NCBI RefSeq assembly: GCF_019931275.1
Contig: NZ_JAIOTY010000002.1
Coordinates: forward strand, 1,452,631-1,516,630
DNA length: 64,000 nt
DNA from: Nitratidesulfovibrio sp. SRB-5
Lineage (GTDB): Bacteria > Desulfobacterota > Desulfovibrionia > Desulfovibrionales > Desulfovibrionaceae
Direction of reading: 5' to 3'
Below are positions 1-64,000 of this stretch, in pieces. The translations under genes were made by a program, and so were the position numbers. Position 1 is the first letter of the stretch, and each line of letters starts with the position of its first letter. The notes beneath the pieces were generated by a model. That model was not told where the DNA came from. It did no database searches and saw only the letters and a list, made by a program, of their open reading frames with translations.

Positions 1-615
1 GTGGCAGAGGCCGTGGAGAGCATTACCGACGTGCAGCAGAAGTCCATCATCCTCAAGGCGGACATGGCCTCACTGGGCAAGCAGGCCGAGGGCATCGGCC
101 AGATCATGAATGTCATCAGCGACATTGCGGACCAGACCAACCTGCTGGCGCTCAATGCCGCCATTGAGGCGGCAAGAGCCGGCGATGCGGGCAGAGGGTT
201 TGCCGTTGTGGCCGATGAAGTGCGCAAATTGGCGGAAAAGACCATGGCCGCAACCAAGGAAGTCGGCGAGGCAATCGGCAGCATCCAGCAGGGCGCACGC
301 AAGAACCTCGAGAACGTGGAGCACTCGGTGGTCACCATTGAACAGGCCACGAACCTGGCCAATCAGTCCGGCGTGGCGCTCAAGGAGATTGTGGCCATGG
401 TTGAATCGGCTGCGGACCAGGTGCGGTCGATTGCTGCCGCCAGCGAGCAGCAGTCTGCCGCCAGTGATGAAATTACCAAGAGCATCGAAGACATCAATAT
501 CATCTCAGGCGAAACCGCCAGCGCCATGACCCAGTCGGCGCAGGCAGTTGGCGAGCTTGCAAGCCAGGCGCAAACCTTGCGCACTCTCATAGAGAAGATG
601 AAGAGCGGCGGATAG
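1..615 (+). CDS. Methyl-accepting chemotaxis protein, C-terminal part (5' end outside window)
   Basis: The reading frame is open from the first base, so this is the 3' end of a longer gene. The 204 visible residues are the cytoplasmic signalling hairpin of a chemoreceptor. The conserved tip ([14 protein letters not shown] followed by [16 protein letters not shown]) lies near residues 45-80 and is flanked by long heptad-rich helices. The tip binds CheW and CheA. The protein ends KMKSGG with no CheR/CheB-binding pentapeptide. Sensor and membrane parts are not visible, so the ligand cannot be inferred. A perfect hairpin starts 26 bases after the stop. The cheW/cheA pair near the other end of the window is a possible but unproven partner. 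Confidence 0.95.
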
Positions 616-640
616 GGACAGTTTTCGGCAGAAAGCAGAT

Positions 641-676
641 GGCCCCGCCCGGATGTAGTCCGGGCGGGGCCTTTGC
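641..676 (+). terminator. Rho-independent terminator after the chemoreceptor gene (possibly bidirectional)
   Basis: A perfect 13-bp stem (641-653 with 659-671) and 5-base loop are followed by TTTGCTT on the + strand. The convergent histidine kinase gene ends 6 bases beyond, so the hairpin may end both transcripts; the T-tract favours the + strand. Confidence 0.85.
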
Positions 677-3600
677 TTAATGTGTGGATGTATTGGTCGC
701 CCGCTTGAGCGGCAGCCGAATGGTGAAGAGTGCCCCTTGGCCAGGTGTGGACTCCACGCTCATCTTCCCCTGATGGGTGTTGGTGATGATGAAATAGGAT
801 ACCGAGAGGCCGAGGCCGGTGCCCTCGCCAACCTTCTTCGTGGTGTAGAAGGGCTCGAATACCCGGTTGAGTTGGTCGGCGGAAATGCCCGGGCCGTTGT
901 CCTCCACCTCGATGCGTGCCTCGTCGTTCTCTCTGGTGGTGCGCACGGTAATGGCGGGGTCCGGGGTGCCTGCCCCGGCCATGGCTTGGGCGGCGTTGCG
1001 CAGAAGGTTCAAAAGCACCTGTTCGATTTCGGACGATATACAGGGAACGGAAAGCAGTGTGTCCGAGAGTTCCAGGCGTACACTGATCCGGCGGAAGTCG
1101 TACATTTTTTTGAGATCGTAATCCTTTTCCGCCAGAGAGACAGCCCGCCTGACCAGTTCGGCCACGTCCTGGTCTTCGAGTCCCGCGTCATTGCGGCGGC
1201 TGAAGTTGAGCATGTGTCGCACGATGTCTGCGGCTCGTTGGCCTGCCTCGACAATGGCGTTGAGATAGCGGGAAATGTTGCGACGGCGCATGTATTCCTG
1301 AACCGTCTCAAGGTCGATATCCAGGGCGCCGGCATCTGCCGCGTTGGCTGAAAGTTTCGGGTCAAAGCGGCGTTGCACGCCCTGCACGGACTGGAAGATG
1401 ATGCCGAGGGGATTGTTGATTTCATGCGCCATGCCAGCCGCAAGGCCGCCGAGCGACATCATTTTTTCCGTTTCCACCATGGCTTTTTGCACAAGCTTTG
1501 CCTCGGTGATGTCTTGTACGATATTCAGGGAGCAGCGTTCGCCGTTTATCTCGATTTCCTGGCACGAATTCAGTGCGTTGCGAATGGTTCCATCTTTTCT
1601 GCGCAGCATGAATTCGTAATCTGCAACCGTACCGTGCTGTTGAAGTTTTTCGAGAAAATCCTTTCTGCTTTCGGGGTCTTGCCAAAGGCCAAGGTTGTCG
1701 CCGTTGCTGCCCACAGCTTCGGCTCGCGAGTATCCGGTGAGGGGTTCAAAGGCGTCGTTTACATCCAGAATGATGCTGTCGCTCAATCGTGCTATGGATA
1801 TGCTGTACGGTGCCAGATTGAATATCTTCGAAAATTTTTCCTCCGAGAGGCGAAGATCGTTTTCCGCCTTCTTGCGCTCGGAAATGTCCCGGGTGAATGC
1901 CAGAAGGTAGCTGTTATCCCCGAGGCGCATGGGGGCCAGTGACGTCTCCACCTGAACGATATCGCCGCCAACCCTTCGGCACAGCCACTCGAAGCGCAAC
2001 AGCTTTCCGTTGGCAGCTTCGGCAAGCGTGGCCATCATCATGCTTGTCGTGCCCTCTCCGTTTGCCTGCACAGGCGGGGAGAAATCGGCAGGTGTCCGAC
2101 CGATAATCTCTTCGCGCGGGCAACCCGTGAGGACAGTGGCGCCGGGATTGCAGTCGACGATGGTGGGGCCGTCCATGACGAGGATGGTGTCCTGAGCGGA
2201 CTCGAAGAGGGTGCGATATCTTTCCTCGCTGGCGGCAAGCGCCGCCTCTGCCTGTTTGCGGGTGCTGACGTTCTGGATGATGCCAAGCATCTGGAATGGC
2301 CGACCATCCCTGTCGAGCTGGAAAAAACCGCAGTCATGCACGTAGATATAGTGCCCGTCCTTGTGGCGCAGGCGGTATTCCATGTCGAATTTTTCGCCGC
2401 GCGCGCACGCCTCGTCCAGTTTCCGCAAGACGCGCGGCGCCTCTTCCGGCGCCAGCAGGGCAGCCCAAGCTTGCAGGGGGCCGTCCACCTCCTGCAACTC
2501 GAACCCCAGAACTTCCCGCATGGCCCCGGCCCATTGGATCGTGCCCGCCCGCAGGTCGTAATCGTAAAATATGTGCTGCGCCGCAGTGATGACGGTCTCG
2601 AATCGTTGTGTCCAGAATTGGAGCTCGCGCTCATGCTTCTTGCGTTCGCTAAGATTCTCCACCGCGCCATGGACACGAGTCGGACGGCCTTCGGCGTCGA
2701 ATTGGAGAGAGGCGCGGATCACGGCAGGCACCAGTTCGCCATCCTTTCGGCGGAGGAGCAGTTCCCTGCTAACTCCCGATGGCGAGACCAACAGTTGCTG
2801 AAGTACCTGGTCGCGTTGCCGAGGATCGGCGTACAGCGAATGGGGGGGGGCTGCGAGGAACTCTTCCCGGCTTTCGTAGCCGAGCATTCGCACCAGTTCC
2901 GGATTGACCTCTTCAATCCTGCCGGAGAACGTGGAGAGGAAAAGCCCGAGAGGCGCGTTGTTGAATATGGCACTCAGCCTTTTCTCACTCTCCATCAAGG
3001 CCCGTGTAGCGTTTTTTTGTTCGGTGATGTCCACGGTCATGCTGAGCAGGCTCGGTTCACCACTGTAGATGATCGGGAGTGTGGAGTAGTGGACGTGAGC
3101 AGGGCTTCCGTCACGTCGTCGGACGGTAGCCTCCTGTCCACTCACTCCGCCTTGCGCTGCAACGCGATGCCGCATGGTGCGGGCCTCATCGGGGGACATG
3201 TCCAGGACGGCGGCTATGTCGAAACGGGGGAGTTCATCCCGGCTGATCCCCGAACTTTCGAGAAAGGCACGGTTGGCTTCCAGGCACGTCCCATCGGAGA
3301 TACGCTGGACGAGCATGGAATATGGGGCATTGTCGAAGAGCGAGCGGAACATGGCTTCGCTTTCCGTGATCCGTTCCCGTGCCTGCACAAGCTCGGTAAC
3401 ATCAAGCAGGATCCCTGCCAGTCCGTTTGGCTCTCCTTGGGAATCGGTCAGTGGGCTGGTCAGCAGTTGGAATGTTCCGCCAGAAAAAGGAACATGCGCC
3501 TGAAGCGTTTGTCCTTGCATGCCCAACTCGAAAAGCTGCTGCAAGTCCGCTCGGTCCGGATGCAGATCCCCGAATTTCATCCCCACGCTTCCCCCAGCCG

Positions 3601-3943
3601 GGCGCTTGATGAGGTTGAGCCCCATGCCTTCGGACAACGCCACCGTGCCGTCACGGTCGAGTATGAAAAAGATGGTATTGGTGTGGTCCAGTATGGTGCG
3701 CAGTCCTGCGTTGCGCTTGGCCAGATCATGTCGCAGTTCAAGGCTGCTCCGAAGCTCGTCGGACATTGCCGCAAGTCGCTTCTTGTAGTGTCTTCTCAAT
3801 GCAAATAGCGCGATGATTGCGGCCAGGGCCATACACCCGCTGGCAAGCGCGATGCCCAGCGGAAACATGTTGGCCTGAAACCATTCTTGAGCCGGGAGCG
3901 GATACTGGCCCCAGATGGTGGCAATCTGTGCGGGTGTCGCCAT
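677..3943 (-). CDS. Multi-PAS sensor histidine kinase
   Basis: A 1088-residue kinase. An N-terminal membrane helix (about residues 20-48, ending in RRHYKK) is followed by six PAS/PAC-like modules spanning roughly 60-180, 195-310, 315-435, 440-560, 565-690 and 695-810. The HisKA box MAHEINNPLG has the phosphoacceptor His near 836, and the HATPase domain shows the N box (LLNLLRNAAQAM), G1 (DNGPGI) and G2 (GTGLGL). There is no receiver domain and no response regulator gene next to it, so the partner is elsewhere. The ATG at 3943 is chosen because GGAG lies 5 bases upstream; an in-frame ATG at 4045 has no comparable site. Several PAS modules in series usually mean integration of redox or small-ligand cues, but no haem or flavin motif is evident. 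Confidence 0.92.
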   Translation of the reverse strand: MATPAQIATIWGQYPLPAQEWFQANMFPLGIALASGCMALAAIIALFALRRHYKKRLAAMSDELRSSLELRHDLAKRNAGLRTILDHTNTIFFILDRDGTVALSEGMGLNLIKRPAGGSVGMKFGDLHPDRADLQQLFELGMQGQTLQAHVPFSGGTFQLLTSPLTDSQGEPNGLAGILLDVTELVQARERITESEAMFRSLFDNAPYSMLVQRISDGTCLEANRAFLESSGISRDELPRFDIAAVLDMSPDEARTMRHRVAAQGGVSGQEATVRRRDGSPAHVHYSTLPIIYSGEPSLLSMTVDITEQKNATRALMESEKRLSAIFNNAPLGLFLSTFSGRIEEVNPELVRMLGYESREEFLAAPPHSLYADPRQRDQVLQQLLVSPSGVSRELLLRRKDGELVPAVIRASLQFDAEGRPTRVHGAVENLSERKKHERELQFWTQRFETVITAAQHIFYDYDLRAGTIQWAGAMREVLGFELQEVDGPLQAWAALLAPEEAPRVLRKLDEACARGEKFDMEYRLRHKDGHYIYVHDCGFFQLDRDGRPFQMLGIIQNVSTRKQAEAALAASEERYRTLFESAQDTILVMDGPTIVDCNPGATVLTGCPREEIIGRTPADFSPPVQANGEGTTSMMMATLAEAANGKLLRFEWLCRRVGGDIVQVETSLAPMRLGDNSYLLAFTRDISERKKAENDLRLSEEKFSKIFNLAPYSISIARLSDSIILDVNDAFEPLTGYSRAEAVGSNGDNLGLWQDPESRKDFLEKLQQHGTVADYEFMLRRKDGTIRNALNSCQEIEINGERCSLNIVQDITEAKLVQKAMVETEKMMSLGGLAAGMAHEINNPLGIIFQSVQGVQRRFDPKLSANAADAGALDIDLETVQEYMRRRNISRYLNAIVEAGQRAADIVRHMLNFSRRNDAGLEDQDVAELVRRAVSLAEKDYDLKKMYDFRRISVRLELSDTLLSVPCISSEIEQVLLNLLRNAAQAMAGAGTPDPAITVRTTRENDEARIEVEDNGPGISADQLNRVFEPFYTTKKVGEGTGLGLSVSYFIITNTHQGKMSVESTPGQGALFTIRLPLKRATNTSTH

Positions 3944-4423
3944 GAATGCTCCGATTTGATGCTGTAGCGAGCAGGGATGGGGGTTAAGGCATCTTGAATG
4001 GAATCCGGTCATTCCGGAACGTGCCATGAAAATTCTGGGCACCATGGGTCTGGCGATCGGTTTCGATTGTCAGCGTTGGTGATTGCAACGCTTTTTGCGC
4101 GAATTAAGGCTGGTTGCAAGGCGCTGATACCAGTCTGGGGGGATCATCCTACCCCTCAAGGTGGGGCCCGCCATCGTCAGAGGCATGCCGGTGAGAGTTG
4201 CCACCCCGCAGACAGTTTTCTGGGGCGGCATCGCCGTTTTGTCCGCATTTTCCGGTACGGCTGGTGTTTCATCCCGCACGGGACAGCTTGGGCATTTCGC
4301 GTTCGTACCGCCGTCTGTCTTGTTCATGGCGATGCTGAATTCAAATGGCAGGCAGAAAACACTTTGAATATTAGCAAGATAATTTTCCGGGTGGCGTTTT
4401 GCGCGGTTTGCCGCAAGGCTTTT

Positions 4424-4471
4424 GGGCCCGTAACCAGAAGGTCGTCGGTTCAAATCCGGCCACCGCATCCA
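4424..4471 (+). pseudogene. 3' remnant of an initiator-type tRNA (tRNA-fMet-like)
   Basis: The 48 bases run from the anticodon-loop region through variable loop, T-arm (GTCGG-TTCAAAT-CCGGC), acceptor 3' strand and an encoded CCA. Against the E. coli initiator tRNA as I remember it there are about five mismatches; the anticodon CAT is replaced by CGT. No matching 5' half exists: the expected acceptor partner TGCGGTG and a D-arm are absent upstream. It cannot fold as a full tRNA. The likeliest origin is an attachment-site copy left by an integrative element using a tRNA 3' end, or simple decay. No integrase gene is nearby. Confidence 0.6.
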
Positions 4472-4472
4472 G

Positions 4473-4514
4473 AATACCAAAACCCACAGGTTTGCGCCTG
4501 TGGGTTTTGGTATT
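4473..4514. terminator. Strong bidirectional hairpin terminator
   Basis: An 18-bp perfect stem (4473-4490 with 4497-4514) encloses a 6-base loop. It follows the tRNA remnant directly and lies 31 bases beyond the stop of the HD-domain gene on the minus strand, so it probably ends the ABC-importer operon. T-rich stretches are inside the stem rather than after it. Confidence 0.7.
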
Positions 4515-4545
4515 TACGGCGGGTTTGGAAGCAAGGCGCCGATTT

Positions 4546-5415
4546 CTACATTTCCTTCTCAACCCTTTCCAGCAACCGCGCCATGGTCAGTTCCCTGCCC
4601 ATGTCCAGCAACAGCCCGTCGATGTGCTCGAAGCTGAAGCGCGAGCCAAGGTACAGGTGCATGTACGCGGCGGGCACACCGCAGTGCGGGGCCATGGCCT
4701 CGGCCAGTTCGCGGGTGCGCTGTTGGGCGCGTCCGCTCCAGGGCCAGTCGGAATCGGCCAGAAAGCCGATGGCGTGTTCCGCCCGTACGTGCTCTGGCCG
4801 CATGGTCAGGCCGGTCAGGCCGATGTCCAGATAGTGGTTGACCACGGCCAGCGGCTTCACCCCTTCGGCCAGGCTCACGTCATCCAGTCCGTGCATGGCG
4901 GCGGTGGCCAGGATTATCTCTTCGTCCGCCCCGCGCGCGGTCAGTTCGCGCAGCACCCATGAGTGGTGGTCTTCGTTGCGGGCAATGAACGGATCCTCGG
5001 ACTTGTGCAGGGCGTAGTCTGCATCAAAGGCATACACGAAGCGTTTCAGGCAGTCGTGCAGCAGGATGGCGGCATATAGCAGGTCCCGGTCCAGCGGCAG
5101 GCCTCGCGCCTCGTGGGCGTCGCCCAGGGCGCGGGCGTTGCGCAGGTCTTGCAGCACATGCAGGGCCAGCCCGCCGATGTGCCCGTGGTGCGCGCCGGAT
5201 CCTGGCGAGGCGGCAAAGCTCCATGCCGGGTGGCGGCGGTGGGCATAGGGCGTCAGCGGCTCGTCCAGTTCCATGAATTCTTCCACCAGACCGCGCCATA
5301 CCGGGTTGGTCACGGCGGGGACGAATTCCCGGCGGATGGCGGCCAGTGCGGGTTCACCCTGAAAGCGCGCCAGTCTGGACAGTTCGTGCGGGGGAAGGAT
5401 GTCGAGTTGCGGCAT
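4546..5415 (-). CDS. HD-domain phosphohydrolase-like protein
   Basis: A 289-residue soluble protein with HD-superfamily features: HHGHIGGLALHVLQDL near residues 96-111 and LLHDCLKRF about 50 residues later, followed by further His residues (EDHHSW, AMHGLDD) that could complete a metal site. HD proteins hydrolyse phosphoester bonds of nucleotides or related compounds; the substrate cannot be read from sequence. It is the last gene of the ABC-importer operon, 72 bases after the second permease gene, hinting that it acts on an imported phosphorylated compound. That link is inference. Confidence 0.7.
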   Translation of the reverse strand: MPQLDILPPHELSRLARFQGEPALAAIRREFVPAVTNPVWRGLVEEFMELDEPLTPYAHRRHPAWSFAASPGSGAHHGHIGGLALHVLQDLRNARALGDAHEARGLPLDRDLLYAAILLHDCLKRFVYAFDADYALHKSEDPFIARNEDHHSWVLRELTARGADEEIILATAAMHGLDDVSLAEGVKPLAVVNHYLDIGLTGLTMRPEHVRAEHAIGFLADSDWPWSGRAQQRTRELAEAMAPHCGVPAAYMHLYLGSRFSFEHIDGLLLDMGRELTMARLLERVEKEM

Positions 5416-5487
5416 GGCTGTTTCCTGATCTGCTGCTGTCGTGCCCGCGTGGGCGGACTCGCTTCGTCCGGTCCTGTCTTCTCGCCC

Positions 5488-6321
5488 CTACTTGATGCCC
5501 GCCCGCATGAACGACTGCACGAACTGCCGCTGGAACAGCAGAAAGCCGATCAGCAGCGGGCCGGAGGTCATCAGCGTGGCCGCCGTGATGATCGACCAGT
5601 CCACCCCCTGTTCGGTGGACGAGAACACCTGCAAGCCAACGGTAAGCGGGCGCGAATTGGTGGTGTTGGTGACGATGAGCGGCCACAGGAAGTTGTTCCA
5701 GTGGTAGCTGACCGAAACTAGGGCGTAGGCCAGGTACACCGGCTTGCCCAGCGGCACGTAGACCTTCCAGAGTATTTGCAGGGTGCTGGCGCCTTCCACG
5801 GCGGCGGCCTCGTCCAGTTCCTTCGGTATGCTTTTGAAGGTCTGGCGCAGCAGAAAAATGCCGAAGGCCGACGCCATGTACGGCAGGCCGATGGCCAGCG
5901 TGGAATCCAGCACGCCGATGGCCGACATGGTGCGGTAGTTTTCCACCACCAGCACGTCGGGCATGATCATCAGTTGCATCAGCACCAGCGCGAACAATAT
6001 GCCCTTGCCGGGAAAGTCGTACTTGGCGAAGGCGTAGGCCGCCAGCGTGCACAGCACCAGTTGTCCGGCCAGCACCATGGTCACCAGCAGCACGGTGTTG
6101 ACCAGGTAGCGGGCAAAGGGGGCCGCGTCCCACGCCGCGCGAAAGTTATCCAGCGTCAACGGCGCGGCGAGCGTGAACCGGGTGGAAAATTCCGAGGGGT
6201 GAAAGGCCGTCCATACGGCGTACAGCAGCGGCAGCGCCCACAGCACGGCCAGTGTCCAGGCGGCGGCGGTGTCCAGCACGCGGGCAAGGCCCCGGCTGTC
6301 GTAAATGTTGGTCTGGCTCAT
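5488..6321 (-). CDS. ABC transporter permease, CUT1/UgpE-MalG type
   Basis: A 277-residue inner-membrane protein with about six hydrophobic segments. The cytoplasmic EAA loop, which docks on the ATPase, is visible as ELDEAAAVEGASTLQILWKV. Size and motif match the UgpE/MalG class of importers for sugars and glycerol phosphates. Its ATG at 6321 overlaps the stop of the upstream permease by four bases (ATGA), so the two subunits are translationally coupled. It would form the membrane channel with the 6318-7211 product. Confidence 0.9.
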   Translation of the reverse strand: MSQTNIYDSRGLARVLDTAAAWTLAVLWALPLLYAVWTAFHPSEFSTRFTLAAPLTLDNFRAAWDAAPFARYLVNTVLLVTMVLAGQLVLCTLAAYAFAKYDFPGKGILFALVLMQLMIMPDVLVVENYRTMSAIGVLDSTLAIGLPYMASAFGIFLLRQTFKSIPKELDEAAAVEGASTLQILWKVYVPLGKPVYLAYALVSVSYHWNNFLWPLIVTNTTNSRPLTVGLQVFSSTEQGVDWSIITAATLMTSGPLLIGFLLFQRQFVQSFMRAGIK

Positions 6322-7211
6322 CTGTAGTGCACCTTGCGATCGAGAAAGCCGAACTGGCCGATGGAGGCCAGCGCCAGAAAGCCCAGCAGCACCATGGTCA
6401 GCGCCGCGCCGTAGCCGGTATCCCAGTATTTGAAGCTGACTTCGTAGATGTAGTAGAGCAGCAGCGAGCTGGCGTTGTTGGGGCCGCCCTGGGTAAGCAC
6501 GAACAGGTGGTCCACCATGCGGAAGGCGTTGATGGTGGCGTTCACCAGCACGAACAGGGTGGTGGGCATCAGCAGCGGTATGACCACCCGGCGGTAGTAG
6601 TATAGGCGTGACGCCCCCTCCAGCATGGCCGCCTCGCCCAGTGAAGGCGGTATCTGCTGCAATGCCGCAAGATAGAAGATCATGAAGAAGCCCGCATCCT
6701 TCCACACCGCAACGGCGATGACGCACGGCAGCGCCGTGGATTCGCTGCCCAGCCAGTTCACCCCGGCAAGGCCCAGCGCCCCGCGAATCTGCTCCAGCAG
6801 GCCGTATTCCGGCGTGTAGAAGAACAGCCAGATGTTGGCCACCGCGATCATGGGCAGCACCGTGGGCACGAAGTAGCACAGCCGCAGCACCGACTGCCCG
6901 GCCAGCCCCGCGTTGACCAGAAAGGCCATGGTCATGGCCAGCCCGATGGACAGCGGAATGGTGCCGCTGGCGAACAGCAGGTTGTTCACCAGCGCCTTGC
7001 GGAACACCTCGTCCTCCAGCAGGTACTGGTAGTGCTCCAGCCCCACGAACTGCGCGGGCGCGCCGCCCCGTCCATCCAGAAAGAAGCTGTGGATGAAGGT
7101 GTTCACCGCCGGGTAGTGGGTGAACGCGGCGATGAACGCCAGGGCGGGCAGCAGCAGGAGCCAGGCGTGGATGGTGCGCATGGTGGCGTGGCTGCGGAAG
7201 GCTGGGGGCAC
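6318..7211 (-). CDS. ABC transporter permease, CUT1/UgpA-MalF type
   Basis: A 297-residue permease with about six membrane helices and the EAA loop SLGEAAMLEGASRLYYYRRV. I place the start at GTG 7211 because GGAGGT sits 5 bases upstream; the ATG at 7181 has no such site. The open frame extends further upstream, but only through a tandem-repeat array (7223-7307), which is not credible coding sequence. It follows the binding-protein gene after a 291-base gap. The usual partner is the UgpE/MalG-like gene that overlaps its end. Confidence 0.88.
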   Translation of the reverse strand: MPPAFRSHATMRTIHAWLLLLPALAFIAAFTHYPAVNTFIHSFFLDGRGGAPAQFVGLEHYQYLLEDEVFRKALVNNLLFASGTIPLSIGLAMTMAFLVNAGLAGQSVLRLCYFVPTVLPMIAVANIWLFFYTPEYGLLEQIRGALGLAGVNWLGSESTALPCVIAVAVWKDAGFFMIFYLAALQQIPPSLGEAAMLEGASRLYYYRRVVIPLLMPTTLFVLVNATINAFRMVDHLFVLTQGGPNNASSLLLYYIYEVSFKYWDTGYGAALTMVLLGFLALASIGQFGFLDRKVHYR

Positions 7212-7222
7212 GGGAGACCTCC

Positions 7223-7307
7223 GGATGAACTGTGGCGGCGGATGAACTGTGACGGTGGATGAACTGTGACGGTGGATGAACTGTGGCGGCGGATGAACAG
7301 TGCCGGC
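7223..7307. repeat. Five tandem copies of a 17-bp repeat
   Basis: Five head-to-tail 17-bp units (consensus ggatgaactgtggcggc; units 2 and 3 read gtgacggt at the end, unit 5 has a central change). The array starts just upstream of the Shine-Dalgarno of the first permease gene, inside the leader between the binding-protein and permease cistrons. Confidence 0.9.
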
Positions 7308-7502
7308 TGACGGGCTGCGGCGGCTGACGGGCGGTGAACGGCGGTGACGCATGCCGCCCATGCCGCATGCCGCCGGTGCTCCATGCGGTATCCCCAGCCG
7401 GGGCGGAGCACATGGCCCCGCCCCGACCGGGCATTCATTCGTCAATGGGCAACGCAGCCTTTCAATCGCCCGGCCAGACGGCCAGGCCGCAAACGCGCGA
7501 TC

Positions 7503-8798
7503 CTACTTGCCGTAACGGCGCAGGATGCGTTCCGCTTCCTTCTGGGCGTCCTTCAGGGCGTCGGCGGGCTTCTTGGAGCCGGTCACGGCGGCCTGGATGG
7601 CGTCGTCCAGCGCCTTGGTCACGCGCTGGTTGTCATGGGTGGACAGTTCGGGCACGGCGTGGGCCAGTTGGTCGCGGGCCACGGCGGCCACGGGGAACTT
7701 GGCCACGTAGTCCTTCATGGCCGGGGTTTCCCACGCGTCGGGGCGCACGGCCACGTAGCCGGTATCGATGCCCCACTGGGCGGCGCGTTCCGCGCTGGTC
7801 ATCCACTGCACGAAGTCGACCGCAGCCTTGCGCTCTGCGGGGGTGGCCTTCTTGAAGATGTAGAAGTTGCCGCCGCCCGTGGGCGAGCCGGGGCGGGCGC
7901 TGGCGGGCAGCATGCCCACGCCGAAGGGGAAGGGCGCGTTGGTGCGCACGTTGGTCAGGTTGCCGGTGGTGGTCCACATGATGGCGGACTTGCGCTCGAA
8001 GAAATCGCGCGGGGTGGTGGCCCAGTCGATGGTGCCCTTGGGCGACACCTCGTGCTTGTAGGCCAGATCCACCAGGAATTGCAGGGCCTCGATGGCCTTG
8101 GGGTTGTCGAAGTCGGTCTTGGTGCCTTCGGCGTTCATCAGTTCCACGCCGTTCTGGATGGCCAGGGCCTGGAACATCCAGTAGGCGTACCCGGTGGAGG
8201 GAATGGCCACGCCCCACTGGGTGACCTTGCCGGAGGCATCGCGCACGGTCAGCTTCTTGCCCATTTCCACCAGTTCGTTCCAGTTGGCGGGCCCCTTTTC
8301 GGGATCAAGCCCGGCGGCCTTGAAGGCCTCCTTGTTCCAGTACATCACGATGGTGGAACGCTGGAACGGAATGCCCCAGGTCTTGCCGCCGGTCTGGCTG
8401 TTGCGCATGAAACCGGGGAAGAACGCCTTGGTGAAGCCCATTTCCTCCGGCTTCAGGATGTCGTCGTAGGCCACCACCGCGTCTTCGTCGATGAGGGTGT
8501 ACATGTCGGTGGACAGCAGCACCGCCACGTGCGGCGGCTCGCCCCCGCGCAGGGCGGTAAGGGCCTTGGTGAGGGTTTCGCGGTAGATGCCCGCGTACAC
8601 CGGAGTGACCTTGATGTCCGGGTGTTCCTTCATGAACTGCTCGGTCATGCCCTCCACGATCTTGGTGATGGGGCCGCCGACGGAAACCGGGAAGTAGAAG
8701 GTAAGGTTCACCTTTTCCGCCAGTGCGGTGCCCGCCAGCAGGGTCAGCGACAGCAGGGCAGCCGCCGCCAGGGTGCACGCTTTTCTGAAGCCGGTCAT
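7503..8798 (-). CDS. ABC transporter extracellular solute-binding protein (UgpB-like)
   Basis: A 431-residue periplasmic protein with a classical signal peptide (basic MTGFRKA, hydrophobic core, cleavage probably after GTALA near residue 27). The mature part resembles family-1 binding proteins of CUT1 importers such as UgpB and MalE, with GGEPPHVAVLL and a C-terminal VDFVQWMTS region. AGGAGG lies 8 bases before the ATG. It captures the ligand for the two downstream permeases. The ligand is uncertain: glycerol-3-phosphate, a glycerophosphodiester or an oligosaccharide are all possible. Confidence 0.9.
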   Translation of the reverse strand: MTGFRKACTLAAAALLSLTLLAGTALAEKVNLTFYFPVSVGGPITKIVEGMTEQFMKEHPDIKVTPVYAGIYRETLTKALTALRGGEPPHVAVLLSTDMYTLIDEDAVVAYDDILKPEEMGFTKAFFPGFMRNSQTGGKTWGIPFQRSTIVMYWNKEAFKAAGLDPEKGPANWNELVEMGKKLTVRDASGKVTQWGVAIPSTGYAYWMFQALAIQNGVELMNAEGTKTDFDNPKAIEALQFLVDLAYKHEVSPKGTIDWATTPRDFFERKSAIMWTTTGNLTNVRTNAPFPFGVGMLPASARPGSPTGGGNFYIFKKATPAERKAAVDFVQWMTSAERAAQWGIDTGYVAVRPDAWETPAMKDYVAKFPVAAVARDQLAHAVPELSTHDNQRVTKALDDAIQAAVTGSKKPADALKDAQKEAERILRRYGK

Positions 8799-8895
8799 TG
8801 TGTGATGCCTCCTGCGTTGTTGCGTTGGGATGTGGGGCGTAAACCGCCGAAATCACCAATACGGGGCGAATGTGTCCGTTGTGTCGCGGGGGGTG

Positions 8896-9948
8896 TCAGC
8901 GGCAGGTGCCGCGCCGCTCGCCGGTTTTTGCATCAAAGATGTGGATGTGCTCGTCCGGGCAGTGCAGGTATATTTCCGCCCCCACGGCGATGGTCGGCAC
9001 GCCGTCCACCACCACGGAAAGCTCTTCGCCCCCCACGCGGCAACCCAGCACAGAACCGGACCCCAGGTATTCCACGCTTTCGACCACGGCGCGCCAACCT
9101 TCGGGCACGATGCGGATGTGTTCCGGGCGGATGCCCAGCACGTAGTCGGCGCTGTCCACCACGCTCACCGTGCCGGACCGGCTGCCCGCCACGCACACGC
9201 TGCCGCGCGCATCGTCCAGCCGCACCAGGTTCATGGGCGGGGTGCCGATGAAGTTGCCCGCAAAGGTGGTGGCCGGGCGGGAATACAGTTCGGACGGCGT
9301 GGCGTTCTGCACGATGCGCCCGCCCTGCATCAGGATGATGCGGTCGGCCATGCTCATGGCCTCGGTCTGGTCATGGGTGACGTACACCATGGTCATGCCC
9401 AGGGTTTGCTGCAGGGCGCGGATTTCTCGCCGCATTTCATGGCGCAGCTTGGCGTCCAGGTTGGAGAGCGGCTCGTCCATCAGGCACACGGCGGCCTCTG
9501 CCACCAGGGCGCGGCCCAGGGCCACGCGCTGCTGCTGCCCGCCGGAAAGTTCGCCGGGCTTGCGTTGCAGCAGGGCGGAAAGGCCCAGGATGTCCACGGC
9601 GCGGGTGAGGCGCTTTTCGCGCTCCGCCTCCGGCACCTTGCGCACGGTGAGCCCGAACAGGATGTTCTCGCGCACCGTCAGGTGCGGGAACAGCGCATAC
9701 GACTGGAAGACCATGGCCAGTTGGCGCTGGGCAGGGGGCAGGTGGGTCACGTCGCGCTCGCCGATCATGATCCGGCCAGAGGTGACGGACTCCAGACCCG
9801 CGATGAGCCGCAGGGTGGTGGACTTGCCGCAGCCCGAAGGCCCCAGCAGTACCAGCATGGTGCCCTGTTCCACCTCGAAGGAGACGTCGTCCACGGCGCG
9901 GACGTCGCCCCAGTGCCTGCTGACGTTCAGAAGTTGAATGGCGGACAA
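8896..9948 (-). CDS. ABC transporter ATP-binding protein (MalK/UgpC type)
   Basis: A 350-residue ATPase with Walker A (GPSGCGKST, residues 36-44), Q-loop (QSYALFPHLTV), signature LSGGQQQR, Walker B (VCLMDEPLSNLD) and switch His (YVTHDQTEA). About 110 further residues form the TOBE-type regulatory domain typical of MalK/UgpC. It is the first gene of the importer operon and energises the two downstream permeases. A 97-base gap separates it from the binding-protein gene. A palindrome and AT-rich stretch upstream (about 10070-10130) are the likely promoter region. Confidence 0.93.
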   Translation of the reverse strand: MSAIQLLNVSRHWGDVRAVDDVSFEVEQGTMLVLLGPSGCGKSTTLRLIAGLESVTSGRIMIGERDVTHLPPAQRQLAMVFQSYALFPHLTVRENILFGLTVRKVPEAEREKRLTRAVDILGLSALLQRKPGELSGGQQQRVALGRALVAEAAVCLMDEPLSNLDAKLRHEMRREIRALQQTLGMTMVYVTHDQTEAMSMADRIILMQGGRIVQNATPSELYSRPATTFAGNFIGTPPMNLVRLDDARGSVCVAGSRSGTVSVVDSADYVLGIRPEHIRIVPEGWRAVVESVEYLGSGSVLGCRVGGEELSVVVDGVPTIAVGAEIYLHCPDEHIHIFDAKTGERRGTCR

Positions 9949-10543
9949 TGCGACCCCCTGTCGCTTTGGGTTGGGTGGGGCACGGTACGGACCGGCACGG
10001 TGGATGCCGGGAATATGCTGACTGTTACATGCAGCCGCATGGGCTGTCGAAAAATGGCACTGTTATGGACAAGATATGTTTCACATATTTACAGTTTCAC
10101 GTCAACATTCCGAAATTGTATGATTACTCAGTCATGCGGTCCGATATGGTGACGATGGTGTGGCGTATCGGTGGCGCCGGGCCGTGGCGGGCAGGGCCTT
10201 CCGCAGCGCGGATGGCGTGGGGCTGGCCGGGCCCGGCACAGTGCAGAAGCGGTACAGTCCCCTGACGCGTGGATACCGGAGGCCGCGTGCTCTGGCACGG
10301 GGCGCCGCCCGTTGCGGAGGAGATGCCGCAATGTTCGGCGGGGATCTTCATTCAGGGCGGGAAGCCGTGGCGAGGGGGGGCAGGTTGTTTTGCGTGGCCG
10401 TGAGGAGCGAGCTTTGGCAGCGGCGGTCACCGGGGGCTGGTGCGGGCCGTGTGCGGCTTCGTGCCCGATGGCTGACGCCCGGCAGTGCATGCGCCCATCG
10501 GTGATGGGCCGTCACTCCGTTGTGCCGCCATGGCCAGTCGGCG
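9949..10543. other. Intergenic region upstream of the ABC-importer operon
   Basis: No credible gene. The AT-rich stretch near 10060-10130 stands out from the GC-rich surroundings and contains the ATATGT/ACATAT palindrome and a minus-strand TTGACG (10105-10100) that could be a -35 element. The rest, 10140-10543, is GC-rich with no feature I can name; it lies downstream of the amidohydrolase gene and shows no clear terminator. Confidence 0.5.
10074..10088. promoter_or_regulatory. Palindromic operator-like site upstream of the importer operon
   Basis: A perfect inverted repeat, ATATGT-N3-ACATAT, about 125 bases upstream of the ATPase start. A TTGACG hexamer lies just upstream on the minus strand, so a repressor bound here could overlap the promoter. 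The cognate regulator is not identified. Confidence 0.4.
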
Positions 10544-12166
10544 TTATTGTTCCGGGGTTACCGGCTGGCCGTCCACCCAGGCACCCAGCACGGGGATGTC
10601 CGCAACGGAGGCCACGCCCGTCGGCCCACCCCGCTCATCCAGCGGATCACGCCCCAGCGCCACCAGGTCGGCCAGCATGCCGGGCAGCAGGCGGCCCTTG
10701 TCCGCCTCTTCGAAGGCCGAGAAAGCCGCCTCGGTGGTGAACATGCGCAGGGCCTCTGCCATGGTCACCGACTGTTCGGCAAAGGGGTGGTTCACGGCGG
10801 CGGCCATGCCGCGCAGCGGGGTGTAGTTGGTCACCGGGCTGTCGGAGCCGCCGCACACGCGCACCCCGGCGTCGAGGATGGCCCGGTAGGGGTGCAGGCG
10901 GCGCATGCGGTGCGGCCCGAACAGCGAAGCCAGATGGGCCATGCGGTCATCGCCGAAGTAGGACTCCACGAAGGCGGGCTGCATGGACGCCACCACCCCG
11001 GCGCGGGCCATGCGGTCGATCTGGTCCCAGGTGGGCAGTTCGAAGTGCTCGATGCGGTGGCGACTGTCACTGCGCGGCTCCAGCCGCTGGGCGCGCTCCA
11101 TGGCCCGCAGCACCTGATCGATGGCCCGCTCGGATTCGCAGTGCACGGCCACCTGCAATCCGCGCGCATGGGCGGACAGCACGAAGTCGTCCATCTCCTG
11201 CTGGGAGTACAGCAGGGTGCCGTCGTTGCCGGGGTCGTCACTGTAGGGTTCGAACAGCGCGGCGGTGCGGGCGTCCAGTTCGCCGTCGGCGCAAATGCAC
11301 CCGCCCACGCGGGGCAGGGCCAGTTGTTCCACTTCGGCCAGGTCCATGCTCTGGTTCCAGCACACCACGCGCAGCGGCAGGCGCGTGGCGTTGTCCAGCA
11401 GCACGGGCGAGCCGCCGGGGGTCAGCTCTCCCCCTTCCATGGAATGCACGGTGGTGATGCCCACCCGCAGGGCCGACCGGGCGGCCACCAGGGCGGCGGC
11501 GTCCAGATGGGGGCGGTCCATGGAGCGCAGGATGGCCGGAAAGACCCAGGTGAGAATGCCGGGGTCGCGCACCACGCCGGTGAAGGGCGCGGTGCCGCGC
11601 CCACCTTCGGTATCCGCGCCGGGCAGCCCGCGCGGCACCGCCAGTTGCCGCAGCGCCGGGGTATTCATGATGCAGCGGTGGCAGGTGGCGTGCATCAGCA
11701 GCACGGCCCGGCCCGGCGCTACGGAATCCAGTTCCGCCTTGGTGGGCATGCGCCGCTCCGCAAGGTCCAGTTCCTCCAGCCGGAAGCCGTAGACCATGGC
11801 GCCGAAGGGCGCGTTACGGACGGCGTCGGCCACCATGTCCAGCACGTCGCCAAGGGTTTCCGCCACGGAAAGGTCCATGCCCAGGTCCATGATGCCGGTA
11901 AGCAGCAGGTGCGAATGGCAGTCGATGAAGCCGGGCAGCACAGTGGCCCCGCCCATGTCGGTGCGGACGAAGCCCCGGTCGGCAAAGGGAGCCAGTTCCG
12001 CCGCGCGGCCCACGGCCACGATGCGCCCGCCCTCCACGGCCATGGCATCGGGCAGATCTGCGCCGCGCGACGTGGCCGGGGCCAGCGGATCGCGGAAGCG
12101 GGCGTTGACCAGCAGGCGCGCGCCGCCTTGCGCGGCATCGTGATGCGGCGGGCGCACGGCGGCCAT
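10544..12166 (-). CDS. Amidohydrolase family protein (YtcJ-like)
   Basis: A 540-residue metal-dependent amidohydrolase. The HxH metal motif is in GFIDCHSHLLLTG (near residue 90), with later ligand motifs AVHCESE and HRIEHFELP and the catalytic-Asp region GGSDSPVTNY. The YtcJ group hydrolyses amide or imine bonds; specificity is unknown. The ATG at 12166 lies two bases after the N-carbamoylputrescine amidase stop, so the genes are co-transcribed and probably coupled. An earlier in-frame ATG (12199) lies inside the upstream gene. The polyamine context suggests a related small amide substrate, but this is inference. Confidence 0.85.
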   Translation of the reverse strand: MAAVRPPHHDAAQGGARLLVNARFRDPLAPATSRGADLPDAMAVEGGRIVAVGRAAELAPFADRGFVRTDMGGATVLPGFIDCHSHLLLTGIMDLGMDLSVAETLGDVLDMVADAVRNAPFGAMVYGFRLEELDLAERRMPTKAELDSVAPGRAVLLMHATCHRCIMNTPALRQLAVPRGLPGADTEGGRGTAPFTGVVRDPGILTWVFPAILRSMDRPHLDAAALVAARSALRVGITTVHSMEGGELTPGGSPVLLDNATRLPLRVVCWNQSMDLAEVEQLALPRVGGCICADGELDARTAALFEPYSDDPGNDGTLLYSQQEMDDFVLSAHARGLQVAVHCESERAIDQVLRAMERAQRLEPRSDSRHRIEHFELPTWDQIDRMARAGVVASMQPAFVESYFGDDRMAHLASLFGPHRMRRLHPYRAILDAGVRVCGGSDSPVTNYTPLRGMAAAVNHPFAEQSVTMAEALRMFTTEAAFSAFEEADKGRLLPGMLADLVALGRDPLDERGGPTGVASVADIPVLGAWVDGQPVTPEQ

Positions 12167-12168
12167 GG

Positions 12169-13110
12169 TTAGGCTTCGCCTCCGCACCCGCAGCCGCAAT
12201 GGTCGCCGCAGCCGTCCTCGCTGTCGTCTTCGCCGGGCAGGCCGTCCAGCCCGTCAAAGGTCAGCAGGGGGTGGTACAGGTCGGGCCTGCGGTCGCGGAA
12301 CAGCCCCCACCCGGCGCGTTCCGCGCGGATGGCCTCGAAGTCGAAGGCCGCCGTCAGCACGCATTCCTCGCTGCGGCCTGCCTGTTGCACGATTTCGCCC
12401 TGCGGCCCGGCGATGAACGACGAACCGTAGAAGGTCATGGAAAAGCCCTTGCCGAACTCCTCGCCCACCCGGTTGGACGCCACCAGCGGCATCATGTTGG
12501 CGGCGGCGTGGCCCTGCATGGTGCGGGTCCAGTGGCCGGACGAATCGCACGCCGGTTCTGCGGGTTCGGAGCCGATGGCCGTGGGGTAGAGCAGCACGTC
12601 CGCGCCCAGCAGGGCCATGGACCGCGCGCACTCCGGAAACCACTGGTCCCAGCACACCCCCACGCCCACGGTGCCGTACCGGGTGCGCCACACGCGAAAG
12701 CCGGTGTCGCCGGGGCTGAAGTAGAACTTCTCCTCGTAGCCGGGCCCCTGCGGAATGTGCGACTTGCGGTACAGGCCCATCACCCTGCCGTCGGCGTCGA
12801 TCATGGCCAGCGAATTGTAGTAGACTTGGTTGGAACGCTCGAAGAAGCTGACGGGGATGACCACGCCCAGTTCGGCGGCCAGGGCCGACATGCGGCGTAC
12901 CGCCGGGCTTTCGTCGAGGGGGCGCGCCAGCGCGAAGTGCTCGGGCAGTTCGTCCTTGCAGAAATACGGGCCGGAAAACAGCTCCTGCGGCAGCACGATG
13001 TGCGCGCCCATGGCGGCAGCCTCGCGCACCAGTTCGCAGACGCGGTCGATGTTGCGGGATTCGTTGTCGGTGCAGGCCATCTGGGTGGCGGCGACGATGA
13101 CTTCGGCCAT
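12169..13110 (-). CDS. aguB: N-carbamoylputrescine amidase
   Basis: A 313-residue carbon-nitrogen hydrolase with the Glu-Lys-Cys triad at E43 (LPQELFSG), K116 (YRKSHIPQ) and C153 (GVCWDQWFPE). The CWDQWFPE context is characteristic of AguB, which releases ammonia and CO2 from N-carbamoylputrescine to give putrescine. GGAGG precedes the ATG at 13110. The opposite gene at 13801 encodes agmatine deiminase, the preceding step, which supports the call. The last 20 or so residues are unusual: an acidic stretch then a Cys/Gly/His-rich tail (GCGDHCGCGCGG) absent from typical AguB proteins, possibly a metal-binding extension. Confidence 0.92.
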   Translation of the reverse strand: MAEVIVAATQMACTDNESRNIDRVCELVREAAAMGAHIVLPQELFSGPYFCKDELPEHFALARPLDESPAVRRMSALAAELGVVIPVSFFERSNQVYYNSLAMIDADGRVMGLYRKSHIPQGPGYEEKFYFSPGDTGFRVWRTRYGTVGVGVCWDQWFPECARSMALLGADVLLYPTAIGSEPAEPACDSSGHWTRTMQGHAAANMMPLVASNRVGEEFGKGFSMTFYGSSFIAGPQGEIVQQAGRSEECVLTAAFDFEAIRAERAGWGLFRDRRPDLYHPLLTFDGLDGLPGEDDSEDGCGDHCGCGCGGEA

Positions 13111-13800
13111 ATGTGGTCCTCCGGGGCGGATTCTGCGTTGCGGGCGCGCGGCGTTGTGCCGTCTGCGCCGGGTTGGGGGCGCCGCGTGCGCCGGAAATGC
13201 CCGGCAATGTGCATGCGGCAATGTGCATGCGATGGGGGCGACGTGGGACAGGCGCAAAGGTGCGCGCCGGTCCGAACCTAGACCCCGATGGGGCGCGCTT
13301 CAAACAAAAAAACGGGGTGCGGGCCAGCGAGCGCCGGGCAAGGGGCGCATTCCGGCGGTCAGCCGTCCGGAACCATGAACAATGATGCCCGATTTAGGCG
13401 AATCTGGAAATATCCGGGTGCGCCCGAGCTGAACGTGCCGCCGTCTTCCTTGCTTCCTTCCTTGCGTCCTTGCTCGCGTACGGCCTGCCTGCGTCTCTCC
13501 ACTCCTTTCCGCATTCCCCCTCAGTTGGGGGGTTGCCCGTCCGGGGCCGGTACTCTAGAAGGGGCCGGAGAAAACGGCGGCCACCGCCGTGGCATCGGCA
13601 CGGATATGAATGGCCCGACTGGGCCAGACCGGATGCTGCCAGATCGGATGCGGCCAGACCGGCTGCGTGCGATCCGACTGCATGCGCGGACGCGGCCAGC
13701 CCGCCTGCCGCGCCTCACGCCCGATGCCCTCCATGCCCCATGCCCGCCAGAACGTACGCCTGCCTGCGCCAGCGCCGCGCAGGCACAGGAGGATACAGCA
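13111..13800. other. Divergent intergenic region between aguB and aguA
   Basis: This 690-base stretch must hold the divergent promoters. I see no gene. Around 13606-13690 a loosely repeated ggccagaccggatg-like motif recurs four or five times, part of the short-repeat pattern seen elsewhere. No clear -35/-10 pair or operator palindrome is visible. Confidence 0.5.
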
Positions 13801-14913
13801 ATGGAACGCACGTCGCCACCCCTGCCCCCCAATTTTGCCCCCGTGCGGTTGCCGGTGCGCGCCCCTGTCTGCGACGGGCTGCGCATGCCCGCCGAATGGT
13901 CCCCCCACGCGGGATGCTGGATGGCCTGGCCCTGCCCGGACCCCCTGCTGGAGGACGCGCTGGACACGGTGCGCACCTCCTTTGCCGGGGTGGTGCGGGC
14001 CATCGCCCGCTTCGAGCCGGTGACCCTGCTGGCCAGGCCGCAGGACGCCGAGGTGGCCGCCGCGCTGTGCGGCCCCGGCGTGCAGGTGGTGCCCGCGCCC
14101 ATCACGGATGCCTGGATGCGCGACTTCGGCCCGACCTTCGTGGTGGACGGCGCGGGCGGCGTTGCGGGCGTGGACTGGATGTTCAATTCGTGGGGGCACA
14201 CCTACGACGAACCCACCCACGACGACGACGTGGCCCAGCTCATCCTGTCGCGCCTCGGCATGCGGCGCTACGCCGCGCCGTTCATCCTGGAGGGCGGGTC
14301 CATCCACGTGGACGGGCAGGGCACCCTGATGACCACGGAGCAGTGCCTGCTGGACCCGCGCCGCAACGCGGGCATGACCAAGGCCGACTTCGAGGAACTG
14401 TTCGCCGCGTACCTTGGCGTGCGCAAGGTGATCTGGCTGGGCGAAGGGCTGGAGGGCGACGATACCCACGGGCACGTGGACATCGTCTCCTGCTTCGCAA
14501 GGCCGGGCGTGGCGCTGCTGCACCGCTGCGACGATCCGGAGGATCCCAACCACGCGGTGTACCGGGATAACCTGCGCCGGTTGCAACTGGCCACCGACGC
14601 CGACGGCAAGCCGTTGGAGATCATCACCATCGCCCAGCCCAACCACGCGGAGCATGGCGGCAAGCGGATGGACCTTTCGTACATCAACTTCTACGTGGCC
14701 AACGGGGGCATCGTCATGTCCGCCTTTGGCGCGCCGGGTGGAGGGGCGGACACACAGGCCGCGCTGGACAGGGCCGCCTTAGAGACCTTGCGCCGGGTCT
14801 TTCCGGAGCGCGAGGTGGTGCAGGTGCACTCGCTGGACATCTTCCGGGGCGGCGGCGGCATCCACTGCATCACCCAGCAGCAGCCCGTGGGCAGGCCCTT
14901 GCCCCCGTTCTGA
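13801..14913 (+). CDS. aguA: Agmatine deiminase
   Basis: A 370-residue member of the peptidyl-arginine-deiminase-like family converting agmatine to N-carbamoylputrescine and ammonia. Family signatures are WMRDFGPTFVV, ILEGGSIHVDG, EGDDTHGHVD and the C-terminal GGGGIHCITQQQP with catalytic C356; spacing and length match known agmatine deiminases. AGGAGG lies 8 bases before the ATG at 13801; the frame stays open upstream but has no better start. With divergent aguB it forms the two-step route from agmatine to putrescine. Confidence 0.94.
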   Translation: MERTSPPLPPNFAPVRLPVRAPVCDGLRMPAEWSPHAGCWMAWPCPDPLLEDALDTVRTSFAGVVRAIARFEPVTLLARPQDAEVAAALCGPGVQVVPAPITDAWMRDFGPTFVVDGAGGVAGVDWMFNSWGHTYDEPTHDDDVAQLILSRLGMRRYAAPFILEGGSIHVDGQGTLMTTEQCLLDPRRNAGMTKADFEELFAAYLGVRKVIWLGEGLEGDDTHGHVDIVSCFARPGVALLHRCDDPEDPNHAVYRDNLRRLQLATDADGKPLEIITIAQPNHAEHGGKRMDLSYINFYVANGGIVMSAFGAPGGGADTQAALDRAALETLRRVFPEREVVQVHSLDIFRGGGGIHCITQQQPVGRPLPPF

Positions 14914-15196
14914 TTCCCGTCGCCGGGAGTTCGCTGTTCCGGTTCCGTCGGCCCGTGGCACCTGCTGCGGGCCGACATGCGTTTGCGGCACGGAGCAGGC
15001 GGCAACTGCGGCGACATGCGGCTACGGGCGGCGACATGCGGCTACGGGCGGCGACATGCGGCTACGGGCGGCGACATGCGGCTACGGGCGGCGACATGCG
15101 GCTACGGGCGGCGACATGCGGCTACGGGCGGCGACATGCGGCTACGGGCGGCGACATGCGGCTACGGGCGGGAAATGCTCGGGGAATGCGGGCTGC
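14914..15196. other. Convergent gap with hairpin and repeat array
   Basis: A 9-bp perfect hairpin (14947-14955 with 14968-14976, 12-base loop, no T-tract) lies after aguA and may contribute to termination. The rest is dominated by the eight-copy 20-bp repeat. Confidence 0.55.
15011..15170. repeat. Eight exact tandem copies of a 20-bp repeat
   Basis: Eight identical head-to-tail copies of gcgacatgcggctacgggcg with no spacers. The array lies between convergent genes: about 100 bases after the aguA stop and 26 bases before the 3' end of the DUF697-like gene. Lack of divergence implies recent expansion. It is not a CRISPR array. Confidence 0.97.
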
Positions 15197-16471
15197 TCAG
15201 TCGCGCTTCTTCCGGAACAGGCGCAGCGGATTGGGGATGCGGCCACGAGGGGAAGGCGTGGCCGTGTCGTCCGGGGTGCGGGCGGCGCCACCCGCACGGG
15301 GGGCATGGGGGTGCGGCGGAATGCCGCCATGCTGCGGTCCTGCGGGGGCATGGTGTTCGTCGCTATCCGGGTGGGCGTCGTCACGGAAGGGCATGGCCCT
15401 GGCCACCGAAGTGGCCATGTCCCCCGCCTTGTGGACCACACCGCCTACCCCATGCACCGTGGCCCGCGCGCCCTTGCGTACCGCGTCGGCGGTGCGGCGG
15501 GCGGTGCCCTCGATCCCCGATCGGATGCCGGAAGCCACGCCCCCCATGGCCGCCTTGACCACGGCGCGCACCAGCCCGGCGGTCATGCGGCCCAGCAGGG
15601 CCGCCGATTCCCGGTAGGGGTTAGGGCGCGCCGGGCAGCCGGGCAGCACCGGCGACAGCATGTTGCGGGTGACGATGCCCACCCGCAGGGCCAGCAGGGC
15701 GTTGGCGGAACCATCCACCAGCGCCGCGGCCAGCAGGGTGCCCATGTGCGAGGCCCCCGGCACCGAGGCCAGCGGCGATGCCGTCAGCAGCGGGCCCAGC
15801 AGGGCATGGACGTGCTCCTCCAGTCCGGCCTCTTCCAGCGCGCCCGCCGCCAGCGCCGTGCCCGCCACGTTGATGTACAGGCGCACCATGTCGCGCGGGT
15901 GGGGCCGCTGGTCGTAGATGGACGACACGCGCCACACCAGCCGCGCCAGCAATACCAGCACGATGAGGGTGTCCAACCTGCCGTTGCGGGCCACCGCCGT
16001 GGAGAGGAAGATGCGCGATGCCGTGCGCTTGGTTTCGCGCAGGGCGGCGGCATCCAGCGCGCGCAGCAGGACGGCGGCTTCCGCAGTTTCCGGGGCAAGG
16101 CCCGGAGCAGGGCTGGTGTGCGCCGCCGTGAAGGCGGGAGCGCTCGCCATGTGGGCAAGGCCGCCTTCGCGCAGGTGCGGGTTGCTCCGCAGGCGTGCGG
16201 TCAGGCGGCGCAGATAGTCGTGCAGTTCATCCGGCGTGGGGTTCTGCGGCTGGACCAGCGGACGGGGCCGCAGGAACCAGGTGGCCCCCAGCCAGCTCAG
16301 CGCGGTGAAGTACGCGGCCATGCCGCTCCAGAACACCGCCTGGCCCAGCAGCGGATGGATGCGCGCGGCCATGTCGGACAGGGTAAGCACCTGCCCGCCG
16401 ATGAATATGAACAGGCTGGCGCACAAGACTGCCACGAACAGGAACAGGGCACGGGGGACGAACTGGTGCAT
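15197..16471 (-). CDS. DUF697-like membrane protein
   Basis: A 424-residue membrane-associated protein. Two N-terminal hydrophobic helices (residues 6-28 and about 45-65) are followed by a soluble segment, then a region with further hydrophobic helices and small-residue repeats (YINVAGTALAAGALEEAG, LLAAALVDGSANALLALRVG) typical of DUF697/YcjF-like proteins. The C-terminus is Pro/His-rich and ends basic (RLFRKKRD). AAGGAG lies 4 bases before the ATG at 16471. The open frame continues upstream only through a 9-bp repeat encoding SGP triplets, which I exclude. Family function is unknown. Confidence 0.75.
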   Translation of the reverse strand: MHQFVPRALFLFVAVLCASLFIFIGGQVLTLSDMAARIHPLLGQAVFWSGMAAYFTALSWLGATWFLRPRPLVQPQNPTPDELHDYLRRLTARLRSNPHLREGGLAHMASAPAFTAAHTSPAPGLAPETAEAAVLLRALDAAALRETKRTASRIFLSTAVARNGRLDTLIVLVLLARLVWRVSSIYDQRPHPRDMVRLYINVAGTALAAGALEEAGLEEHVHALLGPLLTASPLASVPGASHMGTLLAAALVDGSANALLALRVGIVTRNMLSPVLPGCPARPNPYRESAALLGRMTAGLVRAVVKAAMGGVASGIRSGIEGTARRTADAVRKGARATVHGVGGVVHKAGDMATSVARAMPFRDDAHPDSDEHHAPAGPQHGGIPPHPHAPRAGGAARTPDDTATPSPRGRIPNPLRLFRKKRD

Positions 16472-16501
16472 GGGACTCCTTGCTGCGTGGGGACTGATGC
16501 C

Positions 16502-16555
16502 AGACGGGCCAGACGGGCCGGACGGGCCAGACGGGCCAGACGGGCCAGACGGGCC
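16502..16555. repeat. Six tandem copies of a 9-bp repeat
   Basis: Six copies of agacgggcc (one variant ggacgggcc) lie 30 bases upstream of the DUF697-like start. Closely related gacaggcc motifs recur inside the histidine phosphatase gene. Confidence 0.9.
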
Positions 16556-16889
16556 GGACGAACCGGCGGACCGGTTGGGCGAGACTGCCGGGTCGGGCGG
16601 GCCTGCCAGAGCGGTCGGGACTGCCAAAACGGGCGGAACGGGCGGTCGCGATGCGGCTCCGCACGGGCATCAACCGACAGGAACCGGCCACGGTCGAAAC
16701 GTGATCGGAACGGAGCCGATACCGTCGGGCCGTTTCCTTTAGGTGCGACAGCAAGTGAGTGTCGTCAACCCCGCGAGCGGGAACAACCGGCTGGCGGCGC
16801 GGGGACGACATGGGGACGATATGGGAACGACATGGGGAAGGACATGGGGTAGGTGTGTCCGGCTGCGCAGCAGAAGGGGAGACATACCC

Positions 16890-16928
16890 GGCTGACGTGT
16901 CCGGGTGACATGTCCGGCTGACGTGTCC
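16890..16928. repeat. Three copies of a 13-bp repeat
   Basis: Units ggctgacgtgtcc, gggtgacatgtcc and ggctgacgtgtcc lie head to tail, with a partial fourth after. No gene or known site is associated. Confidence 0.75.
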
Positions 16929-17046
16929 GGCATGTCTGGACGCCGGGCGGAGCGGGCATTCCGGCAGGAGGGCGGGAAAATTGGGAGCAATGCAAGGCGC
17001 ATGGCCGGTAAGGCAGCATGCCAGGAAGGGCGGCCAGCCCCGCAGG

Positions 17047-17457
17047 CTATTTGCCGTCCGGCACCTTGTCCTCGAACTGGCGGACCGGCCACGGCAGTAC
17101 CGTGGCCGCGCTTTCCACGGCACACCGCTCCACGGTGGCGAACCATGCCCGAAAGCGGTCCATGGCCTCGCGTCCGGCGGACGTCAGCCGGTACCCTTCG
17201 CGGTTGCTGCCCGCCTTCTCCACCAGACGCAGGCCCAGGGCCGTTTCGGTCTGTTTCAGCTTGCCCCACGCGGCACGGTACGACATGCCCAGCGCCTCTG
17301 CCGCCTTTTTCAGCGAACCGTGCTCGTCGATGGCCAGCAGCAGCATGGCCCGGCCCATGCCGAAGACCATCTCGCCATCCTCTTCCAGCCACAGGTGCAG
17401 GCGAACGGTTGGGCGAGGGGCGGCAGCCGGGGCTGGGCGAAGGGGAGGGGTGTTCAT
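17047..17457 (-). CDS. ModE N-terminal-domain-like transcription regulator
   Basis: A 136-residue protein with a winged helix-turn-helix of ModE/LysR type: FGMGRAMLLLAIDEHGSLKKAAEALGMSYR recurs in this family (residues about 33-60), followed by AWGKLKQTE and the wing RLVEKAGSNREGYRLT. ModE senses molybdate through C-terminal MOP domains, which are absent: the protein ends about 50 residues after the wing. It may act with a separate molybdate-binding protein or sense another cue. The two formate dehydrogenase operons and the mop cluster lie downstream in the window, making Mo/W-dependent control plausible but unproven. ATG 17457 was chosen as the first start outside repetitive sequence; its ribosome-binding site is weak. 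Confidence 0.75.
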   Translation of the reverse strand: MNTPPLRPAPAAAPRPTVRLHLWLEEDGEMVFGMGRAMLLLAIDEHGSLKKAAEALGMSYRAAWGKLKQTETALGLRLVEKAGSNREGYRLTSAGREAMDRFRAWFATVERCAVESAATVLPWPVRQFEDKVPDGK

Positions 17458-17949
17458 GCGCGTGTTCCGTGTAGGTGGTGAAACCGCCGCCGGTGCGGCC
17501 AAAACGGTGCGGTGATCCCGCGCGGGTCACGCCCTGCATGGTTCGCGTGACTGGCGAGGGTATGTGCTGATCCAAGCATACCTGCTCATAATGACATAAT
17601 CGAGGGGCGATGAAAACCGGCCTTGGCCGGTCCGGTTTGTCGGTTTACACCCGCTGCCCCATCGGCGGATACGCCCGCGGCATCGCCACAGCTCCACTGC
17701 CGTCCCGCCGCTGTCCCTCCAATGTCAGGCCGCTGTCCCTCCAGCGTCAGGCTGACATTGGGCTGACGTTGGGCCGAGGTTGGGCCGAGGTTCCCCCTCT
17801 GCCGTCCGTGGGATGCGCCGTGCGAGACCACCCGTCGCCGTGCGGCAGCCTCCGGTTGCCACGGAAAGCGCCGACCGGGTGTCCGGTCGGCGCTGGTGGG
17901 CAGTGGTGACCATACGGTGCGGGCCGTACGGTGCATACGCGTCGTCAGG
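17458..17949. other. Gap between ModE-like gene and fdh operon
   Basis: No gene seen. A 10-bp inverted repeat (17719-17728 with 17752-17761) and direct repeats of the type gctgtccctcca and tgggccgagg occupy 17700-17795. The fdh operon terminator is at 17867-17894. The ModE-like promoter should lie near 17460-17600, where the sequence is more AT-rich (17560-17610). Confidence 0.5.
17864..17894 (-). terminator. Terminator of the first formate dehydrogenase operon
   Basis: A perfect 12-bp stem (17867-17878 with 17883-17894) with a 4-base loop lies 55 bases after the cytochrome c3 stop. On the minus strand it is followed by a short TTTCC tract. Confidence 0.75.
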
Positions 17950-18381
17950 CTACTTCTTCTTGGGAGCGGCGTCCTTCTTGGCCTGCGCGCTCATGTGGCA
18001 GGGACGGCAGCCCGAGAATTCGGGATTGTCCTTGGCCATCTGCTTGTGGCAGCCGTAGCAGGAACGGTCGGTGTCCTTGGCGTGGTACGCCACGAACATG
18101 CTCATGGTGTCACGCTCGCGCGGGCCGGGGGTGGCATGGCAGTCGTTGTTGGTGCACGAGGCAAAGGGCTTCGCGGGGTCGGGCGTGTCGTGGTGACACT
18201 GCTCGCACGCAACGTCCTTGTGGGTGGTGTGGTTGAACTTCACGTGCATCCGCTTGGAGGTGCCGTGCTTCAGCTCTATGGCCTTCTTCGGGGCCTTGGC
18301 GGCGTCTCCGGCGTCTGCCGCCAGGGACGTGCCTGCCACGAGAAGGGTCAGTGCAAACAGGGAGATGACCAGGTATTTCAT
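17950..18381 (-). CDS. Tetraheme cytochrome c3-type subunit of formate dehydrogenase
   Basis: A 143-residue periplasmic cytochrome with a signal peptide (cleavage near residue 22, after TSLA). Four covalent haem sites are visible: CEQCH, CTNNDCH (a CX4CH site typical of cytochrome c3), CYGCH and CRPCH, with extra His residues (HVKFNHTTHKD) for axial ligation. It is the last gene of fdhA-fdhB-fdhE-c3, the layout of Desulfovibrio FdhABC3 enzymes, where the cytochrome takes electrons from the FdhB Fe-S clusters and passes them to the periplasmic cytochrome pool. AGGAG precedes the ATG; the gap to fdhE is only 14 bases. Confidence 0.93.
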   Translation of the reverse strand: MKYLVISLFALTLLVAGTSLAADAGDAAKAPKKAIELKHGTSKRMHVKFNHTTHKDVACEQCHHDTPDPAKPFASCTNNDCHATPGPRERDTMSMFVAYHAKDTDRSCYGCHKQMAKDNPEFSGCRPCHMSAQAKKDAAPKKK

Positions 18382-18395
18382 CAAGGTGCTCCTGT

Positions 18396-19361
18396 TCAAT
18401 ACATATTCCAGAAGGAAGGTCTGAGCGGGCGCAACTTCTTGCGCGCCGCGACCATGTCCAGATGCATCATGCCCAGGGCCAGGGCGTCCAGATTGGGGAC
18501 GGCCTCGCGTTCCCGCAGGTCCACGGTGGGACAATAGGTGTTGCACTTGGTGCACCAGTCCAGCCGTTCGCCTCGGGCGGCCTCGGTTTCGCGCAGCATT
18601 TCCATGGTGCCGCTGGCCTCCTTTCCGCACGAGGGGCAGGCCCCCCGCAGGAACTTCCAGCCAGTTCCGCATTGCGAACAATGCAGATGCTTCTTGCCGC
18701 CGCCACCGGCCAGGTAGGCGTTCCTTTCGTCCAGCATGGGCTTGTCCAGCCAGGCGATGGTGGGAAAGGCGCCGCACACCGGGCAGTAGCCCTGCTGCCA
18801 TGCCCCGTCCTTGTCCCAGGGGGTTTCCCCGTCTTCGGGCAGGGCGTTGGCAACCATGGCATGCAGCACCGGCGACAGCACGAAGCCGGTGACGAACGCA
18901 AGCACCTCCGGATCCACGCCGCCATCACTGGCGATGGATTCGATGGACCTGCCCGCCACCACGGCCTCGGCCAGGGCGTCGCGGCTGTCATTGGAGTCCA
19001 TTGGGGCTTCCGTCGGGGTTTCCACCGGGCGCAGGAAGAACGCCCGCAACGCTTTCGCGTGCGGCGCCACCGCTTCTATGGTGGTCAGAAGCGGCAACAG
19101 TTCTTCCGCCGCCTGGCGCATGGGCCCGGCTGCGCCGGACAGGGAAACGCCCGCCAGCAGGGATACCCCCTGCTGGGCGCGGTCCCACTGGAGTTCCGGC
19201 AGGCGCAGGCCCGCCTGGCGCACGGACTCCGCCAGTTTTCCGGCCAGCGCGTCGCCGGCGGAAAGCAGGGGTTCGAAGGCCCGCAGCACGGGTTCAAGGA
19301 CAGGACGACGGGCGGTGACATCAGCCAGCGTATCCGCGACACTTTGGTGTTTGGCGGCCAT
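18396..19361 (-). CDS. fdhE: Formate dehydrogenase accessory protein FdhE
   Basis: A 321-residue cytoplasmic protein with the FdhE arrangement: a helical N-terminal half, then rubredoxin-like metal knuckles CPVC, CSQC, CPSC and CTKC, and the conserved GMMHLDMVA near the C-terminus. FdhE proteins are needed for maturation of exported formate dehydrogenases, probably by binding the catalytic subunit before Tat export. ATG 19361 is chosen for its GGAG six bases upstream; an in-frame ATG 39 bases earlier lacks one. It lies between fdhB and cytochrome c3. A second FdhE occurs in the neighbouring operon with different N-terminal sequence, suggesting each serves its own enzyme. Confidence 0.92.
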   Translation of the reverse strand: MAAKHQSVADTLADVTARRPVLEPVLRAFEPLLSAGDALAGKLAESVRQAGLRLPELQWDRAQQGVSLLAGVSLSGAAGPMRQAAEELLPLLTTIEAVAPHAKALRAFFLRPVETPTEAPMDSNDSRDALAEAVVAGRSIESIASDGGVDPEVLAFVTGFVLSPVLHAMVANALPEDGETPWDKDGAWQQGYCPVCGAFPTIAWLDKPMLDERNAYLAGGGGKKHLHCSQCGTGWKFLRGACPSCGKEASGTMEMLRETEAARGERLDWCTKCNTYCPTVDLREREAVPNLDALALGMMHLDMVAARKKLRPLRPSFWNMY

Positions 19362-19436
19362 GAATGCTCCACGAGAACCGGAGGCCGGGGCCTCCATCAA
19401 AGGGTGAACGCGGCGCGCAGGGCGCCCGCAAGCCTG

Positions 19437-20096
19437 CTACATGAAACCGGCGTACTCGTAGTAATGCTCTTTTTCTTCCGCCAGCAGGTAGATGACGCTC
19501 ACGTCTTCCATGTCCACCAGATGGGCCTTGGGAAAGCGTTCCTTGGCGAACGCAAGGCGCTTCTGCGCAACGGCCAGTATTTCCTCGCGCTCGCCGAAGA
19601 CCATGGTGCCGGTGGGGCAGGTCTTCACGCAGATGGGCTGCATGCCCGCGGAAACGCGGTCGAAGCACATGTCGCACTTGGTGATGCGCTTGGTCTTGGG
19701 GTCGATGCGGGGGATGTTGTACGGACAGGCCTCGGCAACCGCCTTGGCGTCGGCCGGGCTGAGCTTGGCCGACTTTTCGGTGGCCAGCACGGCGCCGGTC
19801 TTCTTGTCCTTGATCATGGCGCCGGGCACGGCCATGTCGGCCACGTCCACGCACACCGGGGTCACGCAGTGGCGGCACTGGTCGGGGAAGAAGTTCCAGA
19901 CCACAACGCCTTCCTTGGTCAGCCGCTCGTTGAAGCGGACGATCTTGAGGTTGTTGGGGTTGAGGTCCGGCGGATTCTGGTGCGAACCGCGCTGCTTGGT
20001 CTCGTTGGCGGGCAGGTCGTGCCATTCCTTGCAGGCCAGCTGGCAGCCGCGACATGCCGTGCATCGGGTTGTATCAACTAAAAATGCCTTGGGCAT
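19437..20096 (-). CDS. fdhB: Formate dehydrogenase iron-sulfur subunit FdhB
   Basis: A 219-residue ferredoxin-type subunit with Cys groups for four [4Fe-4S] clusters: CTACRGCQLAC near the start, CRHCVTPVC, CPYNIPR, and CDMCFDR followed by CVKTCP. It carries electrons from the FdhA active site to the cytochrome c3 encoded in the same operon. It has no signal peptide or membrane anchor, as expected of a partner that rides the FdhA Tat signal to the periplasm. AAGGAG lies 7 bases before the ATG. A strong hairpin separates it from fdhA. Confidence 0.95.
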   Translation of the reverse strand: MPKAFLVDTTRCTACRGCQLACKEWHDLPANETKQRGSHQNPPDLNPNNLKIVRFNERLTKEGVVVWNFFPDQCRHCVTPVCVDVADMAVPGAMIKDKKTGAVLATEKSAKLSPADAKAVAEACPYNIPRIDPKTKRITKCDMCFDRVSAGMQPICVKTCPTGTMVFGEREEILAVAQKRLAFAKERFPKAHLVDMEDVSVIYLLAEEKEHYYEYAGFM

Positions 20097-20114
20097 CGTA
20101 GTGCTCCTTGGAGG

Positions 20115-20141
20115 GGGCGCGCCCCGCGGCGGGGCGCGCCC
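20115..20141. other. GC-only intercistronic hairpin between fdhA and fdhB
   Basis: An 11-bp perfect stem (20115-20125 with 20131-20141) with a 5-base loop lies just after the fdhA stop and before the fdhB Shine-Dalgarno. No T-tract, so more likely an mRNA-stability or processing element than a terminator. Confidence 0.6.
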
Positions 20142-20149
20142 TGTTCCGG

Positions 20150-23100
20150 TTAGGCTATTTCGGTCAGCTTGTCGGCCTTGCGCAAGTTGACGAGACAGGC
20201 CTTGCTTTCGGGAATGGTGGTGTTCGGGTCGTACGCGCCGACGGTAAGGCGGTTGGTGGAGTCACCGCACTTGGGCGTGGTCCAGCCGTAGGCGAAAGGC
20301 ATGCCCACGAGGTGCACCGTCTTGCCCAGGATGGTGAAGGGCCGGATGCGCACGGTGACCATGGCAATGGCCTCCACGCGCCCGCGCGCACTTTCCACGA
20401 TCACGCCGTCGCCGTTGTTGATGCCCTTTTCCTTGGCCAGTTCGTGGCTCATCTCAATGTAGAGCTGAGGCTCGGTTTCCAGCAGGTTGGGCACGTTGCG
20501 CGTTTCGCCGCCGCCGCACCAGTGTTCCGTCAGGCTGTAGGTGGTGAGCACGTACGGGTAGTTGGGGTCGGCCGCCTTGGCCATCTGGTCCATGTCCGAG
20601 GTGTGGAACTTGTACACCGGGCTGGACAGCTGCTTGGAGAACGGGTGGCTGTCCAGCGGGGTTTCCGCGGGTTCGTAGTGCTCGGGGAAGGGACCGTCCA
20701 CGCGGCCGGTGCCGTAGAACTGGGCCAGGCCGTCCTTGGTCATGATGAAGGGCAGCTTGCCCTTTTCCTTGTCGGCCATGGGCGGCCACGGGCCGTCGGG
20801 CACGTCGCCGATCCACTTGGAGCCGTCCCATTCGATGACGGCCTTCTTGGGGTTGAACGGCTTGCCGTTCACGTCCACCGAGGCGCGGTTGTACAGCACG
20901 CGGCGGTTCACCGGCCAACACCACGACCAGTTGGGGAACAGGCCGATGTTGGCCTGCATGGGCGTCTGGCTGGCGTCGCGCTTCTTGGACTTGTTGCCGG
21001 CTTCTTCGGTGAAGCTGCCCGCGTAGACCCAGTTCAGCGACGAGGTGGAACCGTCGTCCTTCAGCTGGGCAAAGGCGGGCACCAGCTGGCCGCGCTTGTA
21101 TTCCTTGTCGCCGATCTTGGTATCTGCCCAGAAGAAGCCGTTGATGCGGCGGGTCCATTCCTCGGGGTCGTACTTTTCGGTCCAGTGCATCTTCAGCAGG
21201 GGCTCGGGCAGGATGCCGCCTTCCTTCCTGTACAGGTCGCGGATCTTGTTGATCAGCGGCACGAAGATGTCGGCGAAGTTGCGGGCCTGTCCGGCAGGCT
21301 CCACCGCCTTGTCGAACCACTGCAACCAGCGGCCGCTGTTGCTGATGGTGCCCGCCTTTTCGATGCGGTGGGCGGACGGCAGCAGGAACACCTCGGTCTT
21401 CTTGGTCTTGGGATCAACGCCGGGGCGTTTCCAGTTGTCCGTGGTTTCCGAGTTGTGCAGTTCGGAGCAGACCAGCCAGTCCAGCTTGTCCAGCGCCGCG
21501 CGCATCTTGTTGGTGTTGGAGAAGCTGTTCATCGGGTTGACCCCGAAGATGAACCCGCCCTTGATCTTGCCATGGTACATCTTGTCCATGACGTACATGT
21601 ACGAGCAGTCTTCGCCGGGTTCGAGCTTCGGCAGGTATTCGTAGCAGAAGTCGTTTTCAGGCGTGGCCGCGTCGCCGTACCAGCCCTTCAGCAGGCTGGC
21701 CACGTACTTGGGACGGTTGCTCCACCAGTTGGCGCTGTTCTTCACCGTGGTGACCGGGGTGTTGGCCTTGTTGTAGTCGGCCAGGGTCTGCCAGGTGGAC
21801 ACGGGCAGGTTGTGGTAGCCCGGCAGCGAGCTGTACAGCAGGCCGTGGTCGGTGGAACCCTGCACGTTGGGTTCGCCGCGCAGGGCGTTGATGCCGCCGC
21901 CCGCGATGCCGATGTTGCCCAGCAGCAGCTGGATGAGCGACGAGGCGCGGATGTTCTGCACGCCCACGGTGTGCTGGGTCCAGCCCAGGGCGTACATGAT
22001 GGTGCCCGCCTTGTCCGGCTTGCCGGTGGCGCAGAACGCATCGTACACGCGCAGCAGGTTTTCCTCGGACACGCCGGTGACGTCGGAGACGTTCTTCAGC
22101 GTGTAGCGCGAGTAGTGCTTCTTCATCAGGTTGAAGACGCAGCGCTCGTTCTTGAGGGTTTCGTCGATGACCGGGCCGCCGTCGGGACCCTTTTCGAAGG
22201 CCCACTTGGACTGGTCGTACTTGCGGGTCTTGGGGTCGTACCCGCTGAAGAGGCCGTCGTTGAACTCGTAGTCCTTGCCGACGACAAAGGCGAAGTTGGT
22301 GTAGTTGAAGACGTACTCCTTGAAAAAGAGTTCCTTTTCAAGGATGTAGTTGATCATGCCGCCCAGGAAGGGGATGTCCGTGCCCGAACGCAGGGGCACG
22401 TGGAAATCGCAGCGTGCCGAGGTGCGGGAGAACTTGGGGTCCACGTGCATGAGCACGGCGCCGTTTTCCTTGGCGCGCATGACCCACTTGAAGGCGACAG
22501 GATGGTGTTCCGCGGCATTGCTGCCGATAATAAGCACTGCATCGCTATTCTTGATATCGATCCAGTGGTTCGTCATAGCCCCGCGACCGAACGACTCTGC
22601 CAGAGCCGCAACAGTGGGACTGTGTCAGACCCGGGCCTGGTGGTCCATTTGGACCATACCCAGGCTTCGTATGGCTTGATGGATGACGGCGCATTCCTCG
22701 TTGGAGGCGTGCGAGGTACCCATCATGAAAAGCGAATCCACGCGGTTGACGGTCTGGCCCTTTTCGTTCTTGAGGACCATGTCCTTGTCGCGGGCGTCCT
22801 TAACGCGGCGCGCGATCTGGTTCAGGGTCCAGTCCCAGTCCTTCTCCACCCACTTGTCGCTGTGCGGAGCGCGGTACAGCGGCTTCGTCAGGCGATGCGG
22901 GTTGGTGTACATGGAGAAGAGGGCCGCGCCCTTGGCGCACAGCGCCCCTTCGTTCACCGGAAAGTCCGGGTCGCCTTCGGTCGAAACGAGCTTGCCGTTG
23001 CGCACGTAAGCGATGATCTGACAACAGACGGAACAGAAGGGGCAGACGCTGCCCACTTCCTTTGCGCCTTCGATCTTGAGCTTGCTGGCATACGCCTGCG

Positions 23101-23191
23101 CTTCAGCAAGATCGAACCCAAGCTGGCCGAGCGAGAGGCCGACAGCGCTCACGCTCATGAGCTTGAGAAAACTCCGCCGCGTAGTGTTCAT
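20150..23191 (-). CDS. fdhA: Formate dehydrogenase catalytic subunit FdhA, selenoprotein (cytochrome c3-linked operon)
   Basis: A 1013-residue W/Mo-bis-MGD formate dehydrogenase read through an in-frame TGA at 22627-22625 as selenocysteine 189, in the context ARV-Sec-HSPTVA. A Tat signal (TTRRSFLKL) opens the protein and a [4Fe-4S] motif CPFCSVCC follows near residue 50. Downstream of Sec come SFGRGAMTNHW and the molybdopterin domains typical of the family. AAGGAG lies 7 bases before the ATG at 23191. A SECIS-like hairpin sits about 23 bases after the TGA. It oxidises formate (or reduces CO2) in the periplasm. Reading the TGA as stop would leave two meaningless halves of one conserved protein. 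Confidence 0.96.
22592..22608 (-). promoter_or_regulatory. SECIS-like hairpin of first fdhA
   Basis: On the mRNA strand CGGCTCTGGCAGAGTCG folds into a 7-bp stem with a GGC loop starting with G, about 23 bases after the UGA, within the spacing known for bacterial SECIS elements bound by SelB. The identical 17 bases occur at the same distance in the second fdhA. Confidence 0.7.
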
Positions 23192-23519
23192 GTTCCACTC
23201 CTTGTTAAAACCCCTCACAAGTCCGGAGGGTCGGTGGACCCTCCAAGCAGAATCCGCGAAACCGTGCGCGCGGTCGCGCGCGTCCCCCCGCAGATGGAGG
23301 GGATACGACACGATGCCGCCGGGCGTGCACGGGAATGGGCGCCGTCGCGGTTCCGCAGGTTGGCGGGGCGGTCAGGCGGGCCTGCTGGCGCCGCGAGACC
23401 GGTACGACCCTTGGTCCTGCCGGAGAAGATGGCCTGATGGCACCTTCGCATCGTATCTTTTGGGGGCACCTTAACAGGGTTTGTGGTGAAAACAAGAAAA
23501 TATTAATAGAAAACAGTGA

Positions 23520-23537
23520 GTTAAACACAGCATATGC
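23520..23537 (-). promoter_or_regulatory. Conserved block upstream of first fdh operon
   Basis: gttaaacacagcatatgc (+ strand) matches 15 of 18 bases with 29170-29187 upstream of the second operon and contains the palindrome GCATATGC. It lies about 330 bases before fdhA. A shared regulator site is likely; the factor is unknown. Confidence 0.5.
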
Positions 23538-23595
23538 GCAGGCTTTGTCACAGCGTGGCACAGGCGCAGTGTGTCTTGTGGTTATTTACGGTTAT

Positions 23596-23619
23596 TTTTG
23601 GTTTGTTGTGCGGTTTTGC
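23596..23619 (-). promoter_or_regulatory. Second conserved block upstream of first fdh operon
   Basis: A T/G-rich stretch (ttttggtttgttgtg then ggttttgc) closely matches 29225-29250 upstream of the other fdh operon, allowing a small gap. Both blocks occur in the same order in the two leaders. Confidence 0.4.
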
Positions 23620-23902
23620 ATGGTGCCGCCTTCAAGTGCTGAAAATGCAGATGGTTGCGCGACCAACCCGGAGGATGGAGCGCGCAGTCGAGCATGCGGC
23701 GGGAGTTGGTGGTCGATCTGGTGGTCAGGTCTTGTGGTCGGAAGCTGGGACGGTGAACCTTACCATGCAAGAGCGCCCCGGGCGTGCATGGCGGACGGTG
23801 CCGCCAGCAGCGCGGGGCGCTGGAGTGGTGATGTTGCTCTGCGTGCTGGCCTTGTGTCGAGCGGTGCCGCATGCGCGAGCGGCCCGGACATGTGCCGCCG
23901 CT

Positions 23903-23985
23903 CGCGTGGGATCGGGCCGGTCGCGTGGGATCGGGCCGGTCACGTGGGATCGGGCTGGTCGCGTGGGATCGGGCCGGTCGCGTGG
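23903..23985. repeat. 19-bp tandem repeat, about 4.4 copies
   Basis: Head-to-tail units of cgcgtgggatcgggccggt; unit 3 has two changes, the others are identical. The array begins 9 bases beyond the stop of the second fdhE gene on the minus strand, between the two fdh operons. Confidence 0.93.
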
Positions 23986-23993
23986 TTGCCGCG

Positions 23994-25007
23994 TCAGGCT
24001 GAGGTTTTTGCGCCAGGTTCCTTGCCTGATCCGCCTGTTCGGGCGGGCCGCGTGGTGTCGTCCACGCCGCCCGGCAAGAAGCCCTTTTCCTGCAACAGCA
24101 TGTCCAGGTGGGCCATGCCCAGCGGCAGCACCGAGGGCACGTCGCTGCTGCGGTGGCGCAGGTCGGCCGCCAGAATGTACCGGCGGCAGGAGGCGCAGGC
24201 CTCGGCGCGCTCGTCCTCGAACCCCTGCACGTAGCGCAGGGTGATGTTGTCCGGCTTGTCCACCCCGCAGAAGGGGCAGGCGGTGCGCTGGTGGCGCCAG
24301 GTGTGGTCGCACAGCGCGCAGACCAGCCAGCGCTGGCCTCCTTCACCGCGCAGCACCCCCAGCTTGGGGGCCGTGCCGCATACCGGGCAGTGGCCGTGGG
24401 TCCAGCCTTCGGCATGCGGGGCAAGGGAGGGCGCCACGGCACGCTGCACCCGGCGGGCGGCGGCAGTGGCCAGCTGCATGGCTACGAAGCCAACGGCGTC
24501 GGGCGAAAGTCCGGCACTGCGTGCCCATTCCTGGGCGGCGGCGATGCGCCCGGTCAGCGCCCATGCCGCCAGTTGGCGGGGCAGGGGGGGCTGGCTGGCG
24601 TCTTGCGGCGTGTCCTGCTTCCCGTCCGACGTCCCTTCCTTTGTCGGGGCCAGTTGCATCAGTCGGGCCAGTTCGCGCACGTCGTTTGCCACGGCGGGCA
24701 GCCCGGCGGCGATGGCCGGGGCCAGCAGGGCCAGGGCATGGGCCAGGAAGGCGTCATCCAGCGCGGGGCCGTCGGGCAGTTCATCGGCGGGCAGCAGGGC
24801 GCGGCCCTGCGCGAAAAGATCGGGTTCCACCCGCACCGGAGGCACGGGGACCGCACCGACGGGGTCGGCCATCTCCGCCAGTTCCGCCTGGGCCACGCTG
24901 AGTGCGCGGAACGCGGCGATGAGCGGCGCGTGTTCTGGGTGGCGGGCCAGCAGGCGGTCGAGGGTTTCGGAGGTGGTGCCGGAGAGGGAGGGGGCAGCGT
25001 CGGGCAT
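23994..25007 (-). CDS. fdhE: Formate dehydrogenase accessory protein FdhE (second copy)
   Basis: A 337-residue FdhE homologue with four zinc-knuckle CXXC pairs (CPVC, CALC, CPFC, CASC) and the family C-terminal motif LGMAHLDMLLQEKGFLPGG. The N-terminal half is Ala/Pro-rich and diverges from the copy at 18396-19361, fitting a dedicated chaperone for the fdhA-fdhB pair encoded upstream. Two in-frame ATGs are close together; I prefer 25007 because AAGGA lies 7 bases upstream, against only 1 base for 25013. It follows fdhB after a 294-base gap containing a strong hairpin. The last 20 residues are low-complexity and end beside a repeat array. Confidence 0.88.
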   Translation of the reverse strand: MPDAAPSLSGTTSETLDRLLARHPEHAPLIAAFRALSVAQAELAEMADPVGAVPVPPVRVEPDLFAQGRALLPADELPDGPALDDAFLAHALALLAPAIAAGLPAVANDVRELARLMQLAPTKEGTSDGKQDTPQDASQPPLPRQLAAWALTGRIAAAQEWARSAGLSPDAVGFVAMQLATAAARRVQRAVAPSLAPHAEGWTHGHCPVCGTAPKLGVLRGEGGQRWLVCALCDHTWRHQRTACPFCGVDKPDNITLRYVQGFEDERAEACASCRRYILAADLRHRSSDVPSVLPLGMAHLDMLLQEKGFLPGGVDDTTRPARTGGSGKEPGAKTSA

Positions 25008-25255
25008 GGGCATGTCCTTGGTATGCTGGCTGTGGGGGATGGCTGCACGTGCGGCGGCGCGTGCACCCGCGTACCTGCGCCGTGGCGGCGCCATCTCGCA
25101 AGGTGGCTGTAGGCCACATGGGGCGCGGCGTCCACCGGGTATCGGGTGGCGCTGCGACTGGCCGGGGTCGGGATCGTGCCCGGCCCGCACAGGATTCATC
25201 TGGGCCCGCGCGGGGTCCGCGCAAGGTGCGGGCGGTACCACGCGGGCTGCCGCAT

Positions 25256-25294
25256 GGTGGCAGGCGGAAACGCGTCCTGCCTGCCACCTTTTTT
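25256..25294 (+). terminator. Hairpin with T-tract on the + strand, between fdhB and fdhE
   Basis: A 10-bp perfect stem (25256-25265 with 25279-25288) is followed on the + strand by six Ts. The surrounding genes are on the minus strand, where the same stem has no U-tract. It could stabilise the fdhAB message 3' end, or stop an antisense transcript. Confidence 0.5.
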
Positions 25295-25301
25295 GCGGGG
25301 G

Positions 25302-25949
25302 TTACACGCCCGCCGCGTACTTGTGGTACTTCAGCGGGTCGTCCGTCACGATGAAGATGACGCGCACGTCGTCGGCGTTCAGCGCCTGGGCCTTGGGCCA
25401 CGTCTTCTTCAGGATGTCCACGCGCCGTCTGGCTTCCGCGAGCATGGCGTCACGCTCGCCAAAGACCATGGCCCCGGTGGGGCACGAGAGCACGCAGGCG
25501 GGGGTAAGCCCGCTGGTGATGCGGTCGAAGCACATGGTGCACTTGCGCATCACCTTGGTGTCCGGGTCCTGCCGGGGGATGTTGAAGGGACACACGCTCA
25601 GCGACATCTCGAAGTCGCTCTGGCTGGTGCCCTCGGTGTACACCACCGCGCCGGTGGCGTCGTCGTGGATCATCTCGTCGCCTTTCGCGCCCGCCAGACA
25701 CGGCGGGTTCATGCAGTGGCGGCACATGTCCGAGAAGAAGTGCCAGTAGGTCTTGCCTTCCTTGGTTCTGCCGTCCTCGAAGCGCACCACCTTGAAGGTC
25801 TGGTGGCTGAAGTCCGGCGGGTTCTGGTAGGTGCCGGTCTGCTTGGTCCTGGTGCCGGGCAGGCCGTTCCATTGCTTGCAGGCCACCTGGCAACCCCGGC
25901 AGCCGGTGCAGCGGGAAACGTCGACGAGTATGGACTTTCCGTCAGCCAT
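25302..25949 (-). CDS. fdhB: Formate dehydrogenase iron-sulfur subunit FdhB (second copy)
   Basis: A 215-residue four-cluster ferredoxin-like subunit: CTGCRGCQVAC, CRHCMNPPC, CPFNIPR, CTMCFDR and CVLSCP in the order expected for FdhB. It accepts electrons from the adjacent FdhA. This operon encodes no cytochrome, so a separate periplasmic cytochrome c3 is the probable acceptor, as for Desulfovibrio FdhAB enzymes. GGGGGTGA precedes the ATG, and only 10 bases separate it from the end of fdhA. Confidence 0.95.
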   Translation of the reverse strand: MADGKSILVDVSRCTGCRGCQVACKQWNGLPGTRTKQTGTYQNPPDFSHQTFKVVRFEDGRTKEGKTYWHFFSDMCRHCMNPPCLAGAKGDEMIHDDATGAVVYTEGTSQSDFEMSLSVCPFNIPRQDPDTKVMRKCTMCFDRITSGLTPACVLSCPTGAMVFGERDAMLAEARRRVDILKKTWPKAQALNADDVRVIFIVTDDPLKYHKYAAGV

Positions 25950-25959
25950 GACTCACCCC

Positions 25960-28900
25960 CTATACCTTGACCACGTTGACCATGAACGCCTTGTATTCCG
26001 GCGTCATGGAGTTGGCGTCGCCCACCGTGGGAGTGAGCAGGTTGGCACTGTCGCCGTTGTCGGCGGGGAAGCGCCAGCCGTAGTTGTAAGGCATGCCCAC
26101 CTGATGCAGCGTCTTGCCGTTGACCAGGAAGGGACGGAAGCGCGGCGTGACCATGGCCACGCACTCCAGCTTGCCGCGTGCCGATTCCACGCGCACCTTG
26201 TCGCCGTTCTTGATGCCCTTTTCCTTGGCCAGTTCCTCGCTCATTTCCACGTACGCCTGGGGCATGGCCTCGGTAAGCCACGATTGCCAGCGGGTGAAGG
26301 CGCCGGTGCACCAGTGCTCGGTGGACGAGTAGGTGGTCATGACGATGGGGAAGCGCGCGTCGGCGCTGGCCACCATGTCCTTGTCGCTCTTGTACAGCAG
26401 GATGGCGGGGTTGTTCTGCTGCGGTGACATCAGGTTCTTGGCCAGCGGGCTTTCCAGCGGTTCGTAGTGTTCCGGGAAGGGGCCGTCGCCAAGACCCGGC
26501 CCGAACAGGGAGCTGACCCCGTCGGGCTTCATGATGAACGGCAGCTTGCCGCCTTCCGCCGCCAGCGGCGGCGGGGCGCCATCGGGCACGTCGCCCACCC
26601 ACTTGCCGTCCTTCCATTCCAGCACGGCGCGCTTGGGGTTGTAGGGCTTTCCGCTGGGGTCGCACGAGGCGCGGTTGTACAGCACCCGGCGGTTCACCGG
26701 CCAGGCGAACGACCATTCCGGGTACAGGCCAAGGCCCGTGGGGTCTGCCTTGCCGCGCCGCTGCATCAGGTTCTTGCCATCCTGGGCAAAGCTGCCCGCG
26801 CAGATCCAGTTGCCCGACGAGGTGCTTCCGTCGGCCTGCAACAGGGCGAACGAGGGCACGCAGTCTCCCTTCTTGTACTGCTTGCCGCCGATTTCCACGT
26901 CGGCCAGGAAGTAGCCGTTGATGAGCTTGGCCACCTTCTCCGCGTCGTAGCCGCCCTTATCGGCCAGACCGTCGGAGGTCATGTTCAGGATGGGGTCGGG
27001 GAAGGTTCCGCCTTCCTTTTTGTACAGTTCCTTGAGCTTGTTCTGGATGCGGATGATGGCTTCACCCGCGTAGATGCAGTCGCCGGGGGCCTTGGTGGCC
27101 TCGTAGCGCCACTGTATCCAGCGGCCGCTGTTGGTCTGGCTGCCAGCCTTTTCGACGGAGGCAGAGGCGGGCAGCAGGAAGACCTCGGTTTTCACCTTGG
27201 CGGGGTCCATGCCCGGTCCCTTCCAGAATGACGCCGTCTCGTTGTCGAAGATGTTCAGGTGCACCATCCAGTCCAGCTTGGCGAAGGCGGCGCGCACCTT
27301 GTTCGAGTTGGGGATGCTGCACGCGGGGTTCTGCCCGAACACGGTCATGCCCTTGATCTTGCCCGCGTACATCACGTCGAACAGGGTCATGACCGAGTAG
27401 TCCTTGCCGTCGTCGGCCTTGGGCACCCAGGCGTAGCCGAACTCGTTGTCCTTGGTGGCGGCATCGCCATACCATGACTTCAGCAGGCTTATCGCGTACT
27501 TGCCGTAGTTGGACTGCCAGTTGACGGATTTGGCTTCCGTGGTCGAGGGGGTAAGCTTCTTGACGTACGATTCCAGCGTCTGCTGCGAGGTGCGCGGGGC
27601 CGAAAGATAGCCCGGCAGGTAGTGGTACAGCAGGGCGTGGTCCGTGGACCCCTGCACGTTGGGTTCGCCGCGCAGCGCGTTGACGCCGCCGCCGCACACC
27701 CCGATGTTGCCCAGCAGCAACTGGACGATGGCCAGGGCGCGGATGTTCTGCACCCCCACGGTGTGGTGGGTCTGCCCCAGGGCATACATGACGGTGCCCG
27801 CGCGGTCCTTGGTGCCGGTGGACGAGAACATCTCGTACACGGTCTTCAGGTCCTTTTCGGGCGTGCCGGTGATGGAAGAGACCTTCTTCAGGTCGTAGCG
27901 GGCGTAGTGCGCCTTCAGCAACTGGTAGACGCAACGCGGGTTCTTCAGCGTCTCGTCGCGCAGGATGATGCCACTGGCATCCTTCTGGTAGGACCAGGTG
28001 GCCTTGTCGTAGCCGCGCTTATCCGCGTCGTAGCCGGTGAACAGCCCGTCCTTGAAGCCGAACTTGCCGTCCACCAGGAACGGGGCGTTGGTGTAGTTGA
28101 CCACGTAATCGTGGAATATCTTGTTGTTGTCGATGATGTACTTGATCATCCCGCCAAGGAAGGCGATGTCCGTGCCCGAGCGCAGGGGGGCGTAGAAATC
28201 GGCCTTGGACGAGGTGCGCGTGAAGCGCGGGTCCACGTGGATCAGCTTGGCGCCCCTTTCCTTGGCGCGCATCACCCACTTGAAGGATATGGGGTGGTTT
28301 TCGGCAGCGTTGCTGCCCTGAATGAGAATGCAATCACTGTGCTGGATGTCGATCCAGTGATTGGTCATCGCGCCGCGTCCGAACGACTCTGCCAGAGCCG
28401 GTACGGTGGGGCCGTGTCAGACCCGGGCCTGGTGGTCTATGTACACCAGGCCGAGAGACCGCGCCCAGGCGGTGATGCTCCAGCATTCCTCGTTGTCAAG
28501 GTTGGAACTGCCCATGTGGGCAAGGGTTTCCAGCCGGTTGACCACCTGTCCCGCCGCGTTCTGGGTGATGAAGGATTTGTCGCGCTCTTCCTTCATCAGC
28601 CGCGCGATGCGGTCGATGGCCCAGTCCCAGCTCTTTTCTTCCCACTTGTCCGAGTTGGGGGCGCGGTACATCACCTTGGTCAGGCGGTGTTCGTTGGCCT
28701 CGGTGGTCTGGAACATGCCCGCACCCTTGGCGCACAGCGAACCTTCGCTCACCGGGTGCTCGGGATCGCCCTCGATGTTGATGATCTTGCCGGTCTTCTC
28801 GTCGGTGGCGCAGATCAGGCCGCACCCCACCGAACAGTAGCAGCACACAGACGTGGTCTGCCTGGCGCTTTTCAGGCGGTCGATCTTCTTGATCTCGTCC

Positions 28901-28998
28901 GCCCACGCCTCGATGGGCACGAGATCGACGCCCAGCCCGCACAGAGCGACACCCGCCCCAAGCACACAGGACATCTTCAGGAATTGTCGTCTTCGCAT
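25960..28998 (-). CDS. fdhA: Formate dehydrogenase catalytic subunit FdhA, selenoprotein (FdhAB type)
   Basis: A 1012-residue catalytic subunit with selenocysteine 194 encoded by TGA at 28419-28417 (context ARV-Sec-HGPTVPA). The N-terminus MRRRQFLKMS is a Tat signal, followed by CCYCSVGC for the [4Fe-4S] cluster. Downstream SFGRGAMTNHWIDIQ and the rest of the molybdopterin-binding domains match the first fdhA closely. It is followed 10 bases later by fdhB. The enzyme would oxidise formate in the periplasm with a W or Mo bis-MGD cofactor. Two diverged but complete copies suggest different metal preference or growth conditions rather than simple redundancy. Confidence 0.96.
28384..28400 (-). 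promoter_or_regulatory. SECIS-like hairpin of second fdhA
   Basis: The same 17 bases as in the first fdhA (CGGCTCTGGCAGAGTCG on the mRNA strand), at the same distance from the UGA, although flanking third-codon positions differ. Conservation of the stem supports selection on RNA structure. Confidence 0.7.
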
Positions 28999-29169
28999 TC
29001 CGGCAACCTCCTTGGATCAAGCTGCGCGGTCCGGCCCCGTCGCGCCGGTTCGCACCCCTGCCGGAGGGGGCTGGCTGCGGCGGACCATGCGCCGTGTCCG
29101 CATGGTGAGTTTGGGCCAAGCGTAGCAGGTCTGTGAAGGGTGGTAATGATAAGTTCAATAAAATCAGCG

Positions 29170-29187
29170 GTTAGGCATAGCATATGC
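29170..29187 (-). promoter_or_regulatory. Conserved block upstream of second fdh operon
   Basis: gttaggcatagcatatgc, 15 of 18 identical to 23520-23537, about 172 bases upstream of the fdhA start. Contains GCATATGC. Confidence 0.5.
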
Positions 29188-29224
29188 ATTCGTTTTGGCA
29201 CCACTCGCGCGTTATGTATGTTGC

Positions 29225-29250
29225 TTTTAGTTTGTTATGGTTGGTTTTGC
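29225..29250 (-). promoter_or_regulatory. Second conserved block upstream of second fdh operon
   Basis: ttttagtttgttatgg followed by ttggttttgc parallels 23596-23619. The spacing to the first block is 37 bases here against 58 in the other leader. Confidence 0.4.
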
Positions 29251-29603
29251 GCCAATAATAGCCGTGTTGAGGTATTATTGGTTATCGAGTGTCGTAATAT
29301 TGTGCCATTCCAACCGGCAATGATGATTCTTTTTGTGGTGAACGAGCGTTTACGTCAGGATGATGTGTACATACTCCGAGGTGTTAGCCGTGGTTTGAGT
29401 GCGCACTCACTACAACATCCCGTCATGTTTGAATTAACACGCGTTGTGCGTTGACCGTGACATGTCAGGGCTGATACATATGCACACTAGGAGTGCCTGC
29501 ATACCCAGTCCGGCCATGCCCTTCTCTTTGCGTCCGAGGGGGCTCCACACACGACTGCGGCAACGCCGGAATGCTGCCTGTCCCTTCACGGGAGCAGAAG
29601 CAC

Positions 29604-30647
29604 ATGCAAGGTCACGAGCACGGTCTTTCGATTGTCCCGGTCCACGAAGCCGTGGGCATGATGCTGTGTCACGACATGACGCGCATCATCCCCGGCGTTG
29701 AAAAGGGGCCGGGGTTCCGCAAGGGGCACATCATCGCCCCAGGGGACATCCCCCTCCTTCTGCAAATGGGGAAGGAGCACGTCTACGCCCTGCGCCTTGG
29801 CGCGGGCCAACTGCATGAAGACGATGCCGCCATGCGTCTGGCGCGCCTTGTCGGCGGTGCGGGTGTGGCCCCGGAAGCCAGGTGCGAGGGGCGGGTCAAC
29901 CTTGTCGCCGAACACGACGGGCTGTTGCGCGTCGATGTTCCCGCCCTTGGCCGTCTGAACGGCCTGGGCGAACTTGCCGTGTCCACGCTGCACGGCCTGT
30001 GCGCGGTGCGCGCGGGCCAGATGGTGGCGGGCATGCGCGTCATCCCCCTCATTGTCCACGAACAACTGCTGCACGAAGCGGAACACGCCCTTGCGGGTGC
30101 GCCCGTGGTTTCCGTGCTGCCCTTTCGCCGTGCCCGCGTGGGCATGGTGACCACCGGCAGCGAGGTGTTCCACGGTCGCATCCAGGACAAGTTCGGCCCC
30201 GTGGTGCGCCGCAAGTTTGCCGAACTCGGCAGCGAGGTGGTGCGCCAGGTGCTGGTGGCCGACGACCGTGACGCCACGGCCCGGGCCATCCGCGAACTGG
30301 TGGACGAGGGGGCGGACATGGTCGTCGTCACCGGCGGCATGTCCGTGGACCCCGACGACCAGACCCCGGCGGGCATCAGGGCCGCCGGGGCGCGCGTCGT
30401 CGCATACGGGGCCCCGGTGCTGCCGGGCTCCATGTTCATGCTGGCGTATCTCGGCGAGGTGCCCGTCATGGGCCTTCCCGGGTGTGTCATGTATCACCGG
30501 GCGTCGATCTTCGACCTCGTGGCGCCCCGGCTGCTGGCCGGGCTTGCCGTCACGCGGGAGGACATCATCGCGCTCGGTCATGGCGGCCTGTGCCTCGGCT
30601 GCCAGGAATGCCGGTATCCCGCCTGCCCGTTCGGCAAGGGCGCGTAG
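29604..30647 (+). CDS. Molybdopterin-binding (MoeA/MoaB-like) protein
   Basis: A 347-residue protein whose central part is a MoaB/Mog molybdopterin-binding fold: VGMVTTGSEVFHG, VVVTGGMSVDPDDQTP and VMGLPGCVMYH are the usual motifs for binding and adenylylating or metalating molybdopterin. The N-terminus (SIVPVHEAVGMMLCHDMT) resembles the MoeA start, but the full MoeA domain set is not evident. The C-terminus carries CLGCQECRYPACPFGKGA, a four-Cys motif that may bind metal. GGAG lies about 9 bases before the ATG at 29604. It sits 137 bases before mop, so a role in providing its cofactor is likely. Confidence 0.88.
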   Translation: MQGHEHGLSIVPVHEAVGMMLCHDMTRIIPGVEKGPGFRKGHIIAPGDIPLLLQMGKEHVYALRLGAGQLHEDDAAMRLARLVGGAGVAPEARCEGRVNLVAEHDGLLRVDVPALGRLNGLGELAVSTLHGLCAVRAGQMVAGMRVIPLIVHEQLLHEAEHALAGAPVVSVLPFRRARVGMVTTGSEVFHGRIQDKFGPVVRRKFAELGSEVVRQVLVADDRDATARAIRELVDEGADMVVVTGGMSVDPDDQTPAGIRAAGARVVAYGAPVLPGSMFMLAYLGEVPVMGLPGCVMYHRASIFDLVAPRLLAGLAVTREDIIALGHGGLCLGCQECRYPACPFGKGA

Positions 30648-30784
30648 CCCCGCCGGACCGGCAGCACGGGAGGGGCGGCGGCCAGCCGCCCATGCAGGGA
30701 AGGGCGAATCACTCGCCCGCGACGGAAAGGGCGGCATGCCCGCCCGCGCAACATGCAACGGACAGATCCACGGAGGCCAGGCTC

Positions 30785-33502
30785 ATGATCAACAAGCATT
30801 TCATCGTCAACGGCATACCCCGCAACCTTGTCGTCGATCCGGAAGCGACGCTGGCGGACGTGCTGCGCGGACAGTTGCTGCTCACCGGCGTCAAGGTGGG
30901 CTGCGGCGAAGGCCAGTGCGGCGCGTGCAGTGTCATCCTTGACGGCAAGGTGGTCCGCTCGTGCGCGTACAAGATGCGCCGCCTGCCCGACGGGGCCTCG
31001 GTGACCACCATCGAAGGCGTGGGCAGCCCCGACTGCCTGCACCCGCTGCAACTGGCGTGGACGGCCCACGGCGGCGCGCAGTGCGGCTTCTGCACGCCGG
31101 GCTTCATCGTTTCGGCCAGGCAGTTGCTGGAAGAAAACAAGAACCCCAGCCGCGACGACGTGCGCGACTGGTTCCAGAAGCACCGCAACGTCTGCCGCTG
31201 CACCGGCTACAAGCCTCTGGTCGATGCGGTCATGGACGCCGCCAAGGTGCTGCGCGGCGAGATGAGTGCCGACGACCTCTGCTTCAAGATTCCCGCCGAT
31301 GGCCGCATCTGGGGATCGAAGTACCCCCGCCCCTCCGCCATTGCCAAGGTAACGGGCACCTGCGACTACGGTGCGGACCTTGGCCTGAAGATGCCCTCCG
31401 ATGCGCTGCACCTTGCGTTGGTGCAGGCGGAAGTGTCGCACGCGAAAATCCTGTCCATCGACACCTCCGAAGCGATGAAGATGCCCGGCGTGCACAGCGT
31501 GCTCACCCACAAGGACGTCAAGGGCAAGAACCGCATCACCGGCCTGATCACCTTCCCCTCCAACAAGGGCGACGGCTGGGACCGGCCCATCCTGTGCGAC
31601 GAGAAGGTGTTCCAGTACGGTGACGCCCTGGCTATCGTGTGCGCCGACAGCGAAAAGCACGCCCGCGCCGCCGCCGAAAAGGTGAAGGTGCAGCTGGAAG
31701 AACTGCCCGCCTACATGAGCGCCCCGGCGGCCATGGCTGAAGACGCCATGGAAATCCATCCCGGCACGCCCAACGTGTACTTCATCCAGAACATCGCCAA
31801 GGGCGCGGACACCAAGCCCGTCTTCGACGGGGCCGACGTGGTGGTGGAAGGCGACTACTACGTGGGCCGCCAGCCGCACCTGCCCATCGAGCCGGACGTG
31901 GGCTTTGCCTACACCGACGGCGAAGGGCGCCTGGTCATCCACTCCAAGTCCATCGGCCTGCACCTGCACCTGTACATGATCGCCCCCGGCCTTGGCATCG
32001 AGCCTGAAAAGATCGTCATGGTGCAGAACCCGGCGGGCGGCACCTTCGGCTACAAGTTCAGCCCCACCATGGAAGCCCTGGTGGGCGTGGCGGCCATGGC
32101 CACCGGGCGTCCGGTGCACCTGCGCTACAACTACCGCCAGCAGCAGAACTACACCGGCAAGCGTTCGCCGTTCTTCTTCAACGTGCGCTACGCCGCCGAC
32201 AAGACCGGCAAGATCAAGGCCATGGAAACCGACTGGACCGTGGACCACGGCCCTTACTCCGAGTTCGGCGACCTTTTGACCCTGCGCGGCGCGCAGTTCG
32301 CCGGGGCGGGCTACGGCATCGAGAGCATCCGGGGCCAGGGCCGCACGGTGTGCACCAACCACGCCTGGGGTTCGGCCTTCCGCGGCTACGGCGCGCCGGA
32401 AAGCGAGTTCCCGTCCGAAGTGCTGATGGACGAACTGGCCGAAAAGCTGGGCATGGACCCGCTGGAACTGCGCTACATCAACGTGTACCGCAAGGGCGAC
32501 ACCAACCCCACCGGGCAGGATCCGGAAGTGTACAGCCTGCCGGAAATGATCGACATCCTGCGGCCCAAGTACAAGGCGGCGCTGGATGCGGCCAAGGCAG
32601 GTTCCACGGCGGCGGTCAAGAAGGGCGTGGGCGTTGCCGTGGGCGTGTACGGCTGCGGCCTTGACGGGCCGGACACCTCGGAATGCGATGCCGAACTGAA
32701 CCCCGACGGCACCGTGACCATCTACAACTGCTGGGAAGACCACGGCCAGGGCGCGGACATGGGCACCCTGGGCACCGCCCACGAGGCGCTGCGTCCGCTG
32801 GGCATCGCCCCGCAGAACATCCGCCTGGTGCTCAACGACACCAGCAAGGCTCCCAACAGCGGCCCGGCGGGCGGCAGCCGGTCGCAGTACGTCACCGGCA
32901 ACGCCGTGCGCGTGGCCTGCGAAAACCTGGTGGAAGCCATGCGCAAGCCCGGCGGCTTCCGCACCTACCAGGAAATGGTGGATGAAAAGATCGCCACCAA
33001 GCATCGCGGCGCCTGGACGGCGGCGGGCACCCACTGCGACGAAAACGCGCAGGGCAAGCCCTTCACCGCGTACATGTACGGCGTGTTCATGGCCGAAGTG
33101 ACCGTGGAGGTCGCCACCGGCAAGACCACCGTGGACAAGCTGACCATGGTGGCCGACATCGGCAAGATCAACAACAAGCTGCTGGTTGACGGCCAGCTGT
33201 ACGGCGGGTTGGCCCAGGGCATCGGCCTGGCCCTGTCCGAAGACTACGAAGACCTCAAGAAGCACGCCACCATGGCGGGCGCGGGCGTTCCGTACATCAA
33301 GGACATTCCCGACAACATCGAACTGATCTACGTGGAAACCCCGCGCGGCGACGGCCCGTTCGGCGCGTCGGGCGTGGGCGAACTGCCGCTCACCGTGCCG
33401 CATGCGGCCATCATCAACGGCATCCACAAGGCGTGCGGCGTGCGCATCCGTCACCTGCCCGCCCTGCCGGAAAAGGTGCTGGCGGGCCTGAAGGGCGCGT
33501 AA
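30785..33502 (+). CDS. mop: Aldehyde oxidoreductase, molybdenum iron-sulfur (Mop)
   Basis: A 905-residue xanthine-oxidase-family enzyme almost collinear with D. gigas Mop (907 residues). The plant-type [2Fe-2S] cysteines are C40, C45, C48 and C60; the second cluster uses C100, C103, C137 and C139, as I recall for D. gigas. The molybdenum domain ends with GASGVGELPL, whose Glu (about 866) is the catalytic base. It oxidises aldehydes to acids with a molybdopterin cytosine dinucleotide cofactor and has no FAD domain. No signal peptide. GGAGG lies upstream of the ATG at 30785. The following genes include XdhC- and MocA-like proteins expected to finish its cofactor. Confidence 0.97.
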   Translation: MINKHFIVNGIPRNLVVDPEATLADVLRGQLLLTGVKVGCGEGQCGACSVILDGKVVRSCAYKMRRLPDGASVTTIEGVGSPDCLHPLQLAWTAHGGAQCGFCTPGFIVSARQLLEENKNPSRDDVRDWFQKHRNVCRCTGYKPLVDAVMDAAKVLRGEMSADDLCFKIPADGRIWGSKYPRPSAIAKVTGTCDYGADLGLKMPSDALHLALVQAEVSHAKILSIDTSEAMKMPGVHSVLTHKDVKGKNRITGLITFPSNKGDGWDRPILCDEKVFQYGDALAIVCADSEKHARAAAEKVKVQLEELPAYMSAPAAMAEDAMEIHPGTPNVYFIQNIAKGADTKPVFDGADVVVEGDYYVGRQPHLPIEPDVGFAYTDGEGRLVIHSKSIGLHLHLYMIAPGLGIEPEKIVMVQNPAGGTFGYKFSPTMEALVGVAAMATGRPVHLRYNYRQQQNYTGKRSPFFFNVRYAADKTGKIKAMETDWTVDHGPYSEFGDLLTLRGAQFAGAGYGIESIRGQGRTVCTNHAWGSAFRGYGAPESEFPSEVLMDELAEKLGMDPLELRYINVYRKGDTNPTGQDPEVYSLPEMIDILRPKYKAALDAAKAGSTAAVKKGVGVAVGVYGCGLDGPDTSECDAELNPDGTVTIYNCWEDHGQGADMGTLGTAHEALRPLGIAPQNIRLVLNDTSKAPNSGPAGGSRSQYVTGNAVRVACENLVEAMRKPGGFRTYQEMVDEKIATKHRGAWTAAGTHCDENAQGKPFTAYMYGVFMAEVTVEVATGKTTVDKLTMVADIGKINNKLLVDGQLYGGLAQGIGLALSEDYEDLKKHATMAGAGVPYIKDIPDNIELIYVETPRGDGPFGASGVGELPLTVPHAAIINGIHKACGVRIRHLPALPEKVLAGLKGA

Positions 33503-33517
33503 GACGCAAGGAAAACG

Positions 33518-33556
33518 GCCCCGGGGTGGACGCGCTCCGCCCCGGGGCATCATTTT
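33518..33556 (+). terminator. Hairpin between mop and the accessory genes (partial terminator or attenuator)
   Basis: A stem of about 13 bp (33518-33530 with 33536-33548, one G-T pair) with a 5-base loop is followed by ATCATTTT. The next gene starts 57 bases later in the same direction, so partial termination would let mop be expressed above its accessory genes. Confidence 0.55.
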
Positions 33557-33612
33557 CGGGGCCGTGCGGATGCCGCACGGTCCGCACGTGAGGCCAGCAG
33601 AGGGAGCACGGC

Positions 33613-36333
33613 ATGGACCAGACCTCGCTGCGCGACTGGGAGTCGCGCTGCATACAGGAAGAACCGCCCCGCTGTCAGGCGGCGTGTCCGCTGCACGTGG
33701 ACGCGCGCGCCTTTCTGGAACATGCGGCGCAAGGCCGCTGGCGCGAGGCGCGCGGCGTGCTGGAACGCACCATGCCCCTGCCCGGCGTGCTGGCCCGGCT
33801 GTGCGAGGCCCCGTGTGAGGCGGCCTGCCTGCGCCGGGAGGCGGGCGGCACCATTGCCGTGGGCGCGCTGGAGCGGGCCTGCGCCGCACTGTCCGTCCCG
33901 GCGGCGGACCCGCGCCCCCTGCCGGGGCGGGGACTGCGCGCCGCCGTGCTGGGCGGCGGTCTGGCCGCGCTGACCGTGGCCTGGGATCTGGCGAAGAAGG
34001 GCCACGCGGTGACCCTGGCCGGGTGGCTGGAAGACGGGGAAAAGCGTGGGGACGGGAGTGACGCCCCCGCCGGTGAGGCCGGTGAGGCCGGTGAGGCTGA
34101 CGGGGCCGCACGGATGGCCGCCGCTGGCCGCCTTGCCGCCATCCCCCCGGACGTGTTGCCGCCGGATGCCCTGCGCAAGGAACTGGACAGGCTGGCCGGA
34201 CTCAAGGTGCGCTTTGCCGCGCCCGTGGCCCCCACGGCGGCGGTGCTGGAAGAGATGCGCGCCGCGCACGGGGCGGTGTTCGTGGCGTGGAGCCCGGCGG
34301 CTGCACGCGCGTTGGGCCTGCCCGACCGCAGCCGGTGTGACGCGCTGACCCTGGCCCACCCTGATCTGCCCGGCGTGTTCTGCGGCGGCTGGCCCGCAGA
34401 CGGCGTGGCAGGTGCGGCGCGCTGCATCGACGAGGCCGCAGATGGCCGCCATGCCGCCACGTCCATGGATCGCCACCTGACGGGTGTGTCGCTGTCGGCG
34501 GGCCGTGAACGGCAGGGACCGTTCGAAACGCGCTTGTTCACCAGCCTGGAAGGCGTGCAGGCGATGACGCCCGTGGCGCTGCCCGCGTTGCCGCCCGCAG
34601 GGCAGGGGGCAGGCGGCCTCGCGCCCGAAGCCGCCAAGGGGCCCGATACCCCCGACTTCCCGTATCGGGAAGAGGCGTCCCGTTGCCTGCAATGCCAGTG
34701 TCTGGAATGCGTCAAGGTGTGCCCGTATCTGGAAAAGTACGGTGAATACCCCAAAAAGCACGCCCGGCGCATCTACAACAACCTGGCCATCGTCAAGGGC
34801 GTGCATCAGGCCAACCGGTTCATCAATTCGTGCAGTCTGTGCGGGCTGTGCGGCACGGTGTGCCCCACGGGGTTCGACATGGCCCCGCTGTGCCACGAGG
34901 CGCGGCGCACACTGGTGCATGACGGCAAGATGCCGCCCTCCACCCACGAATTCGCGCTGGACGACATGGCCTTCAGCAACGGGCCGCATGCCGCGTTGCT
35001 GCGCGCCCCGGCAGGGGCACAGGCCTGCGCGTGGCTGTTCCTGCCCGGTTGCCAGCTTGCGGCGTCCGCGCCGGACAGGGTGGCGCAGGCGTGGGGTATT
35101 CTGGCCGACCGGCTGTCCGGTGGCACGGGTATTGCCCTGCGCTGCTGCGGGGCACCCGCGCTGTGGGCCGGGCGCGACGACCTGGCCGCTGCCGCCGCCG
35201 AGGAACTGCGTGACGGGTGGAACGCCATGGGACGCCCCACGCTGGTGGTGGGGTGCCCGTCCTGCGCCACCACGTTGCGCACGCTGCTGCCGGACCTGCC
35301 CCAGACCATGCTGTGGTCCGTGCTGGCGGAGTACGGCGTTGCCGGGCAGACGACGCCCGCACCGGAGGCGCTTACCCTGCACGACCCCTGCGCCGCGCGC
35401 GGGGACGAACGCCTGCGGACCACGGTGCGCGGACTGCTGGCCGCGCGCGGGGTGTCGGTGCACGAGCCGGACCTGACCGGACCACACACCGAATGCTGCG
35501 GCTACGGCGGCCTGATGGCCGAGGCCGACCCCGCCCTTGCCCGCACCGTCATCCAGCGCAGGGCCGATGCGTCGGACCTGCCCTTCGTCACCTACTGCGC
35601 CATGTGTCGCGACCGGCTGGCCGAAGCGGGCAGCCCCGCCAGCCACCTGCTGGACCTGCTGCTGCCCCCGTTGCCAGGCGGCAATCCGGACCCGGCGGCA
35701 CCCGGCCCGCACATCACCGCCCGCCAGGAGAACCGCGCCCGGCTGCGCGACCGCCTGCTGCGCGAGGTTTACGGCGAAACCCCGCCCGATGCCGCGCCCG
35801 ATGCCGTGCGGGAAGCGGCCCTGCGCATCGGGCCGGACATGCGCGTGGTCATGGAGCGGCGACGCATCCTTGACGACGACCTGCGCGGCGTGATCGCCGA
35901 GGCCGAACGTGCCGGGCGCTATTTCATCGACACCGATACCGGCATGCGTCTGGCCTGTTTGCGCCGGGTGCGCGTCACCCATTGGGTCGGGTACGAGCCC
36001 GAGCCCGGTGGCGCTGGGAATGGGGCAGGGGGCGATGCCGTGCCCGTCCACGCCATCCGGCAGGCCTATGCCCACCGCATGGTGTTGCCGCAGGGACCGC
36101 CCGCCGGAGGCTGGAAAGAGTCGCCCCATGAACCGGCCTATCTGCCCGCGTCGGGCAACTGGACCTGCGCCTGCGGCGGCGCGCCGCGCCCGCTGTCGGT
36201 GGAGCTGACCTACCTTGGCAGCACCTTCAACGTGCGGTTGCTGACCTGCCCGGACTGTGGGCAGGTGCTGGTGGACGAGGCCCTGGCGCTGGGCAAGATG
36301 CTGGAAGTGGAACAGTTGCTGGAGGACAAGTGA
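33613..36333 (+). CDS. Pyridine nucleotide-disulfide oxidoreductase/dicluster-binding protein with CCG domains, fused to a zinc-ribbon module
   Basis: A 906-residue multidomain redox protein. An N-terminal domain like the Fe-S domain of GltD-type proteins has CQAACPLH and CEAPCEAAC; a single nucleotide-binding fold follows (GGGLAALTVAWDLAKKG). Two [4Fe-4S] motifs, CLQCQCLECVKVCP and CSLCGLCGTVCP, come near residues 360-420. A heterodisulfide-reductase-like CCG region follows (CCGAPALW, CPSCATTL, ECCGYGGL). The last 65 residues form a zinc ribbon (CACGG, CPDCGQVLV) that I recall as a separate gene (DVU_1557 family) in D. vulgaris, so this looks like an in-frame fusion. GEA and other repeats expand the nucleotide-binding region. 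It probably moves electrons for the mop system. Confidence 0.82.
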   Translation: MDQTSLRDWESRCIQEEPPRCQAACPLHVDARAFLEHAAQGRWREARGVLERTMPLPGVLARLCEAPCEAACLRREAGGTIAVGALERACAALSVPAADPRPLPGRGLRAAVLGGGLAALTVAWDLAKKGHAVTLAGWLEDGEKRGDGSDAPAGEAGEAGEADGAARMAAAGRLAAIPPDVLPPDALRKELDRLAGLKVRFAAPVAPTAAVLEEMRAAHGAVFVAWSPAAARALGLPDRSRCDALTLAHPDLPGVFCGGWPADGVAGAARCIDEAADGRHAATSMDRHLTGVSLSAGRERQGPFETRLFTSLEGVQAMTPVALPALPPAGQGAGGLAPEAAKGPDTPDFPYREEASRCLQCQCLECVKVCPYLEKYGEYPKKHARRIYNNLAIVKGVHQANRFINSCSLCGLCGTVCPTGFDMAPLCHEARRTLVHDGKMPPSTHEFALDDMAFSNGPHAALLRAPAGAQACAWLFLPGCQLAASAPDRVAQAWGILADRLSGGTGIALRCCGAPALWAGRDDLAAAAAEELRDGWNAMGRPTLVVGCPSCATTLRTLLPDLPQTMLWSVLAEYGVAGQTTPAPEALTLHDPCAARGDERLRTTVRGLLAARGVSVHEPDLTGPHTECCGYGGLMAEADPALARTVIQRRADASDLPFVTYCAMCRDRLAEAGSPASHLLDLLLPPLPGGNPDPAAPGPHITARQENRARLRDRLLREVYGETPPDAAPDAVREAALRIGPDMRVVMERRRILDDDLRGVIAEAERAGRYFIDTDTGMRLACLRRVRVTHWVGYEPEPGGAGNGAGGDAVPVHAIRQAYAHRMVLPQGPPAGGWKESPHEPAYLPASGNWTCACGGAPRPLSVELTYLGSTFNVRLLTCPDCGQVLVDEALALGKMLEVEQLLEDK

Positions 36334-37343
36334 CCGTGCCGTCCGGCCTTGATGCTGCGGCCTTCGTGCCGGGTGGAGCCGCCGCGCCTGCGGGGGATGC
36401 TGCCCTTGCCGGAGATAATGCCCCAGTCGCCGGGCCGCGCGGCCCGTGTGCCCCCCCGGCGCTGCGCGGTCCGTGGGAACCCTCGGCGCTGCGCGGTCCG
36501 TGGGAGCATCCGGCGCTGCGCGCGGTGGCCGGTGCCACGCTGCGCCCCGGCGGGGTGGCCCTGACCTGGCGCGGGTTGGAACTGGCGAGGCAATTGACGC
36601 TGTGGCCCCACAACGCGCGGGTGCTGGACCTGGGCTGCGGCCCCGGTGAAACCGTGGCCCTGCTGCGCGAAGGGGGCATGGCGGCGGTGGGGCTGGATAT
36701 TTCCGCCAGCCTGCTGGCCGAGGCACTGGCACGGAATGGGCGAATGCCCCTTATTCGGGCCGATGCCGGGTGCGATGCCGGATGCGGTGCCGGATGCGGT
36801 GCGGGGGCCTCTGGGGGTGCTGCCCCCGGCCTGCCGCTGCGCACCGCCAGTCTTGATGGCGTGTTCTGCGAGTGCGTGCTCTCCGTGCTGCCGCAGCGCC
36901 AGGGCGTGCTGGCGGAACTGGCGCGGGTGCTGCGCCCCGGCGGGGTGCTGGTCTGGACCGACCTGTATGTGCGTCCGGGCCGTGCGGCTGACGTGTGGCG
37001 TGGCCCAGGCGGTTGCCCAAGCGGTTGGCCAGACGGCTGCGCGGAAAGTTGCGCGGACGGCGGCGAATCCCGGTGCTCCGGTCCGCAGCCCGGCGTCCTT
37101 TCCTGCCGGGCCGGGGCCATGTCGCGCGCGGGCATGGAAGCCATGCTACGCCGTGCCGGGTTCACGGTGCTGGCGTTCGAGGATCACAGCCGCCTGCTGG
37201 CGGAAATGGCGGGCAGGTTGCTGTTTGCCGGGGCCGACCCGGCGGAACTGTTCGGGTGCGGCGGCGCTGGCGGCGGGCGGCCCGGCTACGCGCTGCTGCT
37301 GGCCCGGCGCGACGATGCTGCATCACGGGAGTATGCGCCATGA
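36330..37343 (+). CDS. Class I SAM-dependent methyltransferase (DVU_1556-like)
   Basis: A 337-residue protein with the SAM-binding motif VLDLGCGPGETVALL near residues 96-110, then VGLDIS and LARVLRPGGVLVWTD, the usual Rossmann methyltransferase order. The substrate is unknown. It starts at GTG 36330 in a GTGA overlap with the previous gene, with GGAGG 5 bases upstream. Repeats have expanded it: a 27-bp duplication near residue 50 (ALRGPWE repeated) and a 12-bp repeat giving a Cys-rich stretch (DAGCDAGCGAGCGAG) near residue 150. The next gene overlaps its stop by ATGA. Confidence 0.82.
   Translation: MTVPSGLDAAAFVPGGAAAPAGDAALAGDNAPVAGPRGPCAPPALRGPWEPSALRGPWEHPALRAVAGATLRPGGVALTWRGLELARQLTLWPHNARVLDLGCGPGETVALLREGGMAAVGLDISASLLAEALARNGRMPLIRADAGCDAGCGAGCGAGASGGAAPGLPLRTASLDGVFCECVLSVLPQRQGVLAELARVLRPGGVLVWTDLYVRPGRAADVWRGPGGCPSGWPDGCAESCADGGESRCSGPQPGVLSCRAGAMSRAGMEAMLRRAGFTVLAFEDHSRLLAEMAGRLLFAGADPAELFGCGGAGGGRPGYALLLARRDDAASREYAP
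36457..36522. repeat. 27-bp in-frame duplication in the methyltransferase gene
   Basis: About 2.4 copies of a 27-bp unit beginning cggcgctgcgcggtccgtgg. Nine codons per unit, so the frame is kept. Confidence 0.85.
36762..36797. repeat. 12-bp in-frame repeat encoding a Cys-rich stretch
   Basis: Three copies of gatgccggatgc-like units, each adding four residues of the type DAGC or GAGC to the methyltransferase. Confidence 0.85.
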
Positions 37344-37819
37344 GCGACGAAGCGTTCGGACGGGTACTGGCCCTTGGGGCCGCCGGGTACTGTTGCACCC
37401 AGATCATGGTCCGGCTGCTGCTGGACGTGCAGGGGCGCGATGCGTCCGGTGACGGGTTGGGCGACGGGCGAGACGCGGTGCGCGCCGCTGGCGGGCTGTG
37501 CCGGGGCTTCGGCCTGTCGGAAGGCACCTGCGGCATCCTGCTGGGCGGCTGCATGGCCATGGGCCTGTGCGCGGCCAAAGGCCACGTCGCAGAGGAACCC
37601 CACGAGGCGCTGGAGGCCATGACCACGGAATTTGCCGAATGGTTCCGCGAGCGCACCGCCCCCAGCGGAGGCATCTCCTGCGGGGCCATTCTGGGGGACA
37701 GTGGCGGAGGGCGGCCGGACTTCGGCAAGTGCCACGGCCTGCTGCTGGAGGCGCACGGCAAGATGTTCGAGGTGCTGGCGGCCTACGGCGTGGACCCCAC
37801 GCAGCCGCGCGAGGGCTAG
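37340..37819 (+). CDS. C_GCAxxG_C_C family protein (DVU_1555-like)
   Basis: A 159-residue Cys-rich protein. The N-terminal GYCCTQIM and the central GGLCRGFGLSEGTCGILLGGCMAMG fit the C_GCAxxG_C_C family, redox or metal-binding proteins of unknown reaction. Later cysteines are in GGISCGAILGD and DFGKCHGL. It starts in an ATGA overlap with the methyltransferase. In its place among radical SAM, methyltransferase and ligase genes it is probably a redox or metal carrier. No signal peptide or membrane segment is seen. Confidence 0.82.
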   Translation: MSDEAFGRVLALGAAGYCCTQIMVRLLLDVQGRDASGDGLGDGRDAVRAAGGLCRGFGLSEGTCGILLGGCMAMGLCAAKGHVAEEPHEALEAMTTEFAEWFRERTAPSGGISCGAILGDSGGGRPDFGKCHGLLLEAHGKMFEVLAAYGVDPTQPREG

Positions 37820-37824
37820 GCGGC

Positions 37825-39603
37825 ATGGCCGGGCGCGGAAATTTTTCCGTGGATTGCGGCTGTTCCGTGGCCGGGCAGGCCGGGGGCGAGGCGGCGGCAA
37901 CGGCGCATCGGCGGGTGCTGGCCCGCACCGCCAGCGTGTGCCCGGTATGCCTTGGCCCGGCCCCGGCGGAGCGGGTGGCCGTGGGCGATACGGTGCTGCT
38001 GGTCAAGCGTTGCCCGGAGCACGGCGAATTTTCCGCCCCGGTATGGCGGGGCGAGCCCGCCTTCACCGGCTGGGTGCGCCCCAAGATTCCCACCGCCCGG
38101 CGCGGCCCCGGCACGGAACGGGTGCTGGGTTGCCCCAATGATTGCGGACTGTGCCCGGACCACGGCCAGCACACCTGCACCCTGCTCATCGAAGTGACGC
38201 AGCGCTGCAACCTGCGCTGCCCGGTGTGCTTCGCGTCGGCAGGACAGAGTGGGGGGCTGGGCGGAGAGCCGGGCGGTGCACGGGGTGACGAGCGGCACGC
38301 GGGCGATGCCCGCGCATCCCTGCCCGGCGACGACCCCACCCTGGGCGAACTGGTGGCCCGGCTTGCCGTGCTGCGCCCGCGCGCGGGCGATGCCAACATC
38401 CAGCTTTCCGGCGGCGAACCCACCCTGCGCGACGACCTGCCGCAACTCGTCACCGCCGTGCGCGGGCTGGGCTATCCCTTCGTGCAACTGAATACCAACG
38501 GCCTGCGCCTTGCGCGAGAGGCGGGCTACGCCGCGCGCCTTGCCGCCGCAGGGCTGGATTCGGTGTTCCTGCAATTCGACGGGCCGGACGACGCGGCCAC
38601 CGCCCGGCTGCGCGGCCTGCCCCTGCACGCGGACAAGGTGCGCGCCGTGGAGGCCTGCGCGGCGGCGGGGTTGGGCATTGTGCTGGTGTGCACGGTGGCG
38701 CGGGGCGTCAACGACCATTGCCTGGGCGACATCGTGCGCTTCGGCCTGGCGCGGGTGCCCGTGGTGCGCGGGGCGCATTTCCAGCCGGTGAGCTTCTTTG
38801 GCCGGTACGAGGGCTTCGGCGGGCCCGCTGGTTCTCCCGCTGATGCCGATGGACTGCGCGAGGCGGCCCGCATCACCCTGCCGGAGGTCATGCGCGCGGT
38901 GTGCGAGCAGACAGGGGGGCTGATTCCCTTGTCTCAGCTGCATCCGCCGGGATGCGAGCACGCCCAGTGCTCCTTCAGTGGCACGTTCATGGCCCACGAG
39001 GACGGCAGGCTGGAACCGGCGGGCGGGGCCTGCTGCGGGACTGGCGGCAATGGCGGGAGCGGGGGAAAGGGGACGCCGTCTGGCGGCATGGCCCCGGTCC
39101 CCATCCCTGCGGCGTTGGGCGCGGAGCGGGCGCGGGCCTTCGTGCGCCGCCAGTGGAGGGCGCCCGGTCCGGCTGCCGCCGGGGACGGCCCCGTCGGACC
39201 GGGCGGTCCCGTAGGACAGGGCGGTCCCGTCGGACAGGGCGGTCCCGTCGGACAGGGCGGACCGGGCGGACAGGGCGGACAGGGTGGCCTGGGCGATAAG
39301 GACGGTACGGACGGGGGCGTCCTCGCCACGCCGCCGCGCGACGACTTCGAGCGCTTCCTGGCGCGGGCCGGGCGGCGGTTCACCGTGTCGGGCATGGCCT
39401 TTCAGGATGCCTGGACCCTGGATACCGAACGGCTGCGCGGCTGCTGCATCCATGTGGCCGCACCCGACGGACGCATGGTGCCGTTCTGCGCGTGGAACCT
39501 GACCTCGACGAACGGCACGCCCCTGCACCGCAACGGCGCGCCGACCAGAACCGGCGTGGCGGGCGGCGGTGGCATCGGTTCCGGCGAAGGGGAGGGCGCA
39601 TGA
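37825..39603 (+). CDS. Radical SAM protein of the mop accessory cluster (DVU_1554-like)
   Basis: A 592-residue radical SAM enzyme. The SAM/[4Fe-4S] motif is CNLRCPVC near residue 128. Before it lie two Cys clusters, CPVC...CPEHGEF and CPNDCGLCPDHGQHTC, likely metal sites, as in the TrsS-type radical SAM group I recall from this context. LSGGEPTLRDDLP and LNTNGLRLA are typical radical SAM barrel motifs. The C-terminal part is interrupted by a collagen-like GPVGQG repeat (DNA 39192-39293) before a conserved-looking end (FQDAWTLDTERLRGCCIHV). ATG 37825 is close behind the C_GCAxxG_C_C gene, and the end overlaps the ligase start region. Substrate unknown. Confidence 0.83.
   Translation: MAGRGNFSVDCGCSVAGQAGGEAAATAHRRVLARTASVCPVCLGPAPAERVAVGDTVLLVKRCPEHGEFSAPVWRGEPAFTGWVRPKIPTARRGPGTERVLGCPNDCGLCPDHGQHTCTLLIEVTQRCNLRCPVCFASAGQSGGLGGEPGGARGDERHAGDARASLPGDDPTLGELVARLAVLRPRAGDANIQLSGGEPTLRDDLPQLVTAVRGLGYPFVQLNTNGLRLAREAGYAARLAAAGLDSVFLQFDGPDDAATARLRGLPLHADKVRAVEACAAAGLGIVLVCTVARGVNDHCLGDIVRFGLARVPVVRGAHFQPVSFFGRYEGFGGPAGSPADADGLREAARITLPEVMRAVCEQTGGLIPLSQLHPPGCEHAQCSFSGTFMAHEDGRLEPAGGACCGTGGNGGSGGKGTPSGGMAPVPIPAALGAERARAFVRRQWRAPGPAAAGDGPVGPGGPVGQGGPVGQGGPVGQGGPGGQGGQGGLGDKDGTDGGVLATPPRDDFERFLARAGRRFTVSGMAFQDAWTLDTERLRGCCIHVAAPDGRMVPFCAWNLTSTNGTPLHRNGAPTRTGVAGGGGIGSGEGEGA
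39192..39293. repeat. 18-bp in-frame repeat in the radical SAM gene
   Basis: About five units of ggcggtcccgtcggacag and variants, encoding GGPVGQ repeats. Six codons per unit, so the frame is kept. Confidence 0.85.
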
Positions 39604-39739
39604 CCCGGAACATCGCGTCCCCGGCATCGCCGGAAGACGGCGCGATCGCGCCGTGCCCCGCGTGTGCCGCGCCCACTGGGCATGGAGCATATGGGGAGCA
39701 TGGGGCGCACGCAGGCGCCCCGCGCCCACGGCACGGGAC

Positions 39740-40789
39740 GTGGCCCGGTCCCCGCTGGACCCGTGGCTGGCTGCGCGGCTGTCCATCCCACTCGGCACGC
39801 TTTCCCCGGCCACGGTGCGCGCCCGGCAGGACGATCTGCTGCGCAAGGCGGTGCGCCACGCTCTGGATGCGCCGTTCTACCGTGACAGGCTGGGTGGGCT
39901 GCCTTTGCCGCGCACGCTGGACGATCTCGCGGGCCTGCCCTTCACCATGCCCGACGACCTGTGCGAGGGGGGCGATGCCCTGCTGCGCGTGGCCGACGAC
40001 GCCGTGGCCCGCATCGTCACCTTGCCCACATCGGGAAGTACGGGGGCGCCCAAGCGGCTGCGCTTCAGCGATGCGGACATCGAGCGCACCGTGGATTTCT
40101 TTGCCGTGGGCATGACCACCCTGTGCCGCCCCGGCGACGTGGTGGCCATCTTCATGCCCGGCCAGCGGCCCGACAGCGTGGGCGACCTGCTGGACAGGGG
40201 CCTGCGCCGCGCGGGCATACAGCCGGTGCTGCTGCCCCCGGCGGCCAGCGGGGCGGAACATGCCGCCCGGTTGGCGCAAACCGGGGCGCAGGTGTTCGTG
40301 GCAACGCCCACCCAGGCCCGCGCAATTGCCGACGCCGTGCTGGCGGGGCAAGGTCCTGCACCCCGTCCGCGCGCCTGCCTGCTGAGCGCGGAGGCCACCC
40401 CGCCGGAAACGGCGGACAGGGTACGCGCGGCCCTGGGCTGCGAGGTGTTCGACCACTGGGGCATGACCGAAACCGGCTACGGCGGCGGCGTGGAATGCGC
40501 CGCCCATCACGGCTTTCACCTGCGCGAGGCGGACATCCATGTGGAAATCGTCCACCCGCTCACCGGCGCGCCCCTGCCGGACGGCCAGACCGGCGAGGTG
40601 GTGGTGACCACCCTTGCCGCGGAAGCCATGGTGCTGCTGCGCTACCGCACGGGAGACGCGGCAGCCATGCTGCCCCCGCCGTGCCGTTGCGGCAGCCCGC
40701 TGCGGCGGCTGGGGCCGGTGCTGGGGCGCATTCGCCGTTACGGAAACCACTGGGACATCATCACCCTTGCCAAGGGGGCACGACCATGA
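39740..40789 (+). CDS. AMP-dependent CoA ligase-like protein (DVU_1553-like), 5' end possibly frameshifted
   Basis: An ANL-superfamily adenylate-forming protein like short phenylacetate-CoA ligases: P-loop TLPTSGSTGAPKRLRF, then LLSAEATP, HWGMTETGYGGG and YRTGDAA. It ends soon after (RIRRYGNHWDIITLAK), so most of the C-terminal lid domain is missing. The start is uncertain. ATG 39600 overlaps the radical SAM stop as ATGA, as at neighbouring junctions, but its frame (with CPACAAP) runs into the body only through a frameshift near 39670-39740, where gcatggagcatatgggg-type repeats occur. GTG 39740 (MARSPLDPWLAARL) is the first start in the body frame with family-like sequence (349 residues); an ATG at 39569 is also in that frame. 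Confidence 0.72.
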   Translation: MARSPLDPWLAARLSIPLGTLSPATVRARQDDLLRKAVRHALDAPFYRDRLGGLPLPRTLDDLAGLPFTMPDDLCEGGDALLRVADDAVARIVTLPTSGSTGAPKRLRFSDADIERTVDFFAVGMTTLCRPGDVVAIFMPGQRPDSVGDLLDRGLRRAGIQPVLLPPAASGAEHAARLAQTGAQVFVATPTQARAIADAVLAGQGPAPRPRACLLSAEATPPETADRVRAALGCEVFDHWGMTETGYGGGVECAAHHGFHLREADIHVEIVHPLTGAPLPDGQTGEVVVTTLAAEAMVLLRYRTGDAAAMLPPPCRCGSPLRRLGPVLGRIRRYGNHWDIITLAKGARP

Positions 40790-41874
40790 CGCAATTCTTT
40801 GGACAACTGGCCGACGCGCTGGAGCGCGACGGCGTTGCCGTGCTGGCCACCATCGTCACGGCGGAAGGTTCCGCCCCGCGCATGGCTGGGGCGCGGTTGT
40901 TCGTGCGGGGCGACGGCCAATCCTTCGAAGGAACCGTGGGCGGGGGCATTCTGGAAGCCCGCGTGCTGGATGCCTGCCGAACCGCCCTGGACGACGGGCT
41001 GGCCCGGCTGCTCACCTTCGACCTGTCCGCCGACGAGGCCGCCGGGTCGGACATGATCTGCGGGGGCAGGGTGCGGCTGTACGTGGAGCCGTTGCGCGTC
41101 GCAGCCTGTCCGCAACTGGCCCCGTTGCTGCGCGAAACGGACCGCCTGACCATGCAGGGGCGGCGTTGCGTGCTGGTGAACATGCTGCGGCCCGACGCCG
41201 CACCCGACTGCCGCCGCCTGCTTCTGGCGGGGGAGGGGGCAGCGGCAGAAGCCAACGGCGACCTGACCCTGGAGCCGACCACGCTGGCCGAACTGCGCGA
41301 CGCCGTGGCCACGGCCAGCGGCCCGCTGTGCGTGGAGGCGGGCGGCCTGTCCCTGCTGGCAGACCCTGTGGCCTCGCCGGGGCGGGTGGTCATTGCCGGT
41401 GGCGGGCACGTGGGGCGGCAGGTGGCCCTGATGGCCTCGCTGGCAGGGTTCCGGGTCACCGTGCTGGATGACCGGCCAGATTTCGCCAAAGCCGATCGGT
41501 TGCCCGGCGCGGACGAGGTGCGCTGCGTCACCCTCGGCGGCGACTGGCTGGAGGGTGTGGGAATGCACGAGGACTGCTATGTGGTCATCGTCACGCGCGG
41601 GCACCGCAACGACGGCGAAGTGCTGGCCAGCGCCCTGCGCACGCCGGCCCGCTACGTGGGCATGATTGGCAGCCGCCGCAAGCGTGACGCCGTGTACCGC
41701 AGGCTGGAAGAGGCGGGCACCCCGCGCGCGGCCATCGAGCGGGTGCATTCGCCCATCGGGCTGGACATCGGCGCGGAAACGCCCGAGGAAATAGCCGTGA
41801 GCATCGTGGCGGAGCTGGTGCAGGCGCGAGCCGCCAGCCGGGTGCGCCGCTCCATTGCGCCCATGCAGGCCTGA
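40786..41874 (+). CDS. xdhC: XdhC/CoxI-family molybdenum cofactor maturation protein
   Basis: A 362-residue XdhC-family protein with both halves: the N-terminal XdhC_CoxI domain (VTAEGSAPRMAGARLFV, DMICGGRVRLYVEPL, whose Cys-Gly-Gly is typical) and the C-terminal Rossmann domain (VVIAGGGHVGRQVALMASLAG, YVGMIGSRRKRDAVYRRL, HSPIGLDIGAETPEEIAVSI). XdhC binds Mo cofactor and promotes its sulfuration and insertion into xanthine-dehydrogenase-family enzymes, so Mop is the obvious client. It starts in an ATGA overlap with the ligase gene. A 151-base gap follows before the transferase gene. Confidence 0.92.
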   Translation: MTQFFGQLADALERDGVAVLATIVTAEGSAPRMAGARLFVRGDGQSFEGTVGGGILEARVLDACRTALDDGLARLLTFDLSADEAAGSDMICGGRVRLYVEPLRVAACPQLAPLLRETDRLTMQGRRCVLVNMLRPDAAPDCRRLLLAGEGAAAEANGDLTLEPTTLAELRDAVATASGPLCVEAGGLSLLADPVASPGRVVIAGGGHVGRQVALMASLAGFRVTVLDDRPDFAKADRLPGADEVRCVTLGGDWLEGVGMHEDCYVVIVTRGHRNDGEVLASALRTPARYVGMIGSRRKRDAVYRRLEEAGTPRAAIERVHSPIGLDIGAETPEEIAVSIVAELVQARAASRVRRSIAPMQA

Positions 41875-42025
41875 AGCACTGCGGGGCTGGCATCGCCGCA
41901 AGGCGTGCCTGATCGTTGTCCGACACGGAGCAGGGAATGTCATCTGAAGCAATGGATGATTCGGCGGTTTCGATAGCGGGCGGTTCAGCAATCGAAAGTG
42001 TCGAATGAATTCCGAGGGAGAGGTA

Positions 42026-43606
42026 ATGCAGGCAGTTGCAACCGGCGTGACTCCACCAGCGCTCTCTCGGTTCCTCCCGTACCCGGTCGTTGGCGTGGTG
42101 CTGGCTGCGGGCGCGTCGTCGCGCATGGCTCCGGACTTCAAGCCGTTGCTGGACCTGTGCGGCGCCACGGTGCTGGCCCGTTGCGTGGAGATGTTCCGGC
42201 AGGCGGGCGTGGCGGATGTGCTGGTGGTCACCGGGCATCGCGCGGACGAGGTGGCGGCGGAGGCCGCACGGCTGGGCGTGCCCACGGTGAACAACCCGGC
42301 CTGGCGCGAAGGAGGCATGTTCTCCTCGGTACGCGCGGGGCTGGAGGCTGTGGTCCGGCGCGGCGGAGAAGCTGGCGGAATTGGCGGAGTTGGTGGCGGT
42401 GAGGGGGCTGGAGCCCTGCTGCTGCCGGTGGATGCCGCGCTGGTGCGCCCCCTGACCGTGCGCCTGCTGCTGGAGCACGCCGCCGTGCGTACTGACCGGG
42501 TGCTGCTGCCGGTGTTCGATGGGCGGTGGGGGCATCCGCCGCTGCTGCCTCCATCGGTATTGCCGATCGTCCTGGCGGACAGCGGCGAGGGTGGCCTGCG
42601 CGGCGCGCTGCACCGGCTGGGGCCGCAGGCGCTGGACGAGGTCGGCGTGCCCGACAGGTTCATCCTGCGCGACATGGACACGCCGGACGACTACCGCGCG
42701 GCCTGCGCCCATTGGACTACCCGCGAAGTACCCACCCCGCAGGAGGCGCGCACGCTGCTGGCGGTGCGGGGCATTCCGCCCGGCGGCGTCGCCCATGCCG
42801 AGGGGGTGGCCGCCGTGGCCGTGCGCCTGGCCGATGCCCTGAACGCCGCGCGCGGCATGGCCGTGCAGGATGCATGGCCGGGAGGACAACCCGGCACGGG
42901 CGCGGGGCTGGATCGTGTCCTAGGCAGCGAACGGGGCAGCGAACGGGGCAGCGAACGGGACAGCGAACTGGACAGCGAACTGACCGAGTCCGCCGCCCTG
43001 CTGCACGACATCGCCAAGGGCCAGCCCCGCCACGAGGCCGCCGGGGGCGCGTTGCTGCGTGAACTGGGCTTTTCCGGCGTGGCGGACATCGTCAGCGCGC
43101 ACAGGGATACCACGCTTGTCGACGGCCAGCCCCTGACCGAACGGGAAGTGGTGTACTTCGCGGACAAGCTGGTGCGCTGCCACATCGTGGTGGACGTTGA
43201 AAGCCGCTTTGGCGAGAAACTGGCCCAATGGCGCCACGACCCGGACGCGGCCAGCGCCATAGAAGGGCGGATGCGCCGGGCGCTGGCCCTGCGTGCGCGC
43301 ATCGAGCGAGAGGCAGGGCTACCGCTGGCGGACATCCTGCACCCGCTGGCCGTAGGCCAGCCCGCGTGGGAACCGGACGCTGGCGAAGCCGGGCTGTGCG
43401 CTGGCCCCGGATCGCATACGGGGGCCGGATCATGCACGGGAGCCAGGCAGGCCGCTTCATGCACCGCCAGCACGTCCGAGAGTTCGCAAACGCACCCGTC
43501 GCCGGGTACGGCACCTGATTCGCCACCCCTTCCGGCGTCCGGTTTGGCGCCCGGTCCGGCACTTGGCCCCGTGCGGCAATCGGCAGAGGACGAGAACCTC
43601 CCATGA
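42026..43606 (+). CDS. MobA/MocA-like nucleotidyltransferase with HD domain (DVU_1551-like)
   Basis: A 526-residue fusion. Residues about 20-215 form a MobA-like NTP transferase: VVGVVLAAGASSRMAPDFKPLL, GGMFSSVRAGL, LLPVDAALV and HPPLLP, the MocA pattern for attaching CMP to molybdopterin, which Mop needs as MCD. An HD domain follows (HAEGVAAVAVRLADAL, LLHDIAKGQPRHE, VSAHRD). Between them a 12-bp repeat encodes GSERGSERGSER. The last 90 residues are low-complexity. ATG 42026 is preferred because GGGAGAGG lies just upstream; ATG 42005 has none. Confidence 0.86.
   Translation: MQAVATGVTPPALSRFLPYPVVGVVLAAGASSRMAPDFKPLLDLCGATVLARCVEMFRQAGVADVLVVTGHRADEVAAEAARLGVPTVNNPAWREGGMFSSVRAGLEAVVRRGGEAGGIGGVGGGEGAGALLLPVDAALVRPLTVRLLLEHAAVRTDRVLLPVFDGRWGHPPLLPPSVLPIVLADSGEGGLRGALHRLGPQALDEVGVPDRFILRDMDTPDDYRAACAHWTTREVPTPQEARTLLAVRGIPPGGVAHAEGVAAVAVRLADALNAARGMAVQDAWPGGQPGTGAGLDRVLGSERGSERGSERDSELDSELTESAALLHDIAKGQPRHEAAGGALLRELGFSGVADIVSAHRDTTLVDGQPLTEREVVYFADKLVRCHIVVDVESRFGEKLAQWRHDPDAASAIEGRMRRALALRARIEREAGLPLADILHPLAVGQPAWEPDAGEAGLCAGPGSHTGAGSCTGARQAASCTASTSESSQTHPSPGTAPDSPPLPASGLAPGPALGPVRQSAEDENLP
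42923..42982. repeat. 12-bp in-frame repeat in the transferase gene
   Basis: Five units of ggcagcgaacgg and variants encode GSER/DSEL tetrapeptides between the transferase and HD domains. Confidence 0.9.
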
Positions 43607-44649
43607 CCGCGCCGCCCCCCGTCATTCTGCCGGGCGTCCCGCCGGATATCCTGCTGTTCCGCCATGCGGCCACGGACATGGGCGACGGCCCGCGCCGGTA
43701 CATCGGCCGCACCGAAGTGCCCTTGTCCCGAGAGGGCCGTGCGCAGGCGGCGGCATGGCGGGCGCGTCTGGCCGGGCTGAACGTGGTGGGGGCCTATGCC
43801 TCTCCGCTGGAGCGGGCGCGGGAAACCGCCCGGCTCATGCTGGGACTGGGGGATGCCCCGGCGGGGCCGGACAGGCCAGGCAAATCAGACAGGCCAGACA
43901 GGCCAGACAGACCAGACAGGCCAGACAGATCGGACGGGCCGGACCCGCTTGCTGTGCCGGGTATGTCGGGGGCGTCTGGCGAATCTGGCGAATCTGGCGA
44001 ATTCGGCGTGCCGGGCAGCGCCGTCATCTCCCTCACCATTCTGGACGATCTGGCCGAGATGGACCTTGGGGAATGGGAAGGGCTGTTGCAGATGCAGGTG
44101 CGGGAGGCCCGGCCCGATGCCTACGCACGGCGCGGGCGCGAACCCTGGACCTTTCGTCCGCCGGGCGGGGAATGCTGCGCGGACGTGGCCGCGCGTGGGC
44201 TGCGGGCGCTGGCCGCCATGTGGCGGGACTGGGCCGCAACGGAGGGCGGGGCCGGGGCGATGCCCTGCGCCGGTGAGGCGGCATGTGCTGAAGGGGCAGG
44301 CCGCGCCGCGGGGCGGCACCCGGCCACGAACGACAGCGTCGGGCACGGGCCCCCATCTTTCATCGTGGCCGTGAGCCACGCCGGGCTGATCCGTTCCGTA
44401 TTGTGCGCGCTGGGCCACATGGGCCGCGAGGATTTGCTCACCCTGCCGGTGCGCCACCTGCATTGCGTGCGCTTGCGCCATCACGAGTCCGGGGTGCGTG
44501 ATGCTTCTGCGGTGCCGTCATCGACGGGGGCAGGGCCAGGGACGGGGACAACGTCAGGGGTGGGGGCAAAGCCAGCGGCGGGGACAACGGCAGCCGCGTC
44601 AGGGGCCTCCGCGTCATGGCGGGTGGTCACGCCGGACTGGCAGCCGTAG
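43603..44649 (+). CDS. Histidine phosphatase family protein (DVU_1550-like)
   Basis: A 348-residue phosphoglycerate-mutase-like phosphatase. The catalytic motif is LLFRHAATD (the usual Gly after Arg-His is Ala), followed by GRTEVPLSREGRAQA, ASPLERARETA and the second catalytic His in VAVSHAGLIRSV. CobC-like members dephosphorylate cofactor precursors, which would suit the context, but this is inference. It begins in an ATGA overlap with the transferase gene and is the last gene of the cluster. Two repeats (DRP and SGE/GES triplets) and a Gly/Thr-rich C-terminus enlarge it well beyond the usual 200 residues. Confidence 0.85.
   Translation: MTAPPPVILPGVPPDILLFRHAATDMGDGPRRYIGRTEVPLSREGRAQAAAWRARLAGLNVVGAYASPLERARETARLMLGLGDAPAGPDRPGKSDRPDRPDRPDRPDRSDGPDPLAVPGMSGASGESGESGEFGVPGSAVISLTILDDLAEMDLGEWEGLLQMQVREARPDAYARRGREPWTFRPPGGECCADVAARGLRALAAMWRDWAATEGGAGAMPCAGEAACAEGAGRAAGRHPATNDSVGHGPPSFIVAVSHAGLIRSVLCALGHMGREDLLTLPVRHLHCVRLRHHESGVRDASAVPSSTGAGPGTGTTSGVGAKPAAGTTAAASGASASWRVVTPDWQP
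43869..44001. repeat. Two 9-bp in-frame repeat arrays in the histidine phosphatase gene
   Basis: Gacaggcca-type units (43869-43934) encode DRP triplets; three tctggcgaa units (43975-44001) encode SGE triplets. Both keep the frame. Confidence 0.88.
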
Positions 44650-44796
44650 GCATGCCGCACCGCACGAGCCGTCTGGGAAGGGCGCAGGCCGCACCATTAC
44701 CGCCCGCACGGGTCATGCGGGGGCTTGCGGCAGGCAGCAAGGATGGCGACAGGCCGGGCACCCATGGCGGGCATGCCTGTCGGGTTCGCCGTCCCT

Positions 44797-45030
44797 TTAG
44801 TCCATGTCGTCCACGGACAGGATTTCCCAGCACGAATTGTCCGCCGCCACACGGAAGGTGGCCACGGCGCGGGCGCCGCACGAACGGCAGATGAGCACCC
44901 GGCGGTGCTCGCCGTTCTTCTGGCCAGCCCACGAGGTGTCCGGCGGGCCGAAATGGCAGCGCGTGCAGCGAAACATGGGAGCGACGTTTATTTTGTGCAG
45001 GCTGAGATTGTCTGCTTCAAAGCTGGGCAT
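44797..45030 (-). CDS. Small zinc-ribbon protein
   Basis: A 77-residue protein with two Cys pairs, FRCTRCHFGPPD and LICRSCGARAV, 22-25 residues apart, the pattern of a zinc ribbon. No family is recognised. The C-terminus is acidic (EILSVDDMD). The frame stays open upstream to 45186, but the ATG at 45030 gives a compact protein starting MPSFEADNLSLHKINV; its ribosome-binding site (CAGG, 8 bases upstream) is weak. It converges with the histidine phosphatase gene. A possible promoter lies at 45158-45186. Confidence 0.6.
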   Translation of the reverse strand: MPSFEADNLSLHKINVAPMFRCTRCHFGPPDTSWAGQKNGEHRRVLICRSCGARAVATFRVAADNSCWEILSVDDMD

Positions 45031-45476
45031 GTGCAAACCTGTGTTCTTCGTTGGTCGTGTCGTCTTGTCGGCGCATGGTCCAGTGCCCGTATCTGAAGGG
45101 TAGGGCAACGCCGAACGAATAAGCATGCCGCAGGCAAGCTGAACCGGATTGTCATGTGTGCTATCCCCTTTCGATTTTCTGGTCAAGTATCAGAGAAATT
45201 TTCATCTGCAACTTTACCGTGCAGTGGCGCCTTATTTTTTGCGGCACGCCATGCAATAATGCGTAGTAAATTCTGCGGAACAGTAACGGGTGAATGTCAT
45301 GTGCGGCAGGGAAGGGCGAAAACGGCAAGCGGTGAAACGCGCACCCACGCGACGCAGACTATGCGTTTGCGCGCGGGGCATGTTCTGGTATGGTGCCGAT
45401 GCCCGCCACAGCACGCCGGACGGCTGTTGCGCCGGGTTGCCCCTTCATTCATGAACCGTGACGCCTGCGAGTTCCC
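45031..45476. other. Divergent region between zinc-ribbon gene and efflux operon
   Basis: No gene. It is AT-richer than its flanks (45160-45290) and should hold promoters for both sides. The only -35/-10-like pair I can place is on the minus strand (45158-45186). Confidence 0.5.
45158..45186 (-). promoter_or_regulatory. Possible promoter of the small zinc-ribbon gene
   Basis: TTGACC (45186-45181) and TAGCAC (45163-45158) are 17 bases apart on the minus strand. The -10 matches only three of six consensus bases, so support is weak. Confidence 0.3.
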
Positions 45477-46793
45477 ATGTCCTCTTCTTCTTCCGCTTCC
45501 CCATCCGCTTCCGCCACGACGTCGCTGCCCGGCAGCGCCGCATCGGGTGAAACCGCACAGCCCGATCTTGGCAGGCTGGCCATCGACAAGACCGGCTGGC
45601 AGTCGCCCCGGCGCACGCCCCGGCGGCGCTGGCTGTGGCTGCTTGCCGCCGTGCTGCTGGCGGGCGTGGCCCTTGGCGCGCGGATGCTGTTTCCGGCAGA
45701 GCGAGAAGTGCGCCTGGCCGTGGTGACCAGGGTGTACCCCACCCAGTCCATGACCACGCTGGTGTCCAGCGGCTACGTCACCGCGCAGCGCAAGGCCTCG
45801 GTGGCGTCCAAGATCACCTCGCGGCTGGAGTGGCTGGGGGTGGAGGAAGGCAGCCGGGTGACCGCCGGGCAGGTGCTGGCCCGGCTGGAAAGCGACGACG
45901 CCCGCGCCGCGCTGGACCGTGCCCAGGCCAACGAGCGCGTCGCACGGGCCGATATCGACCGCGCCGCCGCCGAACTGACGGACGCCAGGCGCAACCACGC
46001 CCGCATGAGCAGGCTGCTGGCGGAAAACGTGATCTCCCGGTCGGATCTGGACACCGCCGAAACCCGCGCCCTCACGGCGGATGCCGCAGCCCGCGCCGCC
46101 CGCGACGGGCTGGCCGCCGCCACAGCCGCCCGGCGCGAGGCCGAGACGCAACTGGAATACTCCTTCATCCGCGCGCCGTTCGATGCGGTGGTGCTGACCA
46201 AGAACGCGGACGTGGGCGACATCATCACCCCGCTGGGCGCTGCGGCCAACGCCAAGGCCAGCGTGGTGACCATCGCCGACATGGGCTCGCTGCTGGTGGA
46301 AACGGACGTCAGCGAATCCAGCGTGGGCCGGGTGAGGCCGGGTGCCCCCTGCGAAATCGCGCTGGATGCCCTGCCCGACGACCGCTTTGTGGGGCGCGTG
46401 CACATCATTGTGCCCACGGCAGACCGCAGCAAGGCCTCGGTCATGGTCAAGGTGGCCTTCGACGTGCTGGACCCGCGCGTGCTGCCGGAAATGAGCGCCC
46501 GCGTGTCCTTTCTGGACCGCCTGCCCTCCGACGACGAACGCCGCCCCCGCCCGGCCGTGCCCGCCACCGCCGTGCGCGGCGAAGGCGACGCCCGCGCCGT
46601 GTTCGTGGTGCGCGATGGCCGGGCGGTGCGCACCCCGGTACGCACCGGCATGACCCTTGGCGATGCGCTGGAGTTGCTGGATGGCCCTGTGCCCGGCTCC
46701 GGTGCCGTGGCAGGCCTGACCGTGGGCGACCGGGTAGTGGCGGACCCGCCCGCCGATCTGGCCGACGGCGCCCGCGTGCGGATGCAGCCATGA
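45477..46793 (+). CDS. Efflux periplasmic adaptor (HlyD/MacA-like)
   Basis: A 438-residue membrane-fusion protein. A Ser/Ala-rich cytoplasmic start precedes one membrane anchor (RRRWLWLLAAVLLAGVALGARML, residues about 49-71). Then comes the lipoyl-like half (VSSGYVTAQRKASVASKI, VEEGSRVTAGQVLARLES), a helical hairpin (residues about 150-225), the second lipoyl half (FIRAPFDAVVLTKNADVGD) and a beta-barrel domain. It would bridge the ABC permeases encoded downstream to an outer-membrane channel not encoded here. Its end overlaps the ATPase start by ATGA. Confidence 0.9.
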   Translation: MSSSSSASPSASATTSLPGSAASGETAQPDLGRLAIDKTGWQSPRRTPRRRWLWLLAAVLLAGVALGARMLFPAEREVRLAVVTRVYPTQSMTTLVSSGYVTAQRKASVASKITSRLEWLGVEEGSRVTAGQVLARLESDDARAALDRAQANERVARADIDRAAAELTDARRNHARMSRLLAENVISRSDLDTAETRALTADAAARAARDGLAAATAARREAETQLEYSFIRAPFDAVVLTKNADVGDIITPLGAAANAKASVVTIADMGSLLVETDVSESSVGRVRPGAPCEIALDALPDDRFVGRVHIIVPTADRSKASVMVKVAFDVLDPRVLPEMSARVSFLDRLPSDDERRPRPAVPATAVRGEGDARAVFVVRDGRAVRTPVRTGMTLGDALELLDGPVPGSGAVAGLTVGDRVVADPPADLADGARVRMQP

Positions 46794-47608
46794 GCCGCGC
46801 GCAGGAATCCGCCGTTCCTCTCCCCTCCGTCGCGCCGGACGGCACGCTGGACGGCACTGCGGGCAGGGCTGCCGCGTCCGACACCGCGCCCGGCACCGCG
46901 CCCCCTCTTGCGTCGCCGCGCCCGGCCAGCCCGCCCATTCTTCTGCAAGGCGTCTCCAAGGCCTACAGGCGGGGCGCGCAGGTGGTGCCGGTGCTGACCA
47001 ACGTGAACATGACTGTGGCCCCCGGCGAGTTCCTGGCGCTGATGGGGCCGTCCGGCTCCGGCAAATCCACGCTGCTCAACCTCATCGCGGGCATCGACCG
47101 GGTGGACGCGGGGGCCGTCTTCGTGGGTGAAACGGACATCACCACCCTGGACGACGCAGACCTGGCCCGCTGGCGCAGCCGCAGCGTGGGGTTCATCTTC
47201 CAGTTCTACAACCTCATTCCGGTGCTGAACGCGCTGGAAAACGTGGAACTGCCGCTCTTGCTCACGCCCCTGTCCGGGCACGAACGGCGGGAACGGGCGC
47301 GCACCGCGCTGGCCATGGTGGGCCTGTCCGACCGCATGGACCACTACCCCGGCCAGCTTTCCGGCGGGCAGCAGCAGCGCACCGCCATTGCCCGCGCCCT
47401 TGTGGCCGACCCGGACATCCTGGTGGCCGACGAACCCACCGGCGATCTGGACCGCGTGTCCGCCGGGGAAATCCTGGACCTCATGGACGGGTTGAACCGC
47501 ACCATGGGCAAGACCATCATCATGGTCACCCACGACCCGCGCGCGGCGGAACGGGCGGGCCGCCTGCTGCTGCTGGAAAAGGGCGAGCTGGCCGATGCTC
47601 ACGCTTAA
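46790..47608 (+). CDS. ABC transporter ATP-binding protein (MacB/LolD type)
   Basis: A 272-residue ATPase: Walker A GPSGSGKST, FQFYNLIPVLNALENVELPL (a Q-loop typical of the MacB/LolD group), signature LSGGQQQR, Walker B ILVADEPTGDLD and switch His (MVTHDPRAAE). The first 45 residues are Ala/Pro-rich and outside the domain. It overlaps the adaptor gene by ATGA and the first permease gene by 14 bases, showing a tight operon. It powers the FtsX-type permeases in export or lipoprotein/peptide efflux. Confidence 0.93.
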   Translation: MSRAQESAVPLPSVAPDGTLDGTAGRAAASDTAPGTAPPLASPRPASPPILLQGVSKAYRRGAQVVPVLTNVNMTVAPGEFLALMGPSGSGKSTLLNLIAGIDRVDAGAVFVGETDITTLDDADLARWRSRSVGFIFQFYNLIPVLNALENVELPLLLTPLSGHERRERARTALAMVGLSDRMDHYPGQLSGGQQQRTAIARALVADPDILVADEPTGDLDRVSAGEILDLMDGLNRTMGKTIIMVTHDPRAAERAGRLLLLEKGELADAHA

Positions 47609-48746
47609 ATTCGTGCTGCGCAATCTGGCCCGGCACCCGCTGCGCAACGCGCTGACGGTGCTGGGCATCGCCATTTCCATCATGGCCTTCGGCCTGCTGC
47701 GCACCACGGTAGAGGCCTGGTACGCCGGGGTTTCCGCCTCGGCGGCCAACAGGCTGGTCACCCGCAACGCCATCTCGCTGGTGTTTCCGCTGCCAATCGC
47801 CTACGCGGGCAAGATACGCGCCGTGGAAGGGGTGACGCACCTTTCGTGGGGCAACTGGTTTGGCGCGTACTACGTGGACGAGAAGAACTTCTTCGCCAAC
47901 TTCACCGTGGACATGCGCAGCTACCTCGACCTGTACCCGGAATACGTCATTGCCGACGACCAGAAGGCCGCCCTGCTGCGCGACCGCAAGGGCATGGCCG
48001 TGGGCGCGAAGCTGGCCCGGCGCTTCGGCTGGAAGCTGGGCGACACCGTGCCGCTGAAAGGCACCATCTACCCCGGCGACTGGAACGTGGTGGTGCGCGC
48101 CATCTACACCGGGCGCTACCCCAACACCGACGAGACGCAGGCCTTCTTCCACTGGGATTACCTGAACGAGCGGATGAAGGTGGAGCGGCCCTCCCGCGCG
48201 GACCACGTGGGCTTCTACATGATAGGGGTGGACCGGGCCGAGAATGCGGCCCGCGTGGCGGGCGACATCGACGCGCGGTTCCGCAATTCGCTGGCGGAAA
48301 CCCTGACCGAGACGGAGCAGGCCTTCCAGTTGGGGTTCATTTCCATGAGCGAGGCCATCATCATGGCCATCCGGCTGGTGTCGGGCATCGTCATCGTGAT
48401 CATCATGGCAGTGGCGGCCAATACCATGGCCATGTCCGCGCGCGAGCGCATGGGCGAATTCGCCACCCTGAAGGCGCTGGGCTTTGGCGGCGGGTACGTG
48501 GCCCTGCTGGTGACGGGCGAGGCGCTGGCCCTGTCGCTGCTGGGCGGCGCGGCGGGGTGCGCGTTGTCTGTGCCGGTCACGCGGGTCATCGCCCATGTGC
48601 TGGGCGACTATTTTCCGGTGTTCCTGCTGTCCGGCGAAACGCTGGCCCTGCAAGGCGCCGCCGCGGCGGTGGTGGGGCTGGTGGCGGGCGCGCTGCCCGC
48701 GCTGCGGGCGCGGCGGGTGCGCATAGCCGACGTTTTGGGAAGGTAG
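47595..48746 (+). CDS. ABC transporter permease, FtsX/MacB type (first)
   Basis: A 383-residue permease with the FtsX layout: one N-terminal helix (LARHPLRNALTVLGIAISIM), a large periplasmic domain (residues about 45-255) and three C-terminal helices (AIRLVSGIVIVIIMAVAANT, VALLVTGEALALSLLGGAAG, AAAAVVGLVAGALPALRA). SARERMGEFATLKALGF is the usual coupling-helix region. It pairs with the next permease, 8 bases downstream. Substrate unknown. Confidence 0.92.
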   Translation: MLTLKFVLRNLARHPLRNALTVLGIAISIMAFGLLRTTVEAWYAGVSASAANRLVTRNAISLVFPLPIAYAGKIRAVEGVTHLSWGNWFGAYYVDEKNFFANFTVDMRSYLDLYPEYVIADDQKAALLRDRKGMAVGAKLARRFGWKLGDTVPLKGTIYPGDWNVVVRAIYTGRYPNTDETQAFFHWDYLNERMKVERPSRADHVGFYMIGVDRAENAARVAGDIDARFRNSLAETLTETEQAFQLGFISMSEAIIMAIRLVSGIVIVIIMAVAANTMAMSARERMGEFATLKALGFGGGYVALLVTGEALALSLLGGAAGCALSVPVTRVIAHVLGDYFPVFLLSGETLALQGAAAAVVGLVAGALPALRARRVRIADVLGR

Positions 48747-48754
48747 GGAACGGC

Positions 48755-49930
48755 ATGGCCTCGCTCTTCTCGTACAGCCTGCGCAACATGCTGGCGCGCC
48801 GCCTGACCACGGCCCTGACCGTGGGAGGCATGGCGCTGGTGGTGTTCGTGTTCGCGGCCATGCTCATGCTGTCCGAGGGACTGCGCACCACCCTGGTGCT
48901 TACCGGGTCGCCCGACAACGTGGTGCTGCTGCGGCAGGGGGCCAAGACCGAAATGGAAAGCTCGGTGGACCGCGACCAGGCCCCGCTGGCGGAAAGCCTG
49001 CCCCAGGTGGCCCGCGCCGCCGACGGCGGGCCGCTGGCCGCGCGCGAACTGGTGGTGCTGATTACCCTGAACAAGCGCGGCACCACCAAACCGTCCAACG
49101 TGGTCATCCGGGGCATCGGCCCCCATTCGCTGGAACTGCGCCCGCAGGTGAAGCTGAAGGAAGGGCGCATGCCGCGCTTCGGCACGTCGGAGATCATCGC
49201 CGGGGAGAGCATTGCCCGGAGGTTCAGCGGCACCGGCATTGGCGAAAGCTTGCGCTTCGGCCTGCGCGACTGGACCGTGGTGGGCATCTTCGAGGCCGGG
49301 GCCACCGGCTTCAGCTCTGAAGTCTGGGGCGACGCGGATCAACTGATGGCCGCCTTTCGCCGTTCTTCCTATTCCGTGGTGGTGGCGCGCATGAACGAAC
49401 GGGACGGACCATCCGGCCTGGACGGCCTGCGCGCGGGCCTTGCGGCGGACCCGCGCCTGCAACTGGAAGGCAAGCGGGAGACCCGCTTCTACGAGGAGCA
49501 GTCGGAAATGATGGCCAAGTTCCTGGGGGTGCTGGGCACCATGCTGCCCGCCATCTTTTCGCTGGGGGCCATCATCGGCGCCATGATCACCATGCACGCC
49601 GCCGTGGCCAACCGGGTGCGCGAGATAGGCACCTTGCGCGCCATCGGGTTTCAGCGCCGGGATATCTTGCGCGCCTTTCTGCTGGAATCGCTGCTGCTGG
49701 GCGCCAGCGGCGGGGGCATTGGCCTGCTGCTGGCCTCCACCCTGCAATGGGTGACCATTTCCACCATGAACTTCCAGACCTTTTCGGAACTGGCGTTCAG
49801 CTTCACCCTCAGCCCGCGCATTGCCGTATGGTCGCTGCTGTTCGGCACGGGCATGGGGTGCCTGGGGGGCATTCTGCCTGCCATCAAGGCTTCACGGTTG
49901 GTTATAGTAGACGCGTTGCGCGCGGCCTGA
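48755..49930 (+). CDS. ABC transporter permease, FtsX/MacB type (second)
   Basis: A 391-residue FtsX-type permease: N-terminal helix (LTTALTVGGMALVVFVFAAM), periplasmic domain (residues about 50-265) and three C-terminal helices, with ANRVREIGTLRAIGFQRRDI as coupling region. AGGGAA precedes the ATG. Two non-identical permeases with one ATPase and an adaptor resemble DevBCA/MacAB-like exporters. The last codons (ALRAA) and the stop lie within a 28-bp repeat duplicated beyond the gene. Confidence 0.92.
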   Translation: MASLFSYSLRNMLARRLTTALTVGGMALVVFVFAAMLMLSEGLRTTLVLTGSPDNVVLLRQGAKTEMESSVDRDQAPLAESLPQVARAADGGPLAARELVVLITLNKRGTTKPSNVVIRGIGPHSLELRPQVKLKEGRMPRFGTSEIIAGESIARRFSGTGIGESLRFGLRDWTVVGIFEAGATGFSSEVWGDADQLMAAFRRSSYSVVVARMNERDGPSGLDGLRAGLAADPRLQLEGKRETRFYEEQSEMMAKFLGVLGTMLPAIFSLGAIIGAMITMHAAVANRVREIGTLRAIGFQRRDILRAFLLESLLLGASGGGIGLLLASTLQWVTISTMNFQTFSELAFSFTLSPRIAVWSLLFGTGMGCLGGILPAIKASRLVIVDALRAA

Positions 49931-49988
49931 TGCGTTAATTGCGCTGCGCGCGGCCTGATGCGTTAATTGCGCTGCGCGCGGCCTGATG
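49913..49988. repeat. 28-bp repeat, about 2.7 copies, spanning the permease stop codon
   Basis: Units at 49913-49940, 49941-49968 and 49969-49988 (partial). Each repeats the gcgcggcctgatgcgttaatt stretch that includes the gene's last codons and TGA. One base differs between units 1 and 2. Confidence 0.92.
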
Positions 49989-50136
49989 TGGTGTTACGGC
50001 GCATCTCATCTTATTTTGGTAGGATTTGTGTTTCGTTCCAGGTCATGTTGCTGGTATTTCAGTGGGTTGTAGCGAAGGGGAAAAGCCCGTCATCGTGCCA
50101 TGTGAAATGACAGCCTTTGCTGGGTGGCAAGGCGTG

Positions 50137-50177
50137 CAAGAGCGCCGGAATCAAGGATTCCGGCGCTCTTGTTTTTA
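50137..50177 (+). terminator. Strong Rho-independent terminator
   Basis: A 16-bp perfect stem (50137-50152 with 50156-50171), a 3-base loop and TTTTTA. It lies 207 bases after the last efflux gene, so it may end that operon or a short independent transcript. Confidence 0.92.
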
Positions 50178-50228
50178 TTTGCCTGTAATTAAACAGTATA
50201 TTTTTTGAAGAAATTTTCGGAAGTCCCG

Positions 50229-50257
50229 TTGACAATATCACACCAGCTAGGTAGGAA
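50229..50257 (+). promoter_or_regulatory. Candidate promoter of the Sel1-repeat gene, with direct repeats
   Basis: TTGACA (50229-50234) and TAGGAA (50252-50257) with a 17-base spacer. A 13-base direct repeat, ggtaggaaataac (50250) and ggtaggaattaac (50275), starts over the -10 and recurs 25 bases on, suggesting a regulator site. The -10 is weak. Confidence 0.4.
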
Positions 50258-50532
50258 ATAACCCATACCAGCACGGTAGGAATTAACGGAACGCGCGGAC
50301 TGCCACCCGCACCTCCGTGCCGGGGACTGAAGGTTTACATTGGATCATGCCGGGTACACGCGGAACCATGCCCCCGCGCCCCCCGGTTACCGGAACAAGG
50401 CGAAGAGGTTTCCCAAGTTGGCCCGGCGGTGCTGCCGCCGCGGCACCCGCAACCGGATGGCGCCGGAAGCGGAGCCGCCACGAAAGCACCGGGGCAGGAT
50501 TTCCCAACCTTTCAGTACACAGGGGCAAGCCA

Positions 50533-51243
50533 ATGCAAGTTCAGGAGATGTTCGCGATGGCTGAGGCGGGCGACGCAAGCGCCCAGTTCAATCTTGGCAT
50601 GCTGTACTACGAAGGCAACGGCGTGGCGCAGGACTTCGGCAAGGCCGCCCAGTGGCTGGGCCGTGCCGCCAAGGCGGAGCATCACGAGGCCCTCAACTTC
50701 TACGGCGTGCTGCACGCCACCGGCAAGGGCGTGGCGCAGGACTTCGGCAAGGCGCTGGAACTGTTCCGCAAGGCCGACAAGTGCGGCTACAATTGCGAAC
50801 CGGTTTACGACGATCTGCCCACCGACTTCCGCGACAAGCAATTCGGCATGGAACTGGTGGCCGCCAAGCGCGACTTTGTCCGCAAGGCGCGCCTGCTGGC
50901 CGCCGAGGCTCGCTGCAACGTGGGTCTTGCCTACCACGGCGAGGCCACCGACGCCACCTCGCGCAAGGTCGCGCGCGAACTGTTCCTGAGCGCGGCCACC
51001 CTGGGCAACGGCAAGGCCATGCATCTGCTCGGCACCATGTGTCGTGACGGTGCGGGCGTGCCCGCCAGCGAGGTGCGCGCGTACATGTGGTTCGACCTGG
51101 CCGTGACGGCAGGCTTTGCCAAGGCCGGAGACGCCCGGCGCGAACTGATCGACAGGATGAAGGACAAGGACGTGGCGCGGGCCGAAAAGCTTGCGGCGCG
51201 CTGGCTGCGGTGTTTCCCGCTGCCGGAGGGTGCGGCCCAGTAA
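50533..51243 (+). CDS. Sel1-like repeat protein
   Basis: A 236-residue helical repeat protein. Sel1/TPR-like units are visible as DASAQFNLGMLYYEGNGVAQ, HHEALNFYGVLHATGKGVAQ and GNGKAMHLLGTMCRDGAGVP, each followed by an alanine-rich second helix; a less regular region separates the second and third. Such proteins act as protein-interaction scaffolds. No signal peptide. ATG 50533 has AGGGG seven bases upstream; in-frame starts back to 50317 encode Pro/Arg-rich sequence unlike the family. It stands alone, with no operon partner. Confidence 0.85.
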   Translation: MQVQEMFAMAEAGDASAQFNLGMLYYEGNGVAQDFGKAAQWLGRAAKAEHHEALNFYGVLHATGKGVAQDFGKALELFRKADKCGYNCEPVYDDLPTDFRDKQFGMELVAAKRDFVRKARLLAAEARCNVGLAYHGEATDATSRKVARELFLSAATLGNGKAMHLLGTMCRDGAGVPASEVRAYMWFDLAVTAGFAKAGDARRELIDRMKDKDVARAEKLAARWLRCFPLPEGAAQ

Positions 51244-51708
51244 CCGGTGGCAGGCGGCGCGACGGCGGGGACGGCAACCCCCGTGCCGCCGCGTCGCCGG
51301 GCACAGGCCGCGCGCGGCGGTTTCCACCTCCTTGCGCCGCAACCGTGGCCGATGCACGCAATACGCGGGGCTCCCTGCCGAAAGGCACGGGGCTCCGCCG
51401 TTTTTTGCGCGTGCTCGCGGTGCGCCGGGCCGTGCGGAGCATGAAAATCCTACGTGTGCGGTATGAATTGGATCAAAATGGTCCGATTTGCGCAGGTGAG
51501 CCGTGATCGAGGTGCGGCGGAACGGTCGATTCGGTGGAGATGGCGAGTCGGGGGAGGATGACTCACCTGCGCTGGTAGGGGCGGGCAGGCCGGGCAGGGA
51601 CGTGGAAAGCAACAGGCTGCGCGACAGTGCGGCAGGGGGGGGCAGCCGTGGCTCGGCGAAGGCCCGGCGGATATGTCCGCCGCTTCGTCGTGCCGTCCCT
51701 GGGTTAAG
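51244..51708. other. Gap between Sel1 gene and receiver gene
   Basis: Convergent gap with no gene. GC-rich with an imperfect dyad after the Sel1 stop (about 51255-51302). Around 51465-51495 it is AT-richer, with the loose inverted repeat attggatc/ggtccgat. Nothing else I can name. Confidence 0.4.
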
Positions 51709-52095
51709 CTAAGCCTGGGCGGGAACAGTCCGGCGGATGGTGTCCAGCAGCGCGGCGGGGACCACCGGCTTCTGGTGCGTGGGCACGCGGCGGGCAAGGC
51801 GCGCCGGGCGCGGGCCCACGCCGCTCACCACCACCACGGGGGTTTCGCGCAGGGCTGGGCTGCGGCGCAGCCGGGCATAGAACACCGTGCCGCCGGGGCT
51901 GGGCAGGTCCATTTCAAGGGTGATCACGTCGGGGCGGAAGCTGGCGGCGGCCTCGAGCGCCTCTGGCGTGGAGGCGGCGGTGCGCACGGCATGTCCTTCC
52001 GCCGTCAGCAGCCCGGCAAGGCGTTCGCGCTCGGCCGGGTCGTTGTCGACGACGAGCACGCGGCGGTGGGTGGCACTCATGTTGGTCGCGGACAT
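51709..52095 (-). CDS. Receiver-domain protein with Glu at the phosphoacceptor site
   Basis: A 128-residue stand-alone CheY-like receiver. The acidic pocket is present (VLVVDNDP, D17 and D19), as are the Ser/Thr position (VVVVSG) and conserved Lys (HQKPV). The expected phosphoacceptor region reads DVITLEMDLPSPGG, placing Glu (E61) where Asp normally sits in DxxMP. Glu there can mimic phosphorylation, so it may be constitutively active or act by another mechanism. AAGGAG lies 6 bases before ATG 52095. It is separated from the upstream DUF1641 gene by a strong terminator, so it is expressed by readthrough or from its own promoter. Confidence 0.85.
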   Translation of the reverse strand: MSATNMSATHRRVLVVDNDPAERERLAGLLTAEGHAVRTAASTPEALEAAASFRPDVITLEMDLPSPGGTVFYARLRRSPALRETPVVVVSGVGPRPARLARRVPTHQKPVVPAALLDTIRRTVPAQA

Positions 52096-52121
52096 TGATA
52101 ACTCCTTCACAAGATGGGTGT

Positions 52122-52161
52122 AAAAAGGACCCGCCGTGCCGAGGGGGGCAACGGCGGGTCC
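52122..52161 (-). terminator. Terminator after the DUF1641 gene
   Basis: An 11-bp perfect stem (52127-52137 with 52151-52161) followed on the minus strand by TTTTTA, 12 bases after the DUF1641 stop. Confidence 0.88.
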
Positions 52162-52172
52162 GTTCGATGTCG

Positions 52173-52874
52173 CTAGTCGTTCTTGGCCGGGGCGTGCGCG
52201 GCGCAGCCGCAGGCGCAGCAGCCGTCGCCCTTCAGCGCGCCGAGAGCCTTCAGCACTTCCATGGCAACGCCAAGGCCTTCCTTGGCTTCCTTGGAACCGA
52301 GGGCGCCGACCATGCCGAACATGCCCACAGGCTTGGCCTGCGACAGGTCCAGCTTGGCCAGCATGTCCACCGCGCGGGCCAGGAAGACCTGCACGTTGGG
52401 ATCGGCCAGCTTTTGCAGCAGCACGGTCATGAAGGCGAGCGCGTCGCCCATCTTCTCGATGCCTTCTGGGGTGTTGGCGTCCAGCACCTTGCCGCCCGCG
52501 CCCTTCAGGGCCGACAGCTTGGCGAACACGCCGTCCTGCTCCCACTTGCCAAGCCCCTCGATGATGTGGGGCCAGGTGGGGGCCACCGCCGGGTGCATGG
52601 TGCGCCACAGGTCGATGAGGTTTTCCAGCTGGTCGAGGCAGTAGTTCAGGTTGGGGACGCTACGCAGCCCACGGCGCAGCAGCTCGAAGATGTCGTCGAG
52701 ATGCACGCGGCCGTGCACGTCCTGCAATTCTTCCACCATCAGGCGGAAGGCATGGTTGCCGATGGGCGTCACTTCTTCGATGAAGTATTTGGTGCCCATC
52801 GCGCGCTCGTGCAGGAAGGCGATCCGCTCTTCCATGGCCTCGAGGCGCTGGAGAATGAGTTCTTCGTTGGTCAT
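52173..52874 (-). CDS. DUF1641 protein
   Basis: A 233-residue soluble protein that fits DUF1641: N-terminal helices (LQRLEAMEERIAFLHERA), then GNHAFRLMVEELQDVHGR and ALAFMTVLLQKLADPNVQ. DUF1641 genes often accompany SQR-like flavoproteins, and this one starts 13 bases after such a gene, suggesting a subunit or partner. The C-terminus ends with a Cys-rich tail (GDGCCACGCAAH) that could bind metal or a redox cofactor. Function of the family is not established. Confidence 0.82.
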   Translation of the reverse strand: MTNEELILQRLEAMEERIAFLHERAMGTKYFIEEVTPIGNHAFRLMVEELQDVHGRVHLDDIFELLRRGLRSVPNLNYCLDQLENLIDLWRTMHPAVAPTWPHIIEGLGKWEQDGVFAKLSALKGAGGKVLDANTPEGIEKMGDALAFMTVLLQKLADPNVQVFLARAVDMLAKLDLSQAKPVGMFGMVGALGSKEAKEGLGVAMEVLKALGALKGDGCCACGCAAHAPAKND

Positions 52875-52887
52875 TGGTGCCTCCGGC

Positions 52888-54129
52888 TTACTTCTTCCGC
52901 ATCAGGGAAGTGTCCTTGCCGTGCAGGTACATGTTCGGCTCGAACGGCAACTCGTGACCCTTCAGCATCAGGCTGTAGTAGACCCACTTGAACATCAGCT
53001 TGCCCCAGTAGTTGATGTGGCTTTCGCCCAGCAGCGCGCAGGGCCCCACACCGGGGAAGGGGAACATGCCGGGCAGCGGTTCCACGTCGTAGCTGAAGTC
53101 GATGAGCGAGGCCTTTTCGTAGCCGGTCACGATGAAGCACGTGGAGTGACCGTCGAAGTGGTGGTAGTGCTCGCTGCCGTCGATGTCGGACATCAGGTTT
53201 TCGGCGATGATGTCGGCCTCGTAGTGGGCCACGGAACCGGCCTTGGAGGTCGGCACGTTGGTGGTGTCGCCGATGACGTACATGTTGGGGTACTTCTTGG
53301 ACTTCAGGGTGCCCTTGTCGGTATCCATGAAGCCCATGGGGTCGGCGATGTCCGAATCGATCAGGAACTGCTGGCCCATGTTCGGGGGAATGGTGACGAG
53401 CAGGTCGTAGTCGATCTCGTCGCCGGTGACGGAGGCGATGGTCTTGTTGCCCGCGTCAACGCTGTCCACCACGAAGTTGGGGGTGACCTTGATGTTCTTC
53501 TTGTCGCACAGTTCACCCAGGATCTTGGCGGCCACCGGCTTGGTGAAGGCGCCGGTCAGCGGGGTGACCAGTTCGATTTCGATGTTGTCGCGCACGCCCA
53601 TCTTGGTGAAGTACCAGTCGGCCAGGTAGATGAATTCCAGCGGCGCGACGGGGCACTTGATGGGGGTTTCGCAGATGTGGTGGACGAGGCGGCCCTTCTT
53701 GAAGTTCTTGATCTTGGGCAGCAGGGCGGCGGCGCCGTCGGGGGTGTAGAAGTCGTGGATGTTGCCGCGCCAGTCGTCCAGCAGGCCTTCCACTTCGTCG
53801 GGGGCGATGCGGCAACCGGTGGCGATGACCACCCAGTCGTAGCTGTACTTGCCGCCTTCACAGGTGACCACCTTCGCTTCCGGATCCACGTTGGTGATGG
53901 TATCCTTCACGAAGTTGACGCCGCGGGGGATGAAGTCCTTCTTGGGCTTCTCGCAACCCTTGGGGGTGTCGATGCCGAAGGGTATGAACAGCCAGCCGGG
54001 CTGGTAATGGTGGGTGAGGTCGCGGTCGATGACCGTGATCTCCCATTCACGCTCGCTGAGCTTTTTCCTCATTTTGGTGGCGAGCATGGTGCCACCGGCA
54101 CCTGCCCCAAGAATGAGCAGTTTCTTCAT
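52888..54129 (-). CDS. SQR-like FAD/NAD(P)-binding oxidoreductase
   Basis: A 413-residue flavoprotein of the sulfide:quinone oxidoreductase type: N-terminal FAD motif LILGAGAGGTMLATKM, WVVIATGCRIAPDEVEG, CETPIKCPVAPLEF with a Cys near the flavin, and MYVIGDTTNVPTSKAGSVAHYEA near the C-terminus. The last 60 residues are aromatic and may associate with the membrane. Sulfide or polysulfide is the likely substrate by family, but the usual set of three catalytic Cys cannot be confirmed. It follows the Rrf2 gene after 18 bases, and the regulator may control it. Confidence 0.87.
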   Translation of the reverse strand: MKKLLILGAGAGGTMLATKMRKKLSEREWEITVIDRDLTHHYQPGWLFIPFGIDTPKGCEKPKKDFIPRGVNFVKDTITNVDPEAKVVTCEGGKYSYDWVVIATGCRIAPDEVEGLLDDWRGNIHDFYTPDGAAALLPKIKNFKKGRLVHHICETPIKCPVAPLEFIYLADWYFTKMGVRDNIEIELVTPLTGAFTKPVAAKILGELCDKKNIKVTPNFVVDSVDAGNKTIASVTGDEIDYDLLVTIPPNMGQQFLIDSDIADPMGFMDTDKGTLKSKKYPNMYVIGDTTNVPTSKAGSVAHYEADIIAENLMSDIDGSEHYHHFDGHSTCFIVTGYEKASLIDFSYDVEPLPGMFPFPGVGPCALLGESHINYWGKLMFKWVYYSLMLKGHELPFEPNMYLHGKDTSLMRKK

Positions 54130-54147
54130 GCCAGGTTACTCCTTCAC

Positions 54148-54717
54148 TTATTGGCTTTGGTGAGAGCAGATTCGGGTATTGCAGCCCCGCAGGGCACGGG
54201 GCGTTCTGCCGTATCGCGGCGTGTTCAGCGGCTTGTTGCCGTTCAGCTTGGCCTTGGGGGCGGGGCGTGCGTCGGTGTCCGCCTCGCCGGCCATGTGGGC
54301 GCAGTCGTCGGGACGCTCGGCGCCGTGCATGATGTCGGTAAGGGTGAACTGGTCCAGGGTTTCTTCCAGGGCCTTGGCGGCGCTGGTCCAGGCAGCCTTG
54401 CAGCGGCAGGGGGTGTCGTCGCAGTCCGCGCCCACGCAGCAGTTGGGCGGCTGCACGCCGCCTTCCACCACGCGCAGCACGTCGCCCAGGGTCACGTCGT
54501 CGGGATTCATGGTCAGCACGTGGCCGCCTGCTGCGCCGCGCACGCTGCGGACCATGCCCGCCGTGCGCAGCTGGCGGATGATCTTTTCGATGAACTTGAC
54601 GGAAATGCCCGTGTGCTCGGCCAGCTCCGAGGCGGAAAGAGGCCCGTCCTGCGGGCAGTGCAGGGCAAGGTTGACCAGCAGCCGGGATGCGTAATGCACC
54701 GTGGAGGAAATTCTCAT
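54148..54717 (-). CDS. Rrf2 family transcriptional regulator (first)
   Basis: A 189-residue Rrf2 protein: winged helix (ASELAEHTGISVKFIEKIIR, RSVRGAAGGHVL) and a Cys-rich segment CCVGADCDDTPCRC in the position where IscR/NsrR/RsrR-type members bind an Fe-S cluster. The C-terminal 50 residues are an unusual basic extension (PRYGRTPRALRGCNTRICSHQ). It is the first gene of the SQR-DUF1641 operon. A promoter and a 31-bp dyad lie upstream, so it probably autoregulates, sensing redox, sulfide or iron-sulfur state. Confidence 0.9.
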   Translation of the reverse strand: MRISSTVHYASRLLVNLALHCPQDGPLSASELAEHTGISVKFIEKIIRQLRTAGMVRSVRGAAGGHVLTMNPDDVTLGDVLRVVEGGVQPPNCCVGADCDDTPCRCKAAWTSAAKALEETLDQFTLTDIMHGAERPDDCAHMAGEADTDARPAPKAKLNGNKPLNTPRYGRTPRALRGCNTRICSHQSQ

Positions 54718-54830
54718 GCCGTTCTCCAGTGCCTGTGCGGGGGGCGAGGGCGGCGCGCCGGGGCGCGGTGGGGCTGTTGACCGGGAGATTCCGGGGTTAA
54801 TCGTATGTATATTGATGCAATTTCGTTTTT

Positions 54831-54861
54831 ATTAATCCGAATCCTTTCGAATCAGATTAAT
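54831..54861. promoter_or_regulatory. 31-bp dyad, probable Rrf2 operator
   Basis: ATTAATCCGAATC, 5 bases, then GAATCAGATTAAT: the arms match at 11 of 13 positions. It lies just downstream of the -10 of the Rrf2-SQR promoter, so bound protein would block transcription. Half-site-like ATTAAT/CCGAAT elements recur to 54890. Confidence 0.6.
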
Positions 54862-54870
54862 TTCGTATGA

Positions 54871-54898
54871 ATTAAACCCATCCGAATTTGGGTGTCAA
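54871..54898 (-). promoter_or_regulatory. Promoter of the Rrf2-SQR-DUF1641 operon
   Basis: TTGACA (54898-54893) and TTTAAT (54876-54871) with a 16-base spacer on the minus strand, about 155 bases upstream of the Rrf2 ATG and next to the 31-bp dyad. Confidence 0.6.
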
Positions 54899-55354
54899 GC
54901 ACCCCCCGAGAAAAGGGGGATTTTTCAACACGCCGAATTTGCGGTGTTATTTGAGGATTGTGAATTTTTTTTCTTGTTTTGCCCAAGTCGAATGGGCAGC
55001 GGCCATGCTTGGCCTTGCCGCAGCCGGCTCAAGCCCGGGTGTGAAATGCGGGCTTGCGGTGTGACATCTGGTGAAATGCGGGCAGGTGCAAGGCGTGCAC
55101 GCATGGCGCCCGTGGCGGACGCAAGGTGCGAAAGTGCGGCCTGGTGTTGTGAGCATACTGTCTGGTTGTGGGGCTTCGCTGCTTTTTACGAGAGTGGATT
55201 TCCTGCATGCGTGCGAGAGTGTCGCTGTATTTTGCCAAAACTGATTGTTTTTATTTACCCATTTTTGATTTTCCAGGTGTCAATGGACACTAACATCCTG
55301 ACGTTTCTGCCGTTTTTTCGCATGCGCAGTGAAAGCGAATTTTTTTAATTCCTA

Positions 55355-55383
55355 TTGACAAGGGAGGATATTTTCTGTAAGAT
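55355..55383 (+). promoter_or_regulatory. Promoter of the second Rrf2 gene
   Basis: TTGACA (55355-55360) and TAAGAT (55378-55383) with a 17-base spacer, 86 bases upstream of the ATG at 55469. Confidence 0.6.
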
Positions 55384-55468
55384 TTTTCCCATACTTATGT
55401 AATAGCTCACTCTTTTTGCGCTGTTCCTTGTGGTGCGGCGCCGAGTGACGGGCGCGGGACCCAACACC

Positions 55469-56011
55469 ATGAAGCTTGCAGCAAAGACACGATACGCGGC
55501 GCGCATCCTTCTTGCTTTGGCCATGCACGGCGAAGAGTCTCCCATGACCACCACGGCGCTGTCCCAGCACACCGGCGTGACGGTCCAGTTCATCGAACAG
55601 ATCCTCAAGACGCTGAAGCGCGGCGGGTTGACGCGCAGTTCTCGCGGGGCCTCCGGCGGCCACATGCTGGCCCGTACCCCCGAAGAGATCACCCTGAGCG
55701 AGATCGTGCGCCTGATGGAAGGGGGCATCCAGCTTACCGTCTGCTGCTCCGGCGATGCCAATGCCTGCGCCCGCCGGGCCTCGTGCCTGACCAGGTCGGC
55801 CTGGGTGCGCGCATCGCAGGCGTTGGAGCATTCGCTGGAGGAAACCACCCTGGCTACCCTCATGGAAGGTGATCAGCCGCTCTCTCCCCACGACGAGGCG
55901 GCCTGTCGCGCGGCGGACGACGATACTTCCACCGAGAGGCGTTCCGCTGCCCGCCGCCCGACCCGTCCGAACCGTGCGGCCCGCCCGGTAAGCCCCGCCG
56001 AACTGTACTGA
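55469..56011 (+). CDS. Rrf2 family transcriptional regulator (second)
   Basis: A 180-residue Rrf2 protein with winged helix (LSQHTGVTVQFIEQILKT, RSSRGASGGHML) and a Cys cluster CCSGDANACARRASC suited to an Fe-S site. The C-terminal 45 residues are Arg/Ala-rich and probably disordered. ATG 55469 begins the usual MKLAAKTRYAARIL; an in-frame GTG at 55430 adds non-family residues. Related to but clearly different from the divergent regulator at 54148-54717. It is monocistronic and ends before a strong terminator at 56230. Confidence 0.9.
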   Translation: MKLAAKTRYAARILLALAMHGEESPMTTTALSQHTGVTVQFIEQILKTLKRGGLTRSSRGASGGHMLARTPEEITLSEIVRLMEGGIQLTVCCSGDANACARRASCLTRSAWVRASQALEHSLEETTLATLMEGDQPLSPHDEAACRAADDDTSTERRSAARRPTRPNRAARPVSPAELY

Positions 56012-56628
56012 TTTCGGCCTCCCGCCCCCCCTTTTTTTTGGTGCAGGGGCGGTCCCGGCACGGTCGGGCTGTGGCGTGCCCGGCGTTTGCCTTGATTGCT
56101 GCTGGCTTCGCGGGGCCGTCACGCTTCCGCCCGTCACGTTGTCGGACGTGCTTCGGCCATTTGCCTCGCCTCACAGCCCCGGCGTCCATGTCTGCCGTTG
56201 CAGCCCTGTAGCAGGGCACCCCGCGCTATGCCGCCGGTTTTCCGGCGGCTTTTTTTTCGGGGCATGCATCCCCGTATGCGCCGCGCCGATGTCCGTACCG
56301 GGGTGGTGTTTCCGCTGTGCCGACGTTCGGGCTGACATTGTGCTGGGCAGCTGTAGGATGTCTATCCCGGCGTGTTTCTTGCAACAATTTTGGGCGCCAG
56401 TGTTGCCCGTGGGCACAATCTGCCGGGGTTCGGCCTGTGCCCATCTGCTGTTGCGCATGGTGATTTTCTTGAAAAACAGCATATTGCATGCGTATTTCAG
56501 TGGGGCTGATGCGGTTTGCCGCCCCAGGTGAAATACGGTACGGGAGAGGCCCGGCGCGCCATCGCGCATGCCGGTTCAATTTTTCGACAGGTGTTCGACA
56601 GGTGTTCGACAGGGTCAGGGGGATACGG
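56012..56628. other. Gap between second Rrf2 gene and chemoreceptor gene
   Basis: No gene. It holds the terminator at 56230-56257 and, next to the chemoreceptor start, three copies of an 11-bp tcgacaggtgt repeat (56584-56616). A promoter for the chemotaxis genes should lie in the AT-rich stretch 56455-56500 but is not clear. Confidence 0.5.
56230..56257 (+). terminator. Rho-independent terminator
   Basis: GCCGCCGG-TTTT-CCGGCGGC followed by eight Ts. It is 218 bases after the second Rrf2 stop, the only upstream gene on this strand. Confidence 0.93.
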
Positions 56629-58812
56629 ATGCTCAAGAATTGCAGTCTGTTCATGAAGCTCAGCCTGGGGTTCGGCTCGCTGCTGCTTATCGTGGCGGCA
56701 GTGGTTGCCTTTTCGTGGCAGCAGCAACAACAGTTGCTGCGCCAGTCGGAAGTCACGGGCAACACGCAGGCGCTGGTTGCGGGCATGGAACATTCACGGG
56801 TGGAAATCCTGTATTACCTGCTCAACCGGGGCCGGGAGCACGTACGCGCCTTTGAGGCGCAGCACGGCAAGGATGCCGAGGGCATCGCCGCGCTGCGCGA
56901 GCGCCTTGCGGCGGAAGGGGTGCGCGGCGGCGGCCTGGATGTGCTGGGCCCCATGCATGCCGACTACCGGCGCAAGTTTCTGGAACTGGACGGCGTGCTG
57001 ACCCACCGCGACCAGACCATCAAGAATGCCGTACAGGCCGCCAACGCCCTTCAGGAGGGGGTCGAGCGGCTGCATGCCGCGCGCCTGAACGCCATCGTGC
57101 AGGGCAATCCTTCGCTGGCACCCCGGCGCGACGAGTTGCAAACCCTGGTCACGCTGGAGACGGAATTTCTCCAGTCGCGGGTGGATGTGCTCTATTACCT
57201 GTGGCAGGGCGATACGAATTCCCTGTCACGTGCCCGCACCCGCCTGGACAAGGCCATATCCGCCGCGTCCGGACTTTCCGCCAGCGAGGGCTCCGGCGAG
57301 AACTGGAAGCTGGCCTCTGCGGTGCTGGCCAGTGCGCGGAGCTACCGCGAGCAGGTGGAGCAACTGGTCAAGGATGAGACCGAACGCGAAAACCGGCTGT
57401 CGGGCATGGCCAACGTGGCCGAGGGCGTGCGCAATACCGTGGTGGCGGTGAAGGATACCCAGCAGGATCGCATGGAGGAAGCGGTGCGCCGTTCGTCCGT
57501 GATTTCGCTGGGGGTTGCCGGTGGTGCGCTGGTGCTGGGGCTGCTGTTCGCCGTCCTCATCGGCAAGTCGGTACGGGGGGGCATTGCCCGTGCGGCTGCC
57601 GTGGCCGAGGCCGTGGCCCAGGGCGATACATCGCTGGAAGTCGAGGTTGAAGGCACCGACGAAGTGGGCAGGCTGCTGCAAGCCATGAACGAGATGCTTC
57701 TGGCCGAGCGCCGCGTGGTGGAAACCGCTCGCGAACTGGCCCGGGGCAACGTGGATATCGAGGTGGTCATGCGCGGCCCGCGCGACGAACTGATGCGCGC
57801 CCTGGGCGAGATGGTGACCGTCGAGCGGTCCATCTCGCGCAACGCCACCACCCTGGCCACCGGTGACCTGCGCGTGTCGCTGGAGCCGCGTTGCGACAAC
57901 GACAGGCTGCTGACCTCGCTGGGCAACATGGTTCACCGGCTGTCCGATGTGGTGCGCGACGTGCAGGTGGGCGCCGAGAACGTGGCGGCGGGCAGCGAGG
58001 AACTGAGCGCCACGGCAGAGGCCCTTTCCCAGGGGGCCACGGAGCAGGCCGCCTCGGTGGAGCAGTGCTCTGCCTCCATGGAAGAGATGGTGGCCCGCAT
58101 CGCCCAGAACGCGGAAAACGCCCGCACCACCGAATCCATCGCGGTGCGCGCGGCGGACGATGCCCGCGACTCGGGCACGGCGGTGGCCGCCACGCTGAAG
58201 GCCATGCGCGAGATCGCCAGCAAGATTTCCATCATCGAGGAAATTGCCCGGCAGACCGACCTGCTGGCCCTGAACGCCGCCATCGAGGCGGCCCGCGCGG
58301 GCGAGCAGGGACGCGGCTTTGCGGTGGTTGCGTCGGAAGTGCGCAAGCTGGCCGAACGCAGCCAGGCGGCAGCGGCGGAAATCAACCGGCTGTCCGGGGC
58401 CAGCCTGGAAGTCTCGGAACGTGCGGGAGAACTGCTGGGCAAGCTGGTGCCGGACATCGAGCGCACCTCCGAACTGGTGCAGGAGATCGCCGCCGCCAGC
58501 ATCGAGCAGCGCGAGGGCGCAAGCCAGGTCAACGAGGCCCTGCACATGCTCGACCAGGTCATCCAGCAGAACGCGGCGGCTTCCGAAGAGGTGGCCTCCA
58601 CGTCGGAGGAACTGTCGGCCCAGGCGGCCCACCTGCAACGCACCGTGGCCTTCTTCCGCCTGGGGACGGACATGTCTCCCAAGGTGCAGCGGGTGCCGGG
58701 GCCGCAGCCCGCGGCCATGCCCGCCCTGAAGGACGGCGACCCGCGCAGGGTGCGCATCAACCTCACGGACGATGCGGACGACACGGACGATCAGGATTTC
58801 GAACGCTTCTGA
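56629..58812 (+). CDS. Methyl-accepting chemotaxis protein
   Basis: A 727-residue chemoreceptor: first membrane helix (residues about 8-30), a helical periplasmic sensor (about 31-285), second membrane helix ([20 protein letters not shown], near 292-312), HAMP (about 313-365) with a second HAMP-like segment ([12 protein letters not shown]), and the signalling hairpin with tip [14 protein letters not shown]. The sensor is helical-bundle-like with no cofactor motif. It ends with an acidic tail rather than a CheR pentapeptide. ATG 56629 has AGGGGG upstream. cheW and cheA follow directly, so they likely form one signalling unit. Confidence 0.93.
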
Positions 58813-58815
58813 CGC

Positions 58816-59763
58816 GTGCCGCGTAACGCAGACATCTGGATGAACGGGGCCGTTCACGGCCCATCCCCGTTTTCAGACCGGGTAGCGGCGCAAGCCGCCC
58901 CGCACCGGAACCACGACGTGCAGCAGGGCAACATCAGACAGGCACCGCAGGACCATGCGGGCGGCAGGGACGCGGCGGACATGCCGCGCTCCGGCGCAGA
59001 CCCGCGTGACGGGTCGCGTCCGGCTGAACAGGCCCGACCGGTTGATTCGGCCCGACAGGCAAATCCCGCCCGACAGGCAAATCCGGCCCGACCGGCAATT
59101 TCGGCGCTGGCGGGGCCTGGCCCCATGGTGCCCGTGCGCAGGCTGCTGGCCCTGACCCTGGGTGACGAACGCTTTGCCCTCGACATCGGCGTGGTGCGCG
59201 AGGTGCTGGACTTCGGCGAACTGACGCGCATTCCCCGCATGCCGCAATATGTGCGCGGGGTTGTGAACCTGCGCGGGGCAGCCGTGCCGGTGGTGGACCT
59301 GCGTACCCGGCTCGGCATGGGCAACGTTGCGCGCACCGTGCATTCGCGCATCGTCATCGTGGAGGTGCCCGCCCCCCCTGATGCGGGCGGCGGCATCACC
59401 CTGGTGGGCGCGCTGGCCGACGCCGTGCGCGAGGTCATCGAAATCGAGGCCGTCGCCGTGGAACCCCCGCCGCGCATGGGCACCCCCGTGCCCGCAGACG
59501 TGCTGGCCGGGATATTCCGCCACGAGGGGCGGCACGTGCTGCTGCTGGACGCAGACCGCCTGTTCGACGACGAGGAGCCTTCGGGCACCCCGGTGCCCAC
59601 GCTTCCCCAATCCGTGCTCCCATCACCGCTTCCGTCCCAGCCCCGGAACCCGTCCCGCCCCCTTGCCGAGGGGCAGGCCGCCGACGGGCTGCCGCACGCC
59701 CGTCCGGCCGCTGCCGACGGCGCGCCGGGCGCTCCCGCCCGCTTTGGCGGAGGTGGCGCATGA
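58816..59763 (+). CDS. cheW: CheW-like chemotaxis coupling protein
   Basis: A protein of up to 315 residues whose middle (residues about 105-250) is a CheW domain: LLALTLGDERFALDIGVVREV, IPRMPQYVRGVVNLRGAAVPVVDLR in sequence, and the C-terminal LLLDADRLF. CheW couples receptors to CheA. The domain is flanked by about 100 low-complexity N-terminal residues, including a duplicated ARQANP encoded by an 18-bp repeat, and a Pro-rich C-terminus, making it twice normal size. The start is uncertain: GTG 58816, ATG 58840 and ATG 58981 are all in frame and none has a strong ribosome-binding site. Its end overlaps cheA by ATGA. Confidence 0.85.
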   Translation: MPRNADIWMNGAVHGPSPFSDRVAAQAAPHRNHDVQQGNIRQAPQDHAGGRDAADMPRSGADPRDGSRPAEQARPVDSARQANPARQANPARPAISALAGPGPMVPVRRLLALTLGDERFALDIGVVREVLDFGELTRIPRMPQYVRGVVNLRGAAVPVVDLRTRLGMGNVARTVHSRIVIVEVPAPPDAGGGITLVGALADAVREVIEIEAVAVEPPPRMGTPVPADVLAGIFRHEGRHVLLLDADRLFDDEEPSGTPVPTLPQSVLPSPLPSQPRNPSRPLAEGQAADGLPHARPAAADGAPGAPARFGGGGA

Positions 59764-62144
59764 ACCCCGGCGGCACCGCACGGCGCGTGTTCACCGAAGA
59801 AGCGCGCGACCTGCTCATCGACCTTGAGGAAGCGCTGCTGGAGCTTGAATCGCACCCCGGTGATGTCGCGCTCATGGCGCGGGTGTTCCGGGCGCTGCAT
59901 ACCCTGAAGGGCACCGGCGCCATGTTCGGCTTCGATGCCGTGGCCCGTTTCACCCATGCGGTTGAAGACCTGTTCGACAGCGTGCGCAAGGCCGGGGTTC
60001 CGGCCACGTCCGAACTGCTGGCCCTTGGCCTGGACGCCAAGGACCACTTGCAGGAACTGCTGGAACGGGGGGCGTCGGACCCGGTTGCGGGGAAAACCCC
60101 GTCTGCCGACAGGGCGGAAGATGCTGCCGATGCGGACGGCGTAGCCGCGCGCGAGCGTGCACTGCTGGAGCGCATCGGTGGACTGGCGGCGCGGTGGGCC
60201 GCGCCTGCCGTTGCTCCAGGCACCTTTGCTGCCTCTTCCGGGGGGAGGGATGACGATGCCGCCGGTGCGGCAGAGACCTCGCCCAGCGCGCTGGCGCAAG
60301 ATTTTTCCACGGCCTTGCCGGAGGTCGGCCTTTCACCGGACGAGTCCACCCCCTCGGAGCCGTCCGCCGTCTCCGGCGGATATTTCCGCGAACCCCGGGT
60401 GTACTGGCTGCGTTACACCCCGTCGCCCGACGCGTTGCGCCGGGGGCTGGACCCTTCCCGGTTGCTGGACGGGCTGCGCGGGCTTGGCCCCCTGCATGTC
60501 TGGCCCCATTGCGAAACCGTGCCCGGACTGGACGGGCTGGACGCGGAAGCGGTGCACCTGCGCTGGGACGCCGTGCTGGTCACGGAACATCCGGTGGACA
60601 TGGTGCGCGAGCCGTTCGTCGCGCTGCTGGACGAGGCCGGGCTGGAGGTTGCGGCGCTGGGCGAGGAGAGGCTGCTGCCTTCGCCGGAGCTTTTGTGCCG
60701 CATCGCGGCCCAGGGACGTGTTGCCGATGCCGTCGGCCTGCTGGAAGCCGCCGATGCGGGCGACGAGGCCCTGCGCGCGGTGCGCGGACAGGGCACCCGT
60801 GGGGAAGGCGGCGATGCTTCGGCTGCATCCGGTGGCCAGCCAGGCGCCGCATCTTCCCGGACGTCTTCTCGAACTGTTCCGTCGGCGCCTGCCGTTGTCC
60901 CCGCGTCGTGGCCGGTGCCGGAATGCGCCCCGCCTGCGGGTGACGATGCCGCTCCGGCGGGCACCCTGCGCCCCGGCGGTGACGAAGGCGCCACCACCAG
61001 CCTGCGCGTGGACAGCGCCAAGGTGGACCGTCTGCTGGACAACGTGGGCGAACTGGTCATCCTGCAGGCCCGCCTGTCGCGCATCGCCACCGACCACGAC
61101 GACCCGCGCCTGCGCGAACTGGCCGAAGGGTTGGAACGGCTTACCGAATCGCTGCGAGACAGCACCATGTCGGTGCGCATGGTGCCGCTGGACGCCACCT
61201 TTCACGCCTTCCGGCGGCTGGTGCGCGACCTGGCGGCCCGCCTGGGCAAGGACGTGCGCTTCGTGGCAGAGGGGGGCGAGACGGAACTGGACAAGACCGT
61301 CATCGACCACCTGCGCGACCCCCTGCTGCATCTGGTGCGCAACGCCATGGATCACGGAGTGGAACCCGCCGCCGTGCGCCTGGCGGCGGGCAAGCCCGCC
61401 GAGGCTGTGTTGCGGCTGTCCGCCGCCCATGCCGGGGGCGAGGTGCTGATTACCGTTTCCGACGACGGCGCGGGCATCGACCTGGACAAGCTGCGCGCCG
61501 TGGGCGTGGCGCGGGGCCTGCTGGCTCCGGATGCCGACCCCGGCGAGGCGGAACTGCTGCAACTGCTGTTTCTGCCCGGCTTCAGCACGGCCAGCGGCGT
61601 ATCCGACCTTTCCGGGCGCGGGGTGGGGCTGGACGTGGTCAGCACGGCCCTGGGTTCCCTGCGCGGCAGCGTGGACGTGGTCACCCGGCGGGGTGAGGGC
61701 ACGGCCTGGCGGCTGCGCATCCCGCTTACCCTGGCCATCATCGATGGCCTTCGCGTGCGCGTGGGCGACGAGGCGTTCATCCTGCCCCTGACCCAGGTGC
61801 AGGCGTGCCTTGAGCGCTTCGTGGACGGAGAGGCCGCCACGCTGGGTCTCATCGAATACCGCGACCGACTGGTTCCGTGCCTCAGCCTGCGCCGCTTCCT
61901 GGAAGTGCCGGGCGAACAGCCCGCCTACGAGCGGGTGATCATCGCCAACGTGGACGGCCAGCCCGTGGGCTTTGCCGTGGACGGCGTGGCCGGGCTGGAA
62001 CAGGCGGTCATCAAGCGCCTGGGCGGGCCGTGCCGTCGCGCCGCCTGGATTGCCGGGTCCAGCGTGGATGCCGAGGGAGGCATATCGCTGATTCTCGACG
62101 CCGCCCAGTTGGTGCGCGTGGCGCAGGGCATGCAGGAACGCTGA
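59760..62144 (+). CDS. cheA: Chemotaxis histidine kinase CheA
   Basis: A 794-residue CheA. The HPt domain has phosphoacceptor H47 in RALHTLKGTGAMFG. A variable, low-complexity linker includes a region like a P2/response-regulator-binding domain (about 215-330). Dimerisation helices start at DSAKVDRLLDNVGELVILQ, followed by kinase motifs (HLVRNAMDHGVE, DDGAGI, GRGVGLDVV) and a CheW-like regulatory domain at the C-terminus (IDGLRVRVGDEAFILPLTQV). It phosphorylates a CheY/CheB type regulator not encoded here. Together with the receptor and CheW it makes a compact three-gene unit without cheR or cheB. Confidence 0.95.
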   Translation: MNPGGTARRVFTEEARDLLIDLEEALLELESHPGDVALMARVFRALHTLKGTGAMFGFDAVARFTHAVEDLFDSVRKAGVPATSELLALGLDAKDHLQELLERGASDPVAGKTPSADRAEDAADADGVAARERALLERIGGLAARWAAPAVAPGTFAASSGGRDDDAAGAAETSPSALAQDFSTALPEVGLSPDESTPSEPSAVSGGYFREPRVYWLRYTPSPDALRRGLDPSRLLDGLRGLGPLHVWPHCETVPGLDGLDAEAVHLRWDAVLVTEHPVDMVREPFVALLDEAGLEVAALGEERLLPSPELLCRIAAQGRVADAVGLLEAADAGDEALRAVRGQGTRGEGGDASAASGGQPGAASSRTSSRTVPSAPAVVPASWPVPECAPPAGDDAAPAGTLRPGGDEGATTSLRVDSAKVDRLLDNVGELVILQARLSRIATDHDDPRLRELAEGLERLTESLRDSTMSVRMVPLDATFHAFRRLVRDLAARLGKDVRFVAEGGETELDKTVIDHLRDPLLHLVRNAMDHGVEPAAVRLAAGKPAEAVLRLSAAHAGGEVLITVSDDGAGIDLDKLRAVGVARGLLAPDADPGEAELLQLLFLPGFSTASGVSDLSGRGVGLDVVSTALGSLRGSVDVVTRRGEGTAWRLRIPLTLAIIDGLRVRVGDEAFILPLTQVQACLERFVDGEAATLGLIEYRDRLVPCLSLRRFLEVPGEQPAYERVIIANVDGQPVGFAVDGVAGLEQAVIKRLGGPCRRAAWIAGSSVDAEGGISLILDAAQLVRVAQGMQER

Positions 62145-62192
62145 TCAGCGCTTTAGTCCGTCCCGCCCCGCCAGCCGCACGCCGCCGCCCCA

Positions 62193-62233
62193 CCCGTCCC
62201 GCCCCACCCGTCCCGCCCCACCCGTCCCGCCCT
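62193..62233. repeat. 14-bp repeat, three copies
   Basis: cccgtcccgcccca repeated head to tail after cheA, the last unit one base short. Confidence 0.88.
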
Positions 62234-62251
62234 GACCGGTGGGGCTTTTTC
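62229..62251 (+). terminator. Weak terminator after cheA
   Basis: A short GCCC/GGGC stem around an ACCGGT-containing loop followed by TTTTT, 85 bases after the cheA stop. Confidence 0.5.
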
Positions 62252-62365
62252 GTCAGTTACCTTTTTTCTCCCCATGTTCACAGCTCCGCAGCGTGATTCG
62301 CACGCCGTGGCCGAGCGTGTTCGGCCGTTGTCCATGCTTCGGCGCTGCCCGGCGGCATTTCGTGC

Positions 62366-62785
62366 GTCACGACGTTGTCCTGTTACGCGCTTTGCCTTGC
62401 CTTTGCTCCGGGGCGTGTACGGACGGGCGCGGATATGCGTGATGCCCGGCGCATTGCCTGCGCCATGGAACAGCCTTGAAGCATGGGGGGCATCGTCGGG
62501 CATTACCCGTTACACGGCGATGTCCATTTGGCGGAATTGTTCGATCAGGAAGCGCGAACGGCCATGGCAGGCTCGGCCAGCCTGTAGGGCATCACCGGCG
62601 CATGAGCCCGCCGCACGACCTCATTCCGCATACGCATGCACATATTCCCAGCCAACACCGGGCTTGCGATGGCGCTTGTCGTCCGTAATGCGGTGGCCGG
62701 GATCGACGATCCGCTTCGGTGTCGTGATGTCCAGGTGTGGCATCGCCTGGTTGTTCGCAAGGGTGGCGTCGTATCGGAATACGTT
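62366..62785 (-). pseudogene. Degraded IS481-family transposase
   Basis: Two out-of-frame pieces match different parts of an IS481/rve-type DDE transposase. The first (about 62785-62624) reads PHLDITTPKRIVDPGHRI then GVGWEYVHAYAE, the region before the first catalytic Asp. The second (62503-62366) reads VMPDDAPHASRLF then THIRARPYTPRSKGKAKR, equal to the usual VMTDNG and HIRTRPYTPKTNGKAER. Stops and frameshifts lie between them and no complete N-terminus or inverted repeats are seen. It is an old, inactive fragment. Confidence 0.75.
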
Positions 62786-62794
62786 GCTAAGGGC

Positions 62795-63110
62795 GCATAA
62801 AAATTTTTTTGCTGATTTTGTGTGATGTCTGTGGGTATGGATAGACTCTTGCTCTTCGTTTGTGAGATGGATATGCATTATGCATCGATTTTTAAATATA
62901 TCTGTGTGGTTTGATTTTGTTTTGTTGAAAATGCAATGAATATTTTATTGTTATTATAATGCATCAATAAGTCATGCATTCTACAAAATTTGAAACATGT
63001 ATATAAAATATATATTGCTTATGTTCATTTTGTTGCTTTAATGCGTGGTGCATTAAAAAAGTTTTAATGTTGCGCTAGGTAAATAATTTCCTCTCGACGG
63101 CTGGTCGTCA
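62795..63110. other. AT-rich island with recurrent TGCAT motifs
   Basis: About 300 bases of strongly AT-rich DNA in an otherwise GC-rich window, with repeated atgcat/tgcatt motifs (62874-62887, 62959-62985, 63043-63056) and A/T runs. No frame of note. It could be an unshared remnant of mobile DNA, a nucleoid-protein binding region or a promoter region for the lipoprotein gene. Confidence 0.6.
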
Positions 63111-63392
63111 ATTTGGCATTGCTGTTCGTGTTTGCACGGTTTGCAGCGGTTACTGTTGCTTGGGGGCTCCTGATTGCCTGTCGGTTTTCCTGTGGACAAG
63201 CTGTCGAAGCAGTACAGTTGTCCATATGGCTTGTGCCGCGCGCTTGCATGAAGGCCAAGGATCTGTCGAATACGATCCGGGGTGCGTTGTTGTTCTGGTG
63301 TGTGACGCGCAAATTCGTCTGGCGGCTGCGACATCCCCCTCTCTCATGGCAGAGTCACTTTTCTTGTGAACGAACAAACCCAAGGGTAGCGC

Positions 63393-64000
63393 ATGACTGG
63401 TGTTAAAACGGCAATTATCGTGTCGCTTTTGGTGGTGTCGTTGGGCGCGACCGGGTGTGTGCATGTTCTCGACCCTGCGTATGACCGACAGAGCGATTAT
63501 GATGACGGCTATGATGATGGCTATGCGGACTATGATCGCCGTCTGCAGGATGCCTACGATCGCGAGCGGGCCCGCCGTTTGGAATTGGAACGCCGTGCCG
63601 TCACGCAGGACCGTCAGCGCCTGGAGGTCGCGCGTCTGGAGTGGGAACGCCAGGAACAGGCCCGCATGAAGCGCGAGCGCGACCGCATTAGGCAGGAGTT
63701 GCAGCGCCGGGAAGAGCAGCGGCGGGAAGAGCAGCGCAGGGAAGAACACCGCCGGGAAGAGCAGCGCAGGGAAGAACACCGCCGGGAAGAACAGCGGCGG
63801 GAAGAACACCGCAAGGAAGGACAGCGTAAGGAAGAACGGCGCAGGGAAGGGCAACGCAGAGAAGAGCGCCACCAGGAAGGGCAGCGCCGGGAAGAGCACC
63901 GCAAGGAAGGGCAGCGCCGGGAAGAGCACCGCAAGGAAGGGCAGCGCCGGGAAGAGCAACGCCAGGAAGGACAGCGCCAGGAAGGACAGCGCCAGGAAGA
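63393..64000 (+). CDS. Repeat-rich lipoprotein (3' end outside window)
   Basis: An open frame of at least 202 residues running off the window. The N-terminus (MTGVKTAIIVSLLVVSLGATGC) is a lipoprotein signal with Cys22 as probable lipid-attachment site. An Asp/Tyr-rich segment (SDYDDGYDDGYADYDRRL) follows, then Arg/Glu-rich helix, then about 20 pentapeptide repeats (QRREE, HRREE, HRKEG type) from residue 104 onwards. AAGGG lies seven bases before the ATG. The repeats predict a long, highly charged helix reaching into the periplasm, perhaps contacting cell wall or another envelope protein. No family is recognised. Confidence 0.8.
   Translation, partial: MTGVKTAIIVSLLVVSLGATGCVHVLDPAYDRQSDYDDGYDDGYADYDRRLQDAYDRERARRLELERRAVTQDRQRLEVARLEWERQEQARMKRERDRIRQELQRREEQRREEQRREEHRREEQRREEHRREEQRREEHRKEGQRKEERRREGQRREERHQEGQRREEHRKEGQRREEHRKEGQRREEQRQEGQRQEGQRQE
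63702..64000. repeat. 15-bp repeat, about 20 copies, continuing past the window
   Basis: Units of cagcgccgggaagag and variants, five codons each. First-half units differ more from each other; units near the window end alternate two nearly identical types, suggesting recent duplication of a 30-bp pair. Confidence 0.95.

Follow-up and report, generated by a model that had tools for sequence, protein, structure and literature searches.

In the 64,000-nucleotide stretch of Nitratidesulfovibrio sp. SRB-5 DNA analysed here (the window), the gene for the aldehyde oxidoreductase Mop belongs to an operon whose gene set is conserved far beyond chance. Since the Mop of anaerobes is almost always accompanied by the same uncharacterised genes, it seems to be a component of a larger, unstudied machine. 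The reading preferred here, to which we assign a probability of about one in three, is that the operon encodes a single three-layer anaerobic aldehyde-oxidising machine, whose biosynthetic layer serves a partner protein bearing CCG motifs and a DUF7479 domain. Gene content, gene order, co-occurrence, a Tes-type active site and the existence of modules that lack Mop are observed; the electron flow and the role of the biosynthetic layer are proposed.

All genes of the operon lie on the + strand. The first (29604..30647) encodes an accessory MoeA-like (MoCF_biosynth) molybdopterin-binding protein, present in 22 of the 64 loci with full context. It is followed by mop (30779..33502) and by the eight genes listed in the original prediction, all present and in the order given there: the partner protein (33613..36333), a class I SAM methyltransferase of the DVU_1556 family (36330..37343; NF045667), a C_GCAxxG_C_C (CGA) redox protein of the DVU_1555 family with four invariant cysteines (37340..37819; NF045669/PF09719), the radical SAM enzyme TrsS (37825..39603), a PaaK-like AMP-forming ligase of the DVU_1553 family (39740..40789), an XdhC-family aldehyde oxidoreductase maturation factor (40786..41874; NF045664), a MobA/MocA-like NTP transferase fused to an HD domain (DVU_1551 family; 42005..43606; NF045665) and a branch 1 histidine phosphatase that scored below the CobC cut-off (43603..44649). 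The predicted 4-base overlaps are real, with GTGA at 36330 (CCG protein/methyltransferase) and ATGA at 37340 (methyltransferase/CGA), 40786 (ligase/XdhC) and 43603 (MocA-HD/phosphatase), but they account for four of the eight junctions rather than for most. Gaps of 110 bases separate Mop from the CCG protein, 130 bases XdhC from MocA-HD, and 5 bases the CGA gene from the ATG start of TrsS at 37825. For the ligase, whose frame is open from 39569 and has no in-frame ATG upstream of the homology, the GTG at 39740 is the best start. A search of the window operon for a sigma-54 promoter gave no match better than chance. The genes of the window exceed each curated cut-off of the NCBIfam TrsS/DVU_155x families (NF045645, NF045646 and NF045663-NF045669). 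The stated agreement with the order of D. vulgaris DVU_1550-1560 is consistent with the NCBIfam locus numbers (DVU_1551, 1553, 1555, 1556 and 1557) and with DVU_1559 being Mop in that species (PMC10920352).

The pairing of Mop with TrsS is close to strict. Both were encoded in 134 of 199 genomes at the order level, with Mop alone in 4, TrsS alone in 3 and neither in 58; the corresponding numbers for 200 genomes of Negativicutes were 25, 1, 3 and 171. These counts support the earlier claim that the unit is selected together, the association being stronger than had been guessed. The opposite pattern, in which the radical SAM, methyltransferase and ligase families would occur mostly in genomes without Mop, was sought with the radical SAM gene and did not appear. 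Four of the seven exceptions at the order level are located at contig ends, and one genome (G160, locus L212) is a clear case of Mop without the TrsS module, of a kind that is represented by few genomes. In the 64 clade A loci with full context, the CCG protein was found 63 times, the ligase 61, the methyltransferase 60, Mop 58 and the CGA protein 51 times. Pairwise distances among TrsS, the ligase and the CCG protein were correlated with r of 0.84-0.89, versus 0.61-0.72 for each of them with Mop; these values are uncorrected for the species tree, and within an operon they are also shaped by common descent and rate of evolution. Because the three track each other more closely than they track Mop, the closer tie of the sub-module appears to be with the CCG partner, and the looser one with Mop.

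Mop matches NF045668 over residues 5-905 of 907 (1704.6 bits; curated cut-off 1100), and its top PDB matches are the enzymes of D. gigas (1SIJ/1VLB) and D. desulfuricans (1DGJ), a homology by which it is predicted to be an MCD-cofactor enzyme of aldehyde oxidation. The D. gigas Mop, which ranks among the founding structures for xanthine oxidase relatives, belongs to the same family over its full length (1547 bits), and the genome of D. gigas, recognised because 206/206 residues agree with the 1SIJ chain, carries the full operon, including XdhC (L221). The flavin domain that xanthine oxidase possesses is missing from Mop, and to our knowledge the flavin partner of the D. gigas enzyme has never been fixed. 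The accessible parts of the D. gigas literature treat Mop as a single enzyme and do not mention the neighbouring genes; flavodoxin figures there as a putative partner only, from in vitro reconstitution and docking (PMC10223205). The earlier suggestion that XdhC explains the sulfuration of Mop is doubtful, since D. gigas encodes XdhC, yet its Mop is described, in the available text, as having an equatorial oxo ligand and no need of a sulfido group (PMC3877041).

The gene adjoining mop in nearly every genome examined likely encodes the FAD/Fe-S/CCG partner of Mop. In the window, this protein (NF045663, 860 bits) combines Fer4_20, a FAD/Rossmann motif, a 4Fe-4S dicluster and two HdrB-type CCG motifs of the form CX(n)CCGX(n)CXXC, with a match to PF02754. 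The CCG motif occurs in all 83 clade A and all 7 clade B partner proteins, the flavin motif GxGxx[GA] in only 65 of the 83. The DVU_1557/DUF7479 redox domain (36157..36333; NF045645) is fused to the CCG protein in the window and is encoded by a separate gene in most relatives. It ends in a near-invariant tail, EVEQLLEDK-COOH in the window, and of 68 separately encoded proteins 67 terminate in E(D/E)K-COOH, as do four fused ones; such conservation could reflect mere docking. DUF7479 is the sole candidate for a small carrier in the operon, and it showed neither a lipoyl domain match nor a lipoyl-domain relative among PDB sequences. Convincing known structures were not detected by sequence for DUF7479, for the CGA protein or for the 92-aa clade B protein that is homologous to the end domain of the partner, and a Foldseek search with the CGA model returned only a weak match to split-Soret cytochrome c (1H21, E 1.1).

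TrsS is a structurally near-complete relative of the tetraether lipid synthase Tes (GDGT-MAS; MJ0619, PDB 7TOL/7TOM), the enzyme that joins archaeal lipid chains, with all metal ligands kept. It scored 552.8 bits against NF045646 (curated cut-off 490) and 297.8 bits against the Tes family NF045702 (curated cut-off 450), and is thus a relative of Tes that is not filed as Tes. The structures match over 403 residues (7TOM; Z 44.5). Mapped on 7TOL, the rubredoxin-type site, the ligands of the N- and C-terminal [4Fe-4S] clusters and the radical SAM motif CX3CX2C are all retained, Met527 being the counterpart of the labile Met439 of Tes; the cysteines, histidines and methionines of the site were invariant in two alignments, of 14 and of 42 sequences. 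TrsS differs in being shorter before the methionine of the C-terminal cluster and in lying beside an aldehyde oxidase rather than lipid genes. The chemistry of Tes is C(sp3)-C(sp3) coupling between lipid chains, and by analogy a Tes-type functionalisation of an alkyl carbon is predicted for TrsS. We know of no substrate for the bacterial relatives of this type of radical SAM enzyme. The idea of selenoproteins was discarded, since in the loci examined no in-frame Sec codon lies inside TrsS, the CGA protein or the ligase, the TGA codons being at gene borders.

The ligase carries the AMP-binding N-domain PF00501 and matches NF045666 with 391.6 bits. In the clade of the window about 33-51 residues follow its CxCG motif, versus about 110-135 in most relatives; there the C-terminal lid domain is missing and the operon is kept, and most relatives retain a full-length PaaK-like ligase. 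The proposal that the ligase activates the acid is weakened, as far as catabolism is concerned, because the lid domain has been lost in the clade of the window.

In a separate clade of TrsS (clade B), which lacks Mop, TrsS is still accompanied by the methyltransferase, the ligase and a short CCG protein, and in most cases by DUF7479-like genes. The persistence of the module without Mop, its tighter tie to the CCG partner and the conserved DUF7479 tail all speak for a biosynthetic layer that serves the partner. In the proposed machine, Mop would turn an aldehyde into an acid, its cytosine-dinucleotide molybdenum cofactor being supplied and inserted by the MoeA-like, MocA-HD and XdhC proteins. 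Its electrons would pass, as context and homology suggest, to the Fer4/FAD/dicluster/CCG protein that the neighbouring gene encodes and that ends in DUF7479, with the CGA protein assisting. In the third layer, TrsS would use Tes-type chemistry to functionalise an alkyl carbon that is not activated, the methyltransferase would methylate the product, and the ligase would adenylate its carboxylate, for attachment to the CCG/DUF7479 partner or for use by it, and not for the pterin of Mop. The weakest element of the proposal is that this layer provides the partner with a group, perhaps located at its conserved EDK tail. Its most specific form, a new prosthetic group built by TrsS, methyltransferase and ligase at or near that tail as a swinging arm or peptide-derived redox cofactor, with a parallel version for other enzymes in the Mop-less clade, is considered rather unlikely. 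A functional precedent is offered by the sHdr-LbpA system, in which, according to the available text, HdrB-like CCG proteins work with a small lipoate carrier, whose assembly is the task of radical SAM enzymes and of a ligase dedicated to it (PMC6067878, PMC10332631). The likeness is one of analogy only: no GcvH-like lipoyl carrier was recognised in the Mop operon, and its radical SAM enzyme resembles Tes, not LipA or LipS1/LipS2.

The same three enzymes could instead serve a free pathway, in which Mop would oxidise an aldehyde intermediate, the resulting acid would be adenylated or CoA-activated by the ligase, and TrsS with the methyltransferase would turn it into a diffusible lipid, signal or cofactor; in Mop-less clades the acid would be imported. 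This is possible, if doubtful. The nearness of TrsS to a lipid-chain coupling enzyme and the full-length ligase of most members agree with it, as do several genes assigned by inspection, namely TRAP transporter genes in clade B loci L203-L205, TRAP-like genes in L073 and recurrent alcohol/aldehyde dehydrogenase and W-AOR-like genes near clade A. However, a dedicated exporter, acyl carrier or scaffold gene conserved with the set was not found, the operon outlives the loss of the ligase lid, and co-evolution with the CCG protein is not required by such a pathway. Degradation of an aldehyde or acid for carbon and energy, by Mop, ligase and TrsS/methyltransferase acting in series, is distinctly unlikely. 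Genes for an HGD-D dehydratase and a BadF-like activase border L068 and L202, a corrinoid protein is encoded beside both L203 and L204, in the latter case along with RACo, and Fe-ADH-like genes occur near several clade A loci; yet clade A has no conserved association with these catabolic genes, and the missing lid speaks against this reading as well. Tes-type enzymes, moreover, use up SAM, which would make them ill-suited to high flux. The TRAP, corrinoid and RACo neighbours of clade B suggest a metabolic role, and count against the partner model.

A role in the maturation or reductive reactivation of Mop, with the redox proteins keeping the dithiolene in, or returning it to, its reduced and active state and the radical SAM enzyme, methyltransferase and ligase building something needed for this, would account for the near-obligate pairing and for the XdhC, MocA and MoeA-like genes inside the operon. 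The D. gigas enzyme is indeed reported, in the available text, to lose its activity when the dithiolene is oxidised and to regain it with strong reductants (PMC3877041). This role is unlikely all the same, given the TrsS modules without Mop and the presence of Mop without the module in G160. Taken to mean that Mop or the pterin it binds is permanently altered, the maturation route of the original prediction is disfavoured: D. gigas, the source of the 1.28 Å structure, has the full operon, and its Mop is described in the available text as an ordinary MCD enzyme (PMC10223205), so that a lasting modification of the pterin by the module is unlikely. The related idea that TrsS modifies this pterin, suggested by the former name of MJ0619 as a pterin methylase, was rejected on the same structural ground and because the authors of the Tes structure give arguments against the binding of a pterin (PMC9433317). 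Mere clustering of co-transferred neighbours, with no joint function, is very improbable. Records of the block in Rhodoferax, Rhodocyclaceae and Pleomorphomonas suggest its horizontal transfer as a whole, but the gene order is found again in several phyla, Mop and TrsS co-occur even where their loci are not adjacent, and within some genera species with both stand beside species in which the two are jointly missing.

Parts of this set have been noticed before. For Clostridium ljungdahlii, the same four redox genes (MCD-AOR, CCG, 4-Cys and C_GCAxxG_C_C) were noted in tandem and the nature of their reactions was left open, the radical SAM enzyme, methyltransferase and ligase not being discussed in the available text (PMC5640608). 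Nearly all members fall into curated NCBIfam families, which are names without function; our literature search found no paper assigning a function to the gene set, and the text of the D. vulgaris RB-TnSeq paper does not mention DVU155x phenotypes. The present analysis describes the strict pairing with Mop, a TrsS clade that lacks Mop, the tail of DUF7479 and the completeness of the Tes-type site. The Mop operon thus puts a complete Tes-type radical SAM enzyme beside an enzyme that can be assayed, and both the partner of Mop and the substrate of TrsS become questions that are testable in genetically tractable Desulfovibrio.

The single-strand run of genes at 29604-44649 was borne out by ORF listing and HMM scans, as the original prediction had described it. 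In order, it encodes a MoeA-like protein, the aldehyde oxidoreductase Mop (1704.6 bits against NF045668), a CCG (HdrB-type) protein, a class I methyltransferase, a C_GCAxxG_C_C protein (CGA), the radical SAM enzyme TrsS, a PaaK-like ligase, XdhC, a MobA/MocA-HD fusion and a histidine phosphatase. The CCG protein has a Fer4_20/FAD/dicluster/CCG make-up, with the redox domain DUF7479 at its C-terminal end. Only four of the eight junctions, rather than most of them as had been stated, are 4-base overlaps. The set is already known by name, since NCBIfam curators recognised nearly all of its members (DVU_155x or TrsS families); text searches of the literature found no function for it. A Clostridium ljungdahlii transcriptome paper points out the four redox genes of the set and urges their study (PMC5640608). 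Elsewhere in the window, a formate dehydrogenase alpha subunit gene (25960-28998, minus strand) contains a TGA codon in frame at 28417-28419, flanked as ARV-U-HGPT, which is the classic selenocysteine site.

TrsS relatives numbered at least 569 in a scan of genome contigs, and the 80 best were read. Among the 64 loci with enough flank in clade A (the TrsS clade that mostly accompanies Mop), the CCG protein was present in 63, the ligase in 61, the methyltransferase in 60, Mop in 58 and CGA in 51, while MocA-HD (40), XdhC (39), the phosphatase (35) and the MoeA-like gene (22) were more variable. The operon core therefore comprises Mop, the CCG protein, DUF7479, the methyltransferase, CGA, TrsS and the ligase, and the cofactor genes come and go. 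Clade-A operons were recorded in Thermodesulfobacteriota, Bacillota, Chloroflexota, Campylobacterota and Pseudomonadota. By inspection, tungsten-type aldehyde:ferredoxin oxidoreductase-like genes lie near the TrsS/Mop locus or Mop in six loci (L080, L106, L129, L146, L206, L207), and a DUF364-like protein of ~250 aa lies between Mop and the CCG gene in four from Chloroflexi (L107, L121, L123, L154). In Sporomusa (L096, L113, L126, L138) and L209, a class V aminotransferase and a ~100-aa protein, resembling sulfur/selenium supply genes by inspection, are inserted directly upstream of TrsS.

The proposed phylogenetic profiling was carried out for TrsS and Mop in three genome sets. Among 148 phylum genomes, 14 carry a TrsS above the cut-off, with a further, split gene in G039; for Mop the figure is 9, with a further copy truncated by a contig end in G104. 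No genome had Mop without TrsS, and where TrsS occurred without Mop (five genomes) it belonged to a divergent subfamily, clade B. Of 199 order genomes (completeness ≥90%; four weak Tes-like matches excluded), 134 had both, 4 Mop only, 3 TrsS only and 58 neither (Fisher p 2e-41, relatedness ignored); in 200 Negativicutes the counts were 25, 1, 3 and 171, the p-value again ignoring relatedness. Six of the seven order exceptions were inspected (the seventh is G338): contig ends cut four at the relevant place (G210, G334, G279, G208), while an orphan Mop (G160) and a tandem TrsS (G321) look genuine. The latter locus, L215, pairs the tandem genes with a ligase, and its genome gave no Mop match at the threshold used. 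In the order set, several genera mix both-positive and both-negative species, a pattern implying that the pair was lost or gained together more than once. A check for Mop in the genome covered ten TrsS loci, most of them picked because intact Mop was not seen alongside; it exceeded the cut-off in seven, and the others had one fragment at a contig end, only fragments and weaker relatives, or none (a Geobacter MAG).

A new maturation route for Mop, one of the proposed roles, can be weighed in Desulfovibrio gigas. Genome G227 was taken as this species because one of its proteins matches the PDB 1SIJ chain at every one of the 206 residues compared. Its gene row reads MoeA-like, Mop, nitroreductase-like (by inspection), CCG protein, DUF7479, methyltransferase, CGA, TrsS, ligase, XdhC and phosphatase. 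Yet Mop purified from D. gigas, with a 1.28 Å structure, contains ordinary MCD (cytosine-dinucleotide molybdenum cofactor) in the paper's description (PMC10223205), and functions with an oxo rather than a sulfido ligand according to another (PMC3877041). A lasting modification of the pterin or a side chain of Mop by TrsS is thus doubtful, and so is cofactor sulfuration, which had been offered as the explanation for XdhC.

The Mop-less modules point to a different partner. The five Mop-less TrsS form their own clade (SH-aLRT 96; quick-method tree of 100 sequences), and a clade-B profile search added four strong members (G414, G356, G503, G537). These loci retain the methyltransferase, TrsS and ligase, and most also a short CCG protein with DUF7479-like or end-domain proteins. 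No Mop occurred in the stretch read, and absence from the whole genome applies to the five genomes of the 148-genome profile. The neighbours, several assigned by inspection, look instead like genes for a TRAP transporter, a corrinoid protein, RACo, a formate-dehydrogenase-like molybdenum enzyme or an HGD-D dehydratase. The radical SAM/methyltransferase/ligase part is therefore bound to a CCG-type redox partner and not to Mop chemistry as such. Pairwise distances among the CCG protein, TrsS and ligase correlate at r 0.84-0.89, versus only 0.61-0.72 for each against Mop; these values are not adjusted for the species tree and also carry rate effects, so they rank hypotheses and prove none.

The review that describes D. 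gigas Mop stresses its missing flavin domain and calls flavodoxin a putative partner (PMC10223205). The CCG protein, with a Rossmann/flavin motif in 65 of 83 sequences and Fer4_20 also present, is a natural candidate for the electron partner of such an enzyme. Of 68 small DUF7479 proteins, 67 finish in E(D/E)K-COOH, as do all four fusions seen, including that of the window; this pattern indicates strong selection on the C-terminus, consistent with docking or modification.

The nearest solved relative of TrsS is the tetraether lipid synthase Tes/GDGT-MAS (E 1.6e-67 with a single sequence, 3.3e-127 with a profile). The predicted TrsS model (pLDDT 77, weak in a low-complexity insertion) superposes on 7TOM with Z 44.5 and 2.3 Å over 403 residues. 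Invariant positions of TrsS include the rubredoxin-type site CX2C...CX2H, the CX3CX2CX2H of the N-terminal cluster, the CX3CX2C radical SAM motif and the ligands of the C-terminal cluster, and also the Met (527, numbering from 37816) that corresponds to the labile Met439 of Tes. Although these ligands and the labile Met are common to both, TrsS does not reach the cut-off of the Tes family and is not classed as Tes. The fold and the invariant ligands make Tes-type chemistry at an unactivated carbon the best guess for TrsS. Residues of about 455-495 (39190-39310) form GGPVGQ low-complexity repeats, predicted to be disordered, ahead of the C-terminal cluster domain. Distant TrsS/Tes-like genes at L078 and L079 adjoin ketosynthase and acyl-carrier-like genes by inspection, possibly a lipid pathway. 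In the ligase of the window's clade only about 33-51 residues follow CxCG, versus about 110-135 in most relatives, i.e. the ANL lid domain is missing; such an enzyme would fit a high-flux CoA ligase poorly and an adenylating or degenerate role better.

The main rival reading is a pathway in which the product of the sub-module is released free instead of being bound to the acceptor. The reading preferred here is a three-layer machine, tentative as a whole at roughly one chance in three. Its first two layers, Mop with its cofactor genes and the CCG/FAD/DUF7479 protein as the electron acceptor for Mop, probably hold; in the third, the TrsS/methyltransferase/ligase sub-module would make or attach a group for that acceptor.
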